Assembly: GCF_026340675.1 (NCBI RefSeq)
Contig: NZ_JAPEOX010000001.1
Location: 6,324,001-6,388,000 of the forward strand
Length of the DNA: 64,000 bases
Origin: Streptomyces sp. NBC_01264
GTDB taxonomy: Bacteria; Actinomycetota; Actinomycetes; Streptomycetales; Streptomycetaceae
Reading direction: 5' to 3'
The translations under genes were made by a program, and so were the position numbers. Below the pieces are notes generated by a model. It saw only the letters and a list, made by a program, of their open reading frames with translations, was not told the origin of the DNA and made no database searches. Positions 1 through 64,000 of this stretch are shown one piece after another. Each line of letters opens with the position of its first letter. Position 1 is the stretch's first letter.

Positions 1-191
1 GGGGCCTGGGCCGGAGTCGCGGCCGGGGTCATGGCCGGGGCCGGAGCCTCGGGGGCCGGGGCCTCCGTGGCCGCCTTCTGCAGCGCGGACGGGGCCGGCG
101 GCAGGTCCGCGTGGATGTCCTCGCGGCCCGGTGGCGGGCCTTCGTCTGGGCGCGCGCCGTCGTTCGTCGCCGCGCCGTCCGGAGGACTCAC
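1..191 (-). CDS. N-terminus of an unknown Ala/Pro/Glu-rich protein (partial)
   Basis: An open frame runs off the left window edge. The visible roughly 63 residues are rich in Ala, Pro, Glu and Asp and look disordered; no domain can be seen. The GTG start at 191 follows a GGGAAGGGAG-like ribosome site with 6-nt spacing; an in-frame GTG at 212 is possible but has a weaker site. It is divergent from the alkyltransferase-like gene. Coding is supported by a clean frame with GC-rich third positions. Function cannot be inferred from this fragment. Confidence 0.5.
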   Translation of the reverse strand, partial: MSPPDGAATNDGARPDEGPPPGREDIHADLPPAPSALQKAATEAPAPEAPAPAMTPAATPAQA

Positions 192-369
192 ACCCTGCTC
201 CCTTCCCGTCACTTCCGTCTCTTCTTGATCACGTATCACGCGTCACCGCCCGGAAGATGGTGGCACGGACCGACGGCCGTGGGGGGCAGCAGGGTGCGAG
301 CCGGTGCGGAACACCGGCTTCCGCGTGCTTGCCGCTCCCCTGTCGGTCCGGTGCGGCACCATGGGCCGA

Positions 370-708
370 ATGAGCGAAGAGCTGCCGGCGTACGCGGAGC
401 GGGTGCTGGAGGCGGCCGAGCGGATTCCGCCCGGCCGGGTGATGACCTACGGCGACATCGCGGAGTGGCTCGGCGAGGGCGGACCCCGTCAAGTGGGCCG
501 CGTCATGGCGTTGTACGGGGGAGCGGTGCCCTGGTGGCGCGTGGTGCGGGCGGACGGCCGTCCGCTGCCCGGCAGCGAGCGCAGGGCGCTGGAGAACTAC
601 CGGGCCGAGGCCACCCCGCTGAGGCTCACCGGCGACGGCGAACCGCGGCTCGACATGCGTCGGGCGCGCTGGGACGGGGACGCCAGGGGGGACGAAGGTC
701 ACATGTGA
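370..708 (+). CDS. Alkyltransferase-like protein (ATL), MGMT family
   Basis: Small (112 aa) DNA-binding domain of the O6-alkylguanine-DNA alkyltransferase family. The helix-turn-helix stretch PPGRVMTYGDIAEWLG and the motif VPWWRVVRADG are visible. In true MGMT the latter reads PCHR with an acceptor Cys; here a Trp takes the Cys position, which is the mark of ATL proteins. These bind alkylated bases and hand them to nucleotide excision repair instead of repairing them directly. ATG at 361 (three residues earlier) is an equally possible start. It matches Rv3204 in position, next to the AdnAB genes, which fits a DNA repair role. Confidence 0.85.
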   Translation: MSEELPAYAERVLEAAERIPPGRVMTYGDIAEWLGEGGPRQVGRVMALYGGAVPWWRVVRADGRPLPGSERRALENYRAEATPLRLTGDGEPRLDMRRARWDGDARGDEGHM

Positions 709-990
709 CAGCTTCGGCCATGCGCGGCCCGCAGGGGCGGTCGAAGAGACGTGCGAAGCCCCGTACGGGGGACGCGTGGGACTGGATGGCAGTGAGCACG
801 GCGGGGAGGCCGGCCGTACGGACGGGAGCCCCTGGGAAACTGCGCCCGCCGCGCGTAGTGCCGTAGCGTTGCCCCTTCGACTCCGCACCGGGCTCCGGCC
901 CGAGACGTCACCGCGGGAGCAGCAGGAGCAGCAGCAACCGCTGCGGCAGCGACCGCCGCAACGGCAGACCCACCAGGACCGGCACCCCAC

Positions 991-3900
991 GTGAACACCT
1001 CTTCCTCCGACGGCCACCGCTCCGAGCGGCGGCGTACACGGACCCCGGACGCGTACCGCCTGGTGCGTACCGGTGCGGAACGGGTGGATCCCCCTGTGCT
1101 GGACGCAGCGCAGCGGGCGGTGGTTGAGCACACCGGCGGACCGCTGCTGGTCCTGGCCGGACCGGGCACCGGAAAGACGACCACGCTGGTCGAGGCGGTC
1201 GCGGCCCGCGTGGAGTCCGGGACCGACCCCGCGCGCATCCTGATCCTCACCTTCAGCCGCAAGGCCGCCGTGGAACTGCGCGACCGCACCGCCCTGCGGC
1301 TCGGCGGCGCGCGCGCCCCGCAGGCCACCACCTTCCACTCCTTCTGCTACGGACTGGTCCGCGCCCACCAGGACGCGGAACTCTTCGCGGACCCGCTGCG
1401 CCTCCTCTCCGGCCCGGAGCAGGACGTCATGGTCCGCACCCTCCTCGAAGGCCAGCGCCGGCTCCGCTCGATCCGCTGGCCGGACGACCTGCGGGCCGCG
1501 CTGACCACGCGCGGCTTCGCCGACGAGGTCCGCGCGGTCCTGGCCCGCGCCCGCGAGCTGGGCCTCGGCCCTTCCGCCCTCTCAGACTTCGCGACGCGCC
1601 TCGGCCGGCCGGACTGGAAGGCGGCGGCGGCCTTCCTCTCCGAGTACCTGGACGTCCTGGACCTCCAGGGCACCCTGGACTACGCGGAACTCCTCCACCG
1701 CGCGGTCCTCCTCGCGGAACGCACCCCGACGCTCTCGTCCACGTACGACGTGATCTACGTGGACGAGTACCAGGACACGGACGCCTCGCAGCTGCGCCTG
1801 CTGCGCGCCCTGGCGGGCCCCGCCGGCCGGCTGACCGCCTTCGGCGACCCCGACCAGTCGATCTACGCCTTCCGCGGCGCGGACATCAACAACATCCTGG
1901 ACTTCGAGACCTCCTTCCCCGGAGCCGGGGTCCACGCCCTGACGACCTCCCGCCGCTCCTCGTCGGTCCTCCTGACCGCCACCCGCCACCTCACCACCCG
2001 CATGCCGATGCCGCGCCTGCCCTCGGCGGCCGTACGGGCCCACCGCGCGCTCGCCTCGACCCGCGAGGGCGGCCGCGTCGAGGTGTTCACCTACCCCACC
2101 GCCGGCGCGGAACTGGACAACATCGCCGACATCCTGCGCCGGGCCCACCTGGAGGAGGGCGTGCCGTGGCAGGACATGGCCGTCCTGGTCCGCGCGGGCG
2201 GCCGCACCCTGCCGCAGATGCGCCGCGCCCTGATCGCGGCGGGAGTCCCGGCCGAAACCGACGGCACGGACTCCCCCCTCCGCCACGAGCCGGCCATATC
2301 CCCCCTCCTGACGGCCCTGCGCACCCTCGCGGAATCCGCCCTCGGCCCACCGGACCACGAGGCCGTACCCGGCCCCACAGCCGACCCCGAGTCCGCCCCG
2401 GCCGAGTCCGGGGACGAACTGCCCGACGGTGCCGGTATGAGCGAGCTCGCTCGCGATTCCGGGGCGGCCGGGCGGGAGACCCCTCCCGCCGCCGAAGGCG
2501 GCACCGGCCTGTCCGTCGTCCGGGACGCCGTGCCCGGCTCCGCCGCTGCCGGGGCGGGCGAGCGTGCTCGCGATTCCGGGGCGGCCGGGCGGGGCACCAC
2601 CCCCGCCGCCGAAGCCGGCACCGGGCCGTCGGACCGGGAGGCCATGCCCGGCTCCGGCCCGTCCGGCCTCGTGGCCGGCTCCGAGGGTGCCCCGGCCGTG
2701 GCCGGGGACGAGCGGCCCGACGGGCCCACCACCGGGCACGCCGCAGGCGAAGGGTGGATCGGGGTCGAGGCCGCGCTCGTGCTGCTGTCCTCGCCGCTCG
2801 GCGGGATGGACGCCGCCGACCTGCGCCGCCTCGGCCGCGCGCTGCGCGACGAGGAGCGGGCCGCCGGGATCAAGACGCCCGCGCCCTCCGACGTGCTCCT
2901 CGCCCGCGCCCTCGCGGAGCCCGAGCGGCTCGTCGCCCACGACCCCGCCTACGCCCGCGGAGCGCAGCGCCTCGGGCTGCTGCTGCGCAAGGCCCGCGAG
3001 CTGCTCGAAGGCGGCGGCACCGCCGAGGAGGTCCTGTGGACCCTCTGGGACGGCACGCCCTGGCCGCAGCGCCTCGAACGCAGCGCCCGCCGCGGCGGCC
3101 CCGCCGGCCGCAACGCCGACCGCGACCTCGACGCCGTCTGCGCGCTCTTCGACACCGCCGCCCGTGCGGAGGAACGTACCGGCGGCCGCGGCGCGCTCAA
3201 CTTCCTCGAACAGCTCGAAGCCGAGGACATCGCCGGAGACACCCTCACCCCCCGCGCCGTCCGCCGCGAAGCCGTCCGCCTCATGACCGCGCACCGCTCC
3301 AAGGGCCTGGAGTGGGGACTCGTCGTCGTCGCGGGCGTCCAGGAAGGGCTCTGGCCCGACCTGCGCCGCCGCGGCTCCCTCCTCGAAGCCGACCGCATCG
3401 GCCGCGACGGCCTCGCCGAACCCCTCACCCCCGGCGCGCTCCTCGCCGAGGAGCGCCGCCTCTTCTACGTCGCCGCCACCCGCGCCCGCGACCGCCTCGT
3501 CGTCACCGCCGTCAAGGCCCCCGCCGAGGACGGCGACCAGCCCTCCCGCCTCCTCACCGAGCTCGGCGTCCCCGTCAAGGACGTCACCGGCCGCCCCCGC
3601 CGCCCCCTCGCCGTCCCCGCGCTCGTCGCGGAACTCCGCGCCACCACCGTCGACCCCGACGCCTCGCCCGCCCTGCGCGACGCCGCCGCCCGGCGCCTGG
3701 CCCGGCTCGCCGTCCTCACCGACGACGAGGACCGCCCGCTCGTCCCCGCCGCGCACCCGCAGCGCTGGTGGGGGCTGTACGAGCCCACCCGCAGCAGCGT
3801 CCCGCTCCGCGACCGGGACCACCCCGTGGCCCTGTCCGGCTCCGCCCTGGAGCAGCTCGCCACCACCTGCTCCCTCCAGTGGTTCCTGGGCCGCGAGGTC

Positions 3901-4638
3901 AAGGCCGACGCCCCCTCCACCGCCGCCCAGGGCTTCGGCAACGTCGTCCACGTCCTCGCCGACGAGGTCGCCTCCGGCCGCACCCCCGCCGACCTCGCCG
4001 TCCTGATGGAGCGCCTCGACTCCGTCTGGGACTCGCTCGCCTTCGACGCCCCCTGGAAGTCCCGCCAGGAGAAGGACAACGCCCGCGCCGCCCTGGAGCG
4101 CTTCCTGCGCTGGCACACCACCGACCGCGGGGGCCGGGCGGCCGTGGCCACCGAGCACGACTTCGACGTCACCCTCGAAGCGGGGGAGTACGCCGTCCGG
4201 GTACGCGGCTCCATGGACCGCGTCGAGGCGGACGCGCAGGGCCGCGCGTACGTCGTCGACTTCAAGACCGGCAAGTCCGCGCCGACCGCCAAGGAGGTCG
4301 AGCGCCACCCGCAGCTCGCCGTGTACCAGCTCGCCGTACGAGAGGGAGCCGTCGACGAGGTCTTCGACGGCCTGCGACCGACGCCCGGCGGCGCCGAACT
4401 CGTGCAGCTGCGCCAGGGCGCCGCCCAGCGCGACGGCGGCGACACCGTGCCCAAGATCCAGGCGCAGCAGGCCCTGGAGGGCGGAGCCCCCGGCGAATGG
4501 GTCGGCGACCTCCTTGCCACCGCCGCCGGCCGGGTCCTCGACGAACGCTTCGCGCCCGTCCTCGGCAAGCACTGCGACCACTGCTCCTTCCGCGCCTCGT
4601 GCAGCGCCCGCCCGGAGGGCCGCCAGACGGTGGAGTAG
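991..4638 (+). CDS. adnA: UvrD-type helicase with RecB-like nuclease domain (AdnA-like)
   Basis: Large motor-nuclease of the AdnAB type, which resects double-strand breaks in actinobacteria. The superfamily 1 helicase motifs are intact: Walker A GPGTGKTTT near residue 57, motif II VDEYQDT near 257, motif III GDPDQSIYAFRG, motif V TAHRSKGLEW and motif VI YVAATRARDRL. The C-terminus holds a PD-(D/E)XK nuclease (VVDFKTGK near 1088, then QLAVYQ) framed by Cys near 960 and a CxxCx5C cluster near 1195, as in Fe-S nucleases. At 1215 aa it is longer than mycobacterial AdnA because of a low-complexity Ala/Gly/Pro/Glu linker at about 460-590. The adnA/adnB assignment follows gene order. Confidence 0.82.
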   Translation: MNTSSSDGHRSERRRTRTPDAYRLVRTGAERVDPPVLDAAQRAVVEHTGGPLLVLAGPGTGKTTTLVEAVAARVESGTDPARILILTFSRKAAVELRDRTALRLGGARAPQATTFHSFCYGLVRAHQDAELFADPLRLLSGPEQDVMVRTLLEGQRRLRSIRWPDDLRAALTTRGFADEVRAVLARARELGLGPSALSDFATRLGRPDWKAAAAFLSEYLDVLDLQGTLDYAELLHRAVLLAERTPTLSSTYDVIYVDEYQDTDASQLRLLRALAGPAGRLTAFGDPDQSIYAFRGADINNILDFETSFPGAGVHALTTSRRSSSVLLTATRHLTTRMPMPRLPSAAVRAHRALASTREGGRVEVFTYPTAGAELDNIADILRRAHLEEGVPWQDMAVLVRAGGRTLPQMRRALIAAGVPAETDGTDSPLRHEPAISPLLTALRTLAESALGPPDHEAVPGPTADPESAPAESGDELPDGAGMSELARDSGAAGRETPPAAEGGTGLSVVRDAVPGSAAAGAGERARDSGAAGRGTTPAAEAGTGPSDREAMPGSGPSGLVAGSEGAPAVAGDERPDGPTTGHAAGEGWIGVEAALVLLSSPLGGMDAADLRRLGRALRDEERAAGIKTPAPSDVLLARALAEPERLVAHDPAYARGAQRLGLLLRKARELLEGGGTAEEVLWTLWDGTPWPQRLERSARRGGPAGRNADRDLDAVCALFDTAARAEERTGGRGALNFLEQLEAEDIAGDTLTPRAVRREAVRLMTAHRSKGLEWGLVVVAGVQEGLWPDLRRRGSLLEADRIGRDGLAEPLTPGALLAEERRLFYVAATRARDRLVVTAVKAPAEDGDQPSRLLTELGVPVKDVTGRPRRPLAVPALVAELRATTVDPDASPALRDAAARRLARLAVLTDDEDRPLVPAAHPQRWWGLYEPTRSSVPLRDRDHPVALSGSALEQLATTCSLQWFLGREVKADAPSTAAQGFGNVVHVLADEVASGRTPADLAVLMERLDSVWDSLAFDAPWKSRQEKDNARAALERFLRWHTTDRGGRAAVATEHDFDVTLEAGEYAVRVRGSMDRVEADAQGRAYVVDFKTGKSAPTAKEVERHPQLAVYQLAVREGAVDEVFDGLRPTPGGAELVQLRQGAAQRDGGDTVPKIQAQQALEGGAPGEWVGDLLATAAGRVLDERFAPVLGKHCDHCSFRASCSARPEGRQTVE
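2441..2624 (+). repeat. In-frame direct repeat in the adnA linker
   Basis: Positions 2441-2507 and 2558-2624 are near-identical 67-nt copies offset by 117 nt (39 codons). Both encode RARDSGAAGR-like peptides (first copy LARDSGAAGR). The repeat lies in the low-complexity linker between helicase segments and keeps the reading frame. Confidence 0.85.
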
Positions 4639-4647
4639 GGAGGGAAT

Positions 4648-4740
4648 CCCAGCCCCTCCGGCGTTTGAGGAGCGGGGTCTGGGGCGGAGCCCCAGGAGGG
4701 TCCGGGCGGAGCCCGGGGAACGGTGGAAGGGCGGGTAGGG
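4648..4740 (+). repeat. Streptomyces palindromic intergenic repeat
   Basis: A 32-nt segment (4648-4679) containing CCGGCGTTTGAGGAGCGGGG is followed by two hairpins, CTGGGGC-GGA-GCCCCAG at 4679-4695 and a CCGGGC-GGA-GCCCGG unit just after. A near-identical 33-nt copy in reverse orientation lies at 46222-46254. It fills the gap between the two helicase genes and may act as a transcriptional pause or terminator. Confidence 0.8.
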
Positions 4741-4865
4741 GACTTCGCCCCGCGAAGCGGAGCACACGCGCGGCCGGTCCGGGCGAGCCGGCCTGCCAGC
4801 CCTCCCGACCCGGCGGGCCGTCTCTGGCGGGCGGGACTGTCAGCGGGGGCGGCTAGCCTTTTCAC

Positions 4866-7800
4866 GTGTCCGCGCGTCCGTCCGTCCTCACCGATCCCGA
4901 GCAGCTCAAGGAGCTCCTGGGGATCCCCTTCACGCCCGAACAGATGGCCTGCGTCACCGCCCCGCCCGCCCCGCAGGTCATCGTGGCCGGCGCCGGCTCC
5001 GGCAAGACCACCGTCATGGCCGCCCGCGTGGTCTGGCTGGTCGGCACCGGCACGGTCGCGCCCGAGCAGGTCCTCGGCCTGACCTTCACCAACAAGGCCG
5101 CCGGCGAGCTCGCCGAGCGGGTACGGACCGCCCTCGCGCGCGCCGGGATCAGCGACCCCGACCCCTCCCCGGCCGAGGCCGGCTCCGCCGGCGGCGAGCC
5201 GCGCATCTCCACGTACCACGCCTTCGCCGGACAGCTCCTCAAGGACCACGGACTGCGCATCGGCCTGGAGCCCAGCGCCCGGCTGCTCGCCGACGCCACC
5301 CGCTTCCAGCTCGCCGCCCGGGTGCTCCGCGAGGCCCCCGGCCCCTACCCCTCCCTCACCAAATCCGTTCCCGACCTGGTCAGCGACCTGCTCGCGCTCG
5401 ACGGGGAACTCTCCGAGCACCTCGTACCGCCGGAGCGGCTGCGCGCGTACGACACGGAGCTCCTCTCCGCCCTCGCGGACGTCAAGCTCAGCAACGAGGA
5501 CCTGCGCAAGGTCCCCGAGGCGGTCCGCGGCCGCCTGGAACTCCTCGAACTGGTCTCCCGCTACCGCGCCGCCAAACACTCCCGCGACCTCCTCGACTTC
5601 GGCGACCAGATAGCCCTCTCCGCGCGGCTCGCCACCACCCGCCCCGAGGTCGGAGCCCTGCTGCGCGAGGAGTTCCGCGTCGTCCTGCTCGACGAGTACC
5701 AGGACACCTCGGTCGCGCAGCGGCTCCTGCTGTCCGGGCTGTTCGGCGCGGGCACCGGGCACGCCGTGACCGCCGTCGGCGACCCCTGCCAGGCCATCTA
5801 CGGCTGGCGCGGCGCCTCCGTGGCCAACCTCGACGACTTCCCCGAGCACTTCCCCCACGCCGACGGCAGCCCCGCCACCCGCTACTCCCTCAGCGAGAAC
5901 CGGCGCAGCGGCGGCCGCCTCCTGGACCTGGCCAACGAGCTCGCCGCCCCGCTGCGCTCCCTGCACGAGGGCGTCGGGGCCCTGCGCCCCGCTCCGGGCG
6001 CGGAGCGCGACGGCTCCGTCCGGTGCGCCCTGCTGGAGACCCACGCCCAGGAGCTCGACTGGATCGGCGACTCCGTCGCGCACCTGGTCCGCACCGGAAC
6101 CGAGCCGCGCGAGATCGCCGTACTGTGCCGCTCGGGCGGCGACTTCGCACGGATCCAGGCCGTCCTCGTGGAGCGCGACGTCCCGGTCGAAGTCGTCGGC
6201 CTGTCCGGCCTCCTCCACCTCCCGGAGGTCGCGGACCTCGTCGCCGTCTGCGAGGTGCTCCAGGACCCGGGCGCCAACGCCGCGCTCGTCCGGCTGCTCA
6301 TCGGACCGCGCTGGCGCATCGGCGCCCGCGACCTGGCCCTGCTGGGCCGCCGCGCCCGCACCCTGATCTCCCGTTCCCCGTCCTTCTCCTCGTCCGACGA
6401 CGACCGCCTCGCGGCAGCCGTGGAGGGCGTGGACCCGGCGGAGATCGTGTCGCTGGCCGACGCCCTGGAGACCTTCCTGGACGGTGCGGGCCAGTCCGCC
6501 CCCGATCAGCTGCCCTTCTCCGCCGCGGCCCGGGTCCGCTTCGCGCACCTCGCCCAGGAACTGCGCGACCTGCGGCGTTCCCTCTCGGACCCGCTGATGG
6601 ACGTACTGCACCGGGTCCTGGCGACGACCGGCCTCGACGTGGAGCTGGCCTCCTCCCCGCACGCGCTGGCGGCCCGCCGCCGGGAGACCCTGTCGAGCTT
6701 CATGGACGTGGCGGCCGGCTTCGCCTCCCTGGACGGCGAGGCCTCCCTCCTGGCCTTCCTCGCCTTCCTCCGCACGGCGGCCCAGTACGAGAAGGGCCTG
6801 GACCACGCCCTGCCCGGCGGCGAGAACACGGTCAAGGTCCTCACGGCCCACAAGTCCAAGGGCCTGGAGTGGGACGTGGTGGTCGTCCCCGACCTCTCCG
6901 CCGGCTCCTTCCCGAAGGAGAAGGCCCCGGAGGCCTGGACCTCGTACGCGAAGGTCCTCCCGTACGCCCTGCGCGGGGACGCGCCGACCCTCCCGCCCAC
7001 CCCGGAATGGACCTCGGCGGGCCTGCGCGCCTTCAAGTCGGCCCTGAAGTCGCACAAGGCCGTCGAGGAACTCCGCCTCGGCTACGTCACCTTCACCCGC
7101 CCGCGCTCGCTCCTCCTGGCCTCGGGCCACTGGTGGGGCCCGACGCAGAAGAAGCCGCGCGGCCCGTCCGCGTTCCTGACCGCCCTGTACGAACACTGCG
7201 CCGCGGGCGACGGCGAGATCGAGGCCTGGGCCGACACCCCGCCCCCGGACACGGAGAACCCGTCCCTCGCCACGGCCGCCACCCCCGACCACTCCTGGCC
7301 CCTCCCCCTGGACCCCGCCTCCCTCACCCTCCGCCGAGCGGCCGCCACCCTGGTCGAGTCCTACCTCCACCCACCCCGCGAGACGCCCCAGGGCACCCCG
7401 GTCCGACCGGGGTACGCCGACCACCCCGGTACGCCGAGGACCACCCCGGAGGACGCCTACCTCTGGCCCCCGCACTGCGAGGACCCCGCCTACGACGAGG
7501 AGCCCCCGGCCCCGTGGCCGGACCCGTCCGACGAACCCGCAGGGGCGGATGCCCCATGGCCCGACCCGGCCGACGGGCCGACCGCCGGGGGCGGCACCCG
7601 GCCGCAGGCCGGGCCGGGCAGGGGTGCGCCCGGCGGCCACACGGGCAGGGCCGTGCCCGCCGTCGCGGACCCCACCCCGCAGGGGGTCCGGGGCGCAGCC
7701 CCGGTTTCGGGAAGGGGAGGGGTGGGGGAAGAAGAAGCCCCCCCGACCCCCGACCCCCTCTGGCCGGATGACACCGACTGGTCCACGTCCCGCCCGCGCC

Positions 7801-8717
7801 CGCCCGCGCCCGGCAGCACCGACGACCTGTGGCCGGAGGACGACGACCCGACCTGGTCCACGTCCCGCCCGCGCCCCGCCGCGCCCGGCACCGACACCCC
7901 CAGGCCAGAGGCCGGGCCCGGCCCCGGTCCCCTCACCCCCGAGGACGCCAGGGCCATCGCCTCCTGGGACCGTGACCTCGACGCCCTGGAGGGCGAGCTC
8001 CGCCGTGCCCGCGAGGCCGTCCGGGACGTGGAGCTCCCGGCCGCGCTCTCCGCCAGCCAGCTGCTCCGCCTCGCCTCCGACGAGCAGGGCTTCGTACGCG
8101 ACCTCGCGCGCCCCATGCCCAAGCCCCCGCAGCCGGCCGCCCGCCAGGGCACCCGGTTCCACGCGTGGGTCGAGTCCCGCTTCGACGAGCTCCCGCTGCC
8201 CCACCTCGACGTCCTCGACCCGCTCACCGACCTCCCCGGAGCCGCGGCCCCGTCGGGGGACGGCTCCGGGGACGCCTCCGACCAGGACATCGCCGACGAG
8301 GCGGACCTCGACTCCCTCAAGGCGGCCTTCGAGCGGAGCCCGTACGCCGACCGGACCCCGTACCGCATGGAGGTCCCGGTCCAGCTCACCCTCGCGGGCC
8401 GGGTGATCCGCGGCCGGATCGACGCCGTCTACCGCACCGGGGACGGCGACGGGGACGGCGACGGGGAGGAGGACGGCTACGAGATCGTCGACTGGAAGAC
8501 CGGCCGCACCACCGAGGCCGACCCCCTCCAGCTCGCCGTCTACCGCCTGGCCTGGGCGGAAGCCACGAACACCCCCCTCGCCCAGGTCACGGCAGTGTTC
8601 CTGCACGTCCGCAGCGGCCGCGTCATCCGCCCCCGCAACCTCCCCGACCGCGCTCGTCTTGAGCAGATCCTCCAAGGCAAAACGGACACGGAAAGGGACC
8701 GTCGAACGGACGGCTAG
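4866..8717 (+). CDS. adnB: UvrD-type helicase with RecB-like nuclease domain (AdnB-like)
   Basis: Second AdnAB-type subunit, 1283 aa. Helicase motifs: Walker A AGAGSGKTT near residue 42, motif II LLDEYQDT near 276, motif III GDPCQAIYGWRG, motif IV region SENRRSGG, motif V TAHKSKGLEWD. Motif VI (YVTFTRPRSLL) is less canonical. The C-terminus has a nuclease core (GRIDAVY, then IVDWKTGR near 1208 and QLAVYRLAW) but lacks the cysteine cluster seen in the upstream partner. A disordered Pro/Asp/Gly linker spans about 806-1032 and contains an in-frame palindromic repeat. A GDGDGDG run sits beside the active-site Asp. The GTG start at 4866 was chosen because the conserved N-terminus follows at once. 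It is expected to pair with the AdnA-like protein. Confidence 0.82.
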   Translation: MSARPSVLTDPEQLKELLGIPFTPEQMACVTAPPAPQVIVAGAGSGKTTVMAARVVWLVGTGTVAPEQVLGLTFTNKAAGELAERVRTALARAGISDPDPSPAEAGSAGGEPRISTYHAFAGQLLKDHGLRIGLEPSARLLADATRFQLAARVLREAPGPYPSLTKSVPDLVSDLLALDGELSEHLVPPERLRAYDTELLSALADVKLSNEDLRKVPEAVRGRLELLELVSRYRAAKHSRDLLDFGDQIALSARLATTRPEVGALLREEFRVVLLDEYQDTSVAQRLLLSGLFGAGTGHAVTAVGDPCQAIYGWRGASVANLDDFPEHFPHADGSPATRYSLSENRRSGGRLLDLANELAAPLRSLHEGVGALRPAPGAERDGSVRCALLETHAQELDWIGDSVAHLVRTGTEPREIAVLCRSGGDFARIQAVLVERDVPVEVVGLSGLLHLPEVADLVAVCEVLQDPGANAALVRLLIGPRWRIGARDLALLGRRARTLISRSPSFSSSDDDRLAAAVEGVDPAEIVSLADALETFLDGAGQSAPDQLPFSAAARVRFAHLAQELRDLRRSLSDPLMDVLHRVLATTGLDVELASSPHALAARRRETLSSFMDVAAGFASLDGEASLLAFLAFLRTAAQYEKGLDHALPGGENTVKVLTAHKSKGLEWDVVVVPDLSAGSFPKEKAPEAWTSYAKVLPYALRGDAPTLPPTPEWTSAGLRAFKSALKSHKAVEELRLGYVTFTRPRSLLLASGHWWGPTQKKPRGPSAFLTALYEHCAAGDGEIEAWADTPPPDTENPSLATAATPDHSWPLPLDPASLTLRRAAATLVESYLHPPRETPQGTPVRPGYADHPGTPRTTPEDAYLWPPHCEDPAYDEEPPAPWPDPSDEPAGADAPWPDPADGPTAGGGTRPQAGPGRGAPGGHTGRAVPAVADPTPQGVRGAAPVSGRGGVGEEEAPPTPDPLWPDDTDWSTSRPRPPAPGSTDDLWPEDDDPTWSTSRPRPAAPGTDTPRPEAGPGPGPLTPEDARAIASWDRDLDALEGELRRAREAVRDVELPAALSASQLLRLASDEQGFVRDLARPMPKPPQPAARQGTRFHAWVESRFDELPLPHLDVLDPLTDLPGAAAPSGDGSGDASDQDIADEADLDSLKAAFERSPYADRTPYRMEVPVQLTLAGRVIRGRIDAVYRTGDGDGDGDGEEDGYEIVDWKTGRTTEADPLQLAVYRLAWAEATNTPLAQVTAVFLHVRSGRVIRPRNLPDRARLEQILQGKTDTERDRRTDG
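7681..7735 (+). repeat. Palindromic repeat inside adnB
   Basis: GGGTCCGGGGCGCAGCCCCGG and the following G/A-rich tail resemble the intergenic palindromic repeats at 4.7 and 46.2 kb. The hairpin CCGGGGC-GCA-GCCCCGG is at 7688-7704. Here it is read in frame as GVRGAAPVSGRGGVG within the adnB linker. Confidence 0.7.
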
Positions 8718-8727
8718 GCTCGTGGTC

Positions 8728-10137
8728 ATGAGCGACACCCCGGCGGACAGCGTCGTCCGCACGTACATCGACACACACCGCGCCGCCTTCCTCGACGACC
8801 TCGCCGACTGGCTCCGCATCCCCTCGGTCTCGGCCCAGCCCGAGCACGCGGACGACGTACGGCGCAGCGCCGACTGGCTGGCCGCGAAGCTGGGGGAGAC
8901 CGGTTTCCCGGTCACCGAGGTCTGGCAGACGGCCGGCGCCCCCGCCGTCTTCGCCGAATGGCCGAGCGAGGACCCCGCCGCCCCCACCGTCCTCGTCTAC
9001 GGGCACCACGACGTGCAGCCCGCCGCCCTCGCCGACGGCTGGCACACCGACCCGTTCGAGCCGGTGATCAAGGACGGCCGGATGTACGGGCGCGGCGCCG
9101 CCGACGACAAGGGCCAGGTCTTCTTCCACACCCTCGGTGTCCGGGCCCACCTCGCCGCGACCGGCGCGTCCGCCCCCGCCGTGAACCTCAAGCTGATCGT
9201 CGAGGGCGAGGAGGAGTCGGGTTCCCCGCACTTCCGCGCCCTCGTGGAGCGCGAGGCCGCCCGCCTCGCCGCCGACGTCGTGATCGTCTCCGACACCGGC
9301 ATGTGGTCCGAGACCACGCCCACCGTCTGCACCGGCATGCGCGGCGTCGCCGACTGCGAGATCGACCTGTTCGGCCCCGACCAGGACATCCACTCGGGTG
9401 CCTTCGGCGGCGCCGTACCGAATCCGGCCACCGTCGCGGCCCGCCTCGTCGCGGCCCTGCACGACGAGGACGAGCGGGTCACGGTCCCCGGCTTCTACGA
9501 CAACATCGCCGAGCTCACGGACGCGGAGCGCGAGCTGATCGCCGAGCTCCCCTTCGACGAGGCCGAGTGGCTCCGTACGGCCAAGTCGTACGCGGCCTCG
9601 GGCGAGGCCGGCTACTCCACCCTGGAGCGCGTCTGGGCCCGCCCGACCGCCGAGGTCAACGGCATCGGCGGCGGCTACCAGGGCCCCGGCGGCAAGACCA
9701 TCGTGCCTGCCTCGGCGCACCTGAAGCTGTCGTTCCGCCTCGTCTCCGGGCAGGACCCGTACGCGATCCAGACGGCCGTCACGGCCTGGGTCGCGGAGCG
9801 CGTCCCGGACGGAATCCGGCATTCCATCACCTTCGGCGCCCCGACCCGGCCGTGCCTGACCCCGCTGGACCACCCGGCGCTCCAGTCCGTCGTACGCGCC
9901 ATGGGCCGGGCCTTCGGCCAGAAGGTCCGCTTCACCCGCGAAGGCGGATCGGGCCCGGCGGCCGACCTCCAGGACGTGTTGCACGCCCCCGTCCTCTTCC
10001 TCGGCATCTCGGTGCCCTCCGACGGCTGGCACTCGCCGAACGAGAAGGTCGAGCTCGACCTGCTCACCAAGGGCGTCGAGACGGCCGCCTACCTCTGGGG
10101 CGACCTGGCCGCCCACTGGAAGCCGGCCTCCGCTTGA
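8728..10137 (+). CDS. M20-family metallopeptidase (dipeptidase-like)
   Basis: A 469-aa zinc-dependent hydrolase of the M20/DapE/carboxypeptidase G2 family, probably a cytoplasmic dipeptidase. The metal-binding signatures are in order: YGHHDVQP, AADDKGQ, EGEEESGS with the catalytic Glu, a VSDTG segment, and a late SDGWHSPNE His. The full family length is present. The ATG at 8728 begins ten bases after the adnB stop, so the gene is likely co-transcribed with adnB; a longer in-frame extension upstream would overlap adnB. The exact substrate cannot be read from the sequence. Confidence 0.88.
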   Translation: MSDTPADSVVRTYIDTHRAAFLDDLADWLRIPSVSAQPEHADDVRRSADWLAAKLGETGFPVTEVWQTAGAPAVFAEWPSEDPAAPTVLVYGHHDVQPAALADGWHTDPFEPVIKDGRMYGRGAADDKGQVFFHTLGVRAHLAATGASAPAVNLKLIVEGEEESGSPHFRALVEREAARLAADVVIVSDTGMWSETTPTVCTGMRGVADCEIDLFGPDQDIHSGAFGGAVPNPATVAARLVAALHDEDERVTVPGFYDNIAELTDAERELIAELPFDEAEWLRTAKSYAASGEAGYSTLERVWARPTAEVNGIGGGYQGPGGKTIVPASAHLKLSFRLVSGQDPYAIQTAVTAWVAERVPDGIRHSITFGAPTRPCLTPLDHPALQSVVRAMGRAFGQKVRFTREGGSGPAADLQDVLHAPVLFLGISVPSDGWHSPNEKVELDLLTKGVETAAYLWGDLAAHWKPASA

Positions 10138-10242
10138 CGCCGCCCCACGCGCCCGCGCCGGCGCACCCGCACACGCCACCGCACACCCGTCCGTCCTGCT
10201 GAGCCTGCCTGTGTCCCACCACCGGGGGAGTTGGAAGTACCT

Positions 10243-11184
10243 GTGAGCACCCATACCGAGTCCGAGCGTCCGATCTCGCTGGCAGCGCCCAGCGGCATCG
10301 ACCGCGCCGCGCACCACCGCCTCGACGAGGCGTGGCTCGCCGCGGCCTGGAGCCACCCCAGCACCCGCGTCTTCGTCGTCTCGGGCGGTCAGGTCCTGAT
10401 CGACGACACCCCCGACGGCGGCACCTCGATCGTGATGACCCCGGCCTTCGAGGCCCCGGTCACCGAGACCCACCGGTACTTCCTGGGAACCGACGAGGAC
10501 GGCGTACGGTACTTCGCGCTGCAGAAGGACTCGCTGCCCGGCCGCATGGACCAGTCGGCCCGCCCGGCCGGGCTGCGCGAGGCCGGAATGCTGCTCTCCC
10601 CGCGGGACGCCGGGCTGATGGTGCACGCGGTGGCGCTGGAGAACTGGCAGCGCATGCACCGCTTCTGCTCCCGCTGCGGCGAGCGCACGGTGGTCGCCGC
10701 GGCCGGGCACATCCGCCGCTGCCCGGGCTGCGGGGCCGAGCACTACCCGCGGACCGACCCGGCGGTGATCATGCTGGTCACGGACGACCAGGACCGCGCG
10801 CTGCTGGGCCGCCAGGTGCACTGGCCCGAGGGCCGCTTCTCCACCCTCGCGGGGTTCGTGGAACCGGGCGAGTCGATCGAGCAGTCGGTCATCCGCGAGG
10901 TCTGGGAGGAAGCGGGCGTCAAGGTCGGCGAGGTCGACTACGTCGCCAGCCAGCCCTGGCCGTTCCCGTACAGCCTGATGCTGGGCTTCACGGCGCGCGC
11001 CGTCACCTTCGACATCGAGGTCGACGGGGACGAGATCCAGGAGGCCCGCTGGTTCTCCCGCGACGACCTGCGCACGGCGATCGAGGCCGGCGAGGTCCTC
11101 CCCCCGGCGGGCATCTCCATCGCGGCCCGCCTGGTCGAGCTCTGGTACGGAAAGCCCCTCCCGAAGCCGGTCACGACCGCCTGA
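10243..11184 (+). CDS. nudC: NADH pyrophosphatase / NAD-RNA decapping hydrolase NudC
   Basis: NUDIX hydrolase of 313 aa that cleaves NADH to NMNH and AMP and, in the characterised family, removes NAD caps from RNA. The zinc ribbon CSRCGERT...CPGCG is followed by the Nudix box GFVEPGESIEQSV...REVWEEAG and the SQPWPFPYS motif that is diagnostic of NADH pyrophosphatases. The GTG at 10243 has GGAAG five bases upstream. Its place between the AdnAB genes and uvrD2 matches Rv3199c. A strong hairpin terminator follows the stop codon. Confidence 0.93.
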   Translation: MSTHTESERPISLAAPSGIDRAAHHRLDEAWLAAAWSHPSTRVFVVSGGQVLIDDTPDGGTSIVMTPAFEAPVTETHRYFLGTDEDGVRYFALQKDSLPGRMDQSARPAGLREAGMLLSPRDAGLMVHAVALENWQRMHRFCSRCGERTVVAAAGHIRRCPGCGAEHYPRTDPAVIMLVTDDQDRALLGRQVHWPEGRFSTLAGFVEPGESIEQSVIREVWEEAGVKVGEVDYVASQPWPFPYSLMLGFTARAVTFDIEVDGDEIQEARWFSRDDLRTAIEAGEVLPPAGISIAARLVELWYGKPLPKPVTTA

Positions 11185-11213
11185 CGGGAACCACCCGTAC
11201 ACCGAAAGGCACC

Positions 11214-11247
11214 GGCGAAGGCCCTCGCTCAGGCGGGGGCCTTCGCC
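11214..11247 (+). terminator. Hairpin terminator after nudC
   Basis: GGCGAAGGCCC pairs with GGGCCTTCGCC across a short loop (CTCGCTCAGGCG region) just after the nudC stop. Its position suits the end of the adnA-adnB-peptidase-nudC run. Confidence 0.8.
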
Positions 11248-11285
11248 CGTCTCCGTCTCCGCCCCTCGTCCTCCGCCCCGGCGCG

Positions 11286-11545
11286 TCAGGTCATGTTCAG
11301 GTACGGCAGCGGGCCGGCCGGCTGCTCCGCGCTCACCCGGCGGATGTCGAGGGTGATGCGAACGGGGCCATCTCCTCGGAGAGCCAGGGCGAGTCCTTGC
11401 CGCCGGTCGCGATCACGTAGACGTCGGTCAGGGCCGAGGTGGCGATCAGCGACTGGGCGACGAGCGCCGGTCCGGCCGGGTTGCGGAAGAGGTAGCGGGG
11501 CACGCGTATCGCGGCTTCCCCCACGGGCACGTTGTACTGGCTCAT
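11286..11545 (-). pseudogene. Small conserved-looking protein with probable 1-nt frameshift
   Basis: From the ATG at 11545 the frame reads MSQYNVPVGEAAIRVPRYLF...SPWLSEEMAPF and then stops at 11333 after a tail that looks out of frame (70 aa). In another frame, straight after MAPF, the sequence continues protein-like as RITLDIRRVSAEQ...PYLNMT with a stop at 11286. One missing base around 11353-11359 would join the two into about 86 aa. The start overlaps the stop of the upstream aldo/keto reductase by 4 nt (ATGA), so the genes were probably coupled. Function is unknown. The shift could be real or an assembly error. Confidence 0.6.
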
Positions 11546-12426
11546 GCCCGGTCCCCCTGGTCCCCCGGGTTCCCCTGGTCGGCCCGCTCCCCTTGGCCGG
11601 AGAGCCGGTCGAGGCGGGTCCGCTGGGCTTCGGTCAGCCGGAGGCCCTCCGCGGCGAGGTTCTCCTCCAGGTGGGCGATCCGGGACGTGCCCGGGATCGG
11701 GAGGACGACCGGCGAGCGGTCGAGCAGCCAGGCGAGCGCGACCTGCGTGGGGGTGGCTCCGGCCTCGGCCGCGACGGCGGCGATCTCGGCCGTCGCCCCG
11801 GACCGCCCCCAGGCGACGGTGGCCCAGGGCAGGAAGGCGATGCCCGCCGCCTCGCACGCGGCGAGCACGGGCTCGTGCGCCCGGTCGAGCAGGTTGTAGC
11901 GGTTCTGCACGCTCGCGATGTCGGTGATCTCCCGGGCCGCGGCGAGTTCGCCGACGGTGACCTCCGACAGCCCGATGTGGCCGATCTTTCCCTCGGCCCG
12001 CAGGTCCCGCAGCGCGCCGATCTGGTCGGCGAGGGGCGTCCCCGGGTCGAGGCGGTGCAGCTGGAGCAGCCCGATCCGCTCGACGCGCAGCCGCCGCAGC
12101 GCCTGCTCGACCTGCTCGCGCAGCGCGGCCGGCCGCGCGTCCTGCGTCCACTCGCCCGACGGGACGGCCCGGACGATGCCGACCTTGGTGGTGACCTGGA
12201 CCCCGTCCGGGTAGGGGTGCAGGGCTTCGGCGAGCAGCTCCTCGTTGGCGCCCCAGCCGTACATGTAGGCGGTGTCGATCAGCGTGACGCCCAGCTCGAC
12301 GGCCCGCCGGGCCACCGCGAGCGAACCCGCACGGCCCGGGCCCGGGTCCGTGGGCAGGCGCATGGCCCCGAAGCCGAGCCTGCGCACTTCCAGATCCCCG
12401 CCGATGCGGAACACGGTGGTACTCAC
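11542..12426 (-). CDS. Aldo/keto reductase
   Basis: A 294-aa NADPH-dependent oxidoreductase with the TIM-barrel AKR signatures: GFGAMRLP near the N-terminus, IDTAYMYG carrying the catalytic Asp and Tyr, TKVG with Lys, LQLHRLD with His, and the cofactor segment PIPGTSR near the C-terminus. The GTG at 12426 has GGAGGAA upstream. The Gly/Asp/Gln-rich last 15 residues look disordered. It is not part of the mycobacterial order, so it is probably a lineage-specific insertion between nudC and mycoredoxin. Two palindromes upstream suggest a dedicated regulator. Confidence 0.9.
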   Translation of the reverse strand: MSTTVFRIGGDLEVRRLGFGAMRLPTDPGPGRAGSLAVARRAVELGVTLIDTAYMYGWGANEELLAEALHPYPDGVQVTTKVGIVRAVPSGEWTQDARPAALREQVEQALRRLRVERIGLLQLHRLDPGTPLADQIGALRDLRAEGKIGHIGLSEVTVGELAAAREITDIASVQNRYNLLDRAHEPVLAACEAAGIAFLPWATVAWGRSGATAEIAAVAAEAGATPTQVALAWLLDRSPVVLPIPGTSRIAHLEENLAAEGLRLTEAQRTRLDRLSGQGERADQGNPGDQGDRA

Positions 12427-12440
12427 GTGTCGGTTCCTCC

Positions 12441-12491
12441 CCCTTGACCGATTCGATCAAGGGCTCACGCTAACAGGCCAGTTGGCCGGTT
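12441..12491 (-). promoter_or_regulatory. Paired operator-like palindromes upstream of the aldo/keto reductase
   Basis: Site 1 (12441-12463) reads CCCTTGACCGA-T-TCGATCAAGGG, an 11-bp-arm palindrome with one mismatch, directly before the ribosome site. Site 2 (12472-12491) reads AACAGGCCA-GT-TGGCCGGTT, 9-bp arms with one mismatch. They probably bind a repressor or activator; no adjacent regulator gene is present. Confidence 0.55.
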
Positions 12492-12513
12492 CCTCAGGTT
12501 CCCCGGAACGCAG

Positions 12514-12537
12514 AAGCCCCCGCCGGGGCGGGGGCTT
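12514..12537 (-). terminator. Hairpin terminator after mycoredoxin
   Basis: AAGCCCCCGCC pairs with GGCGGGGGCTT around a short loop, between the mycoredoxin stop and the aldo/keto reductase promoter region. Confidence 0.75.
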
Positions 12538-12574
12538 TCCGTGCGTGGTGCTCAGCACATCGGACGGCGGGACA

Positions 12575-12835
12575 TCAGACCGCGAGGGCCTGCTTGACCT
12601 GGGCCAGGCTCGGGTTCGTCATGACCGACTCACTGCCCGCGGAGGAGGTGACGAGGACGGTGGGAACCGTCTGGTTGCCGCCGTTCGCCTTCTCCACGAA
12701 CGCCGCGGACGCGGGGTCGTGCTCGATGTTGATCTCGGTGTAGGCGATGCCTTCCCGGTCCAGCTGCTTCTTCAGCCGGTTGCAGTAGCCGCACCAGGTC
12801 GTGCTGTACATCGTGACCGTTCCCGCGTCCTGCAT
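12575..12835 (-). CDS. mrx1: Mycoredoxin (glutaredoxin-like)
   Basis: An 86-aa thioredoxin-fold protein with the WCGYC active site near residue 14 and the cis-proline motif TVPTV. Mycoredoxin-1 reduces mycothiol mixed disulfides in actinobacteria. ATG at 12835 has GGAGAG six bases upstream. Size and position beside uvrD2 match Rv3198A, which supports the name. It is transcribed divergently from uvrD2 and ends in a hairpin terminator. Confidence 0.88.
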   Translation of the reverse strand: MQDAGTVTMYSTTWCGYCNRLKKQLDREGIAYTEINIEHDPASAAFVEKANGGNQTVPTVLVTSSAGSESVMTNPSLAQVKQALAV

Positions 12836-13061
12836 GCTGCGCTCTCCATTCGTGGATGCTCGTTGGTCCGTTTGGCCCGAGTGCTTGAACGTACGGGACC
12901 GCGCGCCCATTCCCTTCCCGGGGTGCCCGTACCCCGGGGCCCGCGCCCGGCGCCCGCACCTCGCTCCGCTGCGACTGTCGTCCTGTCGTCCTGTCGTACG
13001 AACGCGGGCGGCCTGTGGACGGATTTCCCGGCCTCCCCGGGAGACCTGGCAAGCTGGCTGG

Positions 13062-15236
13062 GTGACATCAGCAACGCACTCCTCATCCTTCACGCCCGGC
13101 GCCGACTCGGCCGACTCGGCCGACGCGGTGCTCCTGGGCCTGGACCCGGAGCAGCGCGAGGTCGCGACGACCCTGCGCGGGCCGGTGTGCGTGCTCGCGG
13201 GCGCCGGTACGGGCAAGACCCGGGCGATCACCCACCGCATCGCCTACGGGGTCCGTTCCGGCCAGCTGATGCCGGCCAGTGTGCTGGCCGTCACGTTCAC
13301 CAACCGCGCCGCCGGCGAGATGCGCGGCCGCCTGCGCGAGCTGGGCGCGGGCGGGGTGCAGGCGCGGACCTTCCACTCCGCCGCCCTGCGCCAGCTGCAG
13401 TACTTCTGGCCCAAGGCGGTCGGCGGGGACGTGCCCCGGCTGCTGGAGCGCAAGATCCAGTTCGTCGCGGAGGCCGGCGCGCGCTGCCGCATCCGCCTCG
13501 ACCGGGGCGAGCTGCGCGATGTCACCGGCGAGATCGAGTGGGCGAAGGTCACGCAGACGGTGCCCGCCGACTACCCGGCCGCCGCCCGCAAGGCCGGCCG
13601 CGAGGCCCCCCGCGACCTGGCCGAGATCGCCCAGATCTACGGGACGTACGAGCAGCTCAAGCGCGACCGAGGCATGATCGACTTCGAGGACGTGCTGCTC
13701 CTCACCGTCGGCATCCTGCAGGACCGCCACGACATCGCCGAACAGATCCGCACCCAGTACCAGCACTTCGTCGTCGACGAGTACCAGGACGTCAGCCCGC
13801 TCCAGCAGCGGCTGCTGGACCTCTGGCTCGGCGAGCGCGACACCCTGTGCGTGGTCGGCGACGCCAGCCAGACGATCTACTCCTTCACCGGCGCCACCCC
13901 CGACCACTTGCTGAACTTCCGCACCAAGTACCCGCAGGCCACCCTGGTCAAGCTGGTCCGCGACTACCGCTCCACCCCCCAGGTCGTCCACCTCGCCAAC
14001 GGGCTCCTCGCCCAGGCCAAGGGCCGCGCCGCCGAGCACCGCCTGGAGCTGGTCTCCCAGCGCGAGACCGGCCCCGACCCGGTCTACGCCGAGTACCCCG
14101 ACGAGCCCGCCGAGGCCGAGGGCGTCGCCCACCGGGTCCGCGACCTCGTCGCGGCGGGCGTGCCGGCCGGGGAGATCGCGGTGCTCTACCGCATCAACGC
14201 CCAGTCCGAGGTCTACGAGCAGGCCCTCGCCGACGCCGGAGTCCCCTACCAGCTGCGCGGAGCCGAGCGCTTCTTCGAGCGCGCCGAGGTCCAGAAGGCG
14301 ATCCTCGCCCTGCGCGGAGCCGCCCGCTCCGGAGGCAACGACCGGCTGCTCGACGACGTCGTCGAGCTCGGCTCGCAGGTCCGGGCCGTGCTCAGCTCCA
14401 CGGGCTGGTCCCATGAGCCGCCCGCCGGTTCCGGAGCCGTCCGCGACCAGTGGGAATCGCTGGCCGCGCTGGTCCGGCTCGCCGAGGACTTCGCCCGCGG
14501 CCGGCCGGCCGCGACCCTGGCCGACCTCACGGTAGAGCTGGACGAGCGCAAGGCCGCCCAGCACGCTCCGACCGTCCAGGGCGTCACCCTCGCCTCGCTG
14601 CACGCGGCGAAGGGCCTGGAGTGGGACGCCGTGTTCCTCGTGGGCCTGACCGACGGCATGATCCCGATCACCTATGCGAAGACCGACGAACAGGTCGAGG
14701 AGGAGCGCCGGCTGCTCTACGTCGGCGTCACCCGGGCCCGGCACCACCTGACGCTCTCTTGGGCCCTCTCCCGGACTCCGGGCGGCCGCGGGTCGCGGCG
14801 GCCCAGCCGCTTCCTGAACGGCCTGAGGCCGGGCTCCCTGGCGCCGGGAAGCAGGCCGGGCGGTCCGATCGAGCCCGGGGCCCGCAAGCGGGGCCGCCGC
14901 GGCCCGGCCGTGTGCCGGGTCTGCCGCAAGACCCTGACCGACGCGGGCGAGCTGAAACTGATGCGTTGCGACGACTGTCCTTCGGACATGGACGAAGGGC
15001 TCTACGAGCGGCTGCGCGACTGGCGCGCCGTCCAGGCGAAGGAGCAGGGCATGCCCGGCTACTGCGTCTTCACGGACAAGACGCTGATGGCCATCGCGGA
15101 GGCCGCACCCTCGCAGGAGGGCGAGCTCTCGATGATCTCCGGGGTGGGTGCCCGGAAGCTCGAGCGGTACGGAGCCGATGTGCTCGCCATCTGTGCAGGT
15201 GAGGAGCCTGGGGCGGAAGATTCTGACGACGCGTAG
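13062..15236 (+). CDS. uvrD2: ATP-dependent DNA helicase UvrD2
   Basis: Superfamily 1A 3'-5' helicase of 724 aa. Walker A AGAGTGKTR near residue 47, VVDEYQDVS near 237, GDASQTIYSFTG, and motif VI YVGVTRARHHL are present. The C-terminus carries the tetracysteine element CRVCRKT...MRCDDC near 618-640 and an HRDC domain (about 663-713), the layout of mycobacterial UvrD2. A GTG at 13062 is preferred over upstream in-frame starts because the homologous region begins there; no strong ribosome site is seen. Its stop codon forms the left end of the proposed attachment core of the integrated element. Confidence 0.9.
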   Translation: MTSATHSSSFTPGADSADSADAVLLGLDPEQREVATTLRGPVCVLAGAGTGKTRAITHRIAYGVRSGQLMPASVLAVTFTNRAAGEMRGRLRELGAGGVQARTFHSAALRQLQYFWPKAVGGDVPRLLERKIQFVAEAGARCRIRLDRGELRDVTGEIEWAKVTQTVPADYPAAARKAGREAPRDLAEIAQIYGTYEQLKRDRGMIDFEDVLLLTVGILQDRHDIAEQIRTQYQHFVVDEYQDVSPLQQRLLDLWLGERDTLCVVGDASQTIYSFTGATPDHLLNFRTKYPQATLVKLVRDYRSTPQVVHLANGLLAQAKGRAAEHRLELVSQRETGPDPVYAEYPDEPAEAEGVAHRVRDLVAAGVPAGEIAVLYRINAQSEVYEQALADAGVPYQLRGAERFFERAEVQKAILALRGAARSGGNDRLLDDVVELGSQVRAVLSSTGWSHEPPAGSGAVRDQWESLAALVRLAEDFARGRPAATLADLTVELDERKAAQHAPTVQGVTLASLHAAKGLEWDAVFLVGLTDGMIPITYAKTDEQVEEERRLLYVGVTRARHHLTLSWALSRTPGGRGSRRPSRFLNGLRPGSLAPGSRPGGPIEPGARKRGRRGPAVCRVCRKTLTDAGELKLMRCDDCPSDMDEGLYERLRDWRAVQAKEQGMPGYCVFTDKTLMAIAEAAPSQEGELSMISGVGARKLERYGADVLAICAGEEPGAEDSDDA

Positions 15237-15247
15237 AAACTCGTCGG
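15225..15247 (+). mobile_element. attL of the integrated element
   Basis: GACGAC (15225-15230), five bases, then the 12-bp core GAAACTCGTCGG (15236-15247). The same core and the same GACGAC at the same distance occur at 31160-31182. GACGA and TCGTC also form inverted arms around the crossover zone, as expected for a tyrosine recombinase core site. The core begins at the last base of the uvrD2 stop codon. Confidence 0.7.
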
Positions 15248-15312
15248 GTTTCTGCTCGATTCGACGTCTGCGCAGGTCAGGGGTGGAGCGAGAGGGGCGA
15301 TCGTAGATCGTT

Positions 15313-15329
15313 TCTCACAATCTCTCACA
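15313..15329 (+). repeat. Candidate integrase arm sites near attL
   Basis: TCTCACA occurs at 15313-15319 and 15323-15329, spaced 10 bp. The same motif pair lies near attR (31063-31080). Short repeats at one helical turn on both flanks fit arm-type integrase or Xis sites, though this is inference. Confidence 0.4.
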
Positions 15330-16515
15330 CAGAGGGATTCTGAGCCCCTCCGTGGAAGCCGTCCCACGCGGTCGCAGCCGACCGCAGATCCTCGATCCCG
15401 GGGTGGACGTAGCGGCGCTTCGTGAACGAAGCGTTCGTGTGGCCGGCCCATGCGGCAAGGACGACGTCCGGAACGCCGTTCACCGCCAGGTACGTCAGGC
15501 AGGAGTGCCGGGCGTCGTACAGACGGACCCGTCGCAGGCCGGTGCTGTCCATGAGCCTGTACGCGTACTCGCGCAGCTGCCGGGTGTTCATCGGCAGCCC
15601 CAGCTCGTCGACCGCCACGTAACCCGTGTCGGTGTACCCCTCGCCCGCGGCCAGCTTCTCCCGGGCCTGCTGCGCCTTGAAGCGCTTCAAGGCCTCGAGC
15701 GGCCCCTGGGGGAGCGGCAGGGCACGTTCCCCGGACGACGTCTTCGTGTCCTTCTCGAGGACCCGCACGTTCCCGATCATCGTCCTCGTGTTGGCGATCT
15801 CCACAGAGCCCGCCTTCAGGTCCATGTCCGTCCACCGCTGGCCGCAGACCTCAGCCGGCCGAAGACCCATCAGGGACAGCAGCAGCGGGGCGTACAGGCG
15901 ATCCTGCTCGATCCCCTTCACGAAGCGCTGCACCTCGCTGACCGACCAGGGCGCCGCCCGCGTCCGGTCCCGCTTGTCCGTCTTCTTGTCGGCCAGGGAG
16001 ACCCGCACGTACTGGGCGGGGTTCGTCGAGATGTGCTTGCGGACGACCGCTCTGGCCAGTGCCTGCCGTAGGCGGTTGAGCACCACCACGGACGTCGATA
16101 CCGCCAGGCGCGTACCGGGCTTCCCTCCGCTGCGCCGGCCGCTGGCCACCAGCTCGTCGACGAACTCCTGTACGTGGTCCTCGGTCAGCTCCTGCAAGCG
16201 GATGTGCCCCAAGCGCTCCCGCGGGTGCAGCAGGTTCAGCTCGTAGGTCGTAATGGACGTCTCCTCGACGTCGCGGCGCTTGTACTCCAGCCACTGGTCC
16301 AGCCACTCGGCAACGGTGAGTTTGCTCGGGACGATCAACGTCCCTCCGGACCGTTCCGTCTGAATCCGCGCACGCTCGGCCAGGACTTCCTTCTTGGTGT
16401 CCTTGGTGATCGTGAGCTGGATCCGCTTGCCGTTCTCGTCGTGGCCAGCATCGACGACCGTGCGATACCGAACGGTGCCGTCTTGCAGCGTGATCTTCTT
16501 GATGGGGTCCGGCAT
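15325..16515 (-). CDS. int: Tyrosine site-specific integrase
   Basis: A 396-aa phage-type tyrosine recombinase. It has an N-terminal arm-binding segment, a SAM-like core-binding domain (about 65-165) and a catalytic domain with Arg219 (GLRPAEV), Lys258 (TKTSSGER), Arg336 (YDARHS), His359 (WAGHT) and nucleophile Tyr369 (RRYVHP). The usual first His of HxxR is a Tyr here. ATG at 16515 has AGGAG upstream. Its stop lies about 80 nt from attL, the normal place for an AICE integrase. No excisionase gene is directly adjacent; HTH candidates lie at 23.0-23.5 and 29.7 kb. Confidence 0.93.
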   Translation of the reverse strand: MPDPIKKITLQDGTVRYRTVVDAGHDENGKRIQLTITKDTKKEVLAERARIQTERSGGTLIVPSKLTVAEWLDQWLEYKRRDVEETSITTYELNLLHPRERLGHIRLQELTEDHVQEFVDELVASGRRSGGKPGTRLAVSTSVVVLNRLRQALARAVVRKHISTNPAQYVRVSLADKKTDKRDRTRAAPWSVSEVQRFVKGIEQDRLYAPLLLSLMGLRPAEVCGQRWTDMDLKAGSVEIANTRTMIGNVRVLEKDTKTSSGERALPLPQGPLEALKRFKAQQAREKLAAGEGYTDTGYVAVDELGLPMNTRQLREYAYRLMDSTGLRRVRLYDARHSCLTYLAVNGVPDVVLAAWAGHTNASFTKRRYVHPGIEDLRSAATAWDGFHGGAQNPSV

Positions 16516-16630
16516 GCCTTGCTCCTAGGTCTTGAACCACTGTCCGAGCGGGTGCAGTTGCGGGGAGCCCTGAGACCTCCCTGCGCGCGTTGCGGCCTGG
16601 ACGTACATATGGCGATCGGCTTGCGGTGAT

Positions 16631-16924
16631 CTACAGCAGGCCCGGGTGCTCCTCGCCCGGCCGGCGACGGCCCGGCTTCTGACTGGCCGCTCGGGCCGCT
16701 GCAGCCTCGCGGGCCGTCTTCTGCCGGTGGCAGGGATCGCACACGCCCTGCAGGGCCTCGAGGCGGTGGTCATCGGTCATGGCGCGGATGTGGTCGGCGA
16801 CCGTCGCGGCACGCACTCGGCACAGGACGCAGGTCACGTCCCGAGCGAGAACCTGCCTGCGGAGCGCCTGCCAGTTCTTCGGCAGCCGGCTCTTCCGCTT
16901 CGACGTGCCCCAGTTGTGGGCCAT
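16631..16924 (-). CDS. HNH endonuclease
   Basis: A 97-aa protein with the HNH fold seen in phages: a CVLC knuckle, VADHIRAM with the central His, then LQGVCDPCHRQKT with the second CxxC and final His. The start at 16924 has TGGAG six bases upstream; an ATG at 16939 lacks a ribosome site. In cos-type phages a small HNH protein works with terminase in DNA cutting and packaging. Here it lies just upstream of the integrase and 80 bp beyond a terminase-like gene, which suggests such a role for the element. Confidence 0.85.
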   Translation of the reverse strand: MAHNWGTSKRKSRLPKNWQALRRQVLARDVTCVLCRVRAATVADHIRAMTDDHRLEALQGVCDPCHRQKTAREAAAARAASQKPGRRRPGEEHPGLL

Positions 16925-17003
16925 CAGGACTCCATTCATGCAGGCCGGAGGGGTGGGGAGGCGCCCCCCGACGTGGTCACCGGGGATCGCAGAGGTATTG
17001 CCG

Positions 17004-17234
17004 CTAGGGCTGGCTACGGGTCTGGGGGTTTTGGGTCTTCCAAGCTGGGGGCTGCAGGTACGACGTCACGTCCTCGCCGGCCGCCCACGCCTGGCGGGCG
17101 ACGGACCAGCGGATCCGGGCGTAACCGACCTCCAAGGGGTCCTCGAGGTCATCCACCCACCAATCGGCGGGGTCGAACGCGGCCAGCTCTGGCGGGGGCT
17201 CCCCGAAGCGGGCCCGGGTACGGCGCCGGCTCAT
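17004..17234 (-). CDS. Hypothetical protein between TerS and HNH
   Basis: A 76-aa basic/acidic protein (DPADWWVDDLEDPLEVGYARIRW core) without a recognised domain. Its ATG at 17234 overlaps the stop of the terminase-like gene by 4 nt, so the two are probably translated together. The C-terminal tail is Pro/Gln/Thr-rich. Function unknown; the position suggests a packaging accessory. Confidence 0.7.
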   Translation of the reverse strand: MSRRRTRARFGEPPPELAAFDPADWWVDDLEDPLEVGYARIRWSVARQAWAAGEDVTSYLQPPAWKTQNPQTRSQP

Positions 17235-17596
17235 CCGGCCCGCCCCCAGCGGACGAGCGCGGCCTGGCGGGCCTGCGACGAACGGGCCCGGCGGTCCCGC
17301 TCCTCCCCGGCCTCGTCATCCTGAAGCTTCAGAGCGGCCAGGAGGCGGGCCACAAGGGCGCGGTGCTGCCGCAGCTCCTGTACCAGCGGGTTGGCGACGT
17401 CCTGGCCCATCGAGCCCTTGACGACCAACTGGGCGTCCTGCAGCTCAGCGTGCATCCGCTCGATGAGATCGACCTCCCGGCAGGCGTCCTCGAGGACGCG
17501 CAGCTCGTCGGTACGGAGATCGTTCTCCTCCGTGATCACCTTCCAGAGGCGCGATCCCTGCAGGCCAAGCCCCACGGGCGGTTCGTACAGAGCCAT
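17231..17596 (-). CDS. Phage terminase small subunit, P27-like
   Basis: A 121-aa helical protein resembling P27-family (Terminase_4) small terminase subunits: LGLQGSRLWKVITEE at the N-terminus, a helix with DELRVLEDACREVDLIERM, then the family-like stretch GSMGQDVANPLVQELRQHRA and ARLLAALKL. Small terminases recognise DNA for packaging into phage heads. ATG at 17596 has AAAGGGGG upstream; a GTG at 17599 is also possible. No large terminase, portal or capsid gene is present in the element, so it would have to work with a helper phage or has been co-opted. The assignment is from pattern memory, not a search. Confidence 0.75.
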   Translation of the reverse strand: MALYEPPVGLGLQGSRLWKVITEENDLRTDELRVLEDACREVDLIERMHAELQDAQLVVKGSMGQDVANPLVQELRQHRALVARLLAALKLQDDEAGEERDRRARSSQARQAALVRWGRAG

Positions 17597-17608
17597 CACG
17601 GCCCCCTT

Positions 17609-17851
17609 TCAGGTCCTGAAAAACACAGCGCAATCAGCACGCAGAAGGTCAGGTGCTATACGGCTTCGATCCGGGAGAACCGGGGGGAGGGGGGTATTGC
17701 CCCAACCCTTGCGGGTGCCCCGGACGGACCGTGTGGCCCGTCCGGGGCTTCGGCGCTGGTGCGGCTCGAGGTAGCCGGCTCCGCACCATCGGTTCGACGC
17801 TCGTCGAGAGATCACGATGTCGATGCCGTTGACGCCGAGTTCGTGGGTCAC
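17609..17851 (-). CDS. Possible small ORF (low support)
   Basis: A frame of 80 codons starting at GTG 17851, which overlaps the stop of the upstream 275-aa gene by 4 nt (GTGA). The first part (THELGVNGIDIVISRRAS) looks protein-like, but the rest spans a strong hairpin at 17717-17748 and has poor codon character. It may be noncoding. Confidence 0.25.
   Translation of the reverse strand: MTHELGVNGIDIVISRRASNRWCGAGYLEPHQRRSPGRATRSVRGTRKGWGNTPLPPVLPDRSRIAPDLLRADCAVFFRT
17717..17748 (-). terminator. Hairpin between the 275-aa gene and TerS
   Basis: GCCCCGGACGG pairs perfectly with CCGTCCGGGGC around a 10-nt loop. It lies after the 275-aa gene and before the terminase-like gene, so it may terminate or attenuate transcription into the packaging-like block. 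Confidence 0.6.
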
Positions 17852-18675
17852 GCGCTGAGCGCCTGCGCGACGTAGGCCTCGGCGGTCCGAGGGGAGAGGG
17901 CTGACCGGTGGGCGTGGCCGGCGTTCCGCCAGAGCTCCACCTGGGAGCTGCGTTCCCTGACTTCACCGGGCGTTGCGAGGCTGAGGGTGAGCTGGTCCTG
18001 GCGCACGAGGTACACCCAGCGTGCGACGGGCTGCTGCCGCAGGTCCCGCCAGTCGTGCAGTACCGGAGCCATGCTCTGCCAGTCGCCGTTCATGACGGCC
18101 TGCACGGTGGGCTGAGGGAAGTGGGCGACGGCGAACAGGGCGTTGTCCCTGCCTCCGTCTCCTCCTGCGACGCTCACGATGTCGGCTCGGTCGTTGACGA
18201 GCTGTTCCAGCAGGGCAGCTGCTCCCTCAGCCTTGGTGTAGGCGGTCGAGTGGACGGGGTTGTTCCAGTCCAGTCGCGACGCCTCGATGAGGGAGGGGTC
18301 GTCGGGCAGCTTGGCCGCAGCCTTGGCGACGACACCGACCAGGGTGGTGAACTCCGCGACCAGGCCACCGATCCACTTGGGCACGGCGTCCTTCGTGGCG
18401 CTGATGAATCGCTGGTCGGCTTCCTCGGTGAATAGATCGGCGGCCCGCCGAGTGACGTCGGCGAGGCGGAGCTCCTCGGCGTGCTGCCGGATGACGGCGG
18501 CGGCTTCGGCTGCGGTGGCCGGGAGGGCCGGCCGTTCGGGGTCGGGGGTACGTGCGGTGTCGAGCACTGCGGTCTGCAGGCGCCGGGCTTCGTAGACGTC
18601 TTCGGGTACGGGCAGCTTCCGACGCTCGGCGGCGCGGACGGCCTTCTCGGCGTCGTTGACGCTGGCTCGGGACAT
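17848..18675 (-). CDS. Hypothetical element protein, 275 aa
   Basis: An Ala-rich, mostly helical protein, with a charged N-terminus (MSRASVNDAEKAVRAAERR) and a mixed C-terminal half. No domain, signal peptide or membrane segment is recognised. Its ATG shares one base with the stop of the 191-aa gene upstream (TGATG), so the pair is likely translated together. Lying between replication genes and the terminase-like gene, it may be a structural or packaging-related accessory; this is inference from position only. Confidence 0.75.
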   Translation of the reverse strand: MSRASVNDAEKAVRAAERRKLPVPEDVYEARRLQTAVLDTARTPDPERPALPATAAEAAAVIRQHAEELRLADVTRRAADLFTEEADQRFISATKDAVPKWIGGLVAEFTTLVGVVAKAAAKLPDDPSLIEASRLDWNNPVHSTAYTKAEGAAALLEQLVNDRADIVSVAGGDGGRDNALFAVAHFPQPTVQAVMNGDWQSMAPVLHDWRDLRQQPVARWVYLVRQDQLTLSLATPGEVRERSSQVELWRNAGHAHRSALSPRTAEAYVAQALSA

Positions 18676-19250
18676 CACGCGGCCTCCATGTCCTCGGTGG
18701 CCAGGGCGCTGGCCTGGTGGTCGTCGAGGTTGGCGATCGGGCTGGGCTTGGCGAGGAGGAACTGCATGCCGTGCTTGGTCTCCCAGAAGTCGTCTCCGGT
18801 GCCCGGCAGGCTGTTCCACTCCTTCGCGGCGTCGGCGAAGGCCGGCGTGCTGGCGGCGTACTGGTCGACGACTTCGGTCCAGCCGTAGGTGTTGGCGTGG
18901 GCGGCGACGGCCTGGGCGAGGGTGCGGTCGCCGTCGCGTTCGGCGCGCTGGAGCGTCTCGGCTGCGATGCGCGGGTTGTCGATGGCGGCGGCCCGGTCGG
19001 CGGCGTCCCGCCTGGCGAGGACGGTGCTGGGGTCCGCGGTGCCGGTGCTGCCGAACATCTTCCGGTTGAGCTGCTCGCGCCGACTGGACAGCTCGGCAAG
19101 TTCGGCCTGCCGCTGCTGCTCCAGCTGTTGGGCGGCCTGCGTCCAGGCCTTCGCGCACAGCACCTTCTTGGCGTGGTCGCTGTAGGCGCGGTTTGCCTGG
19201 ATGCGGTCGAGCTGCTGCTGGTAGCGCTCGCGGATCTGCTCGGCGTTCAT
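18675..19250 (-). CDS. Hypothetical coiled-coil protein, 191 aa
   Basis: The first 70 residues are a charged amphipathic helix likely to form a coiled coil (QIRERYQQQLDRIQ... and QQLEQQRQAELAELSSRREQ). The remainder includes AERDGDRTLAQAVAAHA and a GTGDDFWETKHG segment. The general look recalls uncharacterised proteins in phage structural clusters, but I cannot name a family. ATG at 19250 overlaps the stop of the 66-aa zinc-ribbon-like gene by 4 nt, and its stop overlaps the 275-aa gene. Confidence 0.75.
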   Translation of the reverse strand: MNAEQIRERYQQQLDRIQANRAYSDHAKKVLCAKAWTQAAQQLEQQRQAELAELSSRREQLNRKMFGSTGTADPSTVLARRDAADRAAAIDNPRIAAETLQRAERDGDRTLAQAVAAHANTYGWTEVVDQYAASTPAFADAAKEWNSLPGTGDDFWETKHGMQFLLAKPSPIANLDDHQASALATEDMEAA

Positions 19251-19447
19251 GAGGGGTTCCCTTCGGTGGCTTCGGGGTGGGGCTGGTGGTTGGGGCAGAT
19301 GGGTGCGTGGGCGTCGGTGCAGGGCCCGGCGGCGAGGGTGTGGAGCCGGGCCCCGCAGCCGTTGAGGCAGAGGCGGTACCGGCCGCGCCGGACCGGTGTC
19401 CCGCAGGCCTGGCAGAGCCGCGGTGGGCGGCGCCTGGGGCGGGTCAC
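19247..19447 (-). CDS. Small Cys-rich protein, 66 aa
   Basis: It starts at GTG 19447 with AAGGA upstream and reads VTRPRRRPPRLCQACGTPV, then CLNGCG and two more Cys, so it may bind zinc. It is linked by 4-nt overlaps to the genes on both sides (GTGA upstream, ATGA downstream), which is good evidence that it is translated. Function unknown. Confidence 0.65.
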   Translation of the reverse strand: MTRPRRRPPRLCQACGTPVRRGRYRLCLNGCGARLHTLAAGPCTDAHAPICPNHQPHPEATEGNPS

Positions 19448-19590
19448 CGCCCGTCCTTGGCGTACTTGTCCCGGTGGGCCCGGGTGGCGCGTTTGGGGCT
19501 GCAGGCCGCGCAGATACTTCGGCAACCTGAGGGGCTGTTGCAGAGGCTGCACATGCGCCCGCTGCGCTGCTTGTCCTGCTTGCGGCTCAC
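19444..19590 (-). CDS. Small Cys-rich protein, 48 aa
   Basis: GTG at 19590; the frame encodes VSRKQDKQRSGRMCSLCNSP...CRSICAACSPKR..., with a CxxC...C...CxxC layout typical of a small zinc ribbon. The stop overlaps the GTG of the 66-aa gene by 4 nt. It is the first gene of the run leading into the packaging-like block and lies just downstream of the iteron-like repeats. Confidence 0.6.
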   Translation of the reverse strand: MSRKQDKQRSGRMCSLCNSPSGCRSICAACSPKRATRAHRDKYAKDGR

Positions 19591-19646
19591 GCTCTGTTAC
19601 TCCGATCTGCGGGGCGTGGAAAAACGCTCTCTGTGTAGGGCCCAAG

Positions 19647-19836
19647 TGCGTACCCCCTGTTTGCGGGCAGGTTCGGGCCCGTTGACCTGCATCTCTGCTC
19701 GATCGGCGGGGGTACGCAGGGCTGCGTACCCCCTGCCCCCCTGAGGCCTGGGGCGGGGTGGGGGTACGCACTGCTGCGTACCCCTCTCGCATGGGGTCTG
19801 GCCTGCAGGTATGGCGTTCCCAGGTGGGGGTACGCA
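19647..19836. repeat. Iteron-like array of GGGGGTACGCA repeats
   Basis: Six copies of an 11-bp motif in alternating orientation: TGCGTACCCCC at 19647, GGGGGTACGCA at 19708, TGCGTACCCCC at 19723, GGGGGTACGCA at 19760, TGCGTACCCC(T) at 19775, GGGGGTACGCA at 19826. The middle four make two inverted pairs 52 bp apart. The array fills the 294-bp gap just downstream of the DUF927 gene. It could be the replication origin of the element or an operator for the packaging-like block. Confidence 0.75.
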
Positions 19837-19884
19837 CGTGGGGCGACCAGAGGGCCTGTTTTTCTACGGGGGTGGGGGGTGCTG

Positions 19885-21615
19885 TCACTCTCCGTCCTCC
19901 TCCGTGGTGGCGAAGACGCTCGGGTGGAAGACGTACATGCGGACCTTGGAGCCGTTGAGCTTGCGGCCGAGCAGGTAGGCCGGGCGGTAGGAAGGGCTCT
20001 CGATCAGGAGACCGCTCTCCCGCCAGCTGGGGATCACCGATTCGAGTTCGTACCCGGACCTCTTCAGCGTTTCCTTTAGCCGCTCGGGGAGGAGCCCGAT
20101 GGTGGGTTCTTCGTCGATGTGGAGGTCACGGCCGATCCATCCGCTGAACGGCTGCTCGTTCGCTGTGCCGGGCGCCCACAGCGCGCGTCGGTTGGCGGCG
20201 ACGTACTCGCGGACTACGTCCAACGCCATCTCGCCGCGGTTGTCGGTCTGGTCGGATACCGCGAACAGGCGGCGCCACACGTCCATCTGCGGGGCCGCGA
20301 ACGGGACGATGCCCCATTCGCTGGCGAGCTCGGCGGCCAGCGCCAGGCAGGCCACCAGGGGAGCCCGCCGGGCCGACATGTCGCTGTCGTACCGGTGAGC
20401 CTCCGTCAGGGCCTTGTGCCGGGCGGCCAGGGCCCGCTTGCCCGGTCCGGCGATGGCTTCGATGAGCGCTTCGATGAAGCGCGGGCCGGCGGTGCCGAAG
20501 TTCTCGGCGCATCCGTCGCGCACCTCGATGGCTGCGGATGCCGACTCGGCGCCTCCCGTTCCGAACGGGGCTTCCTTCACCGTCAGGACGCGGGCGCCGG
20601 CCCCCTGGTCGGTGGTAAAGGTGAGCACGGACTGTTCTCCGGTGGACACCATGACCGTCCGCCAGGGGAGCCCGGAGGGCCACCCGCCGCCGCGGGCCTG
20701 GCCGTGGTTCTTCGGGATGGAGTAGAGCAGGGCGTGCACCATCTCGGGGTCACGGACCAGCTTGGTCTCGTCGAATACCACGGGCAGGCCGTTGACCAGG
20801 TTGAGACGCTTCTCGGCGGCGAGCATCGTGGTGCGCCAGGAGTACATCCCGTCGGCCTTCTCGCTGGGGTCGGCCCAGACGCTCATCCCCCCGGCCGCGG
20901 CCGTCGTCTTGCCGCGGGTGGAGCGCCCGCTGATGTCGACGGTGAAGGAGTTGACGCCAACGAGCTCGAGGAGCGGGGCGGCGAGGCAGGCGTACAGCGC
21001 CATCTGCGCCGCCGGGTACGCCTCCATCCCCTTGATGGCGGCCTGCCAGCCCTCGAACGTCCCGGCCGGCTGATGGGCTGCAAGGGCTGGCTTCTGCTCG
21101 TCGTACTTGACCTCCACCCGGTGCGGGCTGTCCTGAGCGGTGACGAACGATCCATCCTTCTGCCAGCCGAGTTGGCGGGCCAGGTGGACGCGGGGGATCT
21201 TGCTGCGGTTGAGGGACTCGAACGCGGCCAGGTAGCGCTCGGTCAGCTTGGCGTCGGACTCAATGACGGGCAGGCCGGCGTCTCCGAGGGTGGCGACGAG
21301 GATGCGGCCCCGCCTGACCACGGACCGGGGGACGGTCCGGGTAACGACCCGGGACCCGTCCACCCACGCCAGCTCGACGGCCTGGTCCCCAATGGGGTCG
21401 ACGTACACGCAGTGGACGACCAGCGGGGCCCAGCTGATCCGCACGTCGACAAAGACGTCCTTGGAGATCTGCTTTTCGACCCACACGCCACCGTGGTTGA
21501 TGCTGTAGCCGGACGGCATCCGTACCCCTTCGGGTACGAGCCGCGTGTCCGACCATTCGGCGGGGGCGGCCTGCTCGTCCGTGTCAGGCTTCTCGAGGGT
21601 TGCTTCGGTGGTCAT
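19885..21615 (-). CDS. DUF927-domain replication ATPase
   Basis: A 576-aa protein with a DUF927-type P-loop ATPase: GRSTRGKTT near residue 230, and LPVVFDETKLV near 285 as a Walker B-like segment. The N-terminal 200 residues are a mixed alpha/beta region and the C-terminus holds a winged-helix-like stretch. DUF927 proteins act as helicase partners of primases in mobile elements. Its ATG overlaps the prim-pol stop by 4 nt, so the two are made together as the replication unit. Confidence 0.85.
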   Translation of the reverse strand: MTTEATLEKPDTDEQAAPAEWSDTRLVPEGVRMPSGYSINHGGVWVEKQISKDVFVDVRISWAPLVVHCVYVDPIGDQAVELAWVDGSRVVTRTVPRSVVRRGRILVATLGDAGLPVIESDAKLTERYLAAFESLNRSKIPRVHLARQLGWQKDGSFVTAQDSPHRVEVKYDEQKPALAAHQPAGTFEGWQAAIKGMEAYPAAQMALYACLAAPLLELVGVNSFTVDISGRSTRGKTTAAAGGMSVWADPSEKADGMYSWRTTMLAAEKRLNLVNGLPVVFDETKLVRDPEMVHALLYSIPKNHGQARGGGWPSGLPWRTVMVSTGEQSVLTFTTDQGAGARVLTVKEAPFGTGGAESASAAIEVRDGCAENFGTAGPRFIEALIEAIAGPGKRALAARHKALTEAHRYDSDMSARRAPLVACLALAAELASEWGIVPFAAPQMDVWRRLFAVSDQTDNRGEMALDVVREYVAANRRALWAPGTANEQPFSGWIGRDLHIDEEPTIGLLPERLKETLKRSGYELESVIPSWRESGLLIESPSYRPAYLLGRKLNGSKVRMYVFHPSVFATTEEDGE

Positions 21616-22508
21616 GGCGCTCCCGCAGTCGTGCGCCGTGCGGACGCAATGGTTCTCTGGGCTTCGGCCTCAGCCAGGCCACGGCGGACGGCCGCTTCTA
21701 CGAGCGCAGCCTCGGCATCGCAGGCCGCGATATGCCCGTCCATCACGTGCGCCCAGGCCTTTGCCGCAGCCCAGTACAGGCGGTCGTTGCGCGTGCCGTC
21801 GGGCGCCCCGAGCACGACGTTCACGAGCCCATCCAGGGCGGCGGTGGCCTTGTCGCCGGTAGGTACGTACTGGCGCGCGGGTCGGACGATCGGCGCGGGA
21901 AGCATCAGCTGGATCAGTTCCGCCGGGGCAGGCAGTACCTCGATCTCGCCGAGGGCGGGGTGAAGCACGTATTGGCCGCTGCTGCCCTGACTGCCAGGGC
22001 CGACGACGTAGCCGCCGGTACCGCGGACGTCGATCCCGGGGCCGAGTCGGCCGGCGCTGTTGGGGATGGTGACCCCGGCGGGGACGGCGAACCAGAGGTG
22101 GAACCCGCCGGACGGGGTGCAGACGGTGAGCGTGCGGGGCACCGTGAACCCGTGCTGGGTGGCCAGCCGGTTGAGTTCCGCGACGCCGTCCACGCCGTTC
22201 TTGCGGTCGAGATCGAGGCCGATCATGCGCCCGCCGCAGGCGATGCCGTATCCGTCCGCTCGTGGGGCGAGCTCGAACAGGCAACGGACATCAGCGGCAA
22301 CGGTGGTTGCGTCGTACACGCCGTGTCCCGGCTGACCGCACTGCCCTTTGCAGTTGTGGCCCCGCTGGTGGGGCGAGGGGATGGCGGGGACCTTGTTCCG
22401 GGTGGGGAAGACGGCGTTCCCTCGGGCCGCTGCCTGCAGGGCCTCACGGAAGGCTGACTGCCAGGCCGCGTACCGGGCGCCGTCGCGCTCCTTGGTCCAG
22501 GCGTTCAT
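21612..22508 (-). CDS. Bifunctional DNA primase/polymerase (prim-pol)
   Basis: A 298-aa AEP-superfamily prim-pol. The catalytic acidic pair GLDLDRKNG is near residue 98 and the SGGFHLWF motif near 133; a Cys/His-rich insertion HNCKGQCGQPGH lies near 51. In AICEs this protein is the replication initiator. ATG at 22508 was chosen because it overlaps the stop of the preceding gene (ATGA) and leaves the family N-terminus intact. It pairs with the DUF927 ATPase downstream. Confidence 0.9.
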   Translation of the reverse strand: MNAWTKERDGARYAAWQSAFREALQAAARGNAVFPTRNKVPAIPSPHQRGHNCKGQCGQPGHGVYDATTVAADVRCLFELAPRADGYGIACGGRMIGLDLDRKNGVDGVAELNRLATQHGFTVPRTLTVCTPSGGFHLWFAVPAGVTIPNSAGRLGPGIDVRGTGGYVVGPGSQGSSGQYVLHPALGEIEVLPAPAELIQLMLPAPIVRPARQYVPTGDKATAALDGLVNVVLGAPDGTRNDRLYWAAAKAWAHVMDGHIAACDAEAALVEAAVRRGLAEAEAQRTIASARRTTAGAP

Positions 22509-22750
22509 CGTGCCTCCCTCAGCCAGCCGGCGACCGTGATGATCGCGTCGAGCACGGGTTCGTCGTCGGCCCGGTGGAGTTCGCCGAGCTGGGCGATGTA
22601 CTCGGCGCGGTTGGGGTTGTTGTCCTGCCAGCACATGGCGCTGATCAGGGCGGTGAGGGCGGCGTGGCTGTAGTGGGTGATGGACTCTTCGGCGTGCTCG
22701 GGGCCGAGAGCTTCCTGCAGGAGGTCCAAGACGTGGCGGTCGTCGCTCAT
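22505..22750 (-). CDS. Hypothetical element protein, 81 aa
   Basis: A small acidic helical protein (MSDDRHVLDLLQEALGPEH...). No known domain. It overlaps its neighbours by 4 nt at both ends, so it belongs to the replication operon. Function unknown. Confidence 0.7.
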   Translation of the reverse strand: MSDDRHVLDLLQEALGPEHAEESITHYSHAALTALISAMCWQDNNPNRAEYIAQLGELHRADDEPVLDAIITVAGWLREAR

Positions 22751-23049
22751 GCGGCCACTGCCTCGGTGCGGAGGACGACGACGTACTCGGTGCCGCACGG
22801 CCCGGTCTTGACGACCGAGCGGACCAGCGCCAAGGGCGCGCGATGCAAGTGCGGGTGTCCGCAGCCGGGGCAGCGCTCGATCCGGATCTGGCGGTGCCAC
22901 TTCCGGGATCGAGACCTGTAGGTGTCGAGTCGACCCGCTACGCGCGGGGCTTGCTCCTGTGAGAGGCTGGGCGTAGTCGAACCGCCAGCCGCGGGGACTT
23001 TCGAAGAAGGGCTACTGCCGAGGTAGCCCTTCTTTGCGTTCTGGGTCAT
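22747..23049 (-). CDS. Hypothetical protein with CxxC motif, 100 aa
   Basis: The first 40 residues look disordered (KKGYLGSSPSSKVPAAGGST). The C-terminal part has CPGCGHPHLHRAPLA, a single zinc-knuckle-like motif, followed by a beta-rich end. 4-nt overlaps link it to the HTH gene upstream and the 81-aa gene downstream. Confidence 0.65.
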   Translation of the reverse strand: MTQNAKKGYLGSSPSSKVPAAGGSTTPSLSQEQAPRVAGRLDTYRSRSRKWHRQIRIERCPGCGHPHLHRAPLALVRSVVKTGPCGTEYVVVLRTEAVAA

Positions 23050-23315
23050 GAGGCTTCTCGGTCCTCCCCGGAGAGCAGACGAACGAGGTCTGCGGTGATG
23101 ACGACGCGGAACCTGCCGAGCGGAATTGTCTTGACGGGCGCATCTCCCCGCCTGATGGCGTCGTACAGGTAGGTCCTGCCGCAGCCGAGGGCCGTTGCGG
23201 CCTGGTCGATGCTGACGGTTGCCGGCCACTTCCGGATGTCGGACAAGGTGGGCGCGGAGACGTCATTAGCGGCACCTCGCTGGCGGCGGGAGCCAGCCTG
23301 CTTCGGGGTACTCAC
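23046..23315 (-). CDS. Excisionase-type HTH protein (candidate Xis)
   Basis: 89 aa. A winged helix-turn-helix of the HTH_17 kind is visible in ATVSIDQAATALGCGRTYLYDAIRRGD, followed by a GRFRVVITADLVRLL wing. Such proteins serve as excisionases or regulators. GTG at 23315 overlaps the stop of the preceding HTH gene. Confidence 0.75.
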   Translation of the reverse strand: MSTPKQAGSRRQRGAANDVSAPTLSDIRKWPATVSIDQAATALGCGRTYLYDAIRRGDAPVKTIPLGRFRVVITADLVRLLSGEDREAS

Positions 23316-23509
23316 GCTGCGGCTCCGTCCTGCTCGCCGTCCCAGCGGTCGAGCTTGTCGGGGTCGTAGAGCCATCCCTGGCCGCGCTTGACGGCGCCGG
23401 GGATGTAGCCGCTGTTTCGCCACCGTCGAACGGTGGCCGGTGCGACGCGGTAGCGGCGGGCCACTTCCTGGGTCGTCAGGTATTTGTCGATGCGTTCGGC
23501 GAGCGCCAT
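23312..23509 (-). CDS. MerR/excisionase-type HTH protein
   Basis: 65 aa: YLTTQEVARRYRVAPATVRRWRNSGYIPGAVKRGQGWLYDPDKLDRW is a complete HTH_17 domain. It is the first gene of the leftward replication operon, driven by the divergent promoter region at 23.5-23.65 kb. It is a candidate excisionase or copy-control regulator. Confidence 0.8.
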   Translation of the reverse strand: MALAERIDKYLTTQEVARRYRVAPATVRRWRNSGYIPGAVKRGQGWLYDPDKLDRWDGEQDGAAA

Positions 23510-23537
23510 TTCCGTTGACCTTTCATGGCTGAACGGT

Positions 23538-23651
23538 TGGATGTGCATCCACGACAACTGGGTCTGTTGTAGCACGGGTGTCATGGATGCGCAATCATGG
23601 GTGGCGTGGATGTGCATGCCCGTTGACTAGCGGTGGAATCGGGCATAACGT
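23538..23651. promoter_or_regulatory. Divergent promoter and operator region of the element
   Basis: Rightward promoter: TTGACT at 23623-23628, 17-bp spacer, TAACGT at 23646-23651; the start of transcription would fall on or near the GTG at 23658, so the mRNA is probably leaderless. Leftward promoter: TTGCGC at 23594-23589, 17-bp spacer, TACAAC at 23571-23566. GGATGTGCAT occurs at 23539-23548 (within TGGATG-TG-CATCCA) and 23608-23617, with a related GGATGCGCAATC overlapping the leftward -35. This looks like a regulatory switch. Confidence 0.7.
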
Positions 23652-23657
23652 CGGCTC

Positions 23658-24227
23658 GTGATTACCGACGCGGACCTCCCGACGCCATGGCGAACCGTTG
23701 CCTCGCCCATCGATCAGAAGCAGGCGACCGCGCTCGACGCGGTAGCTGGACTACAGACCGGCTTGGACGATCTGGCCCTGGTCTCTTGGGACTTGATTGA
23801 GAACGCCGACACGGGTCGGCGCATCATGCTGCGTATGGGATCTGGCGCCTCTGGGGTCGAGATCACGGGGATCTACGTCCCCGGCCCCAGCCCGGTTGGG
23901 ATCGGTGAGCTGCGGAACATTCCGCTGCCGGCCATCGAGGCAGCGGTCCGGGCTCGGACCGCGCGGGCGACAGCAGAGGTCGGTGCCGCCCTGGCAGCGG
24001 GCCTTGACGCCGACGAGGGTCCGCTTGGCAATCCCGCAGGCCCCAACGACACCCGCTTCTACGGCCGGCTCGCCCTGCGGTACCTGCGAGTCGCCGGTAC
24101 GTCGCACCGCCCGGCCACCGACTTGGCGAAGGAGGAAGGGGTCACCCCCCGGACCGTCCAGCGGTGGATCTCTCACGCTCGGGAGCTTGGACTCCTGCCG
24201 CCAGGACGGAAGGGGCGAGCCTCCTAA
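23658..24227 (+). CDS. Regulator-like protein with C-terminal HTH
   Basis: 189 aa, GTG start, probably leaderless. The N-terminal 120 residues have no known domain; the C-terminus has a DNA-binding helix-turn-helix (HRPATDLAKEEGVTPRTVQRWISHARELGLL). Divergent from the replication operon, it is likely the controller of the operator region between them. A hairpin terminator follows. Confidence 0.75.
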   Translation: MITDADLPTPWRTVASPIDQKQATALDAVAGLQTGLDDLALVSWDLIENADTGRRIMLRMGSGASGVEITGIYVPGPSPVGIGELRNIPLPAIEAAVRARTARATAEVGAALAAGLDADEGPLGNPAGPNDTRFYGRLALRYLRVAGTSHRPATDLAKEEGVTPRTVQRWISHARELGLLPPGRKGRAS

Positions 24228-24240
24228 TCGCTGCACACGT

Positions 24241-24270
24241 GGGCCCCGTGGCGTACCTGCTGCGGGGCCC
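24241..24270 (+). terminator. Terminator of the HTH regulator gene
   Basis: GGGCCCCG pairs with CGGGGCCC and is followed by TTTACC, a good intrinsic terminator in the rightward direction. Confidence 0.7.
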
Positions 24271-24394
24271 TTTACCGTCGTTACCTTGCAGGTCACGGGG
24301 CCCTACCTCCCCCGCTACCGGGGTAAAGAGGTCCCGCTACTTTGGGGGCCTCGAGGAGGGCGTGCCGAACCTCGGATCGGGGGTGCCGGAAGGG

Positions 24395-24424
24395 GCCGGG
24401 TAGGGCCCCTCCCCGCTACCCGGC
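24395..24424 (-). terminator. Terminator overlapping the FtsK stop
   Basis: GCCGGGTAG pairs with CTACCCGGC; the stem includes the stop codon of the FtsK-like gene and would end the leftward transfer operon before the convergent regulator. Confidence 0.6.
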
Positions 24425-26545
24425 GAAGGGCACGGCGCCCTCGATGTCGCGGCGTTGGTAGCCGGCGCCGTTGACTCCGTCGATCTTCACTTGCTTGCTG
24501 GTGCGCTTCACCCCGGCCTGGTCGAGGTCCTTGGCCAGGCGGTCGGCGTCGTAGTCGCCGTAGGTGTCTTCGTCCATGTTGGACAGCCGGTCGAGGAGGT
24601 CCCGCGTGAACATGCGGGGGCTGTGCTTCATGGCCTCGAGGACGTCGGAGATGATGGCCGGCACTCGCAGGCCCTGCTCCTCTGCGCCGGTCACGAGGTC
24701 ACCGGCGGCGTCTCCGGTGAGCTGCCCGATGTCCTTGCGCATGGCACGACCCTTGGCGCACATGGCGTTGAACTCGGCGGTGGTCAGCAGGTCGTTCTTG
24801 ACGGTGGCGAAAGACGCCGGCCCGGTGACCAGGACGACGACGCCCTTGTGGTCCTCGGACAGCACCGACGCATCGGCGCCCATCGAGGCCTTGCCCTTGC
24901 CCAACACCATGTCCGAGGACGTCTGGTCGGTGACCTGCGTGCACGCGCGGATGGTGATGATCTCGCGGAGCTTCGTCGGGACGCTCTCGGCGTCGGGGCG
25001 CTGGCTGGCGTAGTTGGAGATGAAGCCGGCGGCCGGTCCGCGGCGGGCGATGCGGGCCATGTCGTCGATGACGGCCTTGCGTTCCTTCTCGTCGCCGATG
25101 GCGATGAAGCATTCCTGCAGCTCATCGACGGTGAAGAAGATGAACGGCATGTTGTACTTCTCGACGATGTACGGGGTCAGCTTGCCCTCGGGGCAGATGC
25201 TGGTGGGCAGCTCCCGCAGGATCGCGAAGCGGCGTTCCATCTCCGACAACATCTCCTGCAGCATCGCCTTGAACGCCTCGATCGCGTCGTCCTCGGCACC
25301 GAGGACCAGGCGGTGGGCGACCTGCCGCATCTGCATCCAGTCCTGCCCGCCCTTGAAGTCGGCGACGTAGTGCCGCACCCACGGGTCGAGGAGGCCGGCC
25401 GCCGTCAGCAGGCGCTGCGTGAACGTCTTGCCGCGGCGGGGCAGGCCCCCGAAGAACATCGACTGCCAGACCACCGGTACGGCCACCCGGTTGCCGCGGG
25501 CATCCTGCCCGAACGGGACCGCGTCCCACACCGAGAACCGGTCCAGCTTCACCAGCGGCGACGGGATCGGGTCGGCCAGGTACGGGTCATCGTCGGCAAC
25601 CCACATTGACACCCGCGACGCGTTACCGCCCTGCGCTGCGCGGACGCGGGACATGACGACCTGAATCTCGTCTACGCCGAGCTCGGCGGCGAGGGTGGTC
25701 CGCTTGGCGAGAACGTCCGCAGCAGTCTTCCCGCCGCCCTTCGGCAGGTCGAAGACAACCGCCCAGCCGCGGCCGTCACGGACCGGCCCCATGATGCAGG
25801 CGACCTTGGGTCCGTCTTCGTCGCCCTTGCCGCTTTTCAGGAGGCTGGCGGCGCGCAGCGCGTCGTTGAGCTGCTGGGCGCTCATGTCGACGCGCAGAGG
25901 CGGGACACCGTGGTCGAGCAGCTGTGTCTTGTCGCCGCGGCCGAGGTAGGCGAGCGGGGTGACGACGGCGCCGGTCATGCCGGTCAGCAGCAGAGGCGGC
26001 GCCAGGTAGAAGCCGAGCGCAGCAGCGGTAACACCGACGGCTGCCGCCCCGAACCGCCAGCGGCGGGAACGGGTACGGATGCCGTGGGCGAGCTGGAGCT
26101 GAGCGGCCAGCTCGACGTCTTCGGGCTTCAGCCTCGACTGCGCCCGCAGCGCCTTGTACACGGCGGTGTGGTCCTGCGCGGACAGGGTCGGCCACAGGCC
26201 CACGGCGGCCCGGTAGAAGCCGCGGGAGGCCAGCCACACCGTCTTGACCGCGTACTTGGGGACGCGGATGCCGTGGAAGCGGGTGTGCCACCAGCACAGC
26301 CGGCCGAGGGCCGTGGTGTTGGCCTTCAGCAGTGCCGGGGTACGGGCCCACGCAGGCAGTACGGGCGCGTCGGGGACGGTCAGCCAGTCGGCCAGCGGGT
26401 TGTCCGGGCGGTCGACGGCCTCGACGGTCGGGGCGGGCGGTTCGGGGCGCTCCGAAGCGGCGGGCGCGGGGACGGGTACGGGCTTGAGAAGGGTGATCGG
26501 GTGGCCGTTGACCGGTCCAAGGATGGTGTCCGTCATGCTGGTCAC
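24416..26545 (-). CDS. traB: FtsK/SpoIIIE-type DNA translocase (Tra)
   Basis: A 709-aa transfer protein. A Pro-rich N-terminus precedes two hydrophobic segments (about 165-200, GVTAAALGFYLAPPLLL...), then the FtsK-like motor with Walker A GGLPRRGKTF (366-375) and Walker B FIFFTVDELQE (about 469-479), and a C-terminal winged-helix-like region. In streptomycete AICEs and plasmids one such protein moves double-stranded DNA between mycelia. GTG at 26545 has CCAGGAG upstream; an ATG three codons later is possible. The symbol is by analogy to pSAM2/pSVH1-type TraB. Confidence 0.85.
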   Translation of the reverse strand: MTSMTDTILGPVNGHPITLLKPVPVPAPAASERPEPPAPTVEAVDRPDNPLADWLTVPDAPVLPAWARTPALLKANTTALGRLCWWHTRFHGIRVPKYAVKTVWLASRGFYRAAVGLWPTLSAQDHTAVYKALRAQSRLKPEDVELAAQLQLAHGIRTRSRRWRFGAAAVGVTAAALGFYLAPPLLLTGMTGAVVTPLAYLGRGDKTQLLDHGVPPLRVDMSAQQLNDALRAASLLKSGKGDEDGPKVACIMGPVRDGRGWAVVFDLPKGGGKTAADVLAKRTTLAAELGVDEIQVVMSRVRAAQGGNASRVSMWVADDDPYLADPIPSPLVKLDRFSVWDAVPFGQDARGNRVAVPVVWQSMFFGGLPRRGKTFTQRLLTAAGLLDPWVRHYVADFKGGQDWMQMRQVAHRLVLGAEDDAIEAFKAMLQEMLSEMERRFAILRELPTSICPEGKLTPYIVEKYNMPFIFFTVDELQECFIAIGDEKERKAVIDDMARIARRGPAAGFISNYASQRPDAESVPTKLREIITIRACTQVTDQTSSDMVLGKGKASMGADASVLSEDHKGVVVLVTGPASFATVKNDLLTTAEFNAMCAKGRAMRKDIGQLTGDAAGDLVTGAEEQGLRVPAIISDVLEAMKHSPRMFTRDLLDRLSNMDEDTYGDYDADRLAKDLDQAGVKRTSKQVKIDGVNGAGYQRRDIEGAVPFAG

Positions 26546-26552
26546 TCCTGGT

Positions 26553-26574
26553 TTCCGTTACGCATTCCGTTACG
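26553..26574. repeat. Tandem decamer upstream of the Tra gene
   Basis: TTCCGTTACG occurs twice, at 26553-26562 and 26565-26574, spaced 12 bp, directly before the Tra ribosome site. It may be an operator or part of a transfer recognition locus; two copies are too few to decide. Confidence 0.4.
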
Positions 26575-26582
26575 GGCTGGGG

Positions 26583-26626
26583 CACGGGGCGGCCGGCGAC
26601 CTTGCCGGGATGGCGGCCGCCCCGTG
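26583..26626 (-). terminator. Strong hairpin before the Tra gene
   Basis: CACGGGGCGGCCG pairs with CGGCCGCCCCGTG across an 18-nt loop, between the 57-aa gene and Tra. It may cut Tra expression relative to the upstream genes. Confidence 0.6.
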
Positions 26627-26632
26627 GTGTAG

Positions 26633-26806
26633 CTACTTCTGCTGCTGCTTCTCTTCGCGCTTGCGGGCGCCCTCGATGACCTTCTCGAACTTCTTCTCGA
26701 GGTCGCCCTGGTAGACGGTCTGGGAGGCGATGCCACGCTTGGCCATCCGGGCGGTCAGCCACGCGAGCTTGGCGATCTCACCAGCGGTGTACTTCGGATC
26801 CTGCAT
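26633..26806 (-). CDS. Small charged protein, 57 aa
   Basis: ATG at 26806 with AAAGGA just upstream. The sequence begins MQDPKYTAGEIAKLAWLTARMA and ends in a Lys/Glu/Gln-rich helix (ARKREEKQQQK). No known domain. Clear ribosome site and codon use support it. It sits directly before Tra. Confidence 0.65.
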   Translation of the reverse strand: MQDPKYTAGEIAKLAWLTARMAKRGIASQTVYQGDLEKKFEKVIEGARKREEKQQQK

Positions 26807-26825
26807 GGCGGCGGTCCTTTCGGGG

Positions 26826-27008
26826 CTAGGAGGCGGTGACGCGGGGCCGGCGGCTGGTGTTCCCGCCGGTCGTCGAGGGGTTGGTGGCCGGGCTGGTCCC
26901 GCCGATCAGGTGGTCGGCGGGTGCGACCTGCCGGTCGTAGCGCTGTCGGGGGTGCGTGCTCTCGTTCGGCCGGGCCTGCTCGGGGCTCGGTTCGTCGCGG
27001 CGAGGCAT
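26826..27008 (-). CDS. Small hydrophilic protein, 60 aa
   Basis: ATG at 27008 with GGAAGGA about nine bases upstream. MPRRDEPSPEQARPNESTH... is Pro/Arg/Thr-rich and probably disordered. Unknown function; supported by position and ribosome site only. Confidence 0.5.
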   Translation of the reverse strand: MPRRDEPSPEQARPNESTHPRQRYDRQVAPADHLIGGTSPATNPSTTGGNTSRRPRVTAS

Positions 27009-27029
27009 GACGGGTGGTCCTTCCGTTGG

Positions 27030-27464
27030 TCAGGCGGTGTGGGCGAGCAGGTAGCGCGGGGCGAGCCAGGCGGCGGGCGGGGAGCCGACGTTGTGCGGGT
27101 GGGCGGTCCATTCGCCGCCGGTGCCGCGGGTGAAGGCGGTCGGCGTGATCGTGACGGTCAGATCGCCGCGACCGAGGTCCTCGTGGAGCTGGGCCAGGTC
27201 GTCGGGGCCGAGGATGTCGAGGGTGTAGGCGGTAAGGGCGGCCAGTGCCCGGTCCTGCGTGAGGTCGGGGCCGACCACGATCAGGTGGCCCTCGGGGACC
27301 TCCGGGTCACCGAGTTCGGCGACGAGGAGTCCCGCGTACTCCCCGCCCATGTCGGCGGCGGTCGGCACGAACGGCTCGTCCGGGTTGTCGGCGTCCTCGC
27401 AGGCGGCGTTGCAGTACGGGTAGCCGCCAGGGGCGCCGCAGAGCAGGCACTCCACCACGGTCAC
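27030..27464 (-). CDS. Hypothetical protein with N-terminal zinc-knuckle, 144 aa
   Basis: Starts VTVVECLLCGAPGGYPYCNAAC, a four-cysteine zinc-binding look, then an acidic domain (PEVPEGHLIVVGPDLTQDRAL). GTG at 27464 overlaps the stop of the 62-aa gene (GTGA). Part of the spread/transfer gene run; function unknown. Confidence 0.7.
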   Translation of the reverse strand: MTVVECLLCGAPGGYPYCNAACEDADNPDEPFVPTAADMGGEYAGLLVAELGDPEVPEGHLIVVGPDLTQDRALAALTAYTLDILGPDDLAQLHEDLGRGDLTVTITPTAFTRGTGGEWTAHPHNVGSPPAAWLAPRYLLAHTA

Positions 27465-27649
27465 CGGCCGATCGAGTCGACGCGGCCGTCCTCGACGACG
27501 ACGGCGAGGAAGCAGGTGCCGCACTCCCAGTCGTCGGAGGTGCCCATGAGCGTCAGCTCCATGGGCTGGCCGTGGCAGACGATCGGGGTACCGGTCCCGA
27601 CGTACTCGCCGACAGTCAGGTCGGTGGCGGTGATGGTCTCGGTGCTCAC
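27461..27649 (-). CDS. Hypothetical protein, 62 aa
   Basis: VSTETITATDLTVGEYVGTG...DWECGTCFLAVVVEDGRVDSIG. A beta-rich small protein with one CxxC. Overlaps both neighbours by 4 nt, so it is translated as part of the same coupled chain. Confidence 0.65.
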   Translation of the reverse strand: MSTETITATDLTVGEYVGTGTPIVCHGQPMELTLMGTSDDWECGTCFLAVVVEDGRVDSIGR

Positions 27650-27789
27650 TGGTTGGTCTCCTTCGCGTCCTGCTCGTCCAGGTCCTTGTGGTACTCGGCC
27701 TCGTCGGCCTGCCAGATCTCCTCGTCCAGCTGCGCCAGATCCGCCATGCGGCGGTCGTAGGCATCCATCTCGTCGTCGGGTTCGGGCAT
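27646..27789 (-). CDS. Small acidic protein, 47 aa
   Basis: ATG at 27789 with GGAGG eight bases upstream. MPEPDDEMDAYDRRMADLAQL... is a highly acidic single helix. Its stop overlaps the next start (GTGA). Confidence 0.65.
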   Translation of the reverse strand: MPEPDDEMDAYDRRMADLAQLDEEIWQADEAEYHKDLDEQDAKETNQ

Positions 27790-27822
27790 AGCTGTGCCTC
27801 CAGTGGTCGAGCCGGGGGTGAG

Positions 27823-27921
27823 CTAGCGGGGTGTGTTGCAGCAGAGGCAGCGGCGGGGGTTGCGGAGCCCGTTCCAGGTGTCGCAGTGACGGCACCTCCA
27901 GCGGGCGAGCAGCGCGCTCAC
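27823..27921 (-). CDS. Micro-ORF with zinc-ribbon cysteines, 32 aa
   Basis: GTG at 27921 overlaps the stop of the SpdB-like gene by 4 nt. It encodes VSALLARWRCRHCDTWNGL, then CLCCNTPR: two CxxC pairs in 32 residues. Coupling and cysteine spacing suggest a real microprotein. Confidence 0.5.
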   Translation of the reverse strand: MSALLARWRCRHCDTWNGLRNPRRCLCCNTPR

Positions 27922-28835
27922 CGGTACGCGGCGCGGTCGAGCTTGCTCCGCTCCCGCCGCACAGTCGCCTCGACGGACGCCTGCTTGGCGTCCGGGACCT
28001 TGGCGAGGATCGCCTCGACGGCTTCCTGCTTGGAGGCTCCGGCGGTCAGTTCGATGCGGGCCAGGTGCGAGAGGTTCGCCTCAGGTTCGGACGGTTCGCG
28101 AACCGTGTTCGCCCTGTTCAACGCGGGTTCCCGGAGCCGGGAAGGCTCCTCGTGTTCGCGGACCTGTTCGGCCGTGATCACATTCCCGCTGCCGCGAAAG
28201 TGATCAAGCCCTGCCAGTTCGTTCAGGTCCCGCTCGGCGGCCAGGAGCTCCAACCGTGCGTGAACTTCCGCCTTCGCGGCCTGCCGGCGTGCGCTGGCGA
28301 TGGCGAGCTTGGCGTTCGCCTTGCTCATCTCCGCGGCGACCCACTGGGAGTCGGCTGGTGACAGTTCCTTGTCGACGTGCTTGAACACCGCCCACCACAG
28401 AGCCTTCGACACCAGCGACACTGCGGCGCCGACTGCGGCCATCTCCCAGCTGCCGATCTCCATGCCATGCAGGAAGATCGCGGCGGCGGCCACGAGGACC
28501 AGGCCGAGGCCTACCTTGCGCGGGAGCTCCTGTTTCTTGGGGTCGAAGCGGGCCAGGTACTCCAGCACCAGCACCGACAGCCATGCGATGTCGAAGACCG
28601 CGCCGGCCGCGTAGCCGACCCCGCCGCCGAGCAGCTGCCCGATGCTCACCGTCGACCAGACGATCGCCACGAGCGTGAGCGCCAGGACCAGACCGGAGAC
28701 GCCGACAAGGGCGATCGTGTCCTTGTCGCGGGGCAGCTTCGGCATCCGCACGCTGTACGGCTCGGACACCTGGTTCGTGGTGCCGTCGATGGTCCGGTCG
28801 ACCAGGCGGTGCCGGATCTCTTCAACGAACTTCAT
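27918..28835 (-). CDS. spdB: SpdB-like membrane protein (DUF2637-type)
   Basis: 305 aa with four hydrophobic segments between about 40 and 165 (ALVGVSGLVLALTLVAIVW, FDIAWLSVLVLEYL, GLGLVLVAAAAIFLHGM, VGAAVSLVSKALWWAVF), followed by a long charged C-terminal cytoplasmic domain. DUF2637/SpdB proteins of Streptomyces plasmids and AICEs promote spread of the element within the recipient mycelium. It is located upstream of Tra in the same orientation. Confidence 0.8.
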   Translation of the reverse strand: MKFVEEIRHRLVDRTIDGTTNQVSEPYSVRMPKLPRDKDTIALVGVSGLVLALTLVAIVWSTVSIGQLLGGGVGYAAGAVFDIAWLSVLVLEYLARFDPKKQELPRKVGLGLVLVAAAAIFLHGMEIGSWEMAAVGAAVSLVSKALWWAVFKHVDKELSPADSQWVAAEMSKANAKLAIASARRQAAKAEVHARLELLAAERDLNELAGLDHFRGSGNVITAEQVREHEEPSRLREPALNRANTVREPSEPEANLSHLARIELTAGASKQEAVEAILAKVPDAKQASVEATVRRERSKLDRAAYR

Positions 28836-29025
28836 CGGAGACTCCTTCGGCTACGCGCACCACGCGGTGGGCGGCCAGGTTGGCGCCGTGCCGGTCAGCG
28901 GCACGGTTGGCGATGATCAGGGCGGCCATCAGGGCCGGAATCTCGGGGAGGGGCCGGGCCGACCGGCGGAGGGAACGCAGCGCGGCGTTCTCCGTCGGCC
29001 GGCGGATCGGCCAGTGCGAGGTCAC
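28822..29025 (-). CDS. Hypothetical protein, 67 aa
   Basis: Starts VTSHWPIRRPTENAALRSLRR; basic N-terminal half and helical centre (IPALMAALIIANRAADRHG). Its GTG overlaps the upstream stop by 4 nt and its end overlaps the SpdB-like gene by 14 nt. Function unknown. Confidence 0.65.
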   Translation of the reverse strand: MTSHWPIRRPTENAALRSLRRSARPLPEIPALMAALIIANRAADRHGANLAAHRVVRVAEGVSDEVR

Positions 29026-29396
29026 TCGGATTCCCGCAAGGCCTGCAGGCGGTCCCGGAGGGGGAGCAGGCCGTACAGGGCGTGCGCGGTGATCGCGGCG
29101 GCCAGGTCGCCGATGCCGGCCGGGCTGAACTCGGCGTGCTCCCCGTCGATCTCCACGACGACCGTTACGTCCCTGCTGCCGTGCTCGGCAAACGGGAACT
29201 GCGACAGGTTCGCCTTCAGGAACTCGACCCGCCCGCGGCCAGCGACGTCCACCGAGGCAGCGTGCTCGACTCCGTCGTGGCGGATGCCGGACCTGTGGTT
29301 GCCGGCCGGGTGCGCGATGACGCACCACGAGGGCTCCTCGAGGGCGACCGGCCCGTGGTCGAGGGTCTCCACGGTCACCGTGCGCGGGGCGCTCAC
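29022..29396 (-). CDS. DUF6907-like element protein
   Basis: 124 aa. TVTVETLDHGPVALEEPSWCVIAH followed by HRSGIRHDGVEHAASV resembles a protein family common on streptomycete plasmids and AICEs (recalled as DUF6907). Biochemical role unknown. It overlaps both neighbours by 4 nt. Confidence 0.65.
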   Translation of the reverse strand: MSAPRTVTVETLDHGPVALEEPSWCVIAHPAGNHRSGIRHDGVEHAASVDVAGRGRVEFLKANLSQFPFAEHGSRDVTVVVEIDGEHAEFSPAGIGDLAAAITAHALYGLLPLRDRLQALRESE

Positions 29397-29746
29397 GCTG
29401 CCACCGCCGGGAGCGCCGCGTGGACCTCGGTCTTGAACGGCTCCGGCAGCGACCCCATCGGCAGGCCGAGGGCGGCGCAGAGCAGGTAGCGCGGGAAGAA
29501 GTCGAGCTCGAAGTCACCCAGGTTCGGGGAGAGCGTCAGGATGATCCGGCCGTTGTTCGCCACAACGACCATTCCGAAGAAGCCGGGGTCGGTGATCTCG
29601 GAGGTGACGACCCGGACGTCGTACTCGGCGACCAGCGCCGCCAGGTCGGCCTCGAAGATGTAGTCGAACGTCTTGTGGCTGGCGGGCACCTGCTCGGCGA
29701 CCAGGCGCAGCCGGGCCGGCGCTATGGCCTTGGTGGCGGCGTTCAC
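29393..29746 (-). CDS. Hypothetical element protein, 117 aa
   Basis: An alpha/beta protein (FDYIFEADLAALVAEYDVRVV, then NNGRIILTLSPNLGDFELDFFPRYLL). No motif is recognised; there is no HExxH despite the general look. Coupled by 4-nt overlaps at both ends. Confidence 0.65.
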   Translation of the reverse strand: MNAATKAIAPARLRLVAEQVPASHKTFDYIFEADLAALVAEYDVRVVTSEITDPGFFGMVVVANNGRIILTLSPNLGDFELDFFPRYLLCAALGLPMGSLPEPFKTEVHAALPAVAA

Positions 29747-29991
29747 AGCGCCACCGCCAGCTCGCTCGTCGGGATGCCGCGCTCGTCGGCGTAGGCCTTG
29801 AGAGCGGAGCGGGGGATGCGAATGGTGCCGCGGCCGGCGCCGACGCGGTACGAGCCGAGCAGGCCCGTCCGGACGGCGAGGTAGACCGTGGAGACGTCGA
29901 CACCGAGTGCGACGGCCACGTCCTTGACCCTGAGCGGCCGGAGGCGCTCTACGGGCTGCCTCTGGGCATGCGGGATAAGCTCAACGTGCAT
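29743..29991 (-). CDS. Excisionase/HTH_17-type DNA-binding protein
   Basis: 82 aa; LRVKDVAVALGVDVSTVYLAVRTGLLGSYRVGAGRGTIRIP is a winged HTH. ATG at 29991 has TTGAGG seven bases upstream. It leads the leftward spread/transfer operon and faces the GntR gene, so it may be an activator of transfer or a second excisionase. Confidence 0.75.
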   Translation of the reverse strand: MHVELIPHAQRQPVERLRPLRVKDVAVALGVDVSTVYLAVRTGLLGSYRVGAGRGTIRIPRSALKAYADERGIPTSELAVAL

Positions 29992-30017
29992 CTGAGACCT
30001 CAACTCTTGGATGCGAG

Positions 30018-30064
30018 GCCCTGGCGGGCGCGGTGTTAGAGCACCGCGATCACCCCGCCAGGGC
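30018..30064. other. Long bulged hairpin between divergent operons
   Basis: GCCCTGGCGGG-CGCGGTG pairs with CACCGCG-(ATCAC bulge)-CCCGCCAGGGC: 18 base pairs with one bulge and a 6-nt loop, followed on the plus strand by TTTT. No rightward gene precedes it, so it is an odd terminator; it may instead be a structured leader of the leftward operon or a replication-related hairpin. Confidence 0.5.
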
Positions 30065-30089
30065 TTTTCGTTTGCCTTCCACTAGAGTC

Positions 30090-30164
30090 AGTCCTAGAAC
30101 TGCTCCCCAGTGGATGACTTGAAGGTACGCCCGCCACCCCTCCAAAGCAAGCAGTTCTAGAACT
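30090..30164. promoter_or_regulatory. Two GntR-type operators upstream of the repressor gene
   Basis: AGTTCTAGAACT (30153-30164) is a perfect 12-bp palindrome and AGTCCTAGAACT (30090-30101) a one-mismatch copy. They lie just upstream of the GntR/HutC gene and likely mediate its autoregulation and control of the divergent operon. Confidence 0.75.
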
Positions 30165-30190
30165 AAATCCAAAGATGCCAAAGGAGAGCC

Positions 30191-30985
30191 ATGAAGCCAT
30201 ACGAGAAAATTGCCGCTGACCTGCGGCGTCGCATCGAAGCGGGCGAATGGGCTGCGGGGGACACGCTGCCTACGACTGACCAGCTTGTGGCCCACTATGA
30301 GCACTCTCGGCAGACTGTCCGGACTGCAGTTGAGGTGCTCGCCCGCGACGGGCTCGTTCGAGTCGTCAAGCGCAGCGGGACGATCGTTCAGGACAGGTCG
30401 GTGGGCCGGCGGCGCATCGCTCGGTCGACCACCGTCATGCGTGACCCGCTCCGCGGATACGTCTTCCCGGCGGCGAGCCGGCCGGATGAACCGTGGGAGG
30501 TTCACGGTCAGCCCAAGCGCATGCTTGCGCCGATTCCCTCCGGCGTCGCTGAGCGGCTCGGCCTGGAGGCTGGCCTGGAGGTGATGCGCAGGCGCCGGGT
30601 TACCAGCCCTGCAGGGGAGCCCCCCTTCCAGATCGCCGATGCCTGGATCCACCCTGACGCCCTCCGGGAGGCGCCCCAGGCAGGAGAGATCAGCACAGGG
30701 CCGGGGGGTTACCTGGACCGAATCGAGGAAGCCGGCCATGGCCCCCTCGAGTGGGAAGAGACCACACGGATTCGCATGCCGGCCAAGGAAGAGGCCAGCC
30801 TGCTCCAGGTCGCCATGGAGATGCCTGTCTGGGAAATGACCACGGTCGGGTTCTCCGCCCGGACGGGGCAACCTGTCGAAGCGTCTGTCCGCGTGATCCC
30901 CGCCGATAGGGCAGAACTGGTCTCCAAGCTCCAGCGAGGCCCCTCGGCGCAGTGGCCCGTGGAACCCGTGACTCCGAAGGCGTGA
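30191..30985 (+). CDS. GntR/HutC-family repressor (KorSA-like)
   Basis: 264 aa. The N-terminal winged HTH (YEKIAADLRRRIEAGEW...TDQLVAHYEHSRQTVRTAVEVLARDG) is followed by a UTRA ligand domain, the HutC subfamily arrangement. AICEs such as pSAM2 carry a GntR-type repressor (KorSA) that holds the element in the integrated state. ATG at 30191 has AAAGGAG upstream. Two palindromic operators lie upstream. Confidence 0.85.
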   Translation: MKPYEKIAADLRRRIEAGEWAAGDTLPTTDQLVAHYEHSRQTVRTAVEVLARDGLVRVVKRSGTIVQDRSVGRRRIARSTTVMRDPLRGYVFPAASRPDEPWEVHGQPKRMLAPIPSGVAERLGLEAGLEVMRRRRVTSPAGEPPFQIADAWIHPDALREAPQAGEISTGPGGYLDRIEEAGHGPLEWEETTRIRMPAKEEASLLQVAMEMPVWEMTTVGFSARTGQPVEASVRVIPADRAELVSKLQRGPSAQWPVEPVTPKA

Positions 30986-31020
30986 CGTGTGCGGGGCTGG
31001 ATCACCTTGACCCCAGACGT

Positions 31021-31063
31021 ACAGCGATGCCCCCGCCCGGTCCCAGGGCGGGGGCATCGCTGT
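31021..31063 (+). terminator. 18-bp perfect hairpin after the GntR gene
   Basis: ACAGCGATGCCCCCGCCC pairs perfectly with its complement around a 7-nt loop (GGTCCCA). No U-tract follows, but the strength suggests termination and insulation of the chromosome from the element. Confidence 0.7.
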
Positions 31064-31080
31064 CTCACAGGCGTCTCACG
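31063..31080 (+). repeat. Candidate integrase arm sites near attR
   Basis: TCTCACA (31063-31069) and TCTCACG (31074-31080), 11 bp apart, mirror the TCTCACA pair near attL. Confidence 0.35.
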
Positions 31081-31159
31081 GACGCATGCACCCGCCTGCG
31101 TCTGACGCGGTCCCGACCTGCACAAACACGAGCGTGGCGGACGTAGCGACCCCGACACG

Positions 31160-31182
31160 GACGACATCTCGAAACTCGTCGG
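31160..31182 (+). mobile_element. attR of the integrated element
   Basis: GACGAC, five bases, then GAAACTCGTCGG (core 31171-31182), matching attL in core and spacing. The next bases, AAAAATAG, are chromosomal and form the AT-rich part of the wblC promoter. Confidence 0.7.
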
Positions 31183-31221
31183 AAAAATAGTTTGCACATG
31201 CCCAGCGAAGCCCCATAGGTT
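31183..31221 (+). promoter_or_regulatory. Probable wblC promoter with WhiB7-type AT-rich element
   Basis: AAAAATAG (31183-31190) precedes TTGCAC (31192-31197), 18-bp spacer, TAGGTT (31216-31221). An AT-rich stretch just before the -35 is the known signature of WhiB7-activated promoters, consistent with autoactivation. The leader from here to the wblC start is about 630 nt. Confidence 0.65.
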
Positions 31222-31340
31222 CTTAGCAACGGAAACGGTGGCTTCTCCGAAGCCCCTGATCCGTGCTGTACTTATCCGAATACGCATGGGACCAGGCCTC
31301 CGGGCCGAAGTCCCCGAGACGCCGAGAGGAGGCGAGACCA

Positions 31341-31685
31341 GTGACCAGCTTCATCACCACCACCAAAATGACCGATCGCTCGGTCGCCGCTTCCTGCACG
31401 CTCGGCTCCTCCACGCTTCTTGCCCTCACGGGTACCGGTCTGTCCGCCATTTGCGCTGACAGCCCCGTTCTGCCCGCCGCGCCCAGCGCGCTGCCGGTCA
31501 GTGAGCGCAATGAGCGACGGACCAAGGCACCGGTGGCAGTACTGGCAGCAGAAGCCCAGGCGCATGGCGCCTATGCCTTTGCGGCCGCAGCCGGTGCCGG
31601 ATCCCAGACGCAGAAGCAGACGAAGAAGCAGCACCACCTGATGTGGGCCTACCGCGGGCTCGAACCCTGGAGTGATCCAGCCTGA
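31341..31685 (+). CDS. Upstream ORF in the wblC leader
   Basis: 114 codons. GTG at 31341 has GAGGAGG upstream. The product (VTSFITTTKMTDRSVAASC...HHLMWAYRGLEPWSDPA) has no known domain and its codon use is less GC-biased than the neighbours. Its stop lies inside the first of three hairpins. whiB7/wblC genes are known to be controlled by a leader ORF and ribosome-dependent attenuation, so its translation rather than its product may be what matters. Confidence 0.6.
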   Translation: MTSFITTTKMTDRSVAASCTLGSSTLLALTGTGLSAICADSPVLPAAPSALPVSERNERRTKAPVAVLAAEAQAHGAYAFAAAAGAGSQTQKQTKKQHHLMWAYRGLEPWSDPA

Positions 31686-31768
31686 TCTGACGATCAGGCC
31701 GGCGCCTTCAGGGCCGCGGAACCCCACCCGGGATCCGCGGCCCTTCTGTTTGTCCCCGAACAGGGGAC
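31681..31768 (+). promoter_or_regulatory. Attenuator-like hairpins upstream of wblC
   Basis: Three hairpins: CCTGATC-TGAC-GATCAGG (31681-31698, containing the uORF stop), GGGCCGCGGA...TCCGCGGCCC (31711-31743) followed by TTCTGTTTG, and GTCCCC-GAACA-GGGGAC (31752-31768). The second looks like an intrinsic terminator. Antibiotic-stalled ribosomes on the uORF could shift the folding and let wblC be transcribed. Confidence 0.65.
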
Positions 31769-31853
31769 GACGGACCGAAGGGGCGAGGTACCCCAGCCGC
31801 CCCCGGCCGACCGGCCGGAACGACTAGACGAACAAGACGAGGAAGAAACCACC

Positions 31854-32228
31854 GTGCAACTCGAAGCGCACGCCCCGTCCGTACCGAAGACCCAGACCCT
31901 CTCCCCGCCCGCAGTAGTCCCGGAGGACTCCACCTTGACTCCCCTCACCGCGCTGACCGCGCTCGACGACGCCATCGAGAACCTCGGCGTGCCCGTCGCC
32001 TGTCGCACCTACGACCCCGAGGTCTTCTTCGCCGAGTCCCCGGCCGACGTCGAGTACGCGAAGTCCCTCTGCGGCACCTGCCCGCTGGTCGAGGCCTGCC
32101 TCGCCGGTGCGCTGGAGCGCCGCGAGCCCTGGGGTGTCTGGGGAGGCGAGCTCTTCGTCCAGGGTGTCGTCGTCGCCCGGAAGCGTCCCCGTGGCCGTCC
32201 GCGCAAGAACCCGGTTGTTGCGGCATGA
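31854..32228 (+). CDS. wblC: WhiB-like regulator WblC (WhiB7)
   Basis: 124-aa Fe-S transcription factor. The four cluster cysteines are in VACRTYDPE and SLCGTCPLVEAC, the GVWGGELF turn follows, and the C-terminal AT-hook RGRPRKN binds AT-rich DNA before -35 elements. WhiB7/WblC switches on intrinsic resistance to ribosome-targeting antibiotics. GTG at 31854 has GAGGAAG upstream. The next gene overlaps its stop. Confidence 0.95.
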   Translation: MQLEAHAPSVPKTQTLSPPAVVPEDSTLTPLTALTALDDAIENLGVPVACRTYDPEVFFAESPADVEYAKSLCGTCPLVEACLAGALERREPWGVWGGELFVQGVVVARKRPRGRPRKNPVVAA

Positions 32229-32557
32229 CCGCCAACGGAACCATCGACCGCCCCCTCACGCACGACCCCCTGAAGCAGGCCCTCATGTCCCCCCACGCCA
32301 CCACGAGCGAGCAGCCGCACGGCGCCGCCACCGCAGACTTCATCACCGCCGGCGCGAACACCTCGCGTCAGAACAGGACCCGCGAAATGCAACTCATCCC
32401 AGAAGCCCTGGCTCGTGCCCATATGGACGACCGCATGCGTGAGGCCGACGGCGAGCGTCTGGCCCTGCGCCTGGTCGCCGCGCGGCGCATGCAGCGTCGG
32501 GCCGAGCGCGTCTCGCTGCGCGCCCGGCGCGCGCTGGCCATGGCCGTCATGCACTGA
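32225..32557 (+). CDS. Hypothetical protein coupled to wblC
   Basis: 110 aa; its ATG overlaps the wblC stop (ATGA). The N-terminal half is low complexity, the C-terminal half a highly basic helix (RLVAARRMQRRAERVSLRARRA), perhaps RNA-binding. A start at 32388 (MQLIPEALARAHM) is possible. A very strong terminator follows, so it shares the wblC transcript. Confidence 0.65.
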   Translation: MTANGTIDRPLTHDPLKQALMSPHATTSEQPHGAATADFITAGANTSRQNRTREMQLIPEALARAHMDDRMREADGERLALRLVAARRMQRRAERVSLRARRALAMAVMH

Positions 32558-32586
32558 CTGAGAGCTGGAGACAGCTCGTAGGAAAC

Positions 32587-32624
32587 CACCGGGGGACCGG
32601 CCCGAAGGGGCCGGTCCCCCGGTG
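32587..32624 (+). terminator. Strong terminator of the wblC transcript
   Basis: CACCGGGGGACCGGCCC pairs perfectly (17 bp) with GGGCCGGTCCCCCGGTG around a GAAG loop. Confidence 0.85.
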
Positions 32625-32667
32625 CGTTGCGGACCTCTCCCCGGGCGCGCGGGGATATCGTCTGCAG

Positions 32668-32874
32668 GTGGACCAGCCGACTCCCCACCCGGCCCCGCCG
32701 GGAACCGAGGCCCCGCCCGTCGTCTGCGCGCGCTGCGGCGCCCAGTCCCCGGCCGGCCCCCCGCCCACGTGGACGTGCTCCGTGGAGAACGGGACCAGAC
32801 AGTACTTCTGCGTCGACTGCGCGCGTGCGAACCTCCGCGCCATCGAAGGCCGCCTCGACTCCGCCTGGTGGTGA
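32668..32874 (+). CDS. Zinc-ribbon protein, 68 aa
   Basis: A Pro-rich N-terminus followed by VVCARCGAQ...WTCSVENGTRQYFCVDCAR, a CxxC...C...CxxC zinc-ribbon-like core. GTG at 32668 with CTGCAGG upstream. Unknown function; probably a conserved Streptomyces small protein. Confidence 0.7.
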   Translation: MDQPTPHPAPPGTEAPPVVCARCGAQSPAGPPPTWTCSVENGTRQYFCVDCARANLRAIEGRLDSAWW

Positions 32875-32926
32875 GCGCCCGCCGTGACCGCCCGCCGGCG
32901 CCCGTGCGTGCCCGCCGCGTCCCGGC

Positions 32927-34258
32927 TCAGCCCTCTTCGGGCAGGAACCCCGGCAGCCAGGAGTCCAGTTCCTCGCGGAGCCTGACCGTGGCACCGAGCT
33001 GACACAGCACCCCGATGGTGCTCAGCGTCACCCGGTGGATCAGCAGGTAGGAGGGCGGCAGATTGATCTGCCGGCCCAACTGGTGCGCGGGGGAGCGGGG
33101 ATCGGCGATCCGCGCGGCCTGGCCGCGCAGCCAGGTCCGGGTGAAGGTGAACTCCTCGGCCTCGGCCGGTTCGAGCATCGGCCTCAGGTAGTCGAGCACC
33201 GCGTCGGCCTCCAGCTCGATGGAGTCGCGCACGAACCCCTCCCCGCGCAGGTGCCCGTAGACCCCCTCGGCGTCACCGTCCAGCGCCATCCGCAGCGAGC
33301 GGCCGATGGGCTTGGGCCAGCCGCCCGGCAACCGGTCGACCGTCCCGAAGTCCAGTACGCCCAGCCGCGTCCGGCCGTCCGCCCCGGCGATCAGCCGGAA
33401 GTTCCCCGGGTGCGGATCGGCGTGCAGCAGCCCGGTGCGCGCGGGGCCGGAGAAGAGGAACCGGGCCAGCAGCTGTCCGGCGCGGTCGCGCTCCTCCGGG
33501 GTGCCGTCGGCTATCACCTCCGACAGCGGAGTCCCCTCGATCCAGTCGGTCACCAGAACCTGGTCGCCCTGGTGCACCACGTCCGGCACGACCACGTGCT
33601 CGTCGCCGTCGAAGGCGTCCGCGTGCGTCCGCTGGGCCTCGGCCTCCAGCTCGTAGTCCAGCTCCTCCGAAACCCGGTCGCGCAGCTCCTTGATCAAGGG
33701 CTTGATGTCCATGCCCGGGATCAGCGGCCCGAGCAGCCCCGCGAACCGGCTCAGCTGCTTCAGGTCCGACAGCAGGGCCTCGCCGGCCCCCGGGTACTGG
33801 ACCTTGACAGCCACCTGGCGGCCGTCGTGCCACACCGCCCGGTGCACCTGCCCGATCGAGGCCGCCGCCGCGGGCTTGTCCTCGAACTCCTCGAACAGCT
33901 TCCGCCAGTCCGCGCCGAGCCGCTCCGCCAGCACCTGGTGCACGGTGGCCGCGGGCAGCGGCGGGGCCGCCTCCTGGAGCTTCGTCAGCGCGGCCCGGTA
34001 GGGCCCGGCGACCTCCTCGGGCAGCGCGGACTCGAAGACCGAGAGCGCCTGGCCGAATTTCATGGCGCCGCCCTTCAGCTCTCCCAGTACGCGGAACAGC
34101 TGCTCGGCGGTGCGCTGCTGGAGCTCGCGCGCCACTATCTCCGCCGACTTGCCGCCGATCCGCTTGCCGAGCCCCCAGGTGGCCCGGCCCGCTATGCCGA
34201 GCGGCAGCGCGGCCAGCTTGACGGTACGGGTGACCGCCTTCCGGGGAAGATCAGACAT
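32927..34258 (-). CDS. ABC1/UbiB-family atypical kinase
   Basis: 443 aa with all family signatures: KFGQ (67-70, the KxGQ motif), the Ala-rich loop PAAAASIGQVHRA, VAVKVQYPG, LLHADPHPGNF and LGVLDFGTVD. ABC1 proteins are ATP-binding kinase-like proteins linked to quinone metabolism and stress tolerance. ATG at 34258 has GGAGGGG just upstream. It corresponds to Rv3197, adjacent to whiB7. Confidence 0.9.
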   Translation of the reverse strand: MSDLPRKAVTRTVKLAALPLGIAGRATWGLGKRIGGKSAEIVARELQQRTAEQLFRVLGELKGGAMKFGQALSVFESALPEEVAGPYRAALTKLQEAAPPLPAATVHQVLAERLGADWRKLFEEFEDKPAAAASIGQVHRAVWHDGRQVAVKVQYPGAGEALLSDLKQLSRFAGLLGPLIPGMDIKPLIKELRDRVSEELDYELEAEAQRTHADAFDGDEHVVVPDVVHQGDQVLVTDWIEGTPLSEVIADGTPEERDRAGQLLARFLFSGPARTGLLHADPHPGNFRLIAGADGRTRLGVLDFGTVDRLPGGWPKPIGRSLRMALDGDAEGVYGHLRGEGFVRDSIELEADAVLDYLRPMLEPAEAEEFTFTRTWLRGQAARIADPRSPAHQLGRQINLPPSYLLIHRVTLSTIGVLCQLGATVRLREELDSWLPGFLPEEG

Positions 34259-34504
34259 GCGCCCCTCCATTTCCCAGACAGCTGAGCCGCAAGCGACGGT
34301 CCGGGGGAGTCCCCCGAAGGCCTTCCCGGCCAAAGGCATCCTGTCATGACCCCCTGCGCCCGCCCCGTCCGAGTGCCCTGCGCTCCAGCCCGGCACCCAG
34401 TGGGAATCCACCGGGTCGGCAGACGCCGCCGTCCTGCGTGGGCCAGCATGGACGGACGACGCACGGTGTACTCGTCGTGTGCGCGTCGGGGGAGGGGCAG
34501 GGGG

Positions 34505-37500
34505 ATGGCGGGGCGGGGGCCTTCGAGGCAGGAACTGATCCGGCGACGCCGTTCCGTCGGCTTCATCGGCAGACAGGGCGAGGTCAGCGCCTTCCGGGAG
34601 GCCCTCAGACAGCCCCCGGAGGAAGCGGCGCAGTTCCTCTTCCATGTCCGTGGCCCGGGGGGCGTCGGCAAATCGACCCTCGTACGGCACCTGGATTCCA
34701 TCGCCCGCGAGGCCGGGGCGGTCACCGCGTACGTGGACGAGTCGGTCGCGGACGTCATCGAGACGATGGAGGCCGTCAGCGCCCAGTTCGCCCAGCGCGG
34801 CCTGGCCATGAAGGCCTTCGACAAGCTGCTGGCCACCTACCGCCAGCGCCGGCACGAGGCCGACGCCGGACTCCTCACGGCCACCACCGGGCCCGACGCG
34901 GCGATCACGACCGCCCCGCCTCCGTCCCCTTCCAGCGTGATCGCCTCGCAACTCGGCCTCGTCGGGCTCGGCATGATCCCGGGAGCCGGCGCGCTCACGG
35001 GCGCCGTCGACCCGAACCAGGTGGCCATCGCCGCGGACCGGGTCAAGGCCCTCCTCAGCACCCGCCTGCGCAACCACGGAGATGTCGAACTGGTCCTCTC
35101 CCCGCTGGACGCGCTGACCCCGGTGTTCCTCGAGGAGCTCGCGGAGGTGGCACGCAAACACCCCTGGATCGTGCTGTTCTTCGACACCTACGAGCGCACC
35201 GGGCCCATGCTGGACACCTGGCTCCGCGATGTCCTGGGCAGCGAGCGCTACGGGGAGTTCCCCGCGAACGTGCTGGTCACCCTGGCCGGACAGTCGAAGC
35301 TGGCCGCCCGCACCTGGCAGGACTGGCACGACCTGGTCACCGACTGGCCGCTGGAGGTCTTCACCGAGCCCGAGGCGCGCCTCCTCCTCACCGGAAAGGG
35401 AATCACCGACGAGCGGGTCGTCGAAGTGATCCTGCGCCTGTCGGGCCGCCTCCCCGTCCTGGTCTCCACCCTGGCCGAGACGCAGCCGGGCAGCCTGGAG
35501 GAGCTGGAGGAGATCGGGGACCCCAGCGGCACCGCCGTCGAGCGGTTCCTCAAGTGGGTCCCCGACCCCGCCGGCAGGGCCGCGGCCCTGGCCTGCGCGT
35601 TCCCGCAGGAGCTGGACGAGGACGTCTACCGGGCGGCCGTCGAGGAGGAGGCGGCCGAACTCTTCGGCTGGCTCCGGTCGATGCCCTTCGTCACCGACCG
35701 GTCCGGCCACTGCCGCTACCACGAGGTGGTCCGCGGCGCGATGCTGCGCCTGCAGCGCAGGCAGTCCCCGATCCGGTGGGAGCAGCTCCACACCCGGCTG
35801 GCCGACGCCTTCCGGCTGCGCCGCGAGCGGTTGGAGGAGGCGCCGGCCCCGTCCGAGGGGTGGTGGTCGGACGAAACCTGGCGCGGCCACCGCCTCCAGG
35901 AGGCCTACCACCGCCTCTGCGCCGACCCCCGCACGGCTCTCCCGCCCCTCCTCCGCGACCTGGTCGACGCCTACGACCACGGCATCACCACCCTCCACCG
36001 CTGGACCGCGACCCTGACCGCGGCGGCCCGCGACACCGACTCCCCGGCTCTGACCCGCTGGTCCGAAGACCTCCGCGCGGCCCTCGACCAGCCCGCCCCG
36101 GGCACCGCGGCGCTGACCCTGCTCCTGACCCGGGCCGGACTCGACCACGAGGGGCGTGCCACCACCCTGATCCTGCGAGGCCGGGACCACCGCGTCGCCG
36201 AGGACTACGTGCAGGCCGTGGCCGACTACACCCAGGCCCTTGCTCTGGACCCCGGGGCGGTGCGTGCCCACCTCGGCCGGGCACTGACCCATCTGCTCAC
36301 ATCGAGCGACGACGAGGCGATCGCGGACTACACCCGGGTCATAGAAGTCGATCCCGGCCACGCTTCCAGCCTGATCGACCGCGGGATGCTGTACCGCTGG
36401 GCTGACAGGTACGAGGAATCCCTGGCCGACTTGAACCGCGCGGTGGAGACCGTCCCGGACGATCAGTGGGCGCTCGCCGAGCGCGGCGCCACGTATCACG
36501 CGATGGCCCGATACGAGGAAGCCCTGGCCGACTTCGCACGTGCCCTCGCGGCCCAACCTGCGCACGAGACCCTGACCTTGGTCCGCCGGGCCGACACCTT
36601 CGAGGCGATGGGGCGTCATGAGGAGGCGCTCGATGATTTCAGGAGTGCCATCGAGCTCTCCCCGGACTACGGCTGGGCCTATTTCGGCCGCGCTCACACC
36701 CTCCGCGATCTGGGACGGTACGAAGAGGCCTTGGCCGACTTCACGAGGGCCGTCGAATTGAGTCCTGACGACGCATCGACGGTAGCCGGGAGGGCCGACA
36801 CCTGCCGGGCGGTTGGGCGGTACGAGGAAGCACTGGTCGACTACACCCGGGCCATCGAACTCGACCCGGGCTACGGGTGGGCCTTCACCGGTCGTGCCGA
36901 CACCGCCTTGTCGTTGAGACGGTACGACGAGGCCCTGGCCGACTGCGGGCACGCCATCGCGCACGATCCGAACGCTCCGTGGGCCTTCTACCTGCGCGCG
37001 ACGGCGTGGATCGGGCTCGGCCGCTTCGACCGGGCGTGCACCGACTTCGACCAGGTTCACGCGCTCACCCCCGACGACAGCTGGGTCTTCAGGCGGAGGG
37101 GCGATTGCCGCATCATGCTGGGCACGTACGAGCAAGCCCTGACCGACTACAGTCGTGCGGTCGAGCTCCGACCCGGTGACGCCTCCACGCTCACCGCACG
37201 CGGTGCGACTCACCGCCTGCTCGGCCACTACGACGCGGCGTCCGCAGACCTCGCTCGCGCCAGCGAGCTCGACCCCGACGACGGGTGGACGCACTACGAG
37301 TCGGCTGTCGTCATGACCGCGCTTCAGCACCCGGACCGCGATCACCACCTGACGCGTGCGGTGGAACTGCTGAACTCTCCTGCTGCCGGCGAACGTTCTG
37401 CCTCCGAGGTGGGCGACCTCCTGCTCGTCCACTGCCTGTGGCTGCGCTGGGAGCAGGCCGAGCGGTACCTCGCGGAGTTTCTGGACGCCGCTCCGCCACC

Positions 37501-37648
37501 TGGACAGGTACGCGAGTTCGCCGTCGCTCTCCGCAGCCTCGTCCCCGTGGTCCCGTCGGCCGAGCCCCGGATCGAAGTGTTCTGCCAACTTCTTGAGGAG
37601 CAGCTCGCCGAGCCTCCCCAGCAGCCCCCTCACGCCCCCACCCCCTGA
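34505..37648 (+). CDS. P-loop ATPase with C-terminal TPR repeats (STAND-like)
   Basis: 1047 aa. Walker A GPGGVGKST (50-58), an acidic Walker B-like segment WIVLFFDTYERTG near 218, a winged-helix region, then about eleven 34-residue TPR units from roughly 556 to 932 (for example YEEALADFTRAVELSPDDAS). This layout is that of STAND signal-transduction NTPases, where repeats sense a partner and the NTPase switches an output. No N-terminal effector domain is visible. ATG at 34505 has GGAGGGG upstream. It overlaps the 3' end of the convergent ThiF-like gene by 19 bp. Confidence 0.8.
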   Translation: MAGRGPSRQELIRRRRSVGFIGRQGEVSAFREALRQPPEEAAQFLFHVRGPGGVGKSTLVRHLDSIAREAGAVTAYVDESVADVIETMEAVSAQFAQRGLAMKAFDKLLATYRQRRHEADAGLLTATTGPDAAITTAPPPSPSSVIASQLGLVGLGMIPGAGALTGAVDPNQVAIAADRVKALLSTRLRNHGDVELVLSPLDALTPVFLEELAEVARKHPWIVLFFDTYERTGPMLDTWLRDVLGSERYGEFPANVLVTLAGQSKLAARTWQDWHDLVTDWPLEVFTEPEARLLLTGKGITDERVVEVILRLSGRLPVLVSTLAETQPGSLEELEEIGDPSGTAVERFLKWVPDPAGRAAALACAFPQELDEDVYRAAVEEEAAELFGWLRSMPFVTDRSGHCRYHEVVRGAMLRLQRRQSPIRWEQLHTRLADAFRLRRERLEEAPAPSEGWWSDETWRGHRLQEAYHRLCADPRTALPPLLRDLVDAYDHGITTLHRWTATLTAAARDTDSPALTRWSEDLRAALDQPAPGTAALTLLLTRAGLDHEGRATTLILRGRDHRVAEDYVQAVADYTQALALDPGAVRAHLGRALTHLLTSSDDEAIADYTRVIEVDPGHASSLIDRGMLYRWADRYEESLADLNRAVETVPDDQWALAERGATYHAMARYEEALADFARALAAQPAHETLTLVRRADTFEAMGRHEEALDDFRSAIELSPDYGWAYFGRAHTLRDLGRYEEALADFTRAVELSPDDASTVAGRADTCRAVGRYEEALVDYTRAIELDPGYGWAFTGRADTALSLRRYDEALADCGHAIAHDPNAPWAFYLRATAWIGLGRFDRACTDFDQVHALTPDDSWVFRRRGDCRIMLGTYEQALTDYSRAVELRPGDASTLTARGATHRLLGHYDAASADLARASELDPDDGWTHYESAVVMTALQHPDRDHHLTRAVELLNSPAAGERSASEVGDLLLVHCLWLRWEQAERYLAEFLDAAPPPGQVREFAVALRSLVPVVPSAEPRIEVFCQLLEEQLAEPPQQPPHAPTP

Positions 37649-38736
37649 GCCACCGGGACCCGCGACGCCTCGCACGGGCAGTCCGGATGCGGATGTACCG
37701 GGGTGGACTCCCAGTGGAGGGCCGGGAGGGAGGCCTCCCAGCGGGTGGCCGTGGAGGCGGGGAGTTCGCCGTCGAGGAAGGACAGGGCGTGGGCCGCGGC
37801 CAGGCCGGCCACGGCGGTCGAGAGGCCGAGGTCGCAGGCGGCGGCGGTGCGGCGGCGGTGGGCGGAGCGCCACTGGACCAGCATGCGCGGCCAGGCCGGA
37901 TCCCGGTCGATCCGCTCGCGCTCCATGCAGCCCGCGCACGCCGTGGCTCCGGGGAGGACCAGCGGGCCCACCAGCCCGGTGCCCTCCAGCACCCCCGCGT
38001 AGAGGTGAGGGGTGCCGGTGGTGATCCAGTCGGACGCCGTCTGCGGATCGGGGGCCCAGGACTGCAGCCCGTCCCGGGGCGCGACCACCACCAGGGCCAG
38101 CCCCGGCTCGGGCCCCTCGCTCTCCCCGGCACGCGGTCCGCGTCCGGGCGCCGCGTCGCGGACCGCCGTCCGCGCGGCCTCGGCGCGCAGCCGTCCCACG
38201 CTGCCGGGGCCCAGACCGCCCGGCGCCACGTCCGCGGGCTGGGTCCGACCCCCGTCGAGCACCTCGACCCGGCCGATGCCCGCTCCGGCCAGGACCGAGG
38301 CGATCACCGCGCCCACCCGGCCGCTCCCGCGCACCTGAACCCGTATCACCCGGCGGGCGGCGACCCCCTGTAAGTCCCCGCCCGGCCGGGGGTGGACCAA
38401 GGACAGCGACCCCAGGTCCGGGCCGAGCCGCTCCAGGGTCTCCGGGCGGTCCCGCACCGCCTGGGCGCGGGGGCCGCCCGCCGTGGCGTCGTCGAGCAGC
38501 CCGGCCGCCGCCAGCCTGCGCACCACCTCGTCGACCCGGCCGTCCGGAAGCCCCATCCCCTTGCCCTCCGTCCGGAGCAGCTCCATGCCCCGCGTCCCGT
38601 CGATCAGGTCGAGGAGCGAGCCCGTCGCCGTGTCCACCGGGCCGAGCACCACCGCGTGGGCGGGCGTCACCCCGAATTGCACCGTCTGCAGATCCCGCCA
38701 TGCCCGTGCCAGCGCCGGCTTCACCTTCGGATACAT
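37630..38736 (-). CDS. ThiF/HesA-type adenylating-enzyme-like protein
   Basis: 368 aa. A Rossmann-type ATP-binding segment VRGSGRVGAVIASVLAGAGIGRVEVLD lies near 135, followed by PADV and GLGPGSVGRLRA; late zinc-site cysteines are in CAGCMERER and CPC. The N-terminal region may bind a leader peptide, as in TOMM cyclodehydratases. No precursor peptide or partner enzyme lies nearby. It corresponds in position to Rv3196. Some catalytic residues of active E1-like enzymes are not obvious, so activity is uncertain. Confidence 0.75.
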   Translation of the reverse strand: MYPKVKPALARAWRDLQTVQFGVTPAHAVVLGPVDTATGSLLDLIDGTRGMELLRTEGKGMGLPDGRVDEVVRRLAAAGLLDDATAGGPRAQAVRDRPETLERLGPDLGSLSLVHPRPGGDLQGVAARRVIRVQVRGSGRVGAVIASVLAGAGIGRVEVLDGGRTQPADVAPGGLGPGSVGRLRAEAARTAVRDAAPGRGPRAGESEGPEPGLALVVVAPRDGLQSWAPDPQTASDWITTGTPHLYAGVLEGTGLVGPLVLPGATACAGCMERERIDRDPAWPRMLVQWRSAHRRRTAAACDLGLSTAVAGLAAAHALSFLDGELPASTATRWEASLPALHWESTPVHPHPDCPCEASRVPVAQGVGA

Positions 38737-39002
38737 CGCGGTCCTCCCTCGATTCACGGTTCGATTCGCGCGCCGCATTCCCTGGGGCCGCGTCGCTTTC
38801 CGCAAGATTGCCCGGCCTGAGAAAAGCCTGCGCAACTTTGTCCACAGGTGGGGGGTATTAGGTATATGAAATGAATGGATGGGGTTCTTTGGGCTGCCCG
38901 TGCTCCGCCCCCGGCCCGCCCGTGCCGCCGACTGCGCATCGGTTCGTGTTCGACCCCGGGAGGGGCGGGACTTCCGCCGTGGCGAGCGGGTACCGTCATG
39001 GC

Positions 39003-39542
39003 GTGTCAGCCGATCCACCGCAGAGCGCCGTCGAAGTCCGCCGGAGCGCGCGCCGCCGAAGGACCGTGTCCGCCTACCGCGAGGGTGACCGTACGGTCGT
39101 CCTCATCCCTGCCCGGATGTCCGAGGCCGAGGAGCAGCGCTGGGTGGGCGTCATGCTCGACAAGCTGGCGGCCCAGGAGAGCAAGCGCACCCTCGGGGAC
39201 GCGGAACTCGCCGAGCGGGCCGGCCGTCTGTCCGAGCAGTACTTCGGCGGCCGCGCCCGCCCCCGCACGGTCCGCTGGGTCACCAACCAGAACACCCGCT
39301 GGGGCTCCTGCACCCCGGCCGAAGGCAGCATCCGGCTCTCGCACCGCATCCAGGCGATGCCGGAGTACGTCGTCGACTACGTGCTGCTGCACGAGCTGGC
39401 GCACCTCCTCGTGCCCGGCCACGGTCCCCGTTTCTGGGAACTGCTGGAGGCGTACCCGCGCACCGAGCGGGCGCGCGGGTACCTCGAAGGGGTCGTCGCC
39501 GCCGAACGCCTTCCGAAGGTTCCGGCCGCTCGCGAGGAATGA
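39003..39542 (+). CDS. YgjP/SprT-like zinc metallopeptidase
   Basis: 179 aa with the HELAHLLVPGHGPRFW motif (HExxH plus third His) and the preceding NTRWGSCT and IRLSHR segments typical of YgjP (DUF45) proteins. GTG at 39003 chosen from the frame. The upstream 265 bp is unusually AT-rich around 38855-38880 (GGTATTAGGTATATGAAATG), a likely promoter zone for the divergent genes. Confidence 0.85.
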   Translation: MSADPPQSAVEVRRSARRRRTVSAYREGDRTVVLIPARMSEAEEQRWVGVMLDKLAAQESKRTLGDAELAERAGRLSEQYFGGRARPRTVRWVTNQNTRWGSCTPAEGSIRLSHRIQAMPEYVVDYVLLHELAHLLVPGHGPRFWELLEAYPRTERARGYLEGVVAAERLPKVPAAREE

Positions 39543-39595
39543 TCCGCATTTACCCGCTATTTGTCCGGGATGTCATACCTCGTGATATGTACCGG

Positions 39596-39607
39596 GTCGG
39601 TACCGAC
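39596..39607. promoter_or_regulatory. Perfect palindrome upstream of the AIM24 operon
   Basis: GTCGGTACCGAC, with a flanking GTACCG copy at 39590, about 75 bp before the TerD/AIM24 start. Operator-like; regulator unknown. Confidence 0.45.
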
Positions 39608-39681
39608 TTGGCCGGATGTCCGAGGTTGGCGTTAGCCTGAGCGGCACGCATTCACAGTCGGGATGGGGGACGGTCTTACGT

Positions 39682-41286
39682 ATGGCCAGGGAATTCCAAC
39701 GCGGTCACAAGGCCAAAATCAGTGATCTGACGGCGGGCACGGACCTCTACGTGGGTGTCCAGATCGCCGGGCCCGGGCTCGCCATCGACATCAGCTGCTT
39801 CGGCCTCGACGTCAACGAACAGCTTTCGGACGACCGCTACTTCGTCTTCTTCAACCAGCCGAAGTCGCCGGAGGAGTCCATCCAGCAGCTCGGCGCGCAG
39901 GCCGGCGACACGGAATCCTTCCGGGTGACCCTGGACCGCATTCCGGCCAACATCCACAAGCTCTCCTTCGCCGCCTCGATCGACGGCGCCGGGCAGATGT
40001 CGCAGGTCGGACCCGGCTACATCCGCATCGTGGCGGGTGGCGAGGAGGTCGTCCGGTACTCCTTCTCGGGCTCGGAGTTCAGCACCGAGCGCGCGCTGAT
40101 GATCGGCGACTTCTACCTCAAGGACGTGTGGCGCTTCGCCGCCGTCGGCCAGGGCTTCGACGGAGGTCTCGCCGCGCTGCTCCAGAACTTCGGCGGCGAG
40201 GTCGCCGAGGAGGAGCAGCCCGCGCCGCAGGCGCAGGCCCCGGCCGGTGCCCCCGGCTTCGCACCGCCGCCGCAGGGCAGCGCCCCCGCACCGTCCTTCG
40301 GTGCTCCCGTCCAGGCGCAGCCCCCGGCCCCGGCGCCCTCCTTCGGTGCGCCGCCCCAGGCTCCGGCGCCCGCCCAGGCCCCCGCCCCGGCGCCCTACCA
40401 GCAGCCCGTCCACGCGGCCCCCACCATGGCCGCACCGACCGGTGCCCCCCTGGCCCCGCCCGCCCCCGCGCCCTACGGGCAGGTTCCGCCGCCCGCCCCG
40501 GCCCCCGTGCCGTACGGGCAGCAGCCGCAGCCCTCGTACGGCCAGGTCCCCGGCCAGCAGCAGCCCGCCTTCGGGCAGCAGCCCCAGGGCTACGGCCAGC
40601 CCGCCCAGGCGGTGCCCGCCGCCGGCGCCGGACTCGCCGCCGCCCTCCAGCCGTACAAGGAAGCCCCCACCGGAGTCCGCTGGACCCCGCAGAACCAGCA
40701 GCTCATGCGCGTCGACCTGGCCATGGGCGGCCAGGCCGTCCTCGCCCGCCAGGGCAGCATGGTGCTCTACCAGGGCAAGGTCGACTTCAGCTACAAGGGC
40801 GCGGGCTTCGCCGGCCGCGTCGTCGGCAACGCCACCGGCCAGGAGATGCAGCTGATGCGCTGCACCGGCCGCGGCCAGGTCTTCCTCGCGGAGAACGGCG
40901 CCCACCTGCACGCCATCGAGCTCCAGGGCGACGGCATCTGCGTCTCCGCCGAGAACGTCCTCGCCTTCGACGAGTCGCTCCAGCACGAGATCCGCCGCAT
41001 CGAGGGCCACGGCATCCCGGGCGGCGCGCTGTTCACGATGCAGTTCCAGGGCACCGGCACGGTGATCGTCAAGACGCACGGCGTGCCCGTCGTCCTGCCC
41101 GTCACCCCGACCACCTTCGCGGACAGCAACGCCATAGTCGCGTGGTCCTCGGCCGCCCAGGTGATCATCTCCAGCCAGGTCCGGCTGCGCCGAAACGCCT
41201 ACCCCGGCCACAGCGGGGAGACCGTGAACCTCCAGTTCCGCGGCGCCCCCGGCAACTTCATCGTCGTCCAGCCGTACGAGGTCTGA
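39682..41286 (+). CDS. TerD-like domain fused to AIM24 domain
   Basis: 534 aa. The N-terminal 180 residues form a TerD/TerZ-like calcium-binding domain (LYVGVQIAGPGLAIDISCF, DDRYFVFFNQPKSPE, RVTLDRIP). A Pro/Ala/Gln linker (about 195-330) joins it to an AIM24 beta-roll domain (MRVDLAMGGQAVLARQGSMVLYQG). Tellurite-resistance and AIM24 proteins are often linked to stress and envelope functions. ATG at 39682; first gene of a three-gene operon. Confidence 0.85.
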   Translation: MAREFQRGHKAKISDLTAGTDLYVGVQIAGPGLAIDISCFGLDVNEQLSDDRYFVFFNQPKSPEESIQQLGAQAGDTESFRVTLDRIPANIHKLSFAASIDGAGQMSQVGPGYIRIVAGGEEVVRYSFSGSEFSTERALMIGDFYLKDVWRFAAVGQGFDGGLAALLQNFGGEVAEEEQPAPQAQAPAGAPGFAPPPQGSAPAPSFGAPVQAQPPAPAPSFGAPPQAPAPAQAPAPAPYQQPVHAAPTMAAPTGAPLAPPAPAPYGQVPPPAPAPVPYGQQPQPSYGQVPGQQQPAFGQQPQGYGQPAQAVPAAGAGLAAALQPYKEAPTGVRWTPQNQQLMRVDLAMGGQAVLARQGSMVLYQGKVDFSYKGAGFAGRVVGNATGQEMQLMRCTGRGQVFLAENGAHLHAIELQGDGICVSAENVLAFDESLQHEIRRIEGHGIPGGALFTMQFQGTGTVIVKTHGVPVVLPVTPTTFADSNAIVAWSSAAQVIISSQVRLRRNAYPGHSGETVNLQFRGAPGNFIVVQPYEV

Positions 41287-41297
41287 GGGAGCCCCAC

Positions 41298-41996
41298 ATG
41301 AATGCCATGAACGCTATGAACCAGCAGCTCGCGGGCTACGCCCCGACCCCCGTCACGGCCCGTATGGAGAACCACGGCCGCGCGATGCTCAAGGTCGCCA
41401 TGCAGAGCGGCCAGGACCTCTTCGCGCGCACCGGATCGATGGTCGCCTACGAGGGCTTCGTGCAGTACGAGCCCAACCCGCCGGCCGTCCGCCAGATGGC
41501 CTCGCAGTGGATCACCGGCGAGGGCGCCCCGCTGATGAAGTGCACGGGCGACGGCCTGCTCTACCTCGCCGACTACGGCGCGGACGTCGTCGTGATCAAC
41601 CTCAACAACGACTCGCTCTCCGTCAACGGCACCAACCTGCTCGCCTTCGACGCCCACCTCCAGTGGGGCGTCGAGCGGGTCAAGGGCCTGGCCAAGTTCG
41701 CCGGACAGGGCCTGTTCAACGTGTCGGTCGCCGGCACCGGCTGGGTCGCGATCACCTCGCGCGGCACGCCGATGGTGGTCGACTGCGGCCGCGGCGAGGA
41801 CGAGACGTACGTCGACCCCGACGCGCTCGTCGCCTGGTCCCCGAACCTCAAGGTCAAGGGCAAGCGCAGCTTCAAGGCCTCGTCGATGATCGGCCGGGGC
41901 AGCGGGGAGGCCTACCAGATGGCCTTCTCCGGCCAGGGCATCGTCGTCGTACAGCCCAGCGAGGACAGCACCGACCGGCTCCGGGCCCGGGGCTGA
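41298..41996 (+). CDS. AIM24-family protein (second paralogue)
   Basis: 232 aa; MLKVAMQSGQDLFARTGSMVAYEG...MKCTGDGLLYLADYG is the AIM24 fold without other domains. It starts 11 bp after the first paralogue (GAGGGAG site). Probably cytoplasmic; role unknown in bacteria. Confidence 0.87.
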   Translation: MNAMNAMNQQLAGYAPTPVTARMENHGRAMLKVAMQSGQDLFARTGSMVAYEGFVQYEPNPPAVRQMASQWITGEGAPLMKCTGDGLLYLADYGADVVVINLNNDSLSVNGTNLLAFDAHLQWGVERVKGLAKFAGQGLFNVSVAGTGWVAITSRGTPMVVDCGRGEDETYVDPDALVAWSPNLKVKGKRSFKASSMIGRGSGEAYQMAFSGQGIVVVQPSEDSTDRLRARG

Positions 41997-42013
41997 GGGG
42001 GAGAAGACACACC

Positions 42014-42769
42014 ATGCAGAGCTCACTTTTCGCCCACGCCGAGGCGCAGTCCCAGGAGCGGTACGCCGTCCAGAACCCGCAGCTGCTGCGGGTCTCGCTG
42101 AGCGGCTCCGACGACGTGCTCGCCCGCAAGGGCGCGATGGTCGCCTACCAGGGGATCATCGACTTCGACGGCGAGTACCAGAGCACCACCCAGCGCAATG
42201 CCCGCGCCCGCACCGGTGAGGGCCTCGACCTGATGCGCTGCTCCGGACAGGGCACGGTCTACCTGGCCAACCTGGCGCAGTACGTCCACGTCGTCGACGT
42301 GGACCAGGAAGGCCTCACGGTCGACAGCAGCTACGTGCTGGCCCTGGACTCCACCCTGCACACCGAGACCATCGCGGTGGACAGCCAGTACGGGATCTCC
42401 GGCTCCGGCAAGTACCAGCTCAACATCACCGGCCGCGGCAAGGTCGCGCTGATGACCTCCGGGCAGCCGCTGATGATGCAGGTCACGCCCGACAAGTACG
42501 TCAACGCCGACGCGGACGCCATCGTCGCCTGGTCCACCTCGCTGCGCGTGCAGATGCAGGCCCAGACGCACTCCACCGGCGTCTGGCGGCGGCGCGGCAA
42601 CACGGGCGAGGGCTGGGAGCTGAGCTTCCTCGGCACCGGTTTCGCCCTGGTCCAGCCCAGCGAGGCGCTCCCGCCGCAGAACGCCCAGATCGGGCAGGGC
42701 GCGGCCGCGCAGTTCGGCATGGGCCAGCACGGCGCCCACGCGCAGAACCAGAACAACGCCTGGAACTGA
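42014..42769 (+). CDS. AIM24-family protein (third paralogue)
   Basis: 251 aa; LLRVSLSGSDDVLARKGAMVAYQG...LMRCSGQGTVYLANL matches the neighbours. The Gln/His/Asn-rich C-terminal tail (GQHGAHAQNQNNAWN) is disordered. ATG at 42014 follows GGGGGAG. Last gene of the operon, followed by a hairpin. Confidence 0.87.
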   Translation: MQSSLFAHAEAQSQERYAVQNPQLLRVSLSGSDDVLARKGAMVAYQGIIDFDGEYQSTTQRNARARTGEGLDLMRCSGQGTVYLANLAQYVHVVDVDQEGLTVDSSYVLALDSTLHTETIAVDSQYGISGSGKYQLNITGRGKVALMTSGQPLMMQVTPDKYVNADADAIVAWSTSLRVQMQAQTHSTGVWRRRGNTGEGWELSFLGTGFALVQPSEALPPQNAQIGQGAAAQFGMGQHGAHAQNQNNAWN

Positions 42770-42787
42770 TCCGGGTACGGACGGAAA

Positions 42788-42821
42788 AGGGGGGGGCCCC
42801 GCATCGGCGGGGTCGCCCCTT
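42788..42821 (+). terminator. Terminator of the AIM24 operon
   Basis: A G-rich arm (42788-42802) pairs with GCGGGGTCGCCCCTT (42807-42821) with one mismatch. It separates the convergent AIM24 and NUDIX genes. Confidence 0.7.
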
Positions 42822-42839
42822 ACTCCTGTTCCCGCGGGC

Positions 42840-43364
42840 TCAGAGCCGAGCCAGGGTCGCCTCCAGCAGCCGCACCACCGAGGTGTCGGCCACCTCCGCC
42901 ACCTCGGCGTACGGGAACCAGCGCAGGTCCAGCGACTCGTCGCTGATCGCTTCGAGGGCGCCGGCGGGCGCCAGCACCGCGTACTGCACGTCCAGGTGCC
43001 AGTTGCACGGAGCCGGGATCGGGTGCCGGTCCAGGCGCACCGGGCCACCGGGCACCAGGGTCAGCCCGGCGGTGATGCCGGACTCCTCACGGGCCTCTCG
43101 CAGGGCAGCCTCGGCGAGGGTGGCGTCATCCGGCTCGCAGTGCCCGCCCATCTGGAGCCACATGCCGAGCTTCTTGTGCAGGGTCAGCAGGACGCGCTCG
43201 CGCTCCGGGTCGATCACCAGCGCGCTGCCGGTGACGTGGCCCGCCTCGCAGGGCTTGTAGACCCCGTCCGGATGGGCCGCGAGGTGCTCCAGGTAGACGT
43301 CGCGCAGCTCGGGCTGGCCCTCGTACCCCTTGAGTACGAGGACCGCGTCTTCGTGCAGGCTCAC
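42840..43364 (-). CDS. NUDIX hydrolase
   Basis: 174 aa; Nudix box GGHCEPDDATLAEAALREAREESG is complete. The N-terminal HEDAVLVLKGYEG segment is specific to this group. GTG at 43364 overlaps the zincin stop (GTGA), so the two are co-translated. Substrate unknown. Confidence 0.88.
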   Translation of the reverse strand: MSLHEDAVLVLKGYEGQPELRDVYLEHLAAHPDGVYKPCEAGHVTGSALVIDPERERVLLTLHKKLGMWLQMGGHCEPDDATLAEAALREAREESGITAGLTLVPGGPVRLDRHPIPAPCNWHLDVQYAVLAPAGALEAISDESLDLRWFPYAEVAEVADTSVVRLLEATLARL

Positions 43365-44806
43365 TTCTTGTCGTCGCCGTTCTCGTCGGACTCGTTCTCG
43401 TTCTGGCTGTCGTCCCGCTCGTGCTTCTGGGCGGCCTCGCCGAGCATCTTGTCGATCTCGGAGAAGTCCAGCTGCTCGCGGTGCACGAACCCGTCCGGGT
43501 CGTCCAGGTCGGAAGCGGTCGGCAGCATGTCCGGGTGCTCCCACAGCCCGTCGCGACCGTCCACGCCACGCGCGTCGGTGAGCGAGGCCCACAGCCGGGA
43601 GGCGTCGCGCAGCCGGCGCGGCCGCAGCTCCAGCCCGATCAGCGTCGCGAAGGTCTGCTCCGCCGGGCCGCCCGAGGCGCGCCGCCGGCGCATGGTCTCG
43701 CGCATGGCATCGGCCGAGGTCAGCCGGGGCTTGGCCGCCTCGTGGACGACCGCGTCCACCCAGCCCTCGACCAGCGCGAGCGCCGTCTCCAGACGGGCCA
43801 GCGCGGCCTTCTGCTCGGGGGTGTCCTGCGGCTGGAACATGCCGCCCTGGAGGGCTTCCTGAAGCTGCTCCGGGTTCGACGGGTCGAGCTGGCCGACCAC
43901 GTCCTCCAGCTTCGAGGTGTCGACCTTGATGCCCCGCGCGTACCCCTCGACCGCGCCGAAGAGGTGCGAGCGCAGCCACGGCACGTGCGCGAAGAGCCGC
44001 GCGTGGGCGGCCTCGCGCAGCGCCAGGTACAGCCGCACCTCGTCGGAGGAGACGCCCAGGTCCTTGCCGAAGCTCTCGATGTTCAGCGGCAGCAGGGCGG
44101 CCTTGCCGGCCGGGCCCAGCGGCAGGCCGACGTCGGTGGAGCCCACGACCTCGCCCGCGAGGGTGCCCACGGCCTGGCCGATCTGCTGGCCGAACATGGC
44201 CCCGCCCATGGAGCGCATCATGCCGAGCAGCGGGCCCGCCATGGCCTGCATCTCCTCGGGCAGGACGCTGCCCATGGCCGCGCCGACGCGCTCGGCGACC
44301 GGGTCGACGAGCTCCTTCCACACCGGCAGGGTCGCCTCGACCCATTCGGCGCGGCTCCACGCCACGGCCGTGGCGGCGCCCGACGGCAGCGAGGTGACGT
44401 CGTCGAGCCAGTGGTCGGCGAGGCGCACGGCCTCCTCGACCGCCGACTTCTCGGCGATGCCCACGCTGGCGTCCTTGACCCCGTCCGAGGTGCCCTGGGC
44501 CACGGTCTGGCGGGCGATGTCCTTGGCCATGTCCCAGTTGACCGGACCGCCCTCGTAGCTCAGCATCTGGCCGAGCTGCTGGAAGGCGGCGCCGAGGTCG
44601 TTCGGGTTCATGGAACCGAACATCGCGGCGAAGGGGTTGTCGGCGTCGCCCGGGCCACCGGAGCCACCGGGCAGGCCCGTGCCGAACCCGAACGGAATCG
44701 GGCCGCCCTGACCGCCCTGACCGCCCTGATTGCCCTTCTTCTTGCCCTCGTCGCCGTTGTCTGGCTCCTCGGGCGGAAGGCCGAATCCGAATGGGGTGTC
44801 GCTCAC
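43361..44806 (-). CDS. Zincin-like (zinc-dependent) metalloprotease family protein
   Basis: 481 aa. Gly-rich N-terminus (GFGLPPEEPDNGDEGKKK), then the family core with the putative zinc segment LREAAHARLFAHVPWLRSHL near 245 and helices around PLGPAGKAALLPLNIESFGKDLG. Similar to Rv3195 and to Zincin_2 proteins sometimes noted beside F420 genes; enzyme activity is unproven. GTG at 44806 has GAGGAAA upstream. Confidence 0.8.
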   Translation of the reverse strand: MSDTPFGFGLPPEEPDNGDEGKKKGNQGGQGGQGGPIPFGFGTGLPGGSGGPGDADNPFAAMFGSMNPNDLGAAFQQLGQMLSYEGGPVNWDMAKDIARQTVAQGTSDGVKDASVGIAEKSAVEEAVRLADHWLDDVTSLPSGAATAVAWSRAEWVEATLPVWKELVDPVAERVGAAMGSVLPEEMQAMAGPLLGMMRSMGGAMFGQQIGQAVGTLAGEVVGSTDVGLPLGPAGKAALLPLNIESFGKDLGVSSDEVRLYLALREAAHARLFAHVPWLRSHLFGAVEGYARGIKVDTSKLEDVVGQLDPSNPEQLQEALQGGMFQPQDTPEQKAALARLETALALVEGWVDAVVHEAAKPRLTSADAMRETMRRRRASGGPAEQTFATLIGLELRPRRLRDASRLWASLTDARGVDGRDGLWEHPDMLPTASDLDDPDGFVHREQLDFSEIDKMLGEAAQKHERDDSQNENESDENGDDKK

Positions 44807-44998
44807 GGGTTTCCTCGGCTCGTAGGGCCGCCGGCGGGAGCCGGCGGGCAATGGGTCGACAACACCACCCAGCGTAGACACCAGACCCGCTTCCGGGCTC
44901 GGTGCTCCGCCGACTCCTGGGCTGCGGCAGGATGGACATCGACTGGTGGGTGCGCGCCACGGCGCGTCCCTACTGAAGACAACCGCTGGAGACGCCTG

Positions 44999-46162
44999 GT
45001 GAGTTCCCCAGATCCGCACGCTTTGGACGAGCAGGGCCCGGAAAACCGCCCTGAGCACGGCGAGGACGCCCAGGGCGTTCGCCGGACGCGAAACCCGGGC
45101 GGTTCCGCGCGCCGAGGCCCCGTGATCGCCGTGACCGGCGCCGCCTCGGGAGTCGGGGCGGCCCTGGTGACCAGGCTGGCCGCGTCCGAGGAGGTCAAGC
45201 AGGTCGTCGCGATCGACGAGCGGCGCGGGGACTGCACCGACGCGCAGTGGCACCTCCTGGACGTACGGGACCCCGCGATCGCGGAGAAGCTGCGCGGCGC
45301 GGACGTCGTGGTGCACCTGGCCCTCGACCTCGACCTGGAGACGGACCCGGCGGCCCGTACGGCGTACAACGTGCGGGGGACCCAGACCGTGCTCACCGCC
45401 GCCGCGGCGGCCGGAGTGCACCGGGCCGTGCTCTGCACCTCGGCCATGGTCTACGGGGCCCTGCCGGACAACGACATCCCGCTCTCCGAGGACGCCGAGC
45501 TGCGCGCCACCGCCGAGGCGACCGGAGTCGGCGACCTGCTGGAGATCGAGCGACTGGGCCGCCGGGCGCCGCGCGCGCACCCCGGCCTGAACGTCACCGT
45601 GGTCCGCCCGGCGGTCCTGGTCGGCGGTACGGACACCGCGCTGACCCGCTACTTCGAGTCCCCGCGCCTGCTGGTGGTGGCGGGCTCCCGCCCGACCTGG
45701 CAGTTCTGCCACGTCGAGGACCTGGTCAGCGCGCTGGAGTACGCGGCCCTGGAGAAGGTCGAAGGAGAGCTGGCGGTCGGCTGCGAGGGCTGGCTCGAAC
45801 AGGAGGAGGTCGAGGAGCTGAGCGGGATCCGCCGCATGGAGCTCCCGTCGGCCGTGGCCCTGGGCGCGGCGGCCAGACTGCACCGCATCGGCCTCACCCC
45901 CTCACCGGCGGGGGACCTCGCGTACACGATGCACCCGTGGGTGGTCAGCGTCAGCCGGCTGCACGCGGCGGGGTGGCGGCCGCGCTGGAGCAACGAGGAG
46001 GTGCTGGCGGAGCTCCTCCAGGAGGTCGCGGGCCGGCACACCGTGGCGGGGCGCCGACTGGGACGCAAGGACGCGACGGCCGCGGGGGCGGCGGGAGCCA
46101 CGGTCGCGCTGCTCGGCGCCGCCGCGGCGATCCGCGCCGCGCGCCGGCGCCGGGGCATCTGA
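44999..46162 (+). CDS. Extended-SDR NAD-dependent epimerase/dehydratase
   Basis: 387 aa. Rossmann motif VTGAASGVG near 45, HLALDLDLETDP, then SAMVYGA and RPAVLVGG. The usual YxxxK catalytic Lys is not clear, so it may be an atypical or nonenzymatic SDR. A hydrophobic C-terminal segment (AAGAAGATVALLGAAAAI) before a basic tail may anchor it to the membrane. GTG at 44999 with GGAG upstream; divergent from the zincin gene. Confidence 0.82.
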   Translation: MSSPDPHALDEQGPENRPEHGEDAQGVRRTRNPGGSARRGPVIAVTGAASGVGAALVTRLAASEEVKQVVAIDERRGDCTDAQWHLLDVRDPAIAEKLRGADVVVHLALDLDLETDPAARTAYNVRGTQTVLTAAAAAGVHRAVLCTSAMVYGALPDNDIPLSEDAELRATAEATGVGDLLEIERLGRRAPRAHPGLNVTVVRPAVLVGGTDTALTRYFESPRLLVVAGSRPTWQFCHVEDLVSALEYAALEKVEGELAVGCEGWLEQEEVEELSGIRRMELPSAVALGAAARLHRIGLTPSPAGDLAYTMHPWVVSVSRLHAAGWRPRWSNEEVLAELLQEVAGRHTVAGRRLGRKDATAAGAAGATVALLGAAAAIRAARRRRGI

Positions 46163-46169
46163 CCCGGGC

Positions 46170-46260
46170 GGGGTCGGGGCGCGGCCCCCGGTGCGGCGCC
46201 GTTCCCGGGGGCGCCGCCCCGGACCCCCGCTCCTCAAACGCCGGAGGGGCTGGGTTTCGC
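46170..46260 (-). repeat. Palindromic intergenic repeat, second copy
   Basis: A 33-nt segment (46222-46254) is the reverse complement of 4648-4679 with one base difference, with accompanying G/C hairpins. It lies between the SDR and moaE genes. Confidence 0.8.
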
Positions 46261-46341
46261 CGGTTTCTGTAGGAGGCTCCCAAGGGGGCCGGTGGGGCCC
46301 TGGTGAAACTGCTATTCCGCCGGGTCGGCGGCTAGGGCACG

Positions 46342-46812
<471 letters not shown>

Positions 46813-46994
46813 CCCAGGGTCGGCGGGCAGGCCTGCGGCACTGAGGAGTGGGTCGGCGCCTGCTGAGCCGGCGGCCGGGGTCCGCGCATTGCCCCGTTCG
46901 GACGCGCAACACGCCCTCGATTTGCGTAACCCCCTCCCGGGCAGCAGCGTTGAAGCCACCAACAACATGTACTTCGGGGTAGGGAGACACGCCC

Positions 46995-47207
46995 ATGGCG
47001 TCTTTGGCGTGGTTGCTGATTCCACTGTTCGCCGCGATCGGGGCGGCGATATGGGGCAGCTGGGCGGCACGCGACCGCACGGCCGGCGACATATCCGAGC
47101 TCGCGGGCTACGCGCGGTTCCGCGAGGCCATGGGCCAGAGCGGGCCGGGCGCGGTGAAGGCGGACGCGGACGCACAGCGCAAGAAGGACACCGTGGACTC
47201 CGTCTGA
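46995..47207 (+). CDS. Small single-pass membrane protein, 70 aa
   Basis: One N-terminal membrane segment (LAWLLIPLFAAIGAAIWGSWA), then a charged cytoplasmic tail. ATG at 46995 with AGGGAG upstream. It lies directly before the PDZ/Lon protease gene; function unknown. Confidence 0.75.
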   Translation: MASLAWLLIPLFAAIGAAIWGSWAARDRTAGDISELAGYARFREAMGQSGPGAVKADADAQRKKDTVDSV

Positions 47208-47277
47208 CGCGGTGCCGGGCCCCCGTACGGACCGGCCCCGGAGGCCGCTCGTCAGGGCCGTCACGTACTGTCGATCC

Positions 47278-48366
47278 ATGCCACGCCGCACTGCGACGAT
47301 GCTCGCCTCCACCCTCATGCTCTTCGCGCTGCTCTGCGCGGGAGTGTTCATGAAGGCCCCGTACTCCGAGATGAGCCCGGGACCCACCGTGAACACGCTC
47401 GGGGACTCGCGCGGCGAGCCCGTCCTGAACATCTCGGGGCACAAGACGTACCCGACCACCGGGCACCTGAACATGACGACGGTCCGCGTCACCGGTGCGG
47501 ATTACGACATGAACCTGCTGGAGGCCGTGTACGGGTGGGCCTCGGGCGACAACATCGTCGTACCGCACGAGAACCTGTATCCGGACGGCAAGACGGAGCA
47601 GGAGTCGACGCAGGAGAACGCCGAGGAGTTCAGCCAGTCGCAGGAGAGCGCCAAGGTGGCCGCCCTCAAGCAGATCGGCATCCCGGTCGCCGCCCGCGTG
47701 ATCGTCGCCTCCGTGGTCAAGGACAGCCCCTCCGAGGGCAAGCTGCACGCCGGAGACGTCATCAAGGCCGTGGACGGGACCCCGGTCAAGGCCCCCGAGG
47801 ACGTGGCCAAGCTGGTCACCAAGCACAAGCCCGGCGAGCCGGTCGTGTTCACCATCGTGCCCGCCGCGGAAGCGGCCGAGGCCGAGAAGGCGCACCTCGA
47901 GCCCACCGGCACGACGAAGGTCACGATCGCCGGCAAGGCGGAGGGCGACGGTCACGCCGTCGTCGGCATCCGGGCCGGGACCGACCACACCTTCCCGTTC
48001 ACCATCGACATCAAGCTCGCCGACGTCGGTGGCCCCAGCGCCGGCCTGATGTTCGCGCTCGGCATCGTCGACAAGCTCACCCCGGAGAACCTGACCGGCG
48101 GCAAGTTCATCGCCGGCACCGGAACCATCGACGACGCGGGCAAGGTCGGCCCGATCGGCGGCATCCAGATGAAGACCATCGGCGCCCGCCAGGCCGGCGC
48201 CCAGTACTTCCTGACGCCCGCCGAGAACTGCGCCGCCGCCGCGGGCGACGTGCCCGACGGGCTGACGCTCGTGAAGGTCTCCACCATCGACGACGCCGTG
48301 AAGGCGCTGGAGAAGATCAGCAAGGGGGACACGGCCGGGCTGACGCGGTGCAGCGCCAAGCCCTGA
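47278..48366 (+). CDS. YlbL-like PDZ-Lon membrane protease
   Basis: 362 aa. N-terminal membrane anchor (TMLASTLMLFALLCAGVFM), a PDZ domain (GKLHAGDVIKAVDGTPVKAPEDV) and a C-terminal Lon-type protease domain with the Ser in GGPSAGLMF and Lys in GPIGGIQMKT. Homologues (YlbL; Rv3194c) face the outside and degrade membrane-associated substrates. ATG at 47278. Confidence 0.9.
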   Translation: MPRRTATMLASTLMLFALLCAGVFMKAPYSEMSPGPTVNTLGDSRGEPVLNISGHKTYPTTGHLNMTTVRVTGADYDMNLLEAVYGWASGDNIVVPHENLYPDGKTEQESTQENAEEFSQSQESAKVAALKQIGIPVAARVIVASVVKDSPSEGKLHAGDVIKAVDGTPVKAPEDVAKLVTKHKPGEPVVFTIVPAAEAAEAEKAHLEPTGTTKVTIAGKAEGDGHAVVGIRAGTDHTFPFTIDIKLADVGGPSAGLMFALGIVDKLTPENLTGGKFIAGTGTIDDAGKVGPIGGIQMKTIGARQAGAQYFLTPAENCAAAAGDVPDGLTLVKVSTIDDAVKALEKISKGDTAGLTRCSAKP

Positions 48367-48388
48367 CCGTTGGCCCGTCGGTCCCGGC

Positions 48389-48961
48389 CTAGTCGAGGAA
48401 GGTCGCGGCCAGCGCCTCGGCGAGCCCCGGCACCAGCGTCGCGCCGGTCAGCACCTCGTTCGCGGAGTCCTTGTCCCGCAGCCGTACGGCGGACTCCCGC
48501 GACCCGTCGCGCAGGACGCCCACGGTCAGCCGCACCTCCTGGCGCTCCGGGTGGCCGGCGACCCACTTGGCGAGCTGCTTGTCGGTGAGCCCCTCCGGTA
48601 CGGAGGACTCCGCCGACGGCGGCAGCATCAGCCGCTCCACGGTCAGCGCGCAGCCGAGGATCGAGGCGGGCCAGGCGATCGTTCCCAGGAACTTGTCCAG
48701 CGGGGTCCCGGCCGGCACCTCGTCCTGCTCGATCGGGGTGAGCTGGTTCTTGCCCGTGTCGTCCTGGTCGAGGCCGAGCTGGCGGGCGACGCCAGGCGCC
48801 TCCTTGCGGAGCTTGGCCGTGTCGACCAGGGCGAAGAGCCGGGCGGGCTTGTCCCAGCCGAGGGTGGAGGCGTACTCGTCGATTTCGAGGACGGCACGGG
48901 TCAGCGGGCTTGCCGCCATAGGGGTGCCGGGGGACGGCGAAAGGTTGGACATGGGCAACAT
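48389..48961 (-). CDS. PPA1309-like conserved protein
   Basis: 190 aa, with SPLTRAVLEIDEYASTLGWDKPARLFALVDT at the N-terminus and an acidic C-terminus, as in the conserved actinobacterial family found next to UPF0182 genes. GGAGG precedes ATG 48961; ATG 48952 is an alternative. Function unknown. Confidence 0.75.
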   Translation of the reverse strand: MLPMSNLSPSPGTPMAASPLTRAVLEIDEYASTLGWDKPARLFALVDTAKLRKEAPGVARQLGLDQDDTGKNQLTPIEQDEVPAGTPLDKFLGTIAWPASILGCALTVERLMLPPSAESSVPEGLTDKQLAKWVAGHPERQEVRLTVGVLRDGSRESAVRLRDKDSANEVLTGATLVPGLAEALAATFLD

Positions 48962-48986
48962 CCTGCCTCCTTTCCACCCGATACCG

Positions 48987-49014
48987 GGAACTGACTAAAG
49001 CCTCAGTAAGTTCC
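48987..49014. promoter_or_regulatory. 28-bp inverted repeat between PPA1309-like and UPF0182 genes
   Basis: GGAACTGACT-aaagcctc-AGTAAGTTCC, 10-bp arms with one mismatch, in the divergent gap. A candidate operator shared by both genes. Confidence 0.55.
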
Positions 49015-49096
49015 ATGAGTGGGCCCTACGATCGGGGGCCCATGCTTTGAAAACTCATCGCATCACTTACACACAGCGACTTTCGAGGTGCGCACC

Positions 49097-51985
49097 TTGG
49101 CTTTCCAGATGCCGGACCGCGGCGGAGGCCCCTCCGGGCCACGGATGAGAGTCGGCCGCCCGTCCCGGCGCGCCCGGACTCTTCTGATGACCTTGGGCGT
49201 GCTTGCCGTCCTGGCCATGGCGTTCATCATGTTCGCCGGCTTCTGGACGGACTGGCTCTGGTTCCGCTCCGTCAACTACTCCACCGTCTTCACCACCACC
49301 CTGTGGACCAAGGTCGGCCTCTTCGCCGTCTTCGGCCTCCTCATGGCCGGTGCCGTCGGGCTGAACATCTGGCTGGCCCACCGGCTGCGGCCGCCGCTCA
49401 GCGCGATGTCGATGGAGCAGCAGAGCCTCGACCGCTACCGGATGACCGTAGCGCCGTACCGCAAGTGGCTGCTGCTCGGCATCTCCGCGCTGGTCGGCCT
49501 GATCGCGGGCGCCTCGGCGGCGGGCCAGTGGAAGACCTGGCTGATGTACGTGAACGGGGTGCCCTTCGGCACGAAGGACCCCCAGTTCAACCTGGACGTG
49601 TCGTTCTACACCTTCGACCTGCCCTGGTACCGCTTCCTGCTCGGCTTCGGCTTCGCCGCCGTCGTGCTCTCGGTGATCGCCGCCGCCGTCGTGCACTACC
49701 TCTACGGGGGACTACGGGTCACCAGCCCGGGTGCGCGGGCCACCGCCGCGGCGACCGGCCACCTGTCGGTGCTGCTCGGTCTCTTCGTCACGCTCAAGGC
49801 GGTCGCGTACTGGCTCGACCGGTACGGCCTCGCCGTGAAGTCCAGCGACTTCAAGGCCGCGGACAACTGGACCGGCCTGCGCTACGTCGACGCCAACGCG
49901 TACCTGCCGGCCAAGACGATCCTCGTCGCCATCGCGGCCATCTGCGCGGTGCTGTTCTTCGCGACGCTGTGGCGCCGCACCTGGCAGCTCCCGGTCATCG
50001 GCTTCGGCCTGATGGTGCTCTCGGCGATCCTGATCGGCGGGCTGTACCCGGCGATCGTGCAGAAGTTCCAGGTCCAGCCGAACGAGCAGGCCAAGGAATC
50101 CCCGTACGTCCAGAAGAACATCAAGGCGACGCGCGACGCCTACGGGGTCGCCGACGCCTCCGTCAAGGACTACCCGGGCCTGCCGGACCCCAAGGCGGAC
50201 AAGAAGGCGCTCCGCCAGGAGGCCAACTCCACGGCGAGCATCCGCCTGCTCGACCCGAACATCGTGTCCCCGGCCTTCCAGCAGCTCCAGCAGAACAAGG
50301 GCTACTACGGTTTCCCGGCCACGCTGGCGGTCGACCGGTACAAGGGCCAGGACACGGTCATCGGGCTCCGTGAGATCAACCTCGCGGGCATCCCGAAGAA
50401 CAACTGGATCAACGACCACTTCCGTTACACCCACGGATTCGGTGTGGTCGCGGCCAAGGGCACCGAGGTGACCTCGAACGGCGAGCCGCTGTTCACCGAG
50501 TCGGGCCTGCCCGCGCGGGGCGACCTCGGGGAGTACGAGCAGCGGATCTACTACGGCGAGCAGACGAAGCAGTACTCGATCGTCGGCGGGCCGCAGAAGG
50601 AGCTCGACTACGCCAACGACTCGGGCGAGAAGGAGACCACCTACAAGGGCGACAGCGGGGTGAGCCTGGGCAACCCGGTCAACCGGGCCGCGTACGCCCT
50701 GGCCTTCAGCGAGCCGCAGATCCTCTACTCCGGCGCCATCGGCGACGGTTCGAAGATCCTCTACAACCGCACGCCCAAGGAGCGGGTCGAGGCGGTCGCC
50801 CCGTGGCTGACGATCGACGGAGCCGTCTACCCGGCGGTGATCGACGGCCGGGTCCAGTGGATCGTGGACGCCTACACCACGACCAACGGCTACCCCTACG
50901 CGTCCCGCACGCAGCTCGGGGACAGCACGGCGGACTCGCTGACCAACTCCCAGCGTGCGGTGGTCGCGCAGGAGAACCAGGTCAACTACATCCGCAACTC
51001 GGTGAAGGCCACCGTCGACGCCTACGACGGCACGGTGAAGCTGTACCAGTGGGACGCCAAGGACCCGGTCCTCAAGACGTGGATGAAGGCCTTCCCCGGC
51101 ACGGTGAAGGACAAGAAGGAGATCTCGCCGGCCCTGATGGAGCACCTGCGCTACCCGCAGGACCTCTTCAAGGTGCAGCGTGAGCTGCTGACCCGCTACC
51201 ACGTCACGGACCCGCAGACCTTCCTCAGCGGCAGCGAGGTCTGGTCGGTCCCGGACGACCCGACCACCAAGGCGGGCACGGCGGTTCCGCCGTACTACCT
51301 CTCCATGAAGATGCCGGGCCAGAAGGACCCCAACCAGGCCTTCTCGCTCACCACGACGCTCACGCCGAACGGCAGGGACAACCTGAGCGCCTTCATGGCG
51401 GTCAACGCCGATCCCACCACCGCGGACTACGGGAAGATCCAGCTGCTGAAGCTGCCCACCCAGAACCCGGTGGACGGCCCGAAGCTCGTCCAGGCGAGAT
51501 TCAACTCCAAGCCGGAGATCGCCCAGGAGATCAACATCCTGAGCCGGGGCGATTCCCAGGTGGAGTACGGCAACCTGCTCACGGTCCCGCTCGACAAGGG
51601 AATGCTCTACGTCGAGCCGGTGTACGTGCGCGGCGGCGGCCTCAAGTACCCGCTGCTGAAGAAGGTCCTGGTGACCTACGGGGACCAGACGGCCTTCGAG
51701 GACACGCTGGAGAAGGCGCTGAACGTGGTGTTCGGGGCCGAGTCGGCGACCACGCCGCCGACCACTCCGCCGGGCGACGGGACCACCACCCCGCCGCCGA
51801 CCAGCCAGGACCCGACGGTCAAGGCGGCCCTCGCGGACGCGCAGAAGGCGGTCGACGACGCCGACAAGGCGCTCAAGGCCGGCGACTGGGCGGCGTACGG
51901 AAAGGCCCAGAGCGATCTGCAGGCCGCGCTGAAGCGGGCGATCGACGCCGAGGCGAAGGTGACGGCTCCGGCGCCCACCGGATAG
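49097..51985 (+). CDS. UPF0182 integral membrane protein
   Basis: 962 aa. Six to seven membrane segments occupy the first 340 residues ([41 protein letters not shown] and others); the large remainder is extracytoplasmic, ending in a Pro/Thr-rich stretch and an Ala/Lys/Asp helix. The TTG at 49097 ([12 protein letters not shown]) has GAGGTG six bases upstream. Homologue of Rv3193c; role unknown. Confidence 0.88.
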
Positions 51986-52029
51986 CGGTAATGGTTCCAC
52001 CCCGCGTCGTGCTACTGTTGGTTTACCGA

Positions 52030-52103
52030 CGCGGGGTGGAGCAGCTCGGTAGCTCGCTGGGCTCATAACCCAGAGGTCGCAGGTTCAAATCCTGTCCCCG
52101 CTA
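52030..52103 (+). tRNA. Initiator tRNA-fMet(CAT), copy 1
   Basis: 74 nt; anticodon CAT in GGGCTCATAACCC, three G-C pairs in the anticodon stem (GGG/CCC) and a C1 x U72 mismatch, the marks of an initiator tRNA. T-arm GGTTCAAATCC. No CCA encoded. Identical to copy 2. Confidence 0.97.
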
Positions 52104-52108
52104 CTAAA

Positions 52109-52145
52109 GACGAAGGCCCGGATCCGATGGATCCGGGCCTTCGTC
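52109..52145 (+). terminator. Terminator after tRNA-fMet copy 1
   Basis: GACGAAGGCCCGGATCC pairs perfectly (17 bp) with GGATCCGGGCCTTCGTC across a GAT loop. Confidence 0.85.
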
Positions 52146-52314
52146 ATGCCCAATCGAGTTTTTCGCCGACTCGGGGTCACTGGGGAGGGTGAGTTGGGGT
52201 GTGAGCGTGTTTGACTTGTCTCTCTGTGGGCATGTCGACAAAACGCTGTAGTGACCTCACTGACTGCGACATACCAGGTGTACGCGGGTAGCAGGTGATG
52301 CGACGATGGGATTT

Positions 52315-54261
52315 ATGGGGGACAGGTCAACTCTGCTGGAGACAGGGCGGTTTGTGAGGGCGGACTCCGAATCGGAACCGGAGGCCGATGGGGCGGCTCA
52401 GGCCGTTGACGTGCAGACCGCGATGACCACGCGGGCGGCACGGACCACGGCCACGGCGCCGACCACGCCGGACGTATCGGACGTGTCAGCCGCGTCGGTC
52501 GCGTCAGCCGTGTCAGCCGTGTCAGTCGACGAGTTGTTCGACGACGCGGTCTTCGCGCTGACCGACGCGGCCAGCGATGCCGCGCTGGAGGCCCGGCACC
52601 GGGTCGCCGCCGACAAGGGGGACCCGGGCGCGATGAGCGTACTCGGGGCCCTCCTGCTGCGCCGCGGCGACCTCGCGGGAGCCGAGCCGTACCTGCGCGG
52701 GGCGACCGGCGCGGGCGACCGCGCGGCCGCCAACAACCTGGGCGTCCTGCTGCACCAGCGCGGCTACCCCGAGGAGGCCGCCGGCTGGTGGCGGGTGGCC
52801 GCCGTGGCCGGATCCGCTCCCGCCGCGCACGCCCTGGGCCGCCACTACCGCGAGCGGGGCGACGAGCCCGCCGCCGAGTACTGGATGCGCCAGGCGGCGG
52901 AATCCGGCCACGCCCTGGGGGCCTACGGCCTCGCCGACCTGCTGGAGCACCGCGGGGACAAGGGTGTCGAGCGGTGGTTCCGCGCTGCCGCGGAACAGGG
53001 GCACCGCGAGGCCGCGTACCGGTTGGCCCGGCACCTGCGCAAGGGCGACCCGGCCGAGGCCGAGCAGTGGTACCGGCAGGCCGCCGCGCGCGGCCACCGG
53101 CGCGCCGGGCTGCACCTGGGCGCGCTGCTGGAGGCCCGAGGGGAGCTCAAGGAAGCCGGACGCTGGTACCTCACCTCCGCCAAGCAGGGCGAGGCGCGGG
53201 CGGCCTGCGCCCTCGGCTTCCTGCTGCGCGACGCCGGCGACGAGGAGAACGCCGCCACCTGGTGGCTCCGCGCCGCGCAGGACGGCGACGGCAACGCGGC
53301 GAACGCGCTCGGCGCCCTGCACGCCGCGCGCGGCGAGACCCAGACGGCCGAGAAGTGGTACCGGGCCGCGATGGACGCGGGCGACCAGAACGGTGCGTAC
53401 AACCTCGCGCTGCTCTGCGCCGCGCAGGAGCGGACCGGGCCGGCCGAGCAGTGGTACCGGCGCGCCGCGTACGCGGGACACCGCGAGGCGGCCAACGCGC
53501 TGGCCATCCTGCTGCTGCAGGGCGGTGACGCGGAGGGCGCCGAGCCGTGGTTCTCGAAGGCGGCGGAGGCGGGCAGCGTGGACGCCGCCTTCAACCTGGG
53601 GATCCTCTTCGCCAGCCGGGACGAGGACCGCACCGCCCTCAAGTGGTACGAGCGGGCGGCGTCGGCGGGACACACCGACGCGGCGCTCCAGGTCGGCATC
53701 GCGCTGGTCCGCGACGGCGAGGAGCGGGCGGCCGAGCGGCACCTGCGCTGCGCGGCCGGTGGCGGCAGCGCGGAGGCGGCCTTCCGGCTGGCCGCGCTGC
53801 TGGAGTCGCTGGCCCCGCCGCCGGAGCCGGTGGCCCTGGGCGAGCCGGTGGGCGGAGCCGAGCGCACCGAGAGCGAGGAGTGGTACGAGCGGGCCGCCGA
53901 GCTGGGGCACCGGCGTGCCCAGGTCCGGGTCGGCATGCTGGCCGCCGCGCGGGGCGAGCTGGGGGCCGCGGCGCGGTGGTACCGGGAGGCGGCGGAGGCC
54001 GGCTCCCGCAACGGCGCCTTCAATCTGGGGCTGCTGCTGGCGCGCGAGGGCAACGAGCCCGAGGCGGCGCTGTGGTGGACCCGGGCGGCGGTGGCGGGCC
54101 ACGGCCGGGCGGCGCTGCGGCTCGGCCTGCTCGCGGCCCGGCAGGGAGACCTGACGGAGGGGCAGAAGTGGTGCGTGCGCGCCATGGAACTGGGCCCCGC
54201 GGAGGTCTCCGAGCGGGCGGCCCGGCTGCGCGAGGCGCTGGCCGAGGAGCTGTCCGCGTAG
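52315..54261 (+). CDS. Sel1/TPR-repeat protein
   Basis: 648 aa from ATG 52315; an ATG at 52306 is also possible. The N-terminal 75 residues are low complexity (VSAASVASAVSAVSV from a tandem DNA repeat). The rest is about 14 Sel1-like repeats of 36 residues with the AANNLGVLLHQRG / GAYGLADLLEHRG pattern. Sel1 proteins scaffold protein complexes. It lies between two identical initiator tRNA genes. Confidence 0.85.
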   Translation: MGDRSTLLETGRFVRADSESEPEADGAAQAVDVQTAMTTRAARTTATAPTTPDVSDVSAASVASAVSAVSVDELFDDAVFALTDAASDAALEARHRVAADKGDPGAMSVLGALLLRRGDLAGAEPYLRGATGAGDRAAANNLGVLLHQRGYPEEAAGWWRVAAVAGSAPAAHALGRHYRERGDEPAAEYWMRQAAESGHALGAYGLADLLEHRGDKGVERWFRAAAEQGHREAAYRLARHLRKGDPAEAEQWYRQAAARGHRRAGLHLGALLEARGELKEAGRWYLTSAKQGEARAACALGFLLRDAGDEENAATWWLRAAQDGDGNAANALGALHAARGETQTAEKWYRAAMDAGDQNGAYNLALLCAAQERTGPAEQWYRRAAYAGHREAANALAILLLQGGDAEGAEPWFSKAAEAGSVDAAFNLGILFASRDEDRTALKWYERAASAGHTDAALQVGIALVRDGEERAAERHLRCAAGGGSAEAAFRLAALLESLAPPPEPVALGEPVGGAERTESEEWYERAAELGHRRAQVRVGMLAAARGELGAAARWYREAAEAGSRNGAFNLGLLLAREGNEPEAALWWTRAAVAGHGRAALRLGLLAARQGDLTEGQKWCVRAMELGPAEVSERAARLREALAEELSA

Positions 54262-54277
54262 ACCCCGGTTAACCGAT

Positions 54278-54307
54278 TTGCATCTGCTCGCCGTGCTCGC
54301 GTAGAGT
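54278..54307 (+). promoter_or_regulatory. Promoter of tRNA-fMet copy 2
   Basis: TTGCAT (54278-54283), 18-bp spacer, TAGAGT (54302-54307), 12 bp before the tRNA. Confidence 0.6.
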
Positions 54308-54319
54308 CAGGTTTACCGA

Positions 54320-54393
54320 CGCGGGGTGGAGCAGCTCGGTAGCTCGCTGGGCTCATAACCCAGAGGTCGCAGGTTCAAATCCTGTCCCCGCTA
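54320..54393 (+). tRNA. Initiator tRNA-fMet(CAT), copy 2
   Basis: Identical over 74 nt to copy 1, and identical also in the GGTTTACCGA just upstream. Own promoter and own terminator. Confidence 0.97.
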
Positions 54394-54401
54394 CTGAAGA
54401 A

Positions 54402-54436
54402 CCGAAGGCTCGGATCCTCTGGATCCGGGCCTTCGG
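54402..54436 (+). terminator. Terminator after tRNA-fMet copy 2
   Basis: CCGAAGGCTCGGATCC pairs with GGATCCGGGCCTTCGG (one mismatch); similar in sequence to the terminator of copy 1. Confidence 0.8.
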
Positions 54437-54473
54437 TCGTTTCGCACGCTGAATGCGAAGGCGAAGGCGAGAA

Positions 54474-54514
54474 CGCAGAAGGCCGGGAGCTCGATGAGCT
54501 CCCGGCCTTCTGCG
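54474..54514 (-). terminator. Terminator after the Fur-type repressor gene
   Basis: A perfect 19-bp stem (CGCAGAAGGCCGGGAGCTC and its complement) with a GAT loop, just after the leftward repressor gene; it can also stop tRNA read-through. Confidence 0.85.
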
Positions 54515-54527
54515 TGGACTCGGTTCG

Positions 54528-54944
54528 TTACGCCCCGGCGCAGTTCGGGCACACGCCGCGGTACGTGACCTCGACCGTGGACACCGTGAAGCCGAAGCGC
54601 TCCGTGTCCGGCAGGTCGGCCAGCGGGTTGCCCGCCGGGTGCACGTCGCGGATCGCCCCGCACTGTGCGCACACCAGGTGCTGGTGGGGGCGGTGGGCGT
54701 TCGGGTCGTACCGCTTGGCGCGCCGGTCCGTGGAAACCTCCAGGACCTCGCCCAGGGTGACGAGCTCGCCCAGCGTGTTGTAGACGGTCGCGCGAGAGAT
54801 CTCCGGCAGCCTGTCCACGGCGCGCGCGTGCACCTCGTCGGCCGTCAGGTGAACGTGGTCACCGTCGAGCACCTCGGCCACGACGCGCCGCTGTGCGGTC
54901 ATGCGCCATCCGCGTCCGCGAAGTCGTTCCAGCAGGTCACTCAT
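54528..54944 (-). CDS. catR: Fur-family repressor CatR/PerR-like
   Basis: 138 aa. Winged HTH (MTAQRRVVAEVL...ISRATVYNTLGELV), the regulatory metal site HRPHQHLVC and two structural CxxC pairs (CAQC, CPNC). In Streptomyces such a repressor sits divergently beside the catalase catA and responds to peroxide. The name follows this arrangement; a generic Fur role is not excluded. Confidence 0.88.
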   Translation of the reverse strand: MSDLLERLRGRGWRMTAQRRVVAEVLDGDHVHLTADEVHARAVDRLPEISRATVYNTLGELVTLGEVLEVSTDRRAKRYDPNAHRPHQHLVCAQCGAIRDVHPAGNPLADLPDTERFGFTVSTVEVTYRGVCPNCAGA

Positions 54945-55009
54945 GTACGCAGCCTAACAGCGAGGGGATTCGGTGTAACTCCCGAATCAGTGTCGACTTG
55001 GATGCTTAC

Positions 55010-55037
55010 TTGACTTAGACAAAGTCCATCGTAGGAT
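55010..55037 (+). promoter_or_regulatory. catA promoter with Fur-type operator
   Basis: TTGACT (55010-55015), 16-bp spacer, TAGGAT (55032-55037). The inverted repeat GACTT-AGACA-AAGTC (55012-55026) overlaps the -35 and spacer, the expected site for the divergent Fur-type repressor. Confidence 0.7.
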
Positions 55038-55090
55038 CGGTTACGTTAGGGCGCAGGACAGGTTTGCAGCAAATTTACGCAGGAGGCACA

Positions 55091-56545
55091 GTGACGACGC
55101 AGGGACCGCTCACCACGGAGGCCGGAGCTCCGGTAGCTGACAACCAGAACAGCGAGACCGCCGGCATCGGCGGCCCCGCCCTGGTCCAGGACCAGCTGCT
55201 GCTGGAGAAGCTCGCGCACTTCAACCGCGAGCGCATCCCGGAGCGCGTGGTGCACGCCCGTGGCGCCGGTGCGTACGGCACGTTCACGCTGACCCGCGAC
55301 GTCTCGCAGTGGACCCGGGCGAAGTTCCTGTCCGAGGTCGGCAAGGAGACCGAGACCTTCCTGCGCTTCTCCACCGTCGCCGGCAACCTCGGCTCCGCCG
55401 ACGCCGTGCGCGACCCCCGCGGCTGGGCGCTGAAGTTCTACACCGAAGAGGGCAACTACGACCTCGTCGGCAACAACACCCCGGTGTTCTTCATCAAGGA
55501 CGCCATCAAGTTCCCCGACTTCATCCACACCCAGAAGCGCGACCCGTACACGGGCTCGCAGGAGGCGGACAACGTCTGGGACTTCTGGGGTCTGTCGCCC
55601 GAGTCCACCCACCAGGTGACCTGGCTGTTCGGTGACCGCGGCATCCCGGCGTCCTACCGCCACATGAACGGCTACGGCTCGCACACGTTCCAGTGGAACA
55701 ACGAGGCCGGCGAGGTCTTCTGGGTCAAGTACCACTTCAAGACCGACCAGGGCATCAAGAACCTCACCCAGGCCGAGGCCAACCAGCTCGCCGGCGAGGA
55801 CCCCGACTCGCACCAGCGCGACCTGCGCGAGTCCATCGAGCGCGGCGAGTTCCCGTCCTGGACCGTGCAGGTCCAGATCATGCCGGCGGCCGAGGCGGCC
55901 GAGTACCGCTTCAACCCGTTCGACCTCACCAAGGTGTGGCCGCACGAGGACTACCCGCCGATCGAGATCGGCAAGCTGGAGCTCAACCGCAACCCGGAGA
56001 ACGTCTTCGCCGAGGTCGAGCAGTCGATCTTCTCCCCGGCGCACTTCGTCCCCGGCATCGGTCCGTCCCCGGACAAGATGCTCCAGGGCCGTCTCTTCGG
56101 CTACGGCGACGCCCACCGCTACCGCGTCGGCATCAACGCCGACCACCTGCCGGTGAACCGTCCGCACGCCACCGAGGCGCGCACCAACTCCCGTGACGGC
56201 TACCTGTACGACGGCCGCCACAAGGGTGCGAAGAACTACGAGCCGAACAGCTTCGGCGGCCCGCACCAGACGGACCGTCCGCTGTGGCAGCCGGTCGCGC
56301 TGACGGGCGGCACGGGCAACCACGCGGCGCCCGTCCACTCCGAGGACAACGACTTCGTCCAGGCGGGCAACCTCTACCGCCTGTACTCGGAGGACGAGAA
56401 GACCCGTCTGGTCGAGAACCTCTCCGGCTTCATCGCCAAGGTCTCCCGCGACGACATCGTCGAGCGTGCGATCAACAACTTCCGCCAGGCGGACGGTGAC
56501 TTCGGCAAGCGTCTCGAGGCCGCGGTCCAGGCCCTCCGCGCCTGA
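55091..56545 (+). CDS. catA: Monofunctional heme catalase
   Basis: 484-aa clade of small-subunit catalases. Catalytic His in [11 protein letters not shown] (near 55), Asn in GNNTPVFF, and the heme-ligand Tyr in [12 protein letters not shown] (near 340). GTG at 55091 has AGGAGG seven bases upstream. Degrades hydrogen peroxide; regulated by the divergent Fur-type gene. Confidence 0.95.
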
Positions 56546-56585
56546 CACCCCTTTGCGGCTAAACCGCCGCCGCTCTCGCGGATGT

Positions 56586-56628
56586 GGTTGCTCGCCGTAG
56601 GGGCATCTCAATTGATGGTTGCTCGCCG
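56586..56628 (+). repeat. Direct repeat after catA
   Basis: GGTTGCTCGCCG at 56586-56597 and 56617-56628 (31-bp period). Purpose unknown. Confidence 0.6.
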
Positions 56629-56633
56629 AAACA

Positions 56634-56669
56634 GGAGGGCCGGATTCCCGTCAGGGGGTCCGGCCCTCC
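56634..56669. terminator. Bidirectional terminator between catA and CBS gene
   Basis: GGAGGGCCGGA pairs perfectly with TCCGGCCCTCC around a 14-nt loop, between convergent genes. Confidence 0.75.
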
Positions 56670-56675
56670 CGGCGT

Positions 56676-57077
56676 TCAGCTCGCCAGCTCGGCCGTGCGG
56701 CGCCGGCTCGGGGCCCAGCAGCGGATGACATCGCGTACGGACACGATGCCCACCGGGCCGCCGTGCTCCAGGACGATCAGATGACGGAAGCCGCCGTGGG
56801 CCATCGCCTCGGCGGCTTCCTGCACGGTGGCGTCAGGGGTGCAGAAGACCACGTTGTTGGTGGTGTGCGCGCCCACGGACTCCCGGTCGGGATCGTGGCC
56901 CGCGCCGATCGAGTTGAGGATGTCGCGCTCGGTCAGGATGCCGATGCCGCTGTGTTCGGGATCGAGGACGACGGCGGCGCCGACGCGCCGGCCCGACATC
57001 AGGCAGGCCGCCTGCCGCAGGGTGTGAGTGGGGCCGAGGGTGAGGATCACGGTGCTCATGGCGTCACGGACGAGCAT
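56676..57077 (-). CDS. Tandem CBS-domain protein
   Basis: 133 aa, two CBS motifs (VRDAMSTVILTLGPTHTLRQAACLM; TTNNVVFCTPDATVQEAAEAM). They form an adenine-nucleotide-sensing Bateman module. ATG at 57077 has AGGAGG about 11 bases upstream. Target unknown. Confidence 0.88.
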   Translation of the reverse strand: MLVRDAMSTVILTLGPTHTLRQAACLMSGRRVGAAVVLDPEHSGIGILTERDILNSIGAGHDPDRESVGAHTTNNVVFCTPDATVQEAAEAMAHGGFRHLIVLEHGGPVGIVSVRDVIRCWAPSRRRTAELAS

Positions 57078-57283
57078 GAAGAGAGCCACCTCCTGGTGAG
57101 TCCCTCCGCTTGGGTGGGTGCGCACGCAGGGCCGCACTTAGAGAAGCCCTTCACAAGCGCACAAACGGAGGAGTCTCAGATTCCCACGCACACGGAGTGT
57201 CAGCAAGGAGGCGCGTAAGGCGCACATTCGGCACGGACGGGCGCAGGCCACCGGCGCGGCGGCGCGCACCCGTCCCGTGAACG

Positions 57284-58087
57284 TCAGCCGCGCGGGCGCA
57301 GCAGCTCCAGCATCTGTGCGTGCAGCAGCCCGTTGGAGGCCGCCGCGTTGCCGCCGTGCACGCCGTCCACCCCGTCGAGCGAGGTGAAGCGGCCGCCGGC
57401 CTCCTCCACCACGACCACCAGGGCCGCCATGTCCCACAGGTTCAGCTCCGGCTCGGCGCACAGGTCGAGCGAGCCCTCGGCGACCATCATGTACGGCCAG
57501 AAGTCGCCGTAGCCCCGGGTACGCCAGCACGCGCGGGTCAGGTCCAGGAAGCCGGACAGCCGCCCCTGCTCCTCCCAGCCGCTCAGCGAGGAGTAGGCGA
57601 AGGAGGCATCGGCGAGGCTCGCGACCTTGGAGACGCCGAGCGCGGTGGTCGCGCCGAGGGCGCCCCCGGTGAAGGCGCCCCGGCCGCGCGCCGCCCACCA
57701 GCGGCGGCCCAGCGCCGGCGCGGACACCACGCCGACGACGGGACGGAAGACGCCGTCGGCCTGCTCCTCCATGAGGGAGATCAGCGTCGCCCACACCGGA
57801 ACGCCGCGCACGTAGTTCTTCGTACCGTCGATCGGGTCCACGACCCAGCGGCGCGGGCCGTCGCCCTTGAGGCCGTACTCCTCGCCCAGGATCGCGTCGG
57901 TGGGCCGCGAGGCGGCGATCCCGGCTCGGATGATCTCCTCGGTGGCGGTGTCCGCCTCGCTCACCGGGGTCATGTCGGGCTTGGTCTCGACCTTGAGGTC
58001 GAGGGCGCGGAACCGCTCCATCGTGGCGACGTCCGCCGCATCGGCGAGTTCGAGGGCAAGGCGCAGGTCATCGTCATACTCGGGCAT
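57284..58087 (-). CDS. hisN: Histidinol-phosphatase HisN (inositol monophosphatase fold)
   Basis: 267 aa. Metal-site motifs GEEYG (near 69), WVVDPIDGTKNYVRG (near 81) and LWDMAAL (near 218) place it in the IMPase family; actinobacterial HisN has this size and form and carries out the phosphatase step of histidine synthesis. Another sugar or inositol phosphatase role is possible. Confidence 0.8.
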   Translation of the reverse strand: MPEYDDDLRLALELADAADVATMERFRALDLKVETKPDMTPVSEADTATEEIIRAGIAASRPTDAILGEEYGLKGDGPRRWVVDPIDGTKNYVRGVPVWATLISLMEEQADGVFRPVVGVVSAPALGRRWWAARGRGAFTGGALGATTALGVSKVASLADASFAYSSLSGWEEQGRLSGFLDLTRACWRTRGYGDFWPYMMVAEGSLDLCAEPELNLWDMAALVVVVEEAGGRFTSLDGVDGVHGGNAAASNGLLHAQMLELLRPRG

Positions 58088-58151
58088 GCCAGAACCCTAC
58101 CGAGGAGGCCGGGGCGGCGGGGCGGGCGTCCACGGTGCGGCACGGGCGCCC

Positions 58152-58185
58152 TTGACAGGATCTGTCGGTCCGTCAACTCTGACGG
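58152..58185 (+). promoter_or_regulatory. tetR promoter with two inverted repeats
   Basis: TTGACA (58152-58157), 17-bp spacer, AACTCT (58175-58180). GACAG-GAT-CTGTC (58154-58166) overlaps the -35, and CCGTCA-ACTC-TGACGG (58170-58185) covers the -10 and start site. Probable autorepression sites. Confidence 0.6.
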
Positions 58186-58187
58186 AG

Positions 58188-58820
58188 ATGCCGACCGGAG
58201 GCGTCACAGGGGAGGCGGCGGTGCCCACGGCCCGGGAGTCCTTGCTCGAAGCGGCGGGAGCGGCGCTCGTGGCGCGCCCGTGGCCCACCGTGCGGATGAT
58301 CGACGTGGCGGCCGCCGCCGGGGTCTCGCGGCAGACCCTCTACAACGAGTTCGCGGGCAAGACGGGCCTGGGCCACGCCCTGGTCCGGCGGGACGCCGCC
58401 TGGTACCTGGAGGGGGTCGACCGGGCCCTGTCCGCCCCGGGCTCCGCGGCCGAGCGGCTGGCGGCGGTCGCGGAGTGGACCGTGCGCGCGGGCCGCGACC
58501 GCCCTCTCGTACGGGCCCTGCTGACGGGGTGCTGGAACGGCAACTTACCCGTCCCGGCCGGCCGCGGGGTCCGGCCGGGGCTGCCCGCGCTGGGGCCCGA
58601 CGAGCTGATCCGCGGGGTCCGCGAGCGGGCCCGCGCCGCGTTCGGGGCGCAGGACGGGGCCGACGAAGGAGCCCAGCGGTGCGAGCTCGCCGTGCGGCTC
58701 GCGCTGTCCTACCTGATAGCCCCGGCCGAACCGCCGGGGACGGGCCGGGCCGGGCTGCTCCGGCTGCTCAGTGGGACGAGCCCGATCAGTGGGACGAGCC
58801 CGAGAGCTGGAGCCCGATGA
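58188..58820 (+). CDS. TetR-family repressor
   Basis: 210 aa (or 199 aa from GTG 58221, which has AGGGGAGG upstream; the ATG at 58188 would be leaderless). HTH: TVRMIDVAAAAGVSRQTLYNEFAGKTGLGHAL. The last residues (SGTSPISGTSP) come from a short DNA repeat and the gene overlaps the convergent SMR gene by 35 bp. Likely regulates that transporter. Confidence 0.88.
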   Translation: MPTGGVTGEAAVPTARESLLEAAGAALVARPWPTVRMIDVAAAAGVSRQTLYNEFAGKTGLGHALVRRDAAWYLEGVDRALSAPGSAAERLAAVAEWTVRAGRDRPLVRALLTGCWNGNLPVPAGRGVRPGLPALGPDELIRGVRERARAAFGAQDGADEGAQRCELAVRLALSYLIAPAEPPGTGRAGLLRLLSGTSPISGTSPRAGAR

Positions 58821-59109
58821 CGCCGAGGATCACCAGCGAGATCGAGACGAGCTTGAGGGTGGAGACCAGATCCCCGAGGAAGACCATCCCGTAGATCGCC
58901 GTACCGGCCGCCCCGATGCCGGTCCACACCGCGTAGGCCGGTCCCACGTCCAGCTTCTTCAGGGCCAGCGTCAGCAGACCGAAGCTGCCGAGCGCGAAGC
59001 ACGCGAAGGCGATGGTCGGCCACAGCCGGGTGAAGCCGTGCGACAGCTTGAGGCAGACCGCGAACCCCGTTTCCAGGATCCCGGCGACCACGACCAGCAG
59101 CCACGCCAT
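58786..59109 (-). CDS. SMR-family transporter (SugE/Gdx-like)
   Basis: 107 aa with four membrane helices; the conserved Glu is in ILETGFAV (residue 13) and HGFTRLWP follows, the Gdx/SugE subtype pattern. Such proteins export guanidinium or quaternary ammonium compounds as dimers. A CATAAT box lies about 65 bp upstream. Second subunit genes are absent, so it is likely a homodimer. Confidence 0.88.
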   Translation of the reverse strand: MAWLLVVVAGILETGFAVCLKLSHGFTRLWPTIAFACFALGSFGLLTLALKKLDVGPAYAVWTGIGAAGTAIYGMVFLGDLVSTLKLVSISLVILGVIGLQLSGSSH

Positions 59110-59230
59110 GGCGTATGCCTCCCCGCGTCATGTGACGCGCTCACGGGCCGGGCCCGAGCGTCACTTGGTGCGATTATGCATTTACCAGACATCGGGCGCG
59201 GCAAACCCCGCCGGTGCTTCACCCCTGGGA

Positions 59231-60241
59231 TCAGTCGCCCTCGCGGCGCTCCCGCGTCTGCAGGAGCCGCCGCAGCGAGTACAGCCGCGCCGGATCCGCG
59301 TGGCCGTCCTCGACCCACTTGTCGAGCGCGCAGTCCGGCTCGTCGTGGCTGCACGCGCGCGGGCACCCCTCGGTCCCCGGCACCAGCTCCGGGAAGGCCA
59401 GGATGACCCGGGACGGGTCCACGTGGTGCAGGCCGAAGGACCGTACGCCCGGGGTGTCGATGACCCAGCCGTCCCCGCCCGGCAGCGGCAGCGCGAGCGC
59501 CGAGGTGGTGGTGTGCCGGCCGCGGCCGGTCACCGCGTTGACGACGCCGGTCGCGCGCTGGCGGCCCTCGGCGACCAGCGAGTTCACCAGCGTGGTCTTG
59601 CCGACGCCGGAATGTCCGACGAAGGCGGTGATCCGGCCGTTCAGGCGCTCGCGCACCCGCTCGGCCGCGTCGCCCGTCGCCAGCTCCTCGCGGTTGGTGA
59701 CCACGTAGTTCAGGCCGAAGGTCGAGTAGATCTCCAGGATCTTGTCCGCGGAGGTCAGGTCGGACTTCGTGAGCACCAGCAGCGGTTCCAGCCCGGCGTC
59801 GTACGCGGCCACCAGGCAGCGGTCGATCATCCTGGGGCGCGGTTCCGGATCGGCCAGCGCCGTCACGATGGCCAGCTGGTCGGCGTTGGCGACGACGACG
59901 CGCTCGTACGGATCGTCGTCGTCGGCCGTGCGGCGCAGCACGGACTTGCGCGCCTCGATCCGCACGATGCGGGCGAGGGTGTCCTTCTTGCCGGACAGGT
60001 CACCGACGATCCAGACCCGGTCCCCGACCACCGCCGCCTTGCGGCCCAGCTCACGGGCCTTCATCGCGTGCACCGGACGGTCCTCGACCAGGCAGGTGAG
60101 CCGGCCGCGGTCCACGGTCAGGACGAATCCCTCGGCCGCGTCCTCGTGCTTGGGGCGGATGGTCGTACGCGGCCGGTTGCCCTTGGGGTTGGGCCGCTGG
60201 CGGATGTCGTCCTCGTCGGTGTGCTTCCCGTACCTGCGCAT
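59231..60241 (-). CDS. rsgA: Ribosome small-subunit GTPase RsgA
   Basis: 336 aa. N-terminal OB fold (VLTVDRGRLTCLVE), circularly permuted GTPase motifs (TKSD, GHSGVGKTTL, DTPGVRSF) and a C-terminal zinc site (CPRACSHDEPDC). It assists 30S maturation. ATG at 60241 lies 8 bp after the aroA stop, so the two are co-transcribed, as in other Streptomyces. Confidence 0.93.
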   Translation of the reverse strand: MRRYGKHTDEDDIRQRPNPKGNRPRTTIRPKHEDAAEGFVLTVDRGRLTCLVEDRPVHAMKARELGRKAAVVGDRVWIVGDLSGKKDTLARIVRIEARKSVLRRTADDDDPYERVVVANADQLAIVTALADPEPRPRMIDRCLVAAYDAGLEPLLVLTKSDLTSADKILEIYSTFGLNYVVTNREELATGDAAERVRERLNGRITAFVGHSGVGKTTLVNSLVAEGRQRATGVVNAVTGRGRHTTTSALALPLPGGDGWVIDTPGVRSFGLHHVDPSRVILAFPELVPGTEGCPRACSHDEPDCALDKWVEDGHADPARLYSLRRLLQTRERREGD

Positions 60242-60249
60242 GACCGGCC

Positions 60250-61611
60250 CTACGCTCCCACGCCCGCCGGAGCCGCTTCGGCCCGGGCGAGCATGTCCGC
60301 CCACATCTTCGGGAAGTCCGGCAGGGTCTTCGCGGTCGTCGCCACGTTCTCGATGAGCACGCCCTCCACCGCCAGACCGATCACCGCGCCGGCCGTGGCC
60401 ATCCGGTGGTCGTCGTACGTGTGGAACGTGCCGCCGTGCAGGGCGCGCGGCCGGATCCGCAGACCGTCCGCGGTCTCCGTGACATCGCCGCCCAGCCCGT
60501 TGATCTCCTTGGTGAGCGCCGCCAGCCGGTCCGTCTCGTGCAGCCGCAGGTGCGCGACTCCGCGCAGCACCGACTCCGAGTCGGCCAGCGCCGCGACCGC
60601 CGCGATGCCCGGGGTGAGTTCGCCGACCTCGCGCAGGTCCACGTCGATGCCGTGGATCTTGCCGGTGCCGGTGAAGACCAGGCCCGCGTCCGTCAGCTCG
60701 CAGGAGCCGCCCATCTCGGTGAAGATCCGGCGCAGCGCGTCACCGGGCTGGGTGGTGCGGCGCGGCCAGTCCGGGATGGTGACCGTGCCGCCGGTGATCA
60801 GGGCCGCCGCCATGAAGGGCTGCGCGTTGGACAGGTCCGGCTCCACGACCAGGTCGCGGCCGAGCAGGGCGCCGGGGGCGACCCGCCAGACGTTCTTCTC
60901 GCCGCCCGACTCGGGGGTGTCGACCTGGGCGCCCGCCGCGCGCAGCATCTCCACGGTCATCCGGATGTGCGGCATGGACGGCAGGTTGGTGCCCACGTGC
61001 CGGACCTCGACGCCCTGGTTGAAGCGCGGGGCGGAGAGCAGCAGCGCGGAGACGAACTGCGAGGAGTTGCTCGCGTCGATCTCGACGGTCCCGCCCTCCA
61101 GGGCCCCGCCGCCCTGGACGGTCAGCGGCAGCGCCCCGCGGCCGTCGTCGTCGATGCGGGCGCCGAGCGTGCGCAGCGCCGTGATGACCTGGCCGAGGGG
61201 GCGCTCGTAGGAGCGCGGGTCGCCGTCGAAGCGGATGTCGCCGGAGGCGAGGGTGGCGACGGGCGGGAGGAAGCGCATGACCGTGCCCGCGTTGCCGACG
61301 TCGACCGTGGCCGGTCCGTGCAACGCGGTCGGGATGACGCGCCAGGCCTCGCCGGCCTGGCCCTCGCCGGCGGAGCTGGAGGAAACCGTTTCCTCGATGC
61401 CGACGCCCAGCGCGCGCAGCGCGTCGGACATCAGCTGGGAGTCGCGCGAACGCAGCGGGCGGCGCACCCAGCCCGGCTCGGAGGCGAGCGCGGCGAGCAC
61501 GAGGGCGCGGTTGGTGACCGATTTGGACCCGGGCACGGTGACGGTGGCCTGGACGGCGGTGTCGGCGAGCGGGGCGGGCCAGAGGGCGGGGAGCGCGGGG
61601 GTCTCGGTCAT
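60250..61611 (-). CDS. aroA: EPSP synthase AroA (3-phosphoshikimate 1-carboxyvinyltransferase)
   Basis: 453 aa. [17 protein letters not shown] near 30, [12 protein letters not shown] near 112, [15 protein letters not shown] and [15 protein letters not shown] near 365, [12 protein letters not shown] near 407. Sixth enzyme of the shikimate pathway. ATG at 61611 or GTG at 61617/61620. The usual class I Pro after MR is Phe here, as in many actinobacteria. Confidence 0.95.
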
Positions 61612-61752
61612 GGCCACCACTTTAGTGGCTTCCCATGGCCACAGATCTTGATCACCGGGGGAGTCTCGGCGGGCGGACGGCCGGGGGCCCGGGCCGGTCC
61701 GTGGGACGGCGGCGCCGGGGCAGCGGCCGGGCAGGGGCTGAGCTGCGGCCGG

Positions 61753-62466
61753 TCAGAGGGCGAGCAGCCAGCGGCCGCCGCCGATGAGCGAGCACAGCGC
61801 CACCACGTGGAAGAGCAGCAGCCACACCACCGGGTGCACATGGGTGAGCCGTCCGAGCTGGTCCGCGTCGGAGTCGGGCGCCGCGCCTCCCCGGCGCTTG
61901 GCCCCGAGCTCGAAGACCGGCCGGACGCCGCCGAGGAGCAGGAACCACACCACGGCGTAGGCGAAGACCGCCTGCACGTCCGCCGGGGCGAGCCAGGAGA
62001 CCAGGACGAAGGTGGCGCCCGTGAGCACCACCGTCAGCAGCCCGTACGCGTTGCGGATCATCACCAGCACCGCCAGCAGCAGCGCGGTCGCCGCCCACAG
62101 CAGCAGGGTGATCCGGTGCGCGGAGAGCAGGGCCGCCCCGCCGAGACCGAGCAGGGAGGGCGCCGTGTACCCGGCGGCGGCCGTGAGGACCATGCCGAGG
62201 CCGGTGGGCTTGCCGCGGCTGACGGTGACCCCGCTGGTGTCCGAGTGCAGCCGGATCCCGTCCAGGCTGCGGCCGGTCAGCAGCGCCAGCAGGCCGTGGC
62301 CGCCCTCGTGCGCGATGGTGATCGCGTTGCGCGACAGCCGCCACACCGGCCGGGGGCCCACCGCGACGAGCGCCACCAGCCCCGTCGCGATCACCAGCCA
62401 CTGGTCGGGCGCCGCCTGTATGCCGGTGAGCCGGTCCCAGAGGCCGGCCGCGGTGCTGGTGTTCAT
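61753..62466 (-). CDS. M50B-type intramembrane metalloprotease
   Basis: 237 aa with about six membrane segments and the HEGGHGLLALLTG zinc motif (HExxH) near residue 53. Similar to the M50B family; substrate unknown. It is divergent from the HMCES gene. Confidence 0.85.
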   Translation of the reverse strand: MNTSTAAGLWDRLTGIQAAPDQWLVIATGLVALVAVGPRPVWRLSRNAITIAHEGGHGLLALLTGRSLDGIRLHSDTSGVTVSRGKPTGLGMVLTAAAGYTAPSLLGLGGAALLSAHRITLLLWAATALLLAVLVMIRNAYGLLTVVLTGATFVLVSWLAPADVQAVFAYAVVWFLLLGGVRPVFELGAKRRGGAAPDSDADQLGRLTHVHPVVWLLLFHVVALCSLIGGGRWLLAL

Positions 62467-62519
62467 GAGGTGGCGGACTCCTTGTGGTGGCGATCGGGTG
62501 ACATGGCAGTGTGGCAGCC

Positions 62520-63335
62520 ATGTGCGGTAGGTATGCAGCGAGTCGTGGGCCGGAGGAGCTGGCCGAGGTCTTCGGGGTGGAGCGGTGGGAGCCGGAGGAG
62601 GTGCTGGCCCCGGACTGGAACGTGGCTCCGACGAAAGAGGTCCACGTGATCCTCGACCGTCCTCTGAAAGACGCTCCGAGCAGGCGTCCGGTTCGCCAGC
62701 TGAGGGTCCTGAAATGGGGACTGGTCCCGTCCTGGGCGCAGAACCCCGACGGCGCCGCCCGGATGATCAACGCCCGGTCCGAAACCATCGCCGAGAAGCC
62801 CTCCTTCCGCCGCCCCTTCGCGCAGCGCCGCTGCATCGTTCCCGCGGACGGCTACTACGAGTGGGTCACCGCCCACGACGAGCGGGAACTGGAGGTCGAG
62901 GGCAAGAGGAAGCGGGCGCGCAAGCAGCCCTACTTCGTCCTCCCCTCCGACGGCTCCGTCTTCGCCATGGCCGGGATATACGAGTTCTGGCGCGACCGGA
63001 CCCTGCCCGACGAGCACCCGCTCGCCTGGTGGGCCACCTGCTCCGTGATCACCGCCGAGGCCGAGACCGGCCCGCTCGGCGTCGCCCCCGCCGAGGGACC
63101 GCGCTCGCTCGCCGACATCCACCCCCGGATGCCCCTGATGCTCACCCCGGACCGGTGGGACGCCTGGCTGGACCCGGCGCGGACCGACCCCGACGAGCTC
63201 CAGGCCCTGTTGGCCCCGCCGCCCGGCGGGCTGATGCGCGCCTATCCGGTGTCCACGGCCGCGAGCAACGTCCGCAACAACGGGCCCGAACTGCTGGCGG
63301 AACTGGACGGGCCGGAGGAGGGCACGCTCTTCTGA
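62520..63335 (+). CDS. HMCES/YedK-type abasic-site-processing protein (SRAP)
   Basis: 271 aa. Cys2 (MCGRY), INARSET, CIVPADGYYEW and DIHPRMPLML are the SRAP active-site motifs; Cys2 forms a stable DNA-protein crosslink with abasic sites in single-stranded DNA. Start fixed by the Met-Cys requirement. Fits the repair theme of the window. Confidence 0.93.
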   Translation: MCGRYAASRGPEELAEVFGVERWEPEEVLAPDWNVAPTKEVHVILDRPLKDAPSRRPVRQLRVLKWGLVPSWAQNPDGAARMINARSETIAEKPSFRRPFAQRRCIVPADGYYEWVTAHDERELEVEGKRKRARKQPYFVLPSDGSVFAMAGIYEFWRDRTLPDEHPLAWWATCSVITAEAETGPLGVAPAEGPRSLADIHPRMPLMLTPDRWDAWLDPARTDPDELQALLAPPPGGLMRAYPVSTAASNVRNNGPELLAELDGPEEGTLF

Positions 63336-63384
63336 CGGCCCGGGCGTCACCCGGGCGGCCGCCGCCGACCGGCATGATCGGGGC

Positions 63385-64000
63385 ATGAGCAGCACGCGCG
63401 CCGAGCGCACCGAGACGATCGGCACCCCGGCGGGCGAGGCCCGCATCACCTGGCACCCGGCCCCGGCGGCCGGGGCCCGCCTGGTGCTCGCCCTGGGCCA
63501 CGGAGCCGGCGGCGGGATCGAGGCCCGCGACCTCCGGGCCCTGGCCGCCGCCCTGCCCGCCCTGGGGATCACCGTGGCCCTGGCCGAGCAGCCCTGGCGG
63601 GTCGCCGGCAAGAAGGTCGCCGCCGCGCCCAAGGTGCTGGACGCGGGCTGGCACGCCCTGTGGCCCGCCTTCGCGGAGCCCGGGCTGCCCGTCGTCGCGG
63701 GCGGCCGCAGCGCCGGGGCCCGGGTGGCCTGCCGGACCGCAGCGGAGCTGGGCGCGGCCGGGGTGCTCGCGCTGGCCTTCCCGCTGCACCCGCCGGGCCG
63801 GCCGGAGAAGTCCCGGGCCGAGGAGCTGCTGGGCGCCGGGCGGCCGACGCTGGTGGTCCAGGGAGGCCGCGACGCCTTCGGGCGGCCGGAGGAGTTCCCG
63901 GCGCGGGGAGCGCGCGGAGCCTCGTACGAGCTGGTGGAGGTGGAGGGCGGGGACCACGGCTTCGCCGTGCCGAAGCGGACCGGTCCCACGCAGGAGGAGG
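63385..64000 (+). CDS. Alpha/beta hydrolase (partial, runs off the window)
   Basis: ATG at 63385; no stop before the window end (205 codons visible). LVLALGHGAGGG oxyanion segment, nucleophile elbow GRSAGARVA, PTLVVQGGRDAFG acid and GGDHGF His: a dienelactone-hydrolase/KANL3-like fold. Substrate unknown. Confidence 0.8.
   Translation, partial: MSSTRAERTETIGTPAGEARITWHPAPAAGARLVLALGHGAGGGIEARDLRALAAALPALGITVALAEQPWRVAGKKVAAAPKVLDAGWHALWPAFAEPGLPVVAGGRSAGARVACRTAAELGAAGVLALAFPLHPPGRPEKSRAEELLGAGRPTLVVQGGRDAFGRPEEFPARGARGASYELVEVEGGDHGFAVPKRTGPTQEE

Follow-up and report, generated by a model that had tools for sequence, protein, structure and literature searches.

An integrative element of 15.9 kb, located at about 15237 to 31182 of the window (the whole 64,000-nt stretch of Streptomyces sp. 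NBC_01264 DNA that was analyzed), is in our judgment quite likely to be an AICE with a PICI-like, cos-type phage-satellite packaging module, that is, a possible conjugative phage satellite. Because it carries its own viral packaging gene and an apparent cos site, dual spread by mating and in helper particles looks possible. Sequence tests underlie the identification of the cos-like site, the small terminase subunit (TerS) and the HNH endonuclease, as well as the finding that the module recurs, and from these we infer packaging, helper use and conjugative transfer. The earlier note on this DNA had interpreted it as an element with hijacked packaging and dual transfer, an interpretation that is supported by the present analysis.

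An integrative element with conjugation-type genes

The element is bounded by a direct repeat on the plus strand, attL (15225..15247) and attR (31160..31182), which contains the core AAACTCGTCGG at 15237-15247 and 31172-31182. The attL repeat lies at the 3' end of a UvrD-type helicase gene, whose stop codon ends at 15236; the insertion adjoins this gene, and a tRNA gene is absent at that point. In relatives the att site is uninterrupted, and the joined flanks of the element form one contiguous stretch there. The span of 15325..19590 given in the earlier note was thus too short.

On the minus strand, the element encodes a tyrosine integrase (15325..16515; PF00589, 1.6e-18, 67.5 bits against 27.1; PHROG 1, 2.8e-56), a DUF927 replicative helicase-like protein (19885..21615; PF06048, 1.6e-32; PHROG 8841, DNA primase/helicase, 1.9e-98), a Prim-Pol replication protein (21612..22508; PF09250, 2.5e-32, 113 bits against 22.8) and an excisionase-like helix-turn-helix protein (23312..23617; HTH_17, 2e-12; PHROG 66, excisionase and transcriptional regulator, 1.6e-11). 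A GntR/UTRA regulator is encoded on the plus strand (30191..30985; PF00392, 3.1e-17; PF07702, 3.1e-12), which by its position we take to be KorSA-like, in parallel with the GntR regulator of pSAM2. The FtsK/SpoIIIE-type transfer protein (Tra; 24416..26545, minus strand) scored 25.6 bits for PF01580, against a gathering score of 24. Its best PHROG was the FtsK/SpoIIIE-like PHROG 1358 (3.1e-27), a phage-borne family, and its match to the plasmid_TraB model was weak (19.8 bits against 800).

The sequence criteria for AICEs, as the available text of PMC3218068 gives them, are an integrase (PF00589 or PF07508), RepSA, RepAM or Prim-Pol, and a Tra with an FtsK/SpoIIIE domain (PF01580). In the element we found PF00589, PF09250 and, narrowly, PF01580; with the genes described above, from the integrase, Prim-Pol and helicase to the FtsK-type Tra and the GntR regulator, it fits these published criteria. 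It also has several traits of PICIs and phage satellites: specific attachment sites (the attL/attR pair, and the uninterrupted site in relatives), what by family is a replication module of its own (Prim-Pol and the DUF927 helicase), and a lack of structural genes among the ORFs scanned. The absence of large terminase, portal and capsid genes, claimed before, was borne out among the element ORFs scanned with Pfam, PHROGs and, for part of them, NCBIfam, some small ORFs having been scanned in fewer than all of these libraries. A plasmid search at near-identity with the whole element returned one record, a Streptomyces plasmid with an FtsK-type gene at 77%.

It is rather unlikely, in our estimate, that the element is purely a phage satellite whose FtsK-type protein works in the handling or packaging of DNA and not in conjugation. 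Both the window and G699 do have FtsK-type proteins that match phage-borne FtsK-like families, and among 13 elements compared, an FtsK-type Tra was found in six, the window included, and was undetected in seven, as far as these were covered, some only in part; the packaging module therefore does not need Tra. Against a pure satellite stand the grouping of tra with the GntR gene and others, in the fashion of AICEs, and the repeats that follow it. At the end of tra, clt-like repeats on the minus strand (24311..24419) comprise three exact copies of GTAGCGGG, at 24311, 24333 and 24412, and 11 copies were counted on both strands of the 64-kb window. Repeated 8-mers after tra were rare in shuffled sequences for four of six tra genes (15/500, 9/500, 0/500 and 0/500) and common for the remaining two (366/500 and 413/500), while upstream control stretches gave 368/500 or more in all six. 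A protein beside tra (27918..28835, minus strand), Spd-like by position only, has relatives in G699 and G681 and matched PHROG 35187 of unknown function (2.3e-34), with no Pfam match.

Packaging-type genes and the cos-like site

The five proteins that the earlier note had placed beside and upstream of the integrase are encoded on the minus strand by intact ORFs, whose coordinates are those claimed or close to them. One of them, at 17231-17596, had been called a P27-like small terminase, and the hypothesis had been made to depend on its matching terminase profiles. The frame runs over 17231..17599 from a GTG start, with the next ATG at 17596. The protein matched PHROG 1496 'terminase small subunit' at 1.1e-23 and exceeded the gathering score of Pfam Terminase_4 (PF05119; 27.4 bits against 24.7, 4.6e-6), and it has phage TerS relatives. 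It is accordingly a small terminase by profile; as it scored 12.4 bits with TIGR01558, the P27 model of NCBIfam, and thus fell short of the cut-off of 45.6, the label 'P27-like' is only loosely right. The nuclease claim held: the protein at 16631..16939 (minus strand) is a phage-type HNH endonuclease by PHROG 333 (1.4e-25), with Pfam HNH matching at only 0.13.

The 76-aa protein (p76; 17004..17234, minus strand) is coupled to TerS as described, its ORF overlapping the TerS stop codon. It had no convincing family match in Pfam, PHROGs or NCBIfam, and zero matches among 50,697 phage records. Relatives with 41-53% identity were found 3' of TerS in G193, G068, G124, G727, G535 and S. albidochromogenes, and a p76 relative likewise follows TerS in G419. 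We considered p76 as an N-terminal remnant of a large terminase from a likeness seen by eye, which profile comparison did not bear out (probability 0.6%, P-value 0.1). Put into a common alignment with p76, neither the prophi91-3 protein of 84 aa that follows TerS nor the 74-aa one of JSForest2 resembled it convincingly.

The two upstream proteins without known function were confirmed as overlapping minus-strand ORFs, unk276 (17848..18678) and unk191 (18675..19250), and a third, unk213 (19247..19888), completes the overlapping set. Both unk276 and unk191 are all-helical (model pLDDT 95.7 and 88.2), and searches found 71 and 16 proteins respectively, including the window's own. Neither had a relative in phage records, and unk276 had no close relative in IMG/VR viral contigs; it adjoins packaging-type genes in the elements compared. 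The conserved block after unk276 (17746..17847, minus strand) has two covarying helices and is possibly a structured RNA.

Upstream of TerS lies a putative cos region (17600..17671, minus strand), consisting of the core ATCGAAGCCGTATAGCACCTGACC at 17670-17647 and a TerS-side flank to 17600. The core occupies the positions 48 to 71 nt before the TerS start, a GC-rich hairpin precedes it, and the predicted cut, TAT/AGC, falls inside it between 17658 and 17657. The earlier note had proposed a search for cos-like sites inside the element, and this one had gone unnoticed; it is present upstream of TerS and agrees with phage record ends. TerS, by family, and the cos-like site, by sequence, are thus candidates for a packaging gene and its signal. 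An exact copy of the 17-bp core occurs once in the window's own genome, the next best sites carrying 2 mismatches, and an Rfam scan of 17500-17950 gave two chance-level matches only.

Recurrence of the module and its link to phage ends

Of the 13 elements, nine contain the set unk191-unk276-TerS, which is more often than chance would give; it occurs with four integrase groups, and in six of the nine p76 accompanies it. The cos core was found in the gap in 10 of the 13 with at most 6 mismatches in 24. The genes of relatives were called by a simple script; G253 and S. albidochromogenes were covered in part, 20 kb each was covered for G193, G068 and G124, and in S. albidochromogenes the cos-like site was lost to the contig end. 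Weaker TerS relatives or phage contexts (L014-L017, L020, L021, L022, L024 and L027) were kept outside the 13.

Another reading is that TerS, p76, HNH and cos act only in interference, as an anti-phage decoy titrating helper packaging, while the element moves by conjugation alone. The available text of PMC6092414 describes helper interference as common among satellites, and G089 and G253 retain HNH and a cos-like site with no TerS found. However, the cos-like site stands in cis beside a private TerS, and its TerS-side flank varies by TerS group, which is what packaging requires. G699 moreover has its own large terminase, and tape-measure-type proteins are present in G124, G089 and G419. We consider interference alone improbable.

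The lack of known function for p76 and the upstream proteins would suit phage genes gained passively by recombination beside the integrase and now decaying; this is very unlikely, given that the genes are open, that unk191, unk276 and TerS recur as a set across four integrase groups, mostly with p76, and that the cos core is still recognizable at TerS identities down to 36-77%.

The AICE with a cos-type packaging module is also favoured by the agreement of the site with phages. The 16-bp core CCGTATAGCACCTGAC is present in 48 viral contigs (IMG/VR), with flanks alike in 48 contexts. Of the 48, 28 have an HNH relative upstream of the motif and 33 have a large-terminase relative downstream of it; both were found in 18, either or both in 43 and neither in 5, contig pieces as stored often stopping short of the second gene. 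Blastn searches of phage records gave no cos-type match with any of three queries, namely a contig site of 161 nt, the window site and a composite of 61 nt, and for this reason a matrix was used, built on 41 distinct sites of the 48 contigs. Its top match in the window was exactly the predicted cut at 17657/17658 (-19.0, the runner-up being -36.9). By this matrix the cos-like site was rank 2 in G182 and rank 3 in G656, and was outside the top 3 in G699 and G535.

Nine isolated phages were hand-picked from the best 60 of 1510 large-terminase records and from TerS relatives; their record ends were taken as physical ends, which is the depositors' convention (the phiCAM record is labelled circular). 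The cut position in the matrix was fixed after the ends of Footloose and phiHau3 had been inspected. The top match fell exactly at the junction of the record ends in five of the nine. In Joe the hit ranked 2 and lay 34 nt from the record end; the rank was 2 in Mendokysei and 4 in Bernal13. For Footloose, which has a related TerS, and for the JSForest2 record of 11 kb, the matrix failed to place the junction. Eight of the nine records start with AGC. When the window site was aligned with the ends of Bernal13, Mendokysei and phiHau3, none of 1000 shuffles was as good in each case, Bernal13 also having a related TerS; for Footloose and the other five phages, 25 to 510 of 1000 shuffles were as good. 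Because a promoter would not mark phage record ends, it is very unlikely that the site is instead a late promoter or other regulatory site tying the TerS operon to helper expression. Such a role would account for the hairpin ahead of the site and for its position, which is before the TerS operon in the elements and, in viral contigs, between the HNH and large-terminase genes.

One genome (G419) holds two loci, of satellite type and of prophage type, which have the same 23-bp core but different TerS sides. In the window's own genome a single other prophage with a large terminase was found, and it has no comparable cos site, so that no co-resident helper is evident.

A possible dual route and comparison with known systems

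The element would be excised by Int/Xis and, judging from the protein families, replicated with Prim-Pol and the DUF927 helicase. By one route, with the 8-bp repeats behind tra as a guide, Tra would transfer the element to a mating partner as circular double-stranded DNA. The other route would open during activity of a helper phage that shares the cosN. TerS, perhaps with p76, would bind the TerS-side half of its own cos and recruit the large terminase of the helper; the common cosN would then be cut, with the HNH of the element or of the helper, and element DNA would enter helper capsids. If helper heads are adapted or remodelled, or the helper is interfered with, unk191 and unk276 may be the strongest candidates for that role.

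On balance, we lean toward a family of conjugative phage satellites in Streptomyces, which would leave by FtsK/TraB-type double-stranded DNA conjugation or in helper particles, with a cosN common to a widespread phage group and a private TerS and TerS-side half, some members swapping in a large terminase or tape-measure protein. Conjugative elements and phage satellites are regarded as separate classes with separate machinery. If the proposal is true, one small element unites both and could take its route according to circumstance, and barriers that stop either route alone could be crossed; the known hosts of TerS-redirecting cos satellites would also widen to antibiotic-producing actinobacteria. 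The predicted cut and the 23-bp cos core offer a handle for locating satellites and candidate helpers in Streptomyces genomes.

In literature outside subscription papers and preprints, as far as the texts were available, we found no description of a conjugative satellite. The element has a tyrosine integrase, Prim-Pol and an FtsK/SpoIIIE Tra in common with AICEs of the Prim-Pol type (SLP1 group; PMC3218068). The AICEs of that survey are defined without packaging genes, and the word 'terminase' is absent from its main text, whereas the element has TerS. A further difference from these AICEs is its insertion next to a helicase gene, where no tRNA gene lies. According to the available text of PMC10690885, SaPIs carrying TerS rely on pac sites; the element instead has a cos-like site, an HNH gene and an FtsK-type Tra. 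The same source describes cf-PICIs and Mulch/Flayer as satellites with packaging genes, like the element, and Mulch and Flayer infect Streptomyces; they encode a capsid, a portal and a large terminase, and no such gene was found in the element. The cos-type PICIs SaPIbov5 (PMC5052747) and EcCICFT073 (PMC6092414), as the available parts of these papers describe them, are about one third of phage size and have helper-like cos sites; a phage cosB could not be identified at the cos sites of EcCICFT073. The element, with its putative cos region, resembles them in these respects, its 15.9 kb being about one third of phiHau3 (50,255 bases). Unlike them, it showed no homologue of Ccm or another capsid protein, and to what cos-type PICIs have it adds its own TerS and HNH together with the cos-like site, a conjugation-type module and a Streptomyces host.

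An integrative element with a putative packaging module

The element was bounded by the direct repeat AAACTCGTCGG (15237-15247 and 31172-31182). Its joined flanks were matched in 13 of 21 genomes searched, one of them the source genome, where they lay as two separate pieces; the best relative had a single piece with 91% identity over 303 bases. Contiguity of the joined flanks in relatives, together with the direct repeat, indicated that about 15.9 kb had been inserted where a gene for a UvrD-type helicase ends (3' side). Just beyond the element, 34346-37648 coded for a protein of 1100 aa, whose N-terminal half looked ATPase-like and which seemed to contain TPR-like repeats, as judged by eye.

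The five ORFs described in the earlier note were genuine. The small terminase (TerS; 17231-17599, minus strand) had been called P27-like. It matched terminase profiles (PHROG 1496, 1.1e-23; Pfam Terminase_4 just over the cut-off), but the P27 model was unmatched, so the P27 label fitted only in a loose sense. The HNH protein (16631-16939) matched PHROG 333 with 1.4e-25, and the ORF of the 76-aa protein p76 (17004-17234, minus strand) overlapped the TerS stop. The element also coded for an integrase, Prim-Pol, a DUF927 helicase, an excisionase-like protein, an FtsK/SpoIIIE protein (Tra; 24416-26545, minus strand) and a GntR regulator. Integrase, Prim-Pol and FtsK/SpoIIIE are given as search marks of actinomycete integrative and conjugative elements (AICEs) in PMC3218068. 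By sequence criteria, the element is an AICE, and its packaging module is of the satellite type.

At the end of tra, three of the window's 11 copies of GTAGCGGG lay inside 109 nt (24311, 24333, 24412), and G681, an element with a related Tra, had three copies of GTAGAGGG at the equivalent place. On the 3' side of four of six tra genes, shuffles seldom reproduced such repeated 8-mers; no upstream stretch, out of six compared, showed this rarity. TraB proteins recognise 8-bp repeats of this kind. The best PHROG of the window Tra was a phage-borne FtsK-like family, and a non-conjugative role of Tra is therefore possible.

A cos-like site beside the small terminase

The earlier note proposed that the AICE might also travel in phage particles, and named cos-like sites inside it as something to look for. 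Neighbouring genes overlap, yet the gap between TerS and the upstream ORF unk276 (17848-18678, minus strand) was 140 to 544 nt in nine elements, with gap ends set by us, and contained conserved blocks. The TerS-proximal block in the window was GATCGAAGCCGTATAGCACCTGACC, identical to that of G193 at 45 of 49 positions. In 10 of 13 elements, the gap contained a 24-nt core with no more than 6 mismatches. A 16-bp core with like flanks was present in 48 viral contigs. Of these, 28 had an HNH relative upstream and 33 a large-terminase relative downstream; 18 had both and 5 neither. The order HNH-cos-TerS likewise appeared across the record ends of phage Footloose, whose record begins with the TerS gene and has HNH as its penultimate gene.

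A matrix built on 41 distinct sites of these contigs was run over the joined record ends of nine phage isolates, on the assumption that record ends are physical ends. The matrix letters were independent of the phage ends; the cut position was set after the Footloose and phiHau3 ends were seen. The top hit was the exact end junction in phiHau3, Yosif, Aaronocolus, phiCAM and Amela. The junction ranked second in Mendokysei and fourth in Bernal13, in Joe the second-ranked hit lay 34 nt from the record end, and the junctions of Footloose and JSForest2 were outside the top 4. Over the 64-kb window, the matrix scored highest at the predicted cut 17657/17658, in the cos-like site of the element. Compared with composition-only shuffles, the window site resembled the ends of Bernal13, Mendokysei and phiHau3 better than all 1000; against the Footloose end, 25 of 1000 such shuffles did as well as the window site, and against the other five phage ends the site was not distinct, with 79 to 510 of 1000 as good. 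Bernal13 also had a related TerS (48.6% identity, residues 8-75), and its left end AGCACCTG..CCTGCGTGC resembled AGCACCTG..TCTGCGTGC of the window. The earlier finding was confirmed, and this independent cos-like site strengthens its interpretation; as to mechanism, we infer that a helper phage would package the element into its particles.

A second cos-like site in opposite orientation was seen in G089 (joined L054-L055, 18998), G068 (L011, 9799) and S. albidochromogenes (L018, 664), in two cases 3' of p76; the inverted pair flanks the TerS region.

The conserved non-coding block just 3' of unk276 (17746-17847, minus strand), compared between the window and the gaps of nine other elements, had two covarying helices, in which pairing held for 99.2% of cells and six pairs had changes in both partners. 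The window copy matched no Rfam family, and the block is possibly a structured RNA of these elements. Both unk276 and the adjoining unk191 (18675-19250, minus strand) were all-helical in structure prediction, and their models had no viral fold match at E <= 0.001. Their place beside TerS may recall, in position alone, the size-redirecting genes of staphylococcal islands named in PMC5052747.

Distribution of the module

With the source genome counted each time, the family yielded TerS in 9 of 297 genomes; unk276 turned up in 5 of 391 genomes at the level of the order and in 8 of 392 at that of the genus. When window proteins were mapped onto 13 elements, window included, a related TerS was found in ten; unk191, unk276 and TerS occurred together in nine, six of which also had p76. 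The close relative G699 (L047 1114-3151) instead carried a different TerS (Terminase_7), a large terminase and HNH, plus an FtsK-type Tra. G089 and G253 had HNH, and searches found no TerS in them. Four integrase groups were distinguished, and this mapping detected no integrase in G089. FtsK-type Tra was present in 6 of 13 elements, several of the other seven being partial sequences, and fell into three groups (window and G681; G182, G656 and G089; G699), the first two distantly related. Tape-measure proteins were found in G124 and G089.

Tape-measure-type genes of satellite-type elements were seen at L012 11047-14178, L054 14246-18502 and L167 11061-14380, with no other tail genes seen. The 11-kb records of the Mycolicibacterium phages JSForest2 and Maddie1 (L028, L029) had TerS, capsid and tape-measure genes, without an annotated large terminase subunit or portal, and look like packaged satellites. 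The gene directly 5' of the large terminase is annotated 'minor tail protein' in the Streptomyces phages phiHau3 (gp5) and Yosif (gp6). The G699 gene in the same place (L047 1114-1521) matched both PHROG 226 'minor tail protein' and Pfam Terminase_7, suggesting that gp5 and gp6 may be small terminases.

A shared predicted cut, differing TerS halves and a possible helper

A 23-nt core was found in 6 of 295 genus genomes at 7 places: the window, the satellite-type locus on contig 26 of genome G419, and five where a phage-type HNH was nearby, accompanied in three cases by a large terminase, within the 3-kb pieces examined. A locus of prophage type on G419 contig 14 carried both HNH and a large terminase. 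On contig 26, the locus combined an integrase and a tape-measure-like gene with TerS, p76 and unk191, and searches for unk276 and for the first two Tra groups found neither. The two loci had identical cores and differing TerS sides. Window-type elements had the ..GCGTGC..TTTTTC part in common with Bernal13-type ends, and elements of the second TerS group had CTGACCTGCGG and GCAGGTCAG blocks that also occur in some of the viral contigs. As read from these alignments, the predicted cut is common to both, and the TerS half differs between TerS groups.

Another prophage-like region, with a large terminase and with portal-, capsid- and tail-like genes judged by eye, was seen on contig 1 of the source genome (~5.425-5.452 Mb, L146-L147). 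This one large-terminase prophage found there had no site like the element's cos, suggesting that an external phage is the probable helper. The nearest precedent for a shared cut with a different TerS half would be a phage-satellite island (PICI) described in PMC6092414, with functional cos sites in which no phage cosB could be identified.
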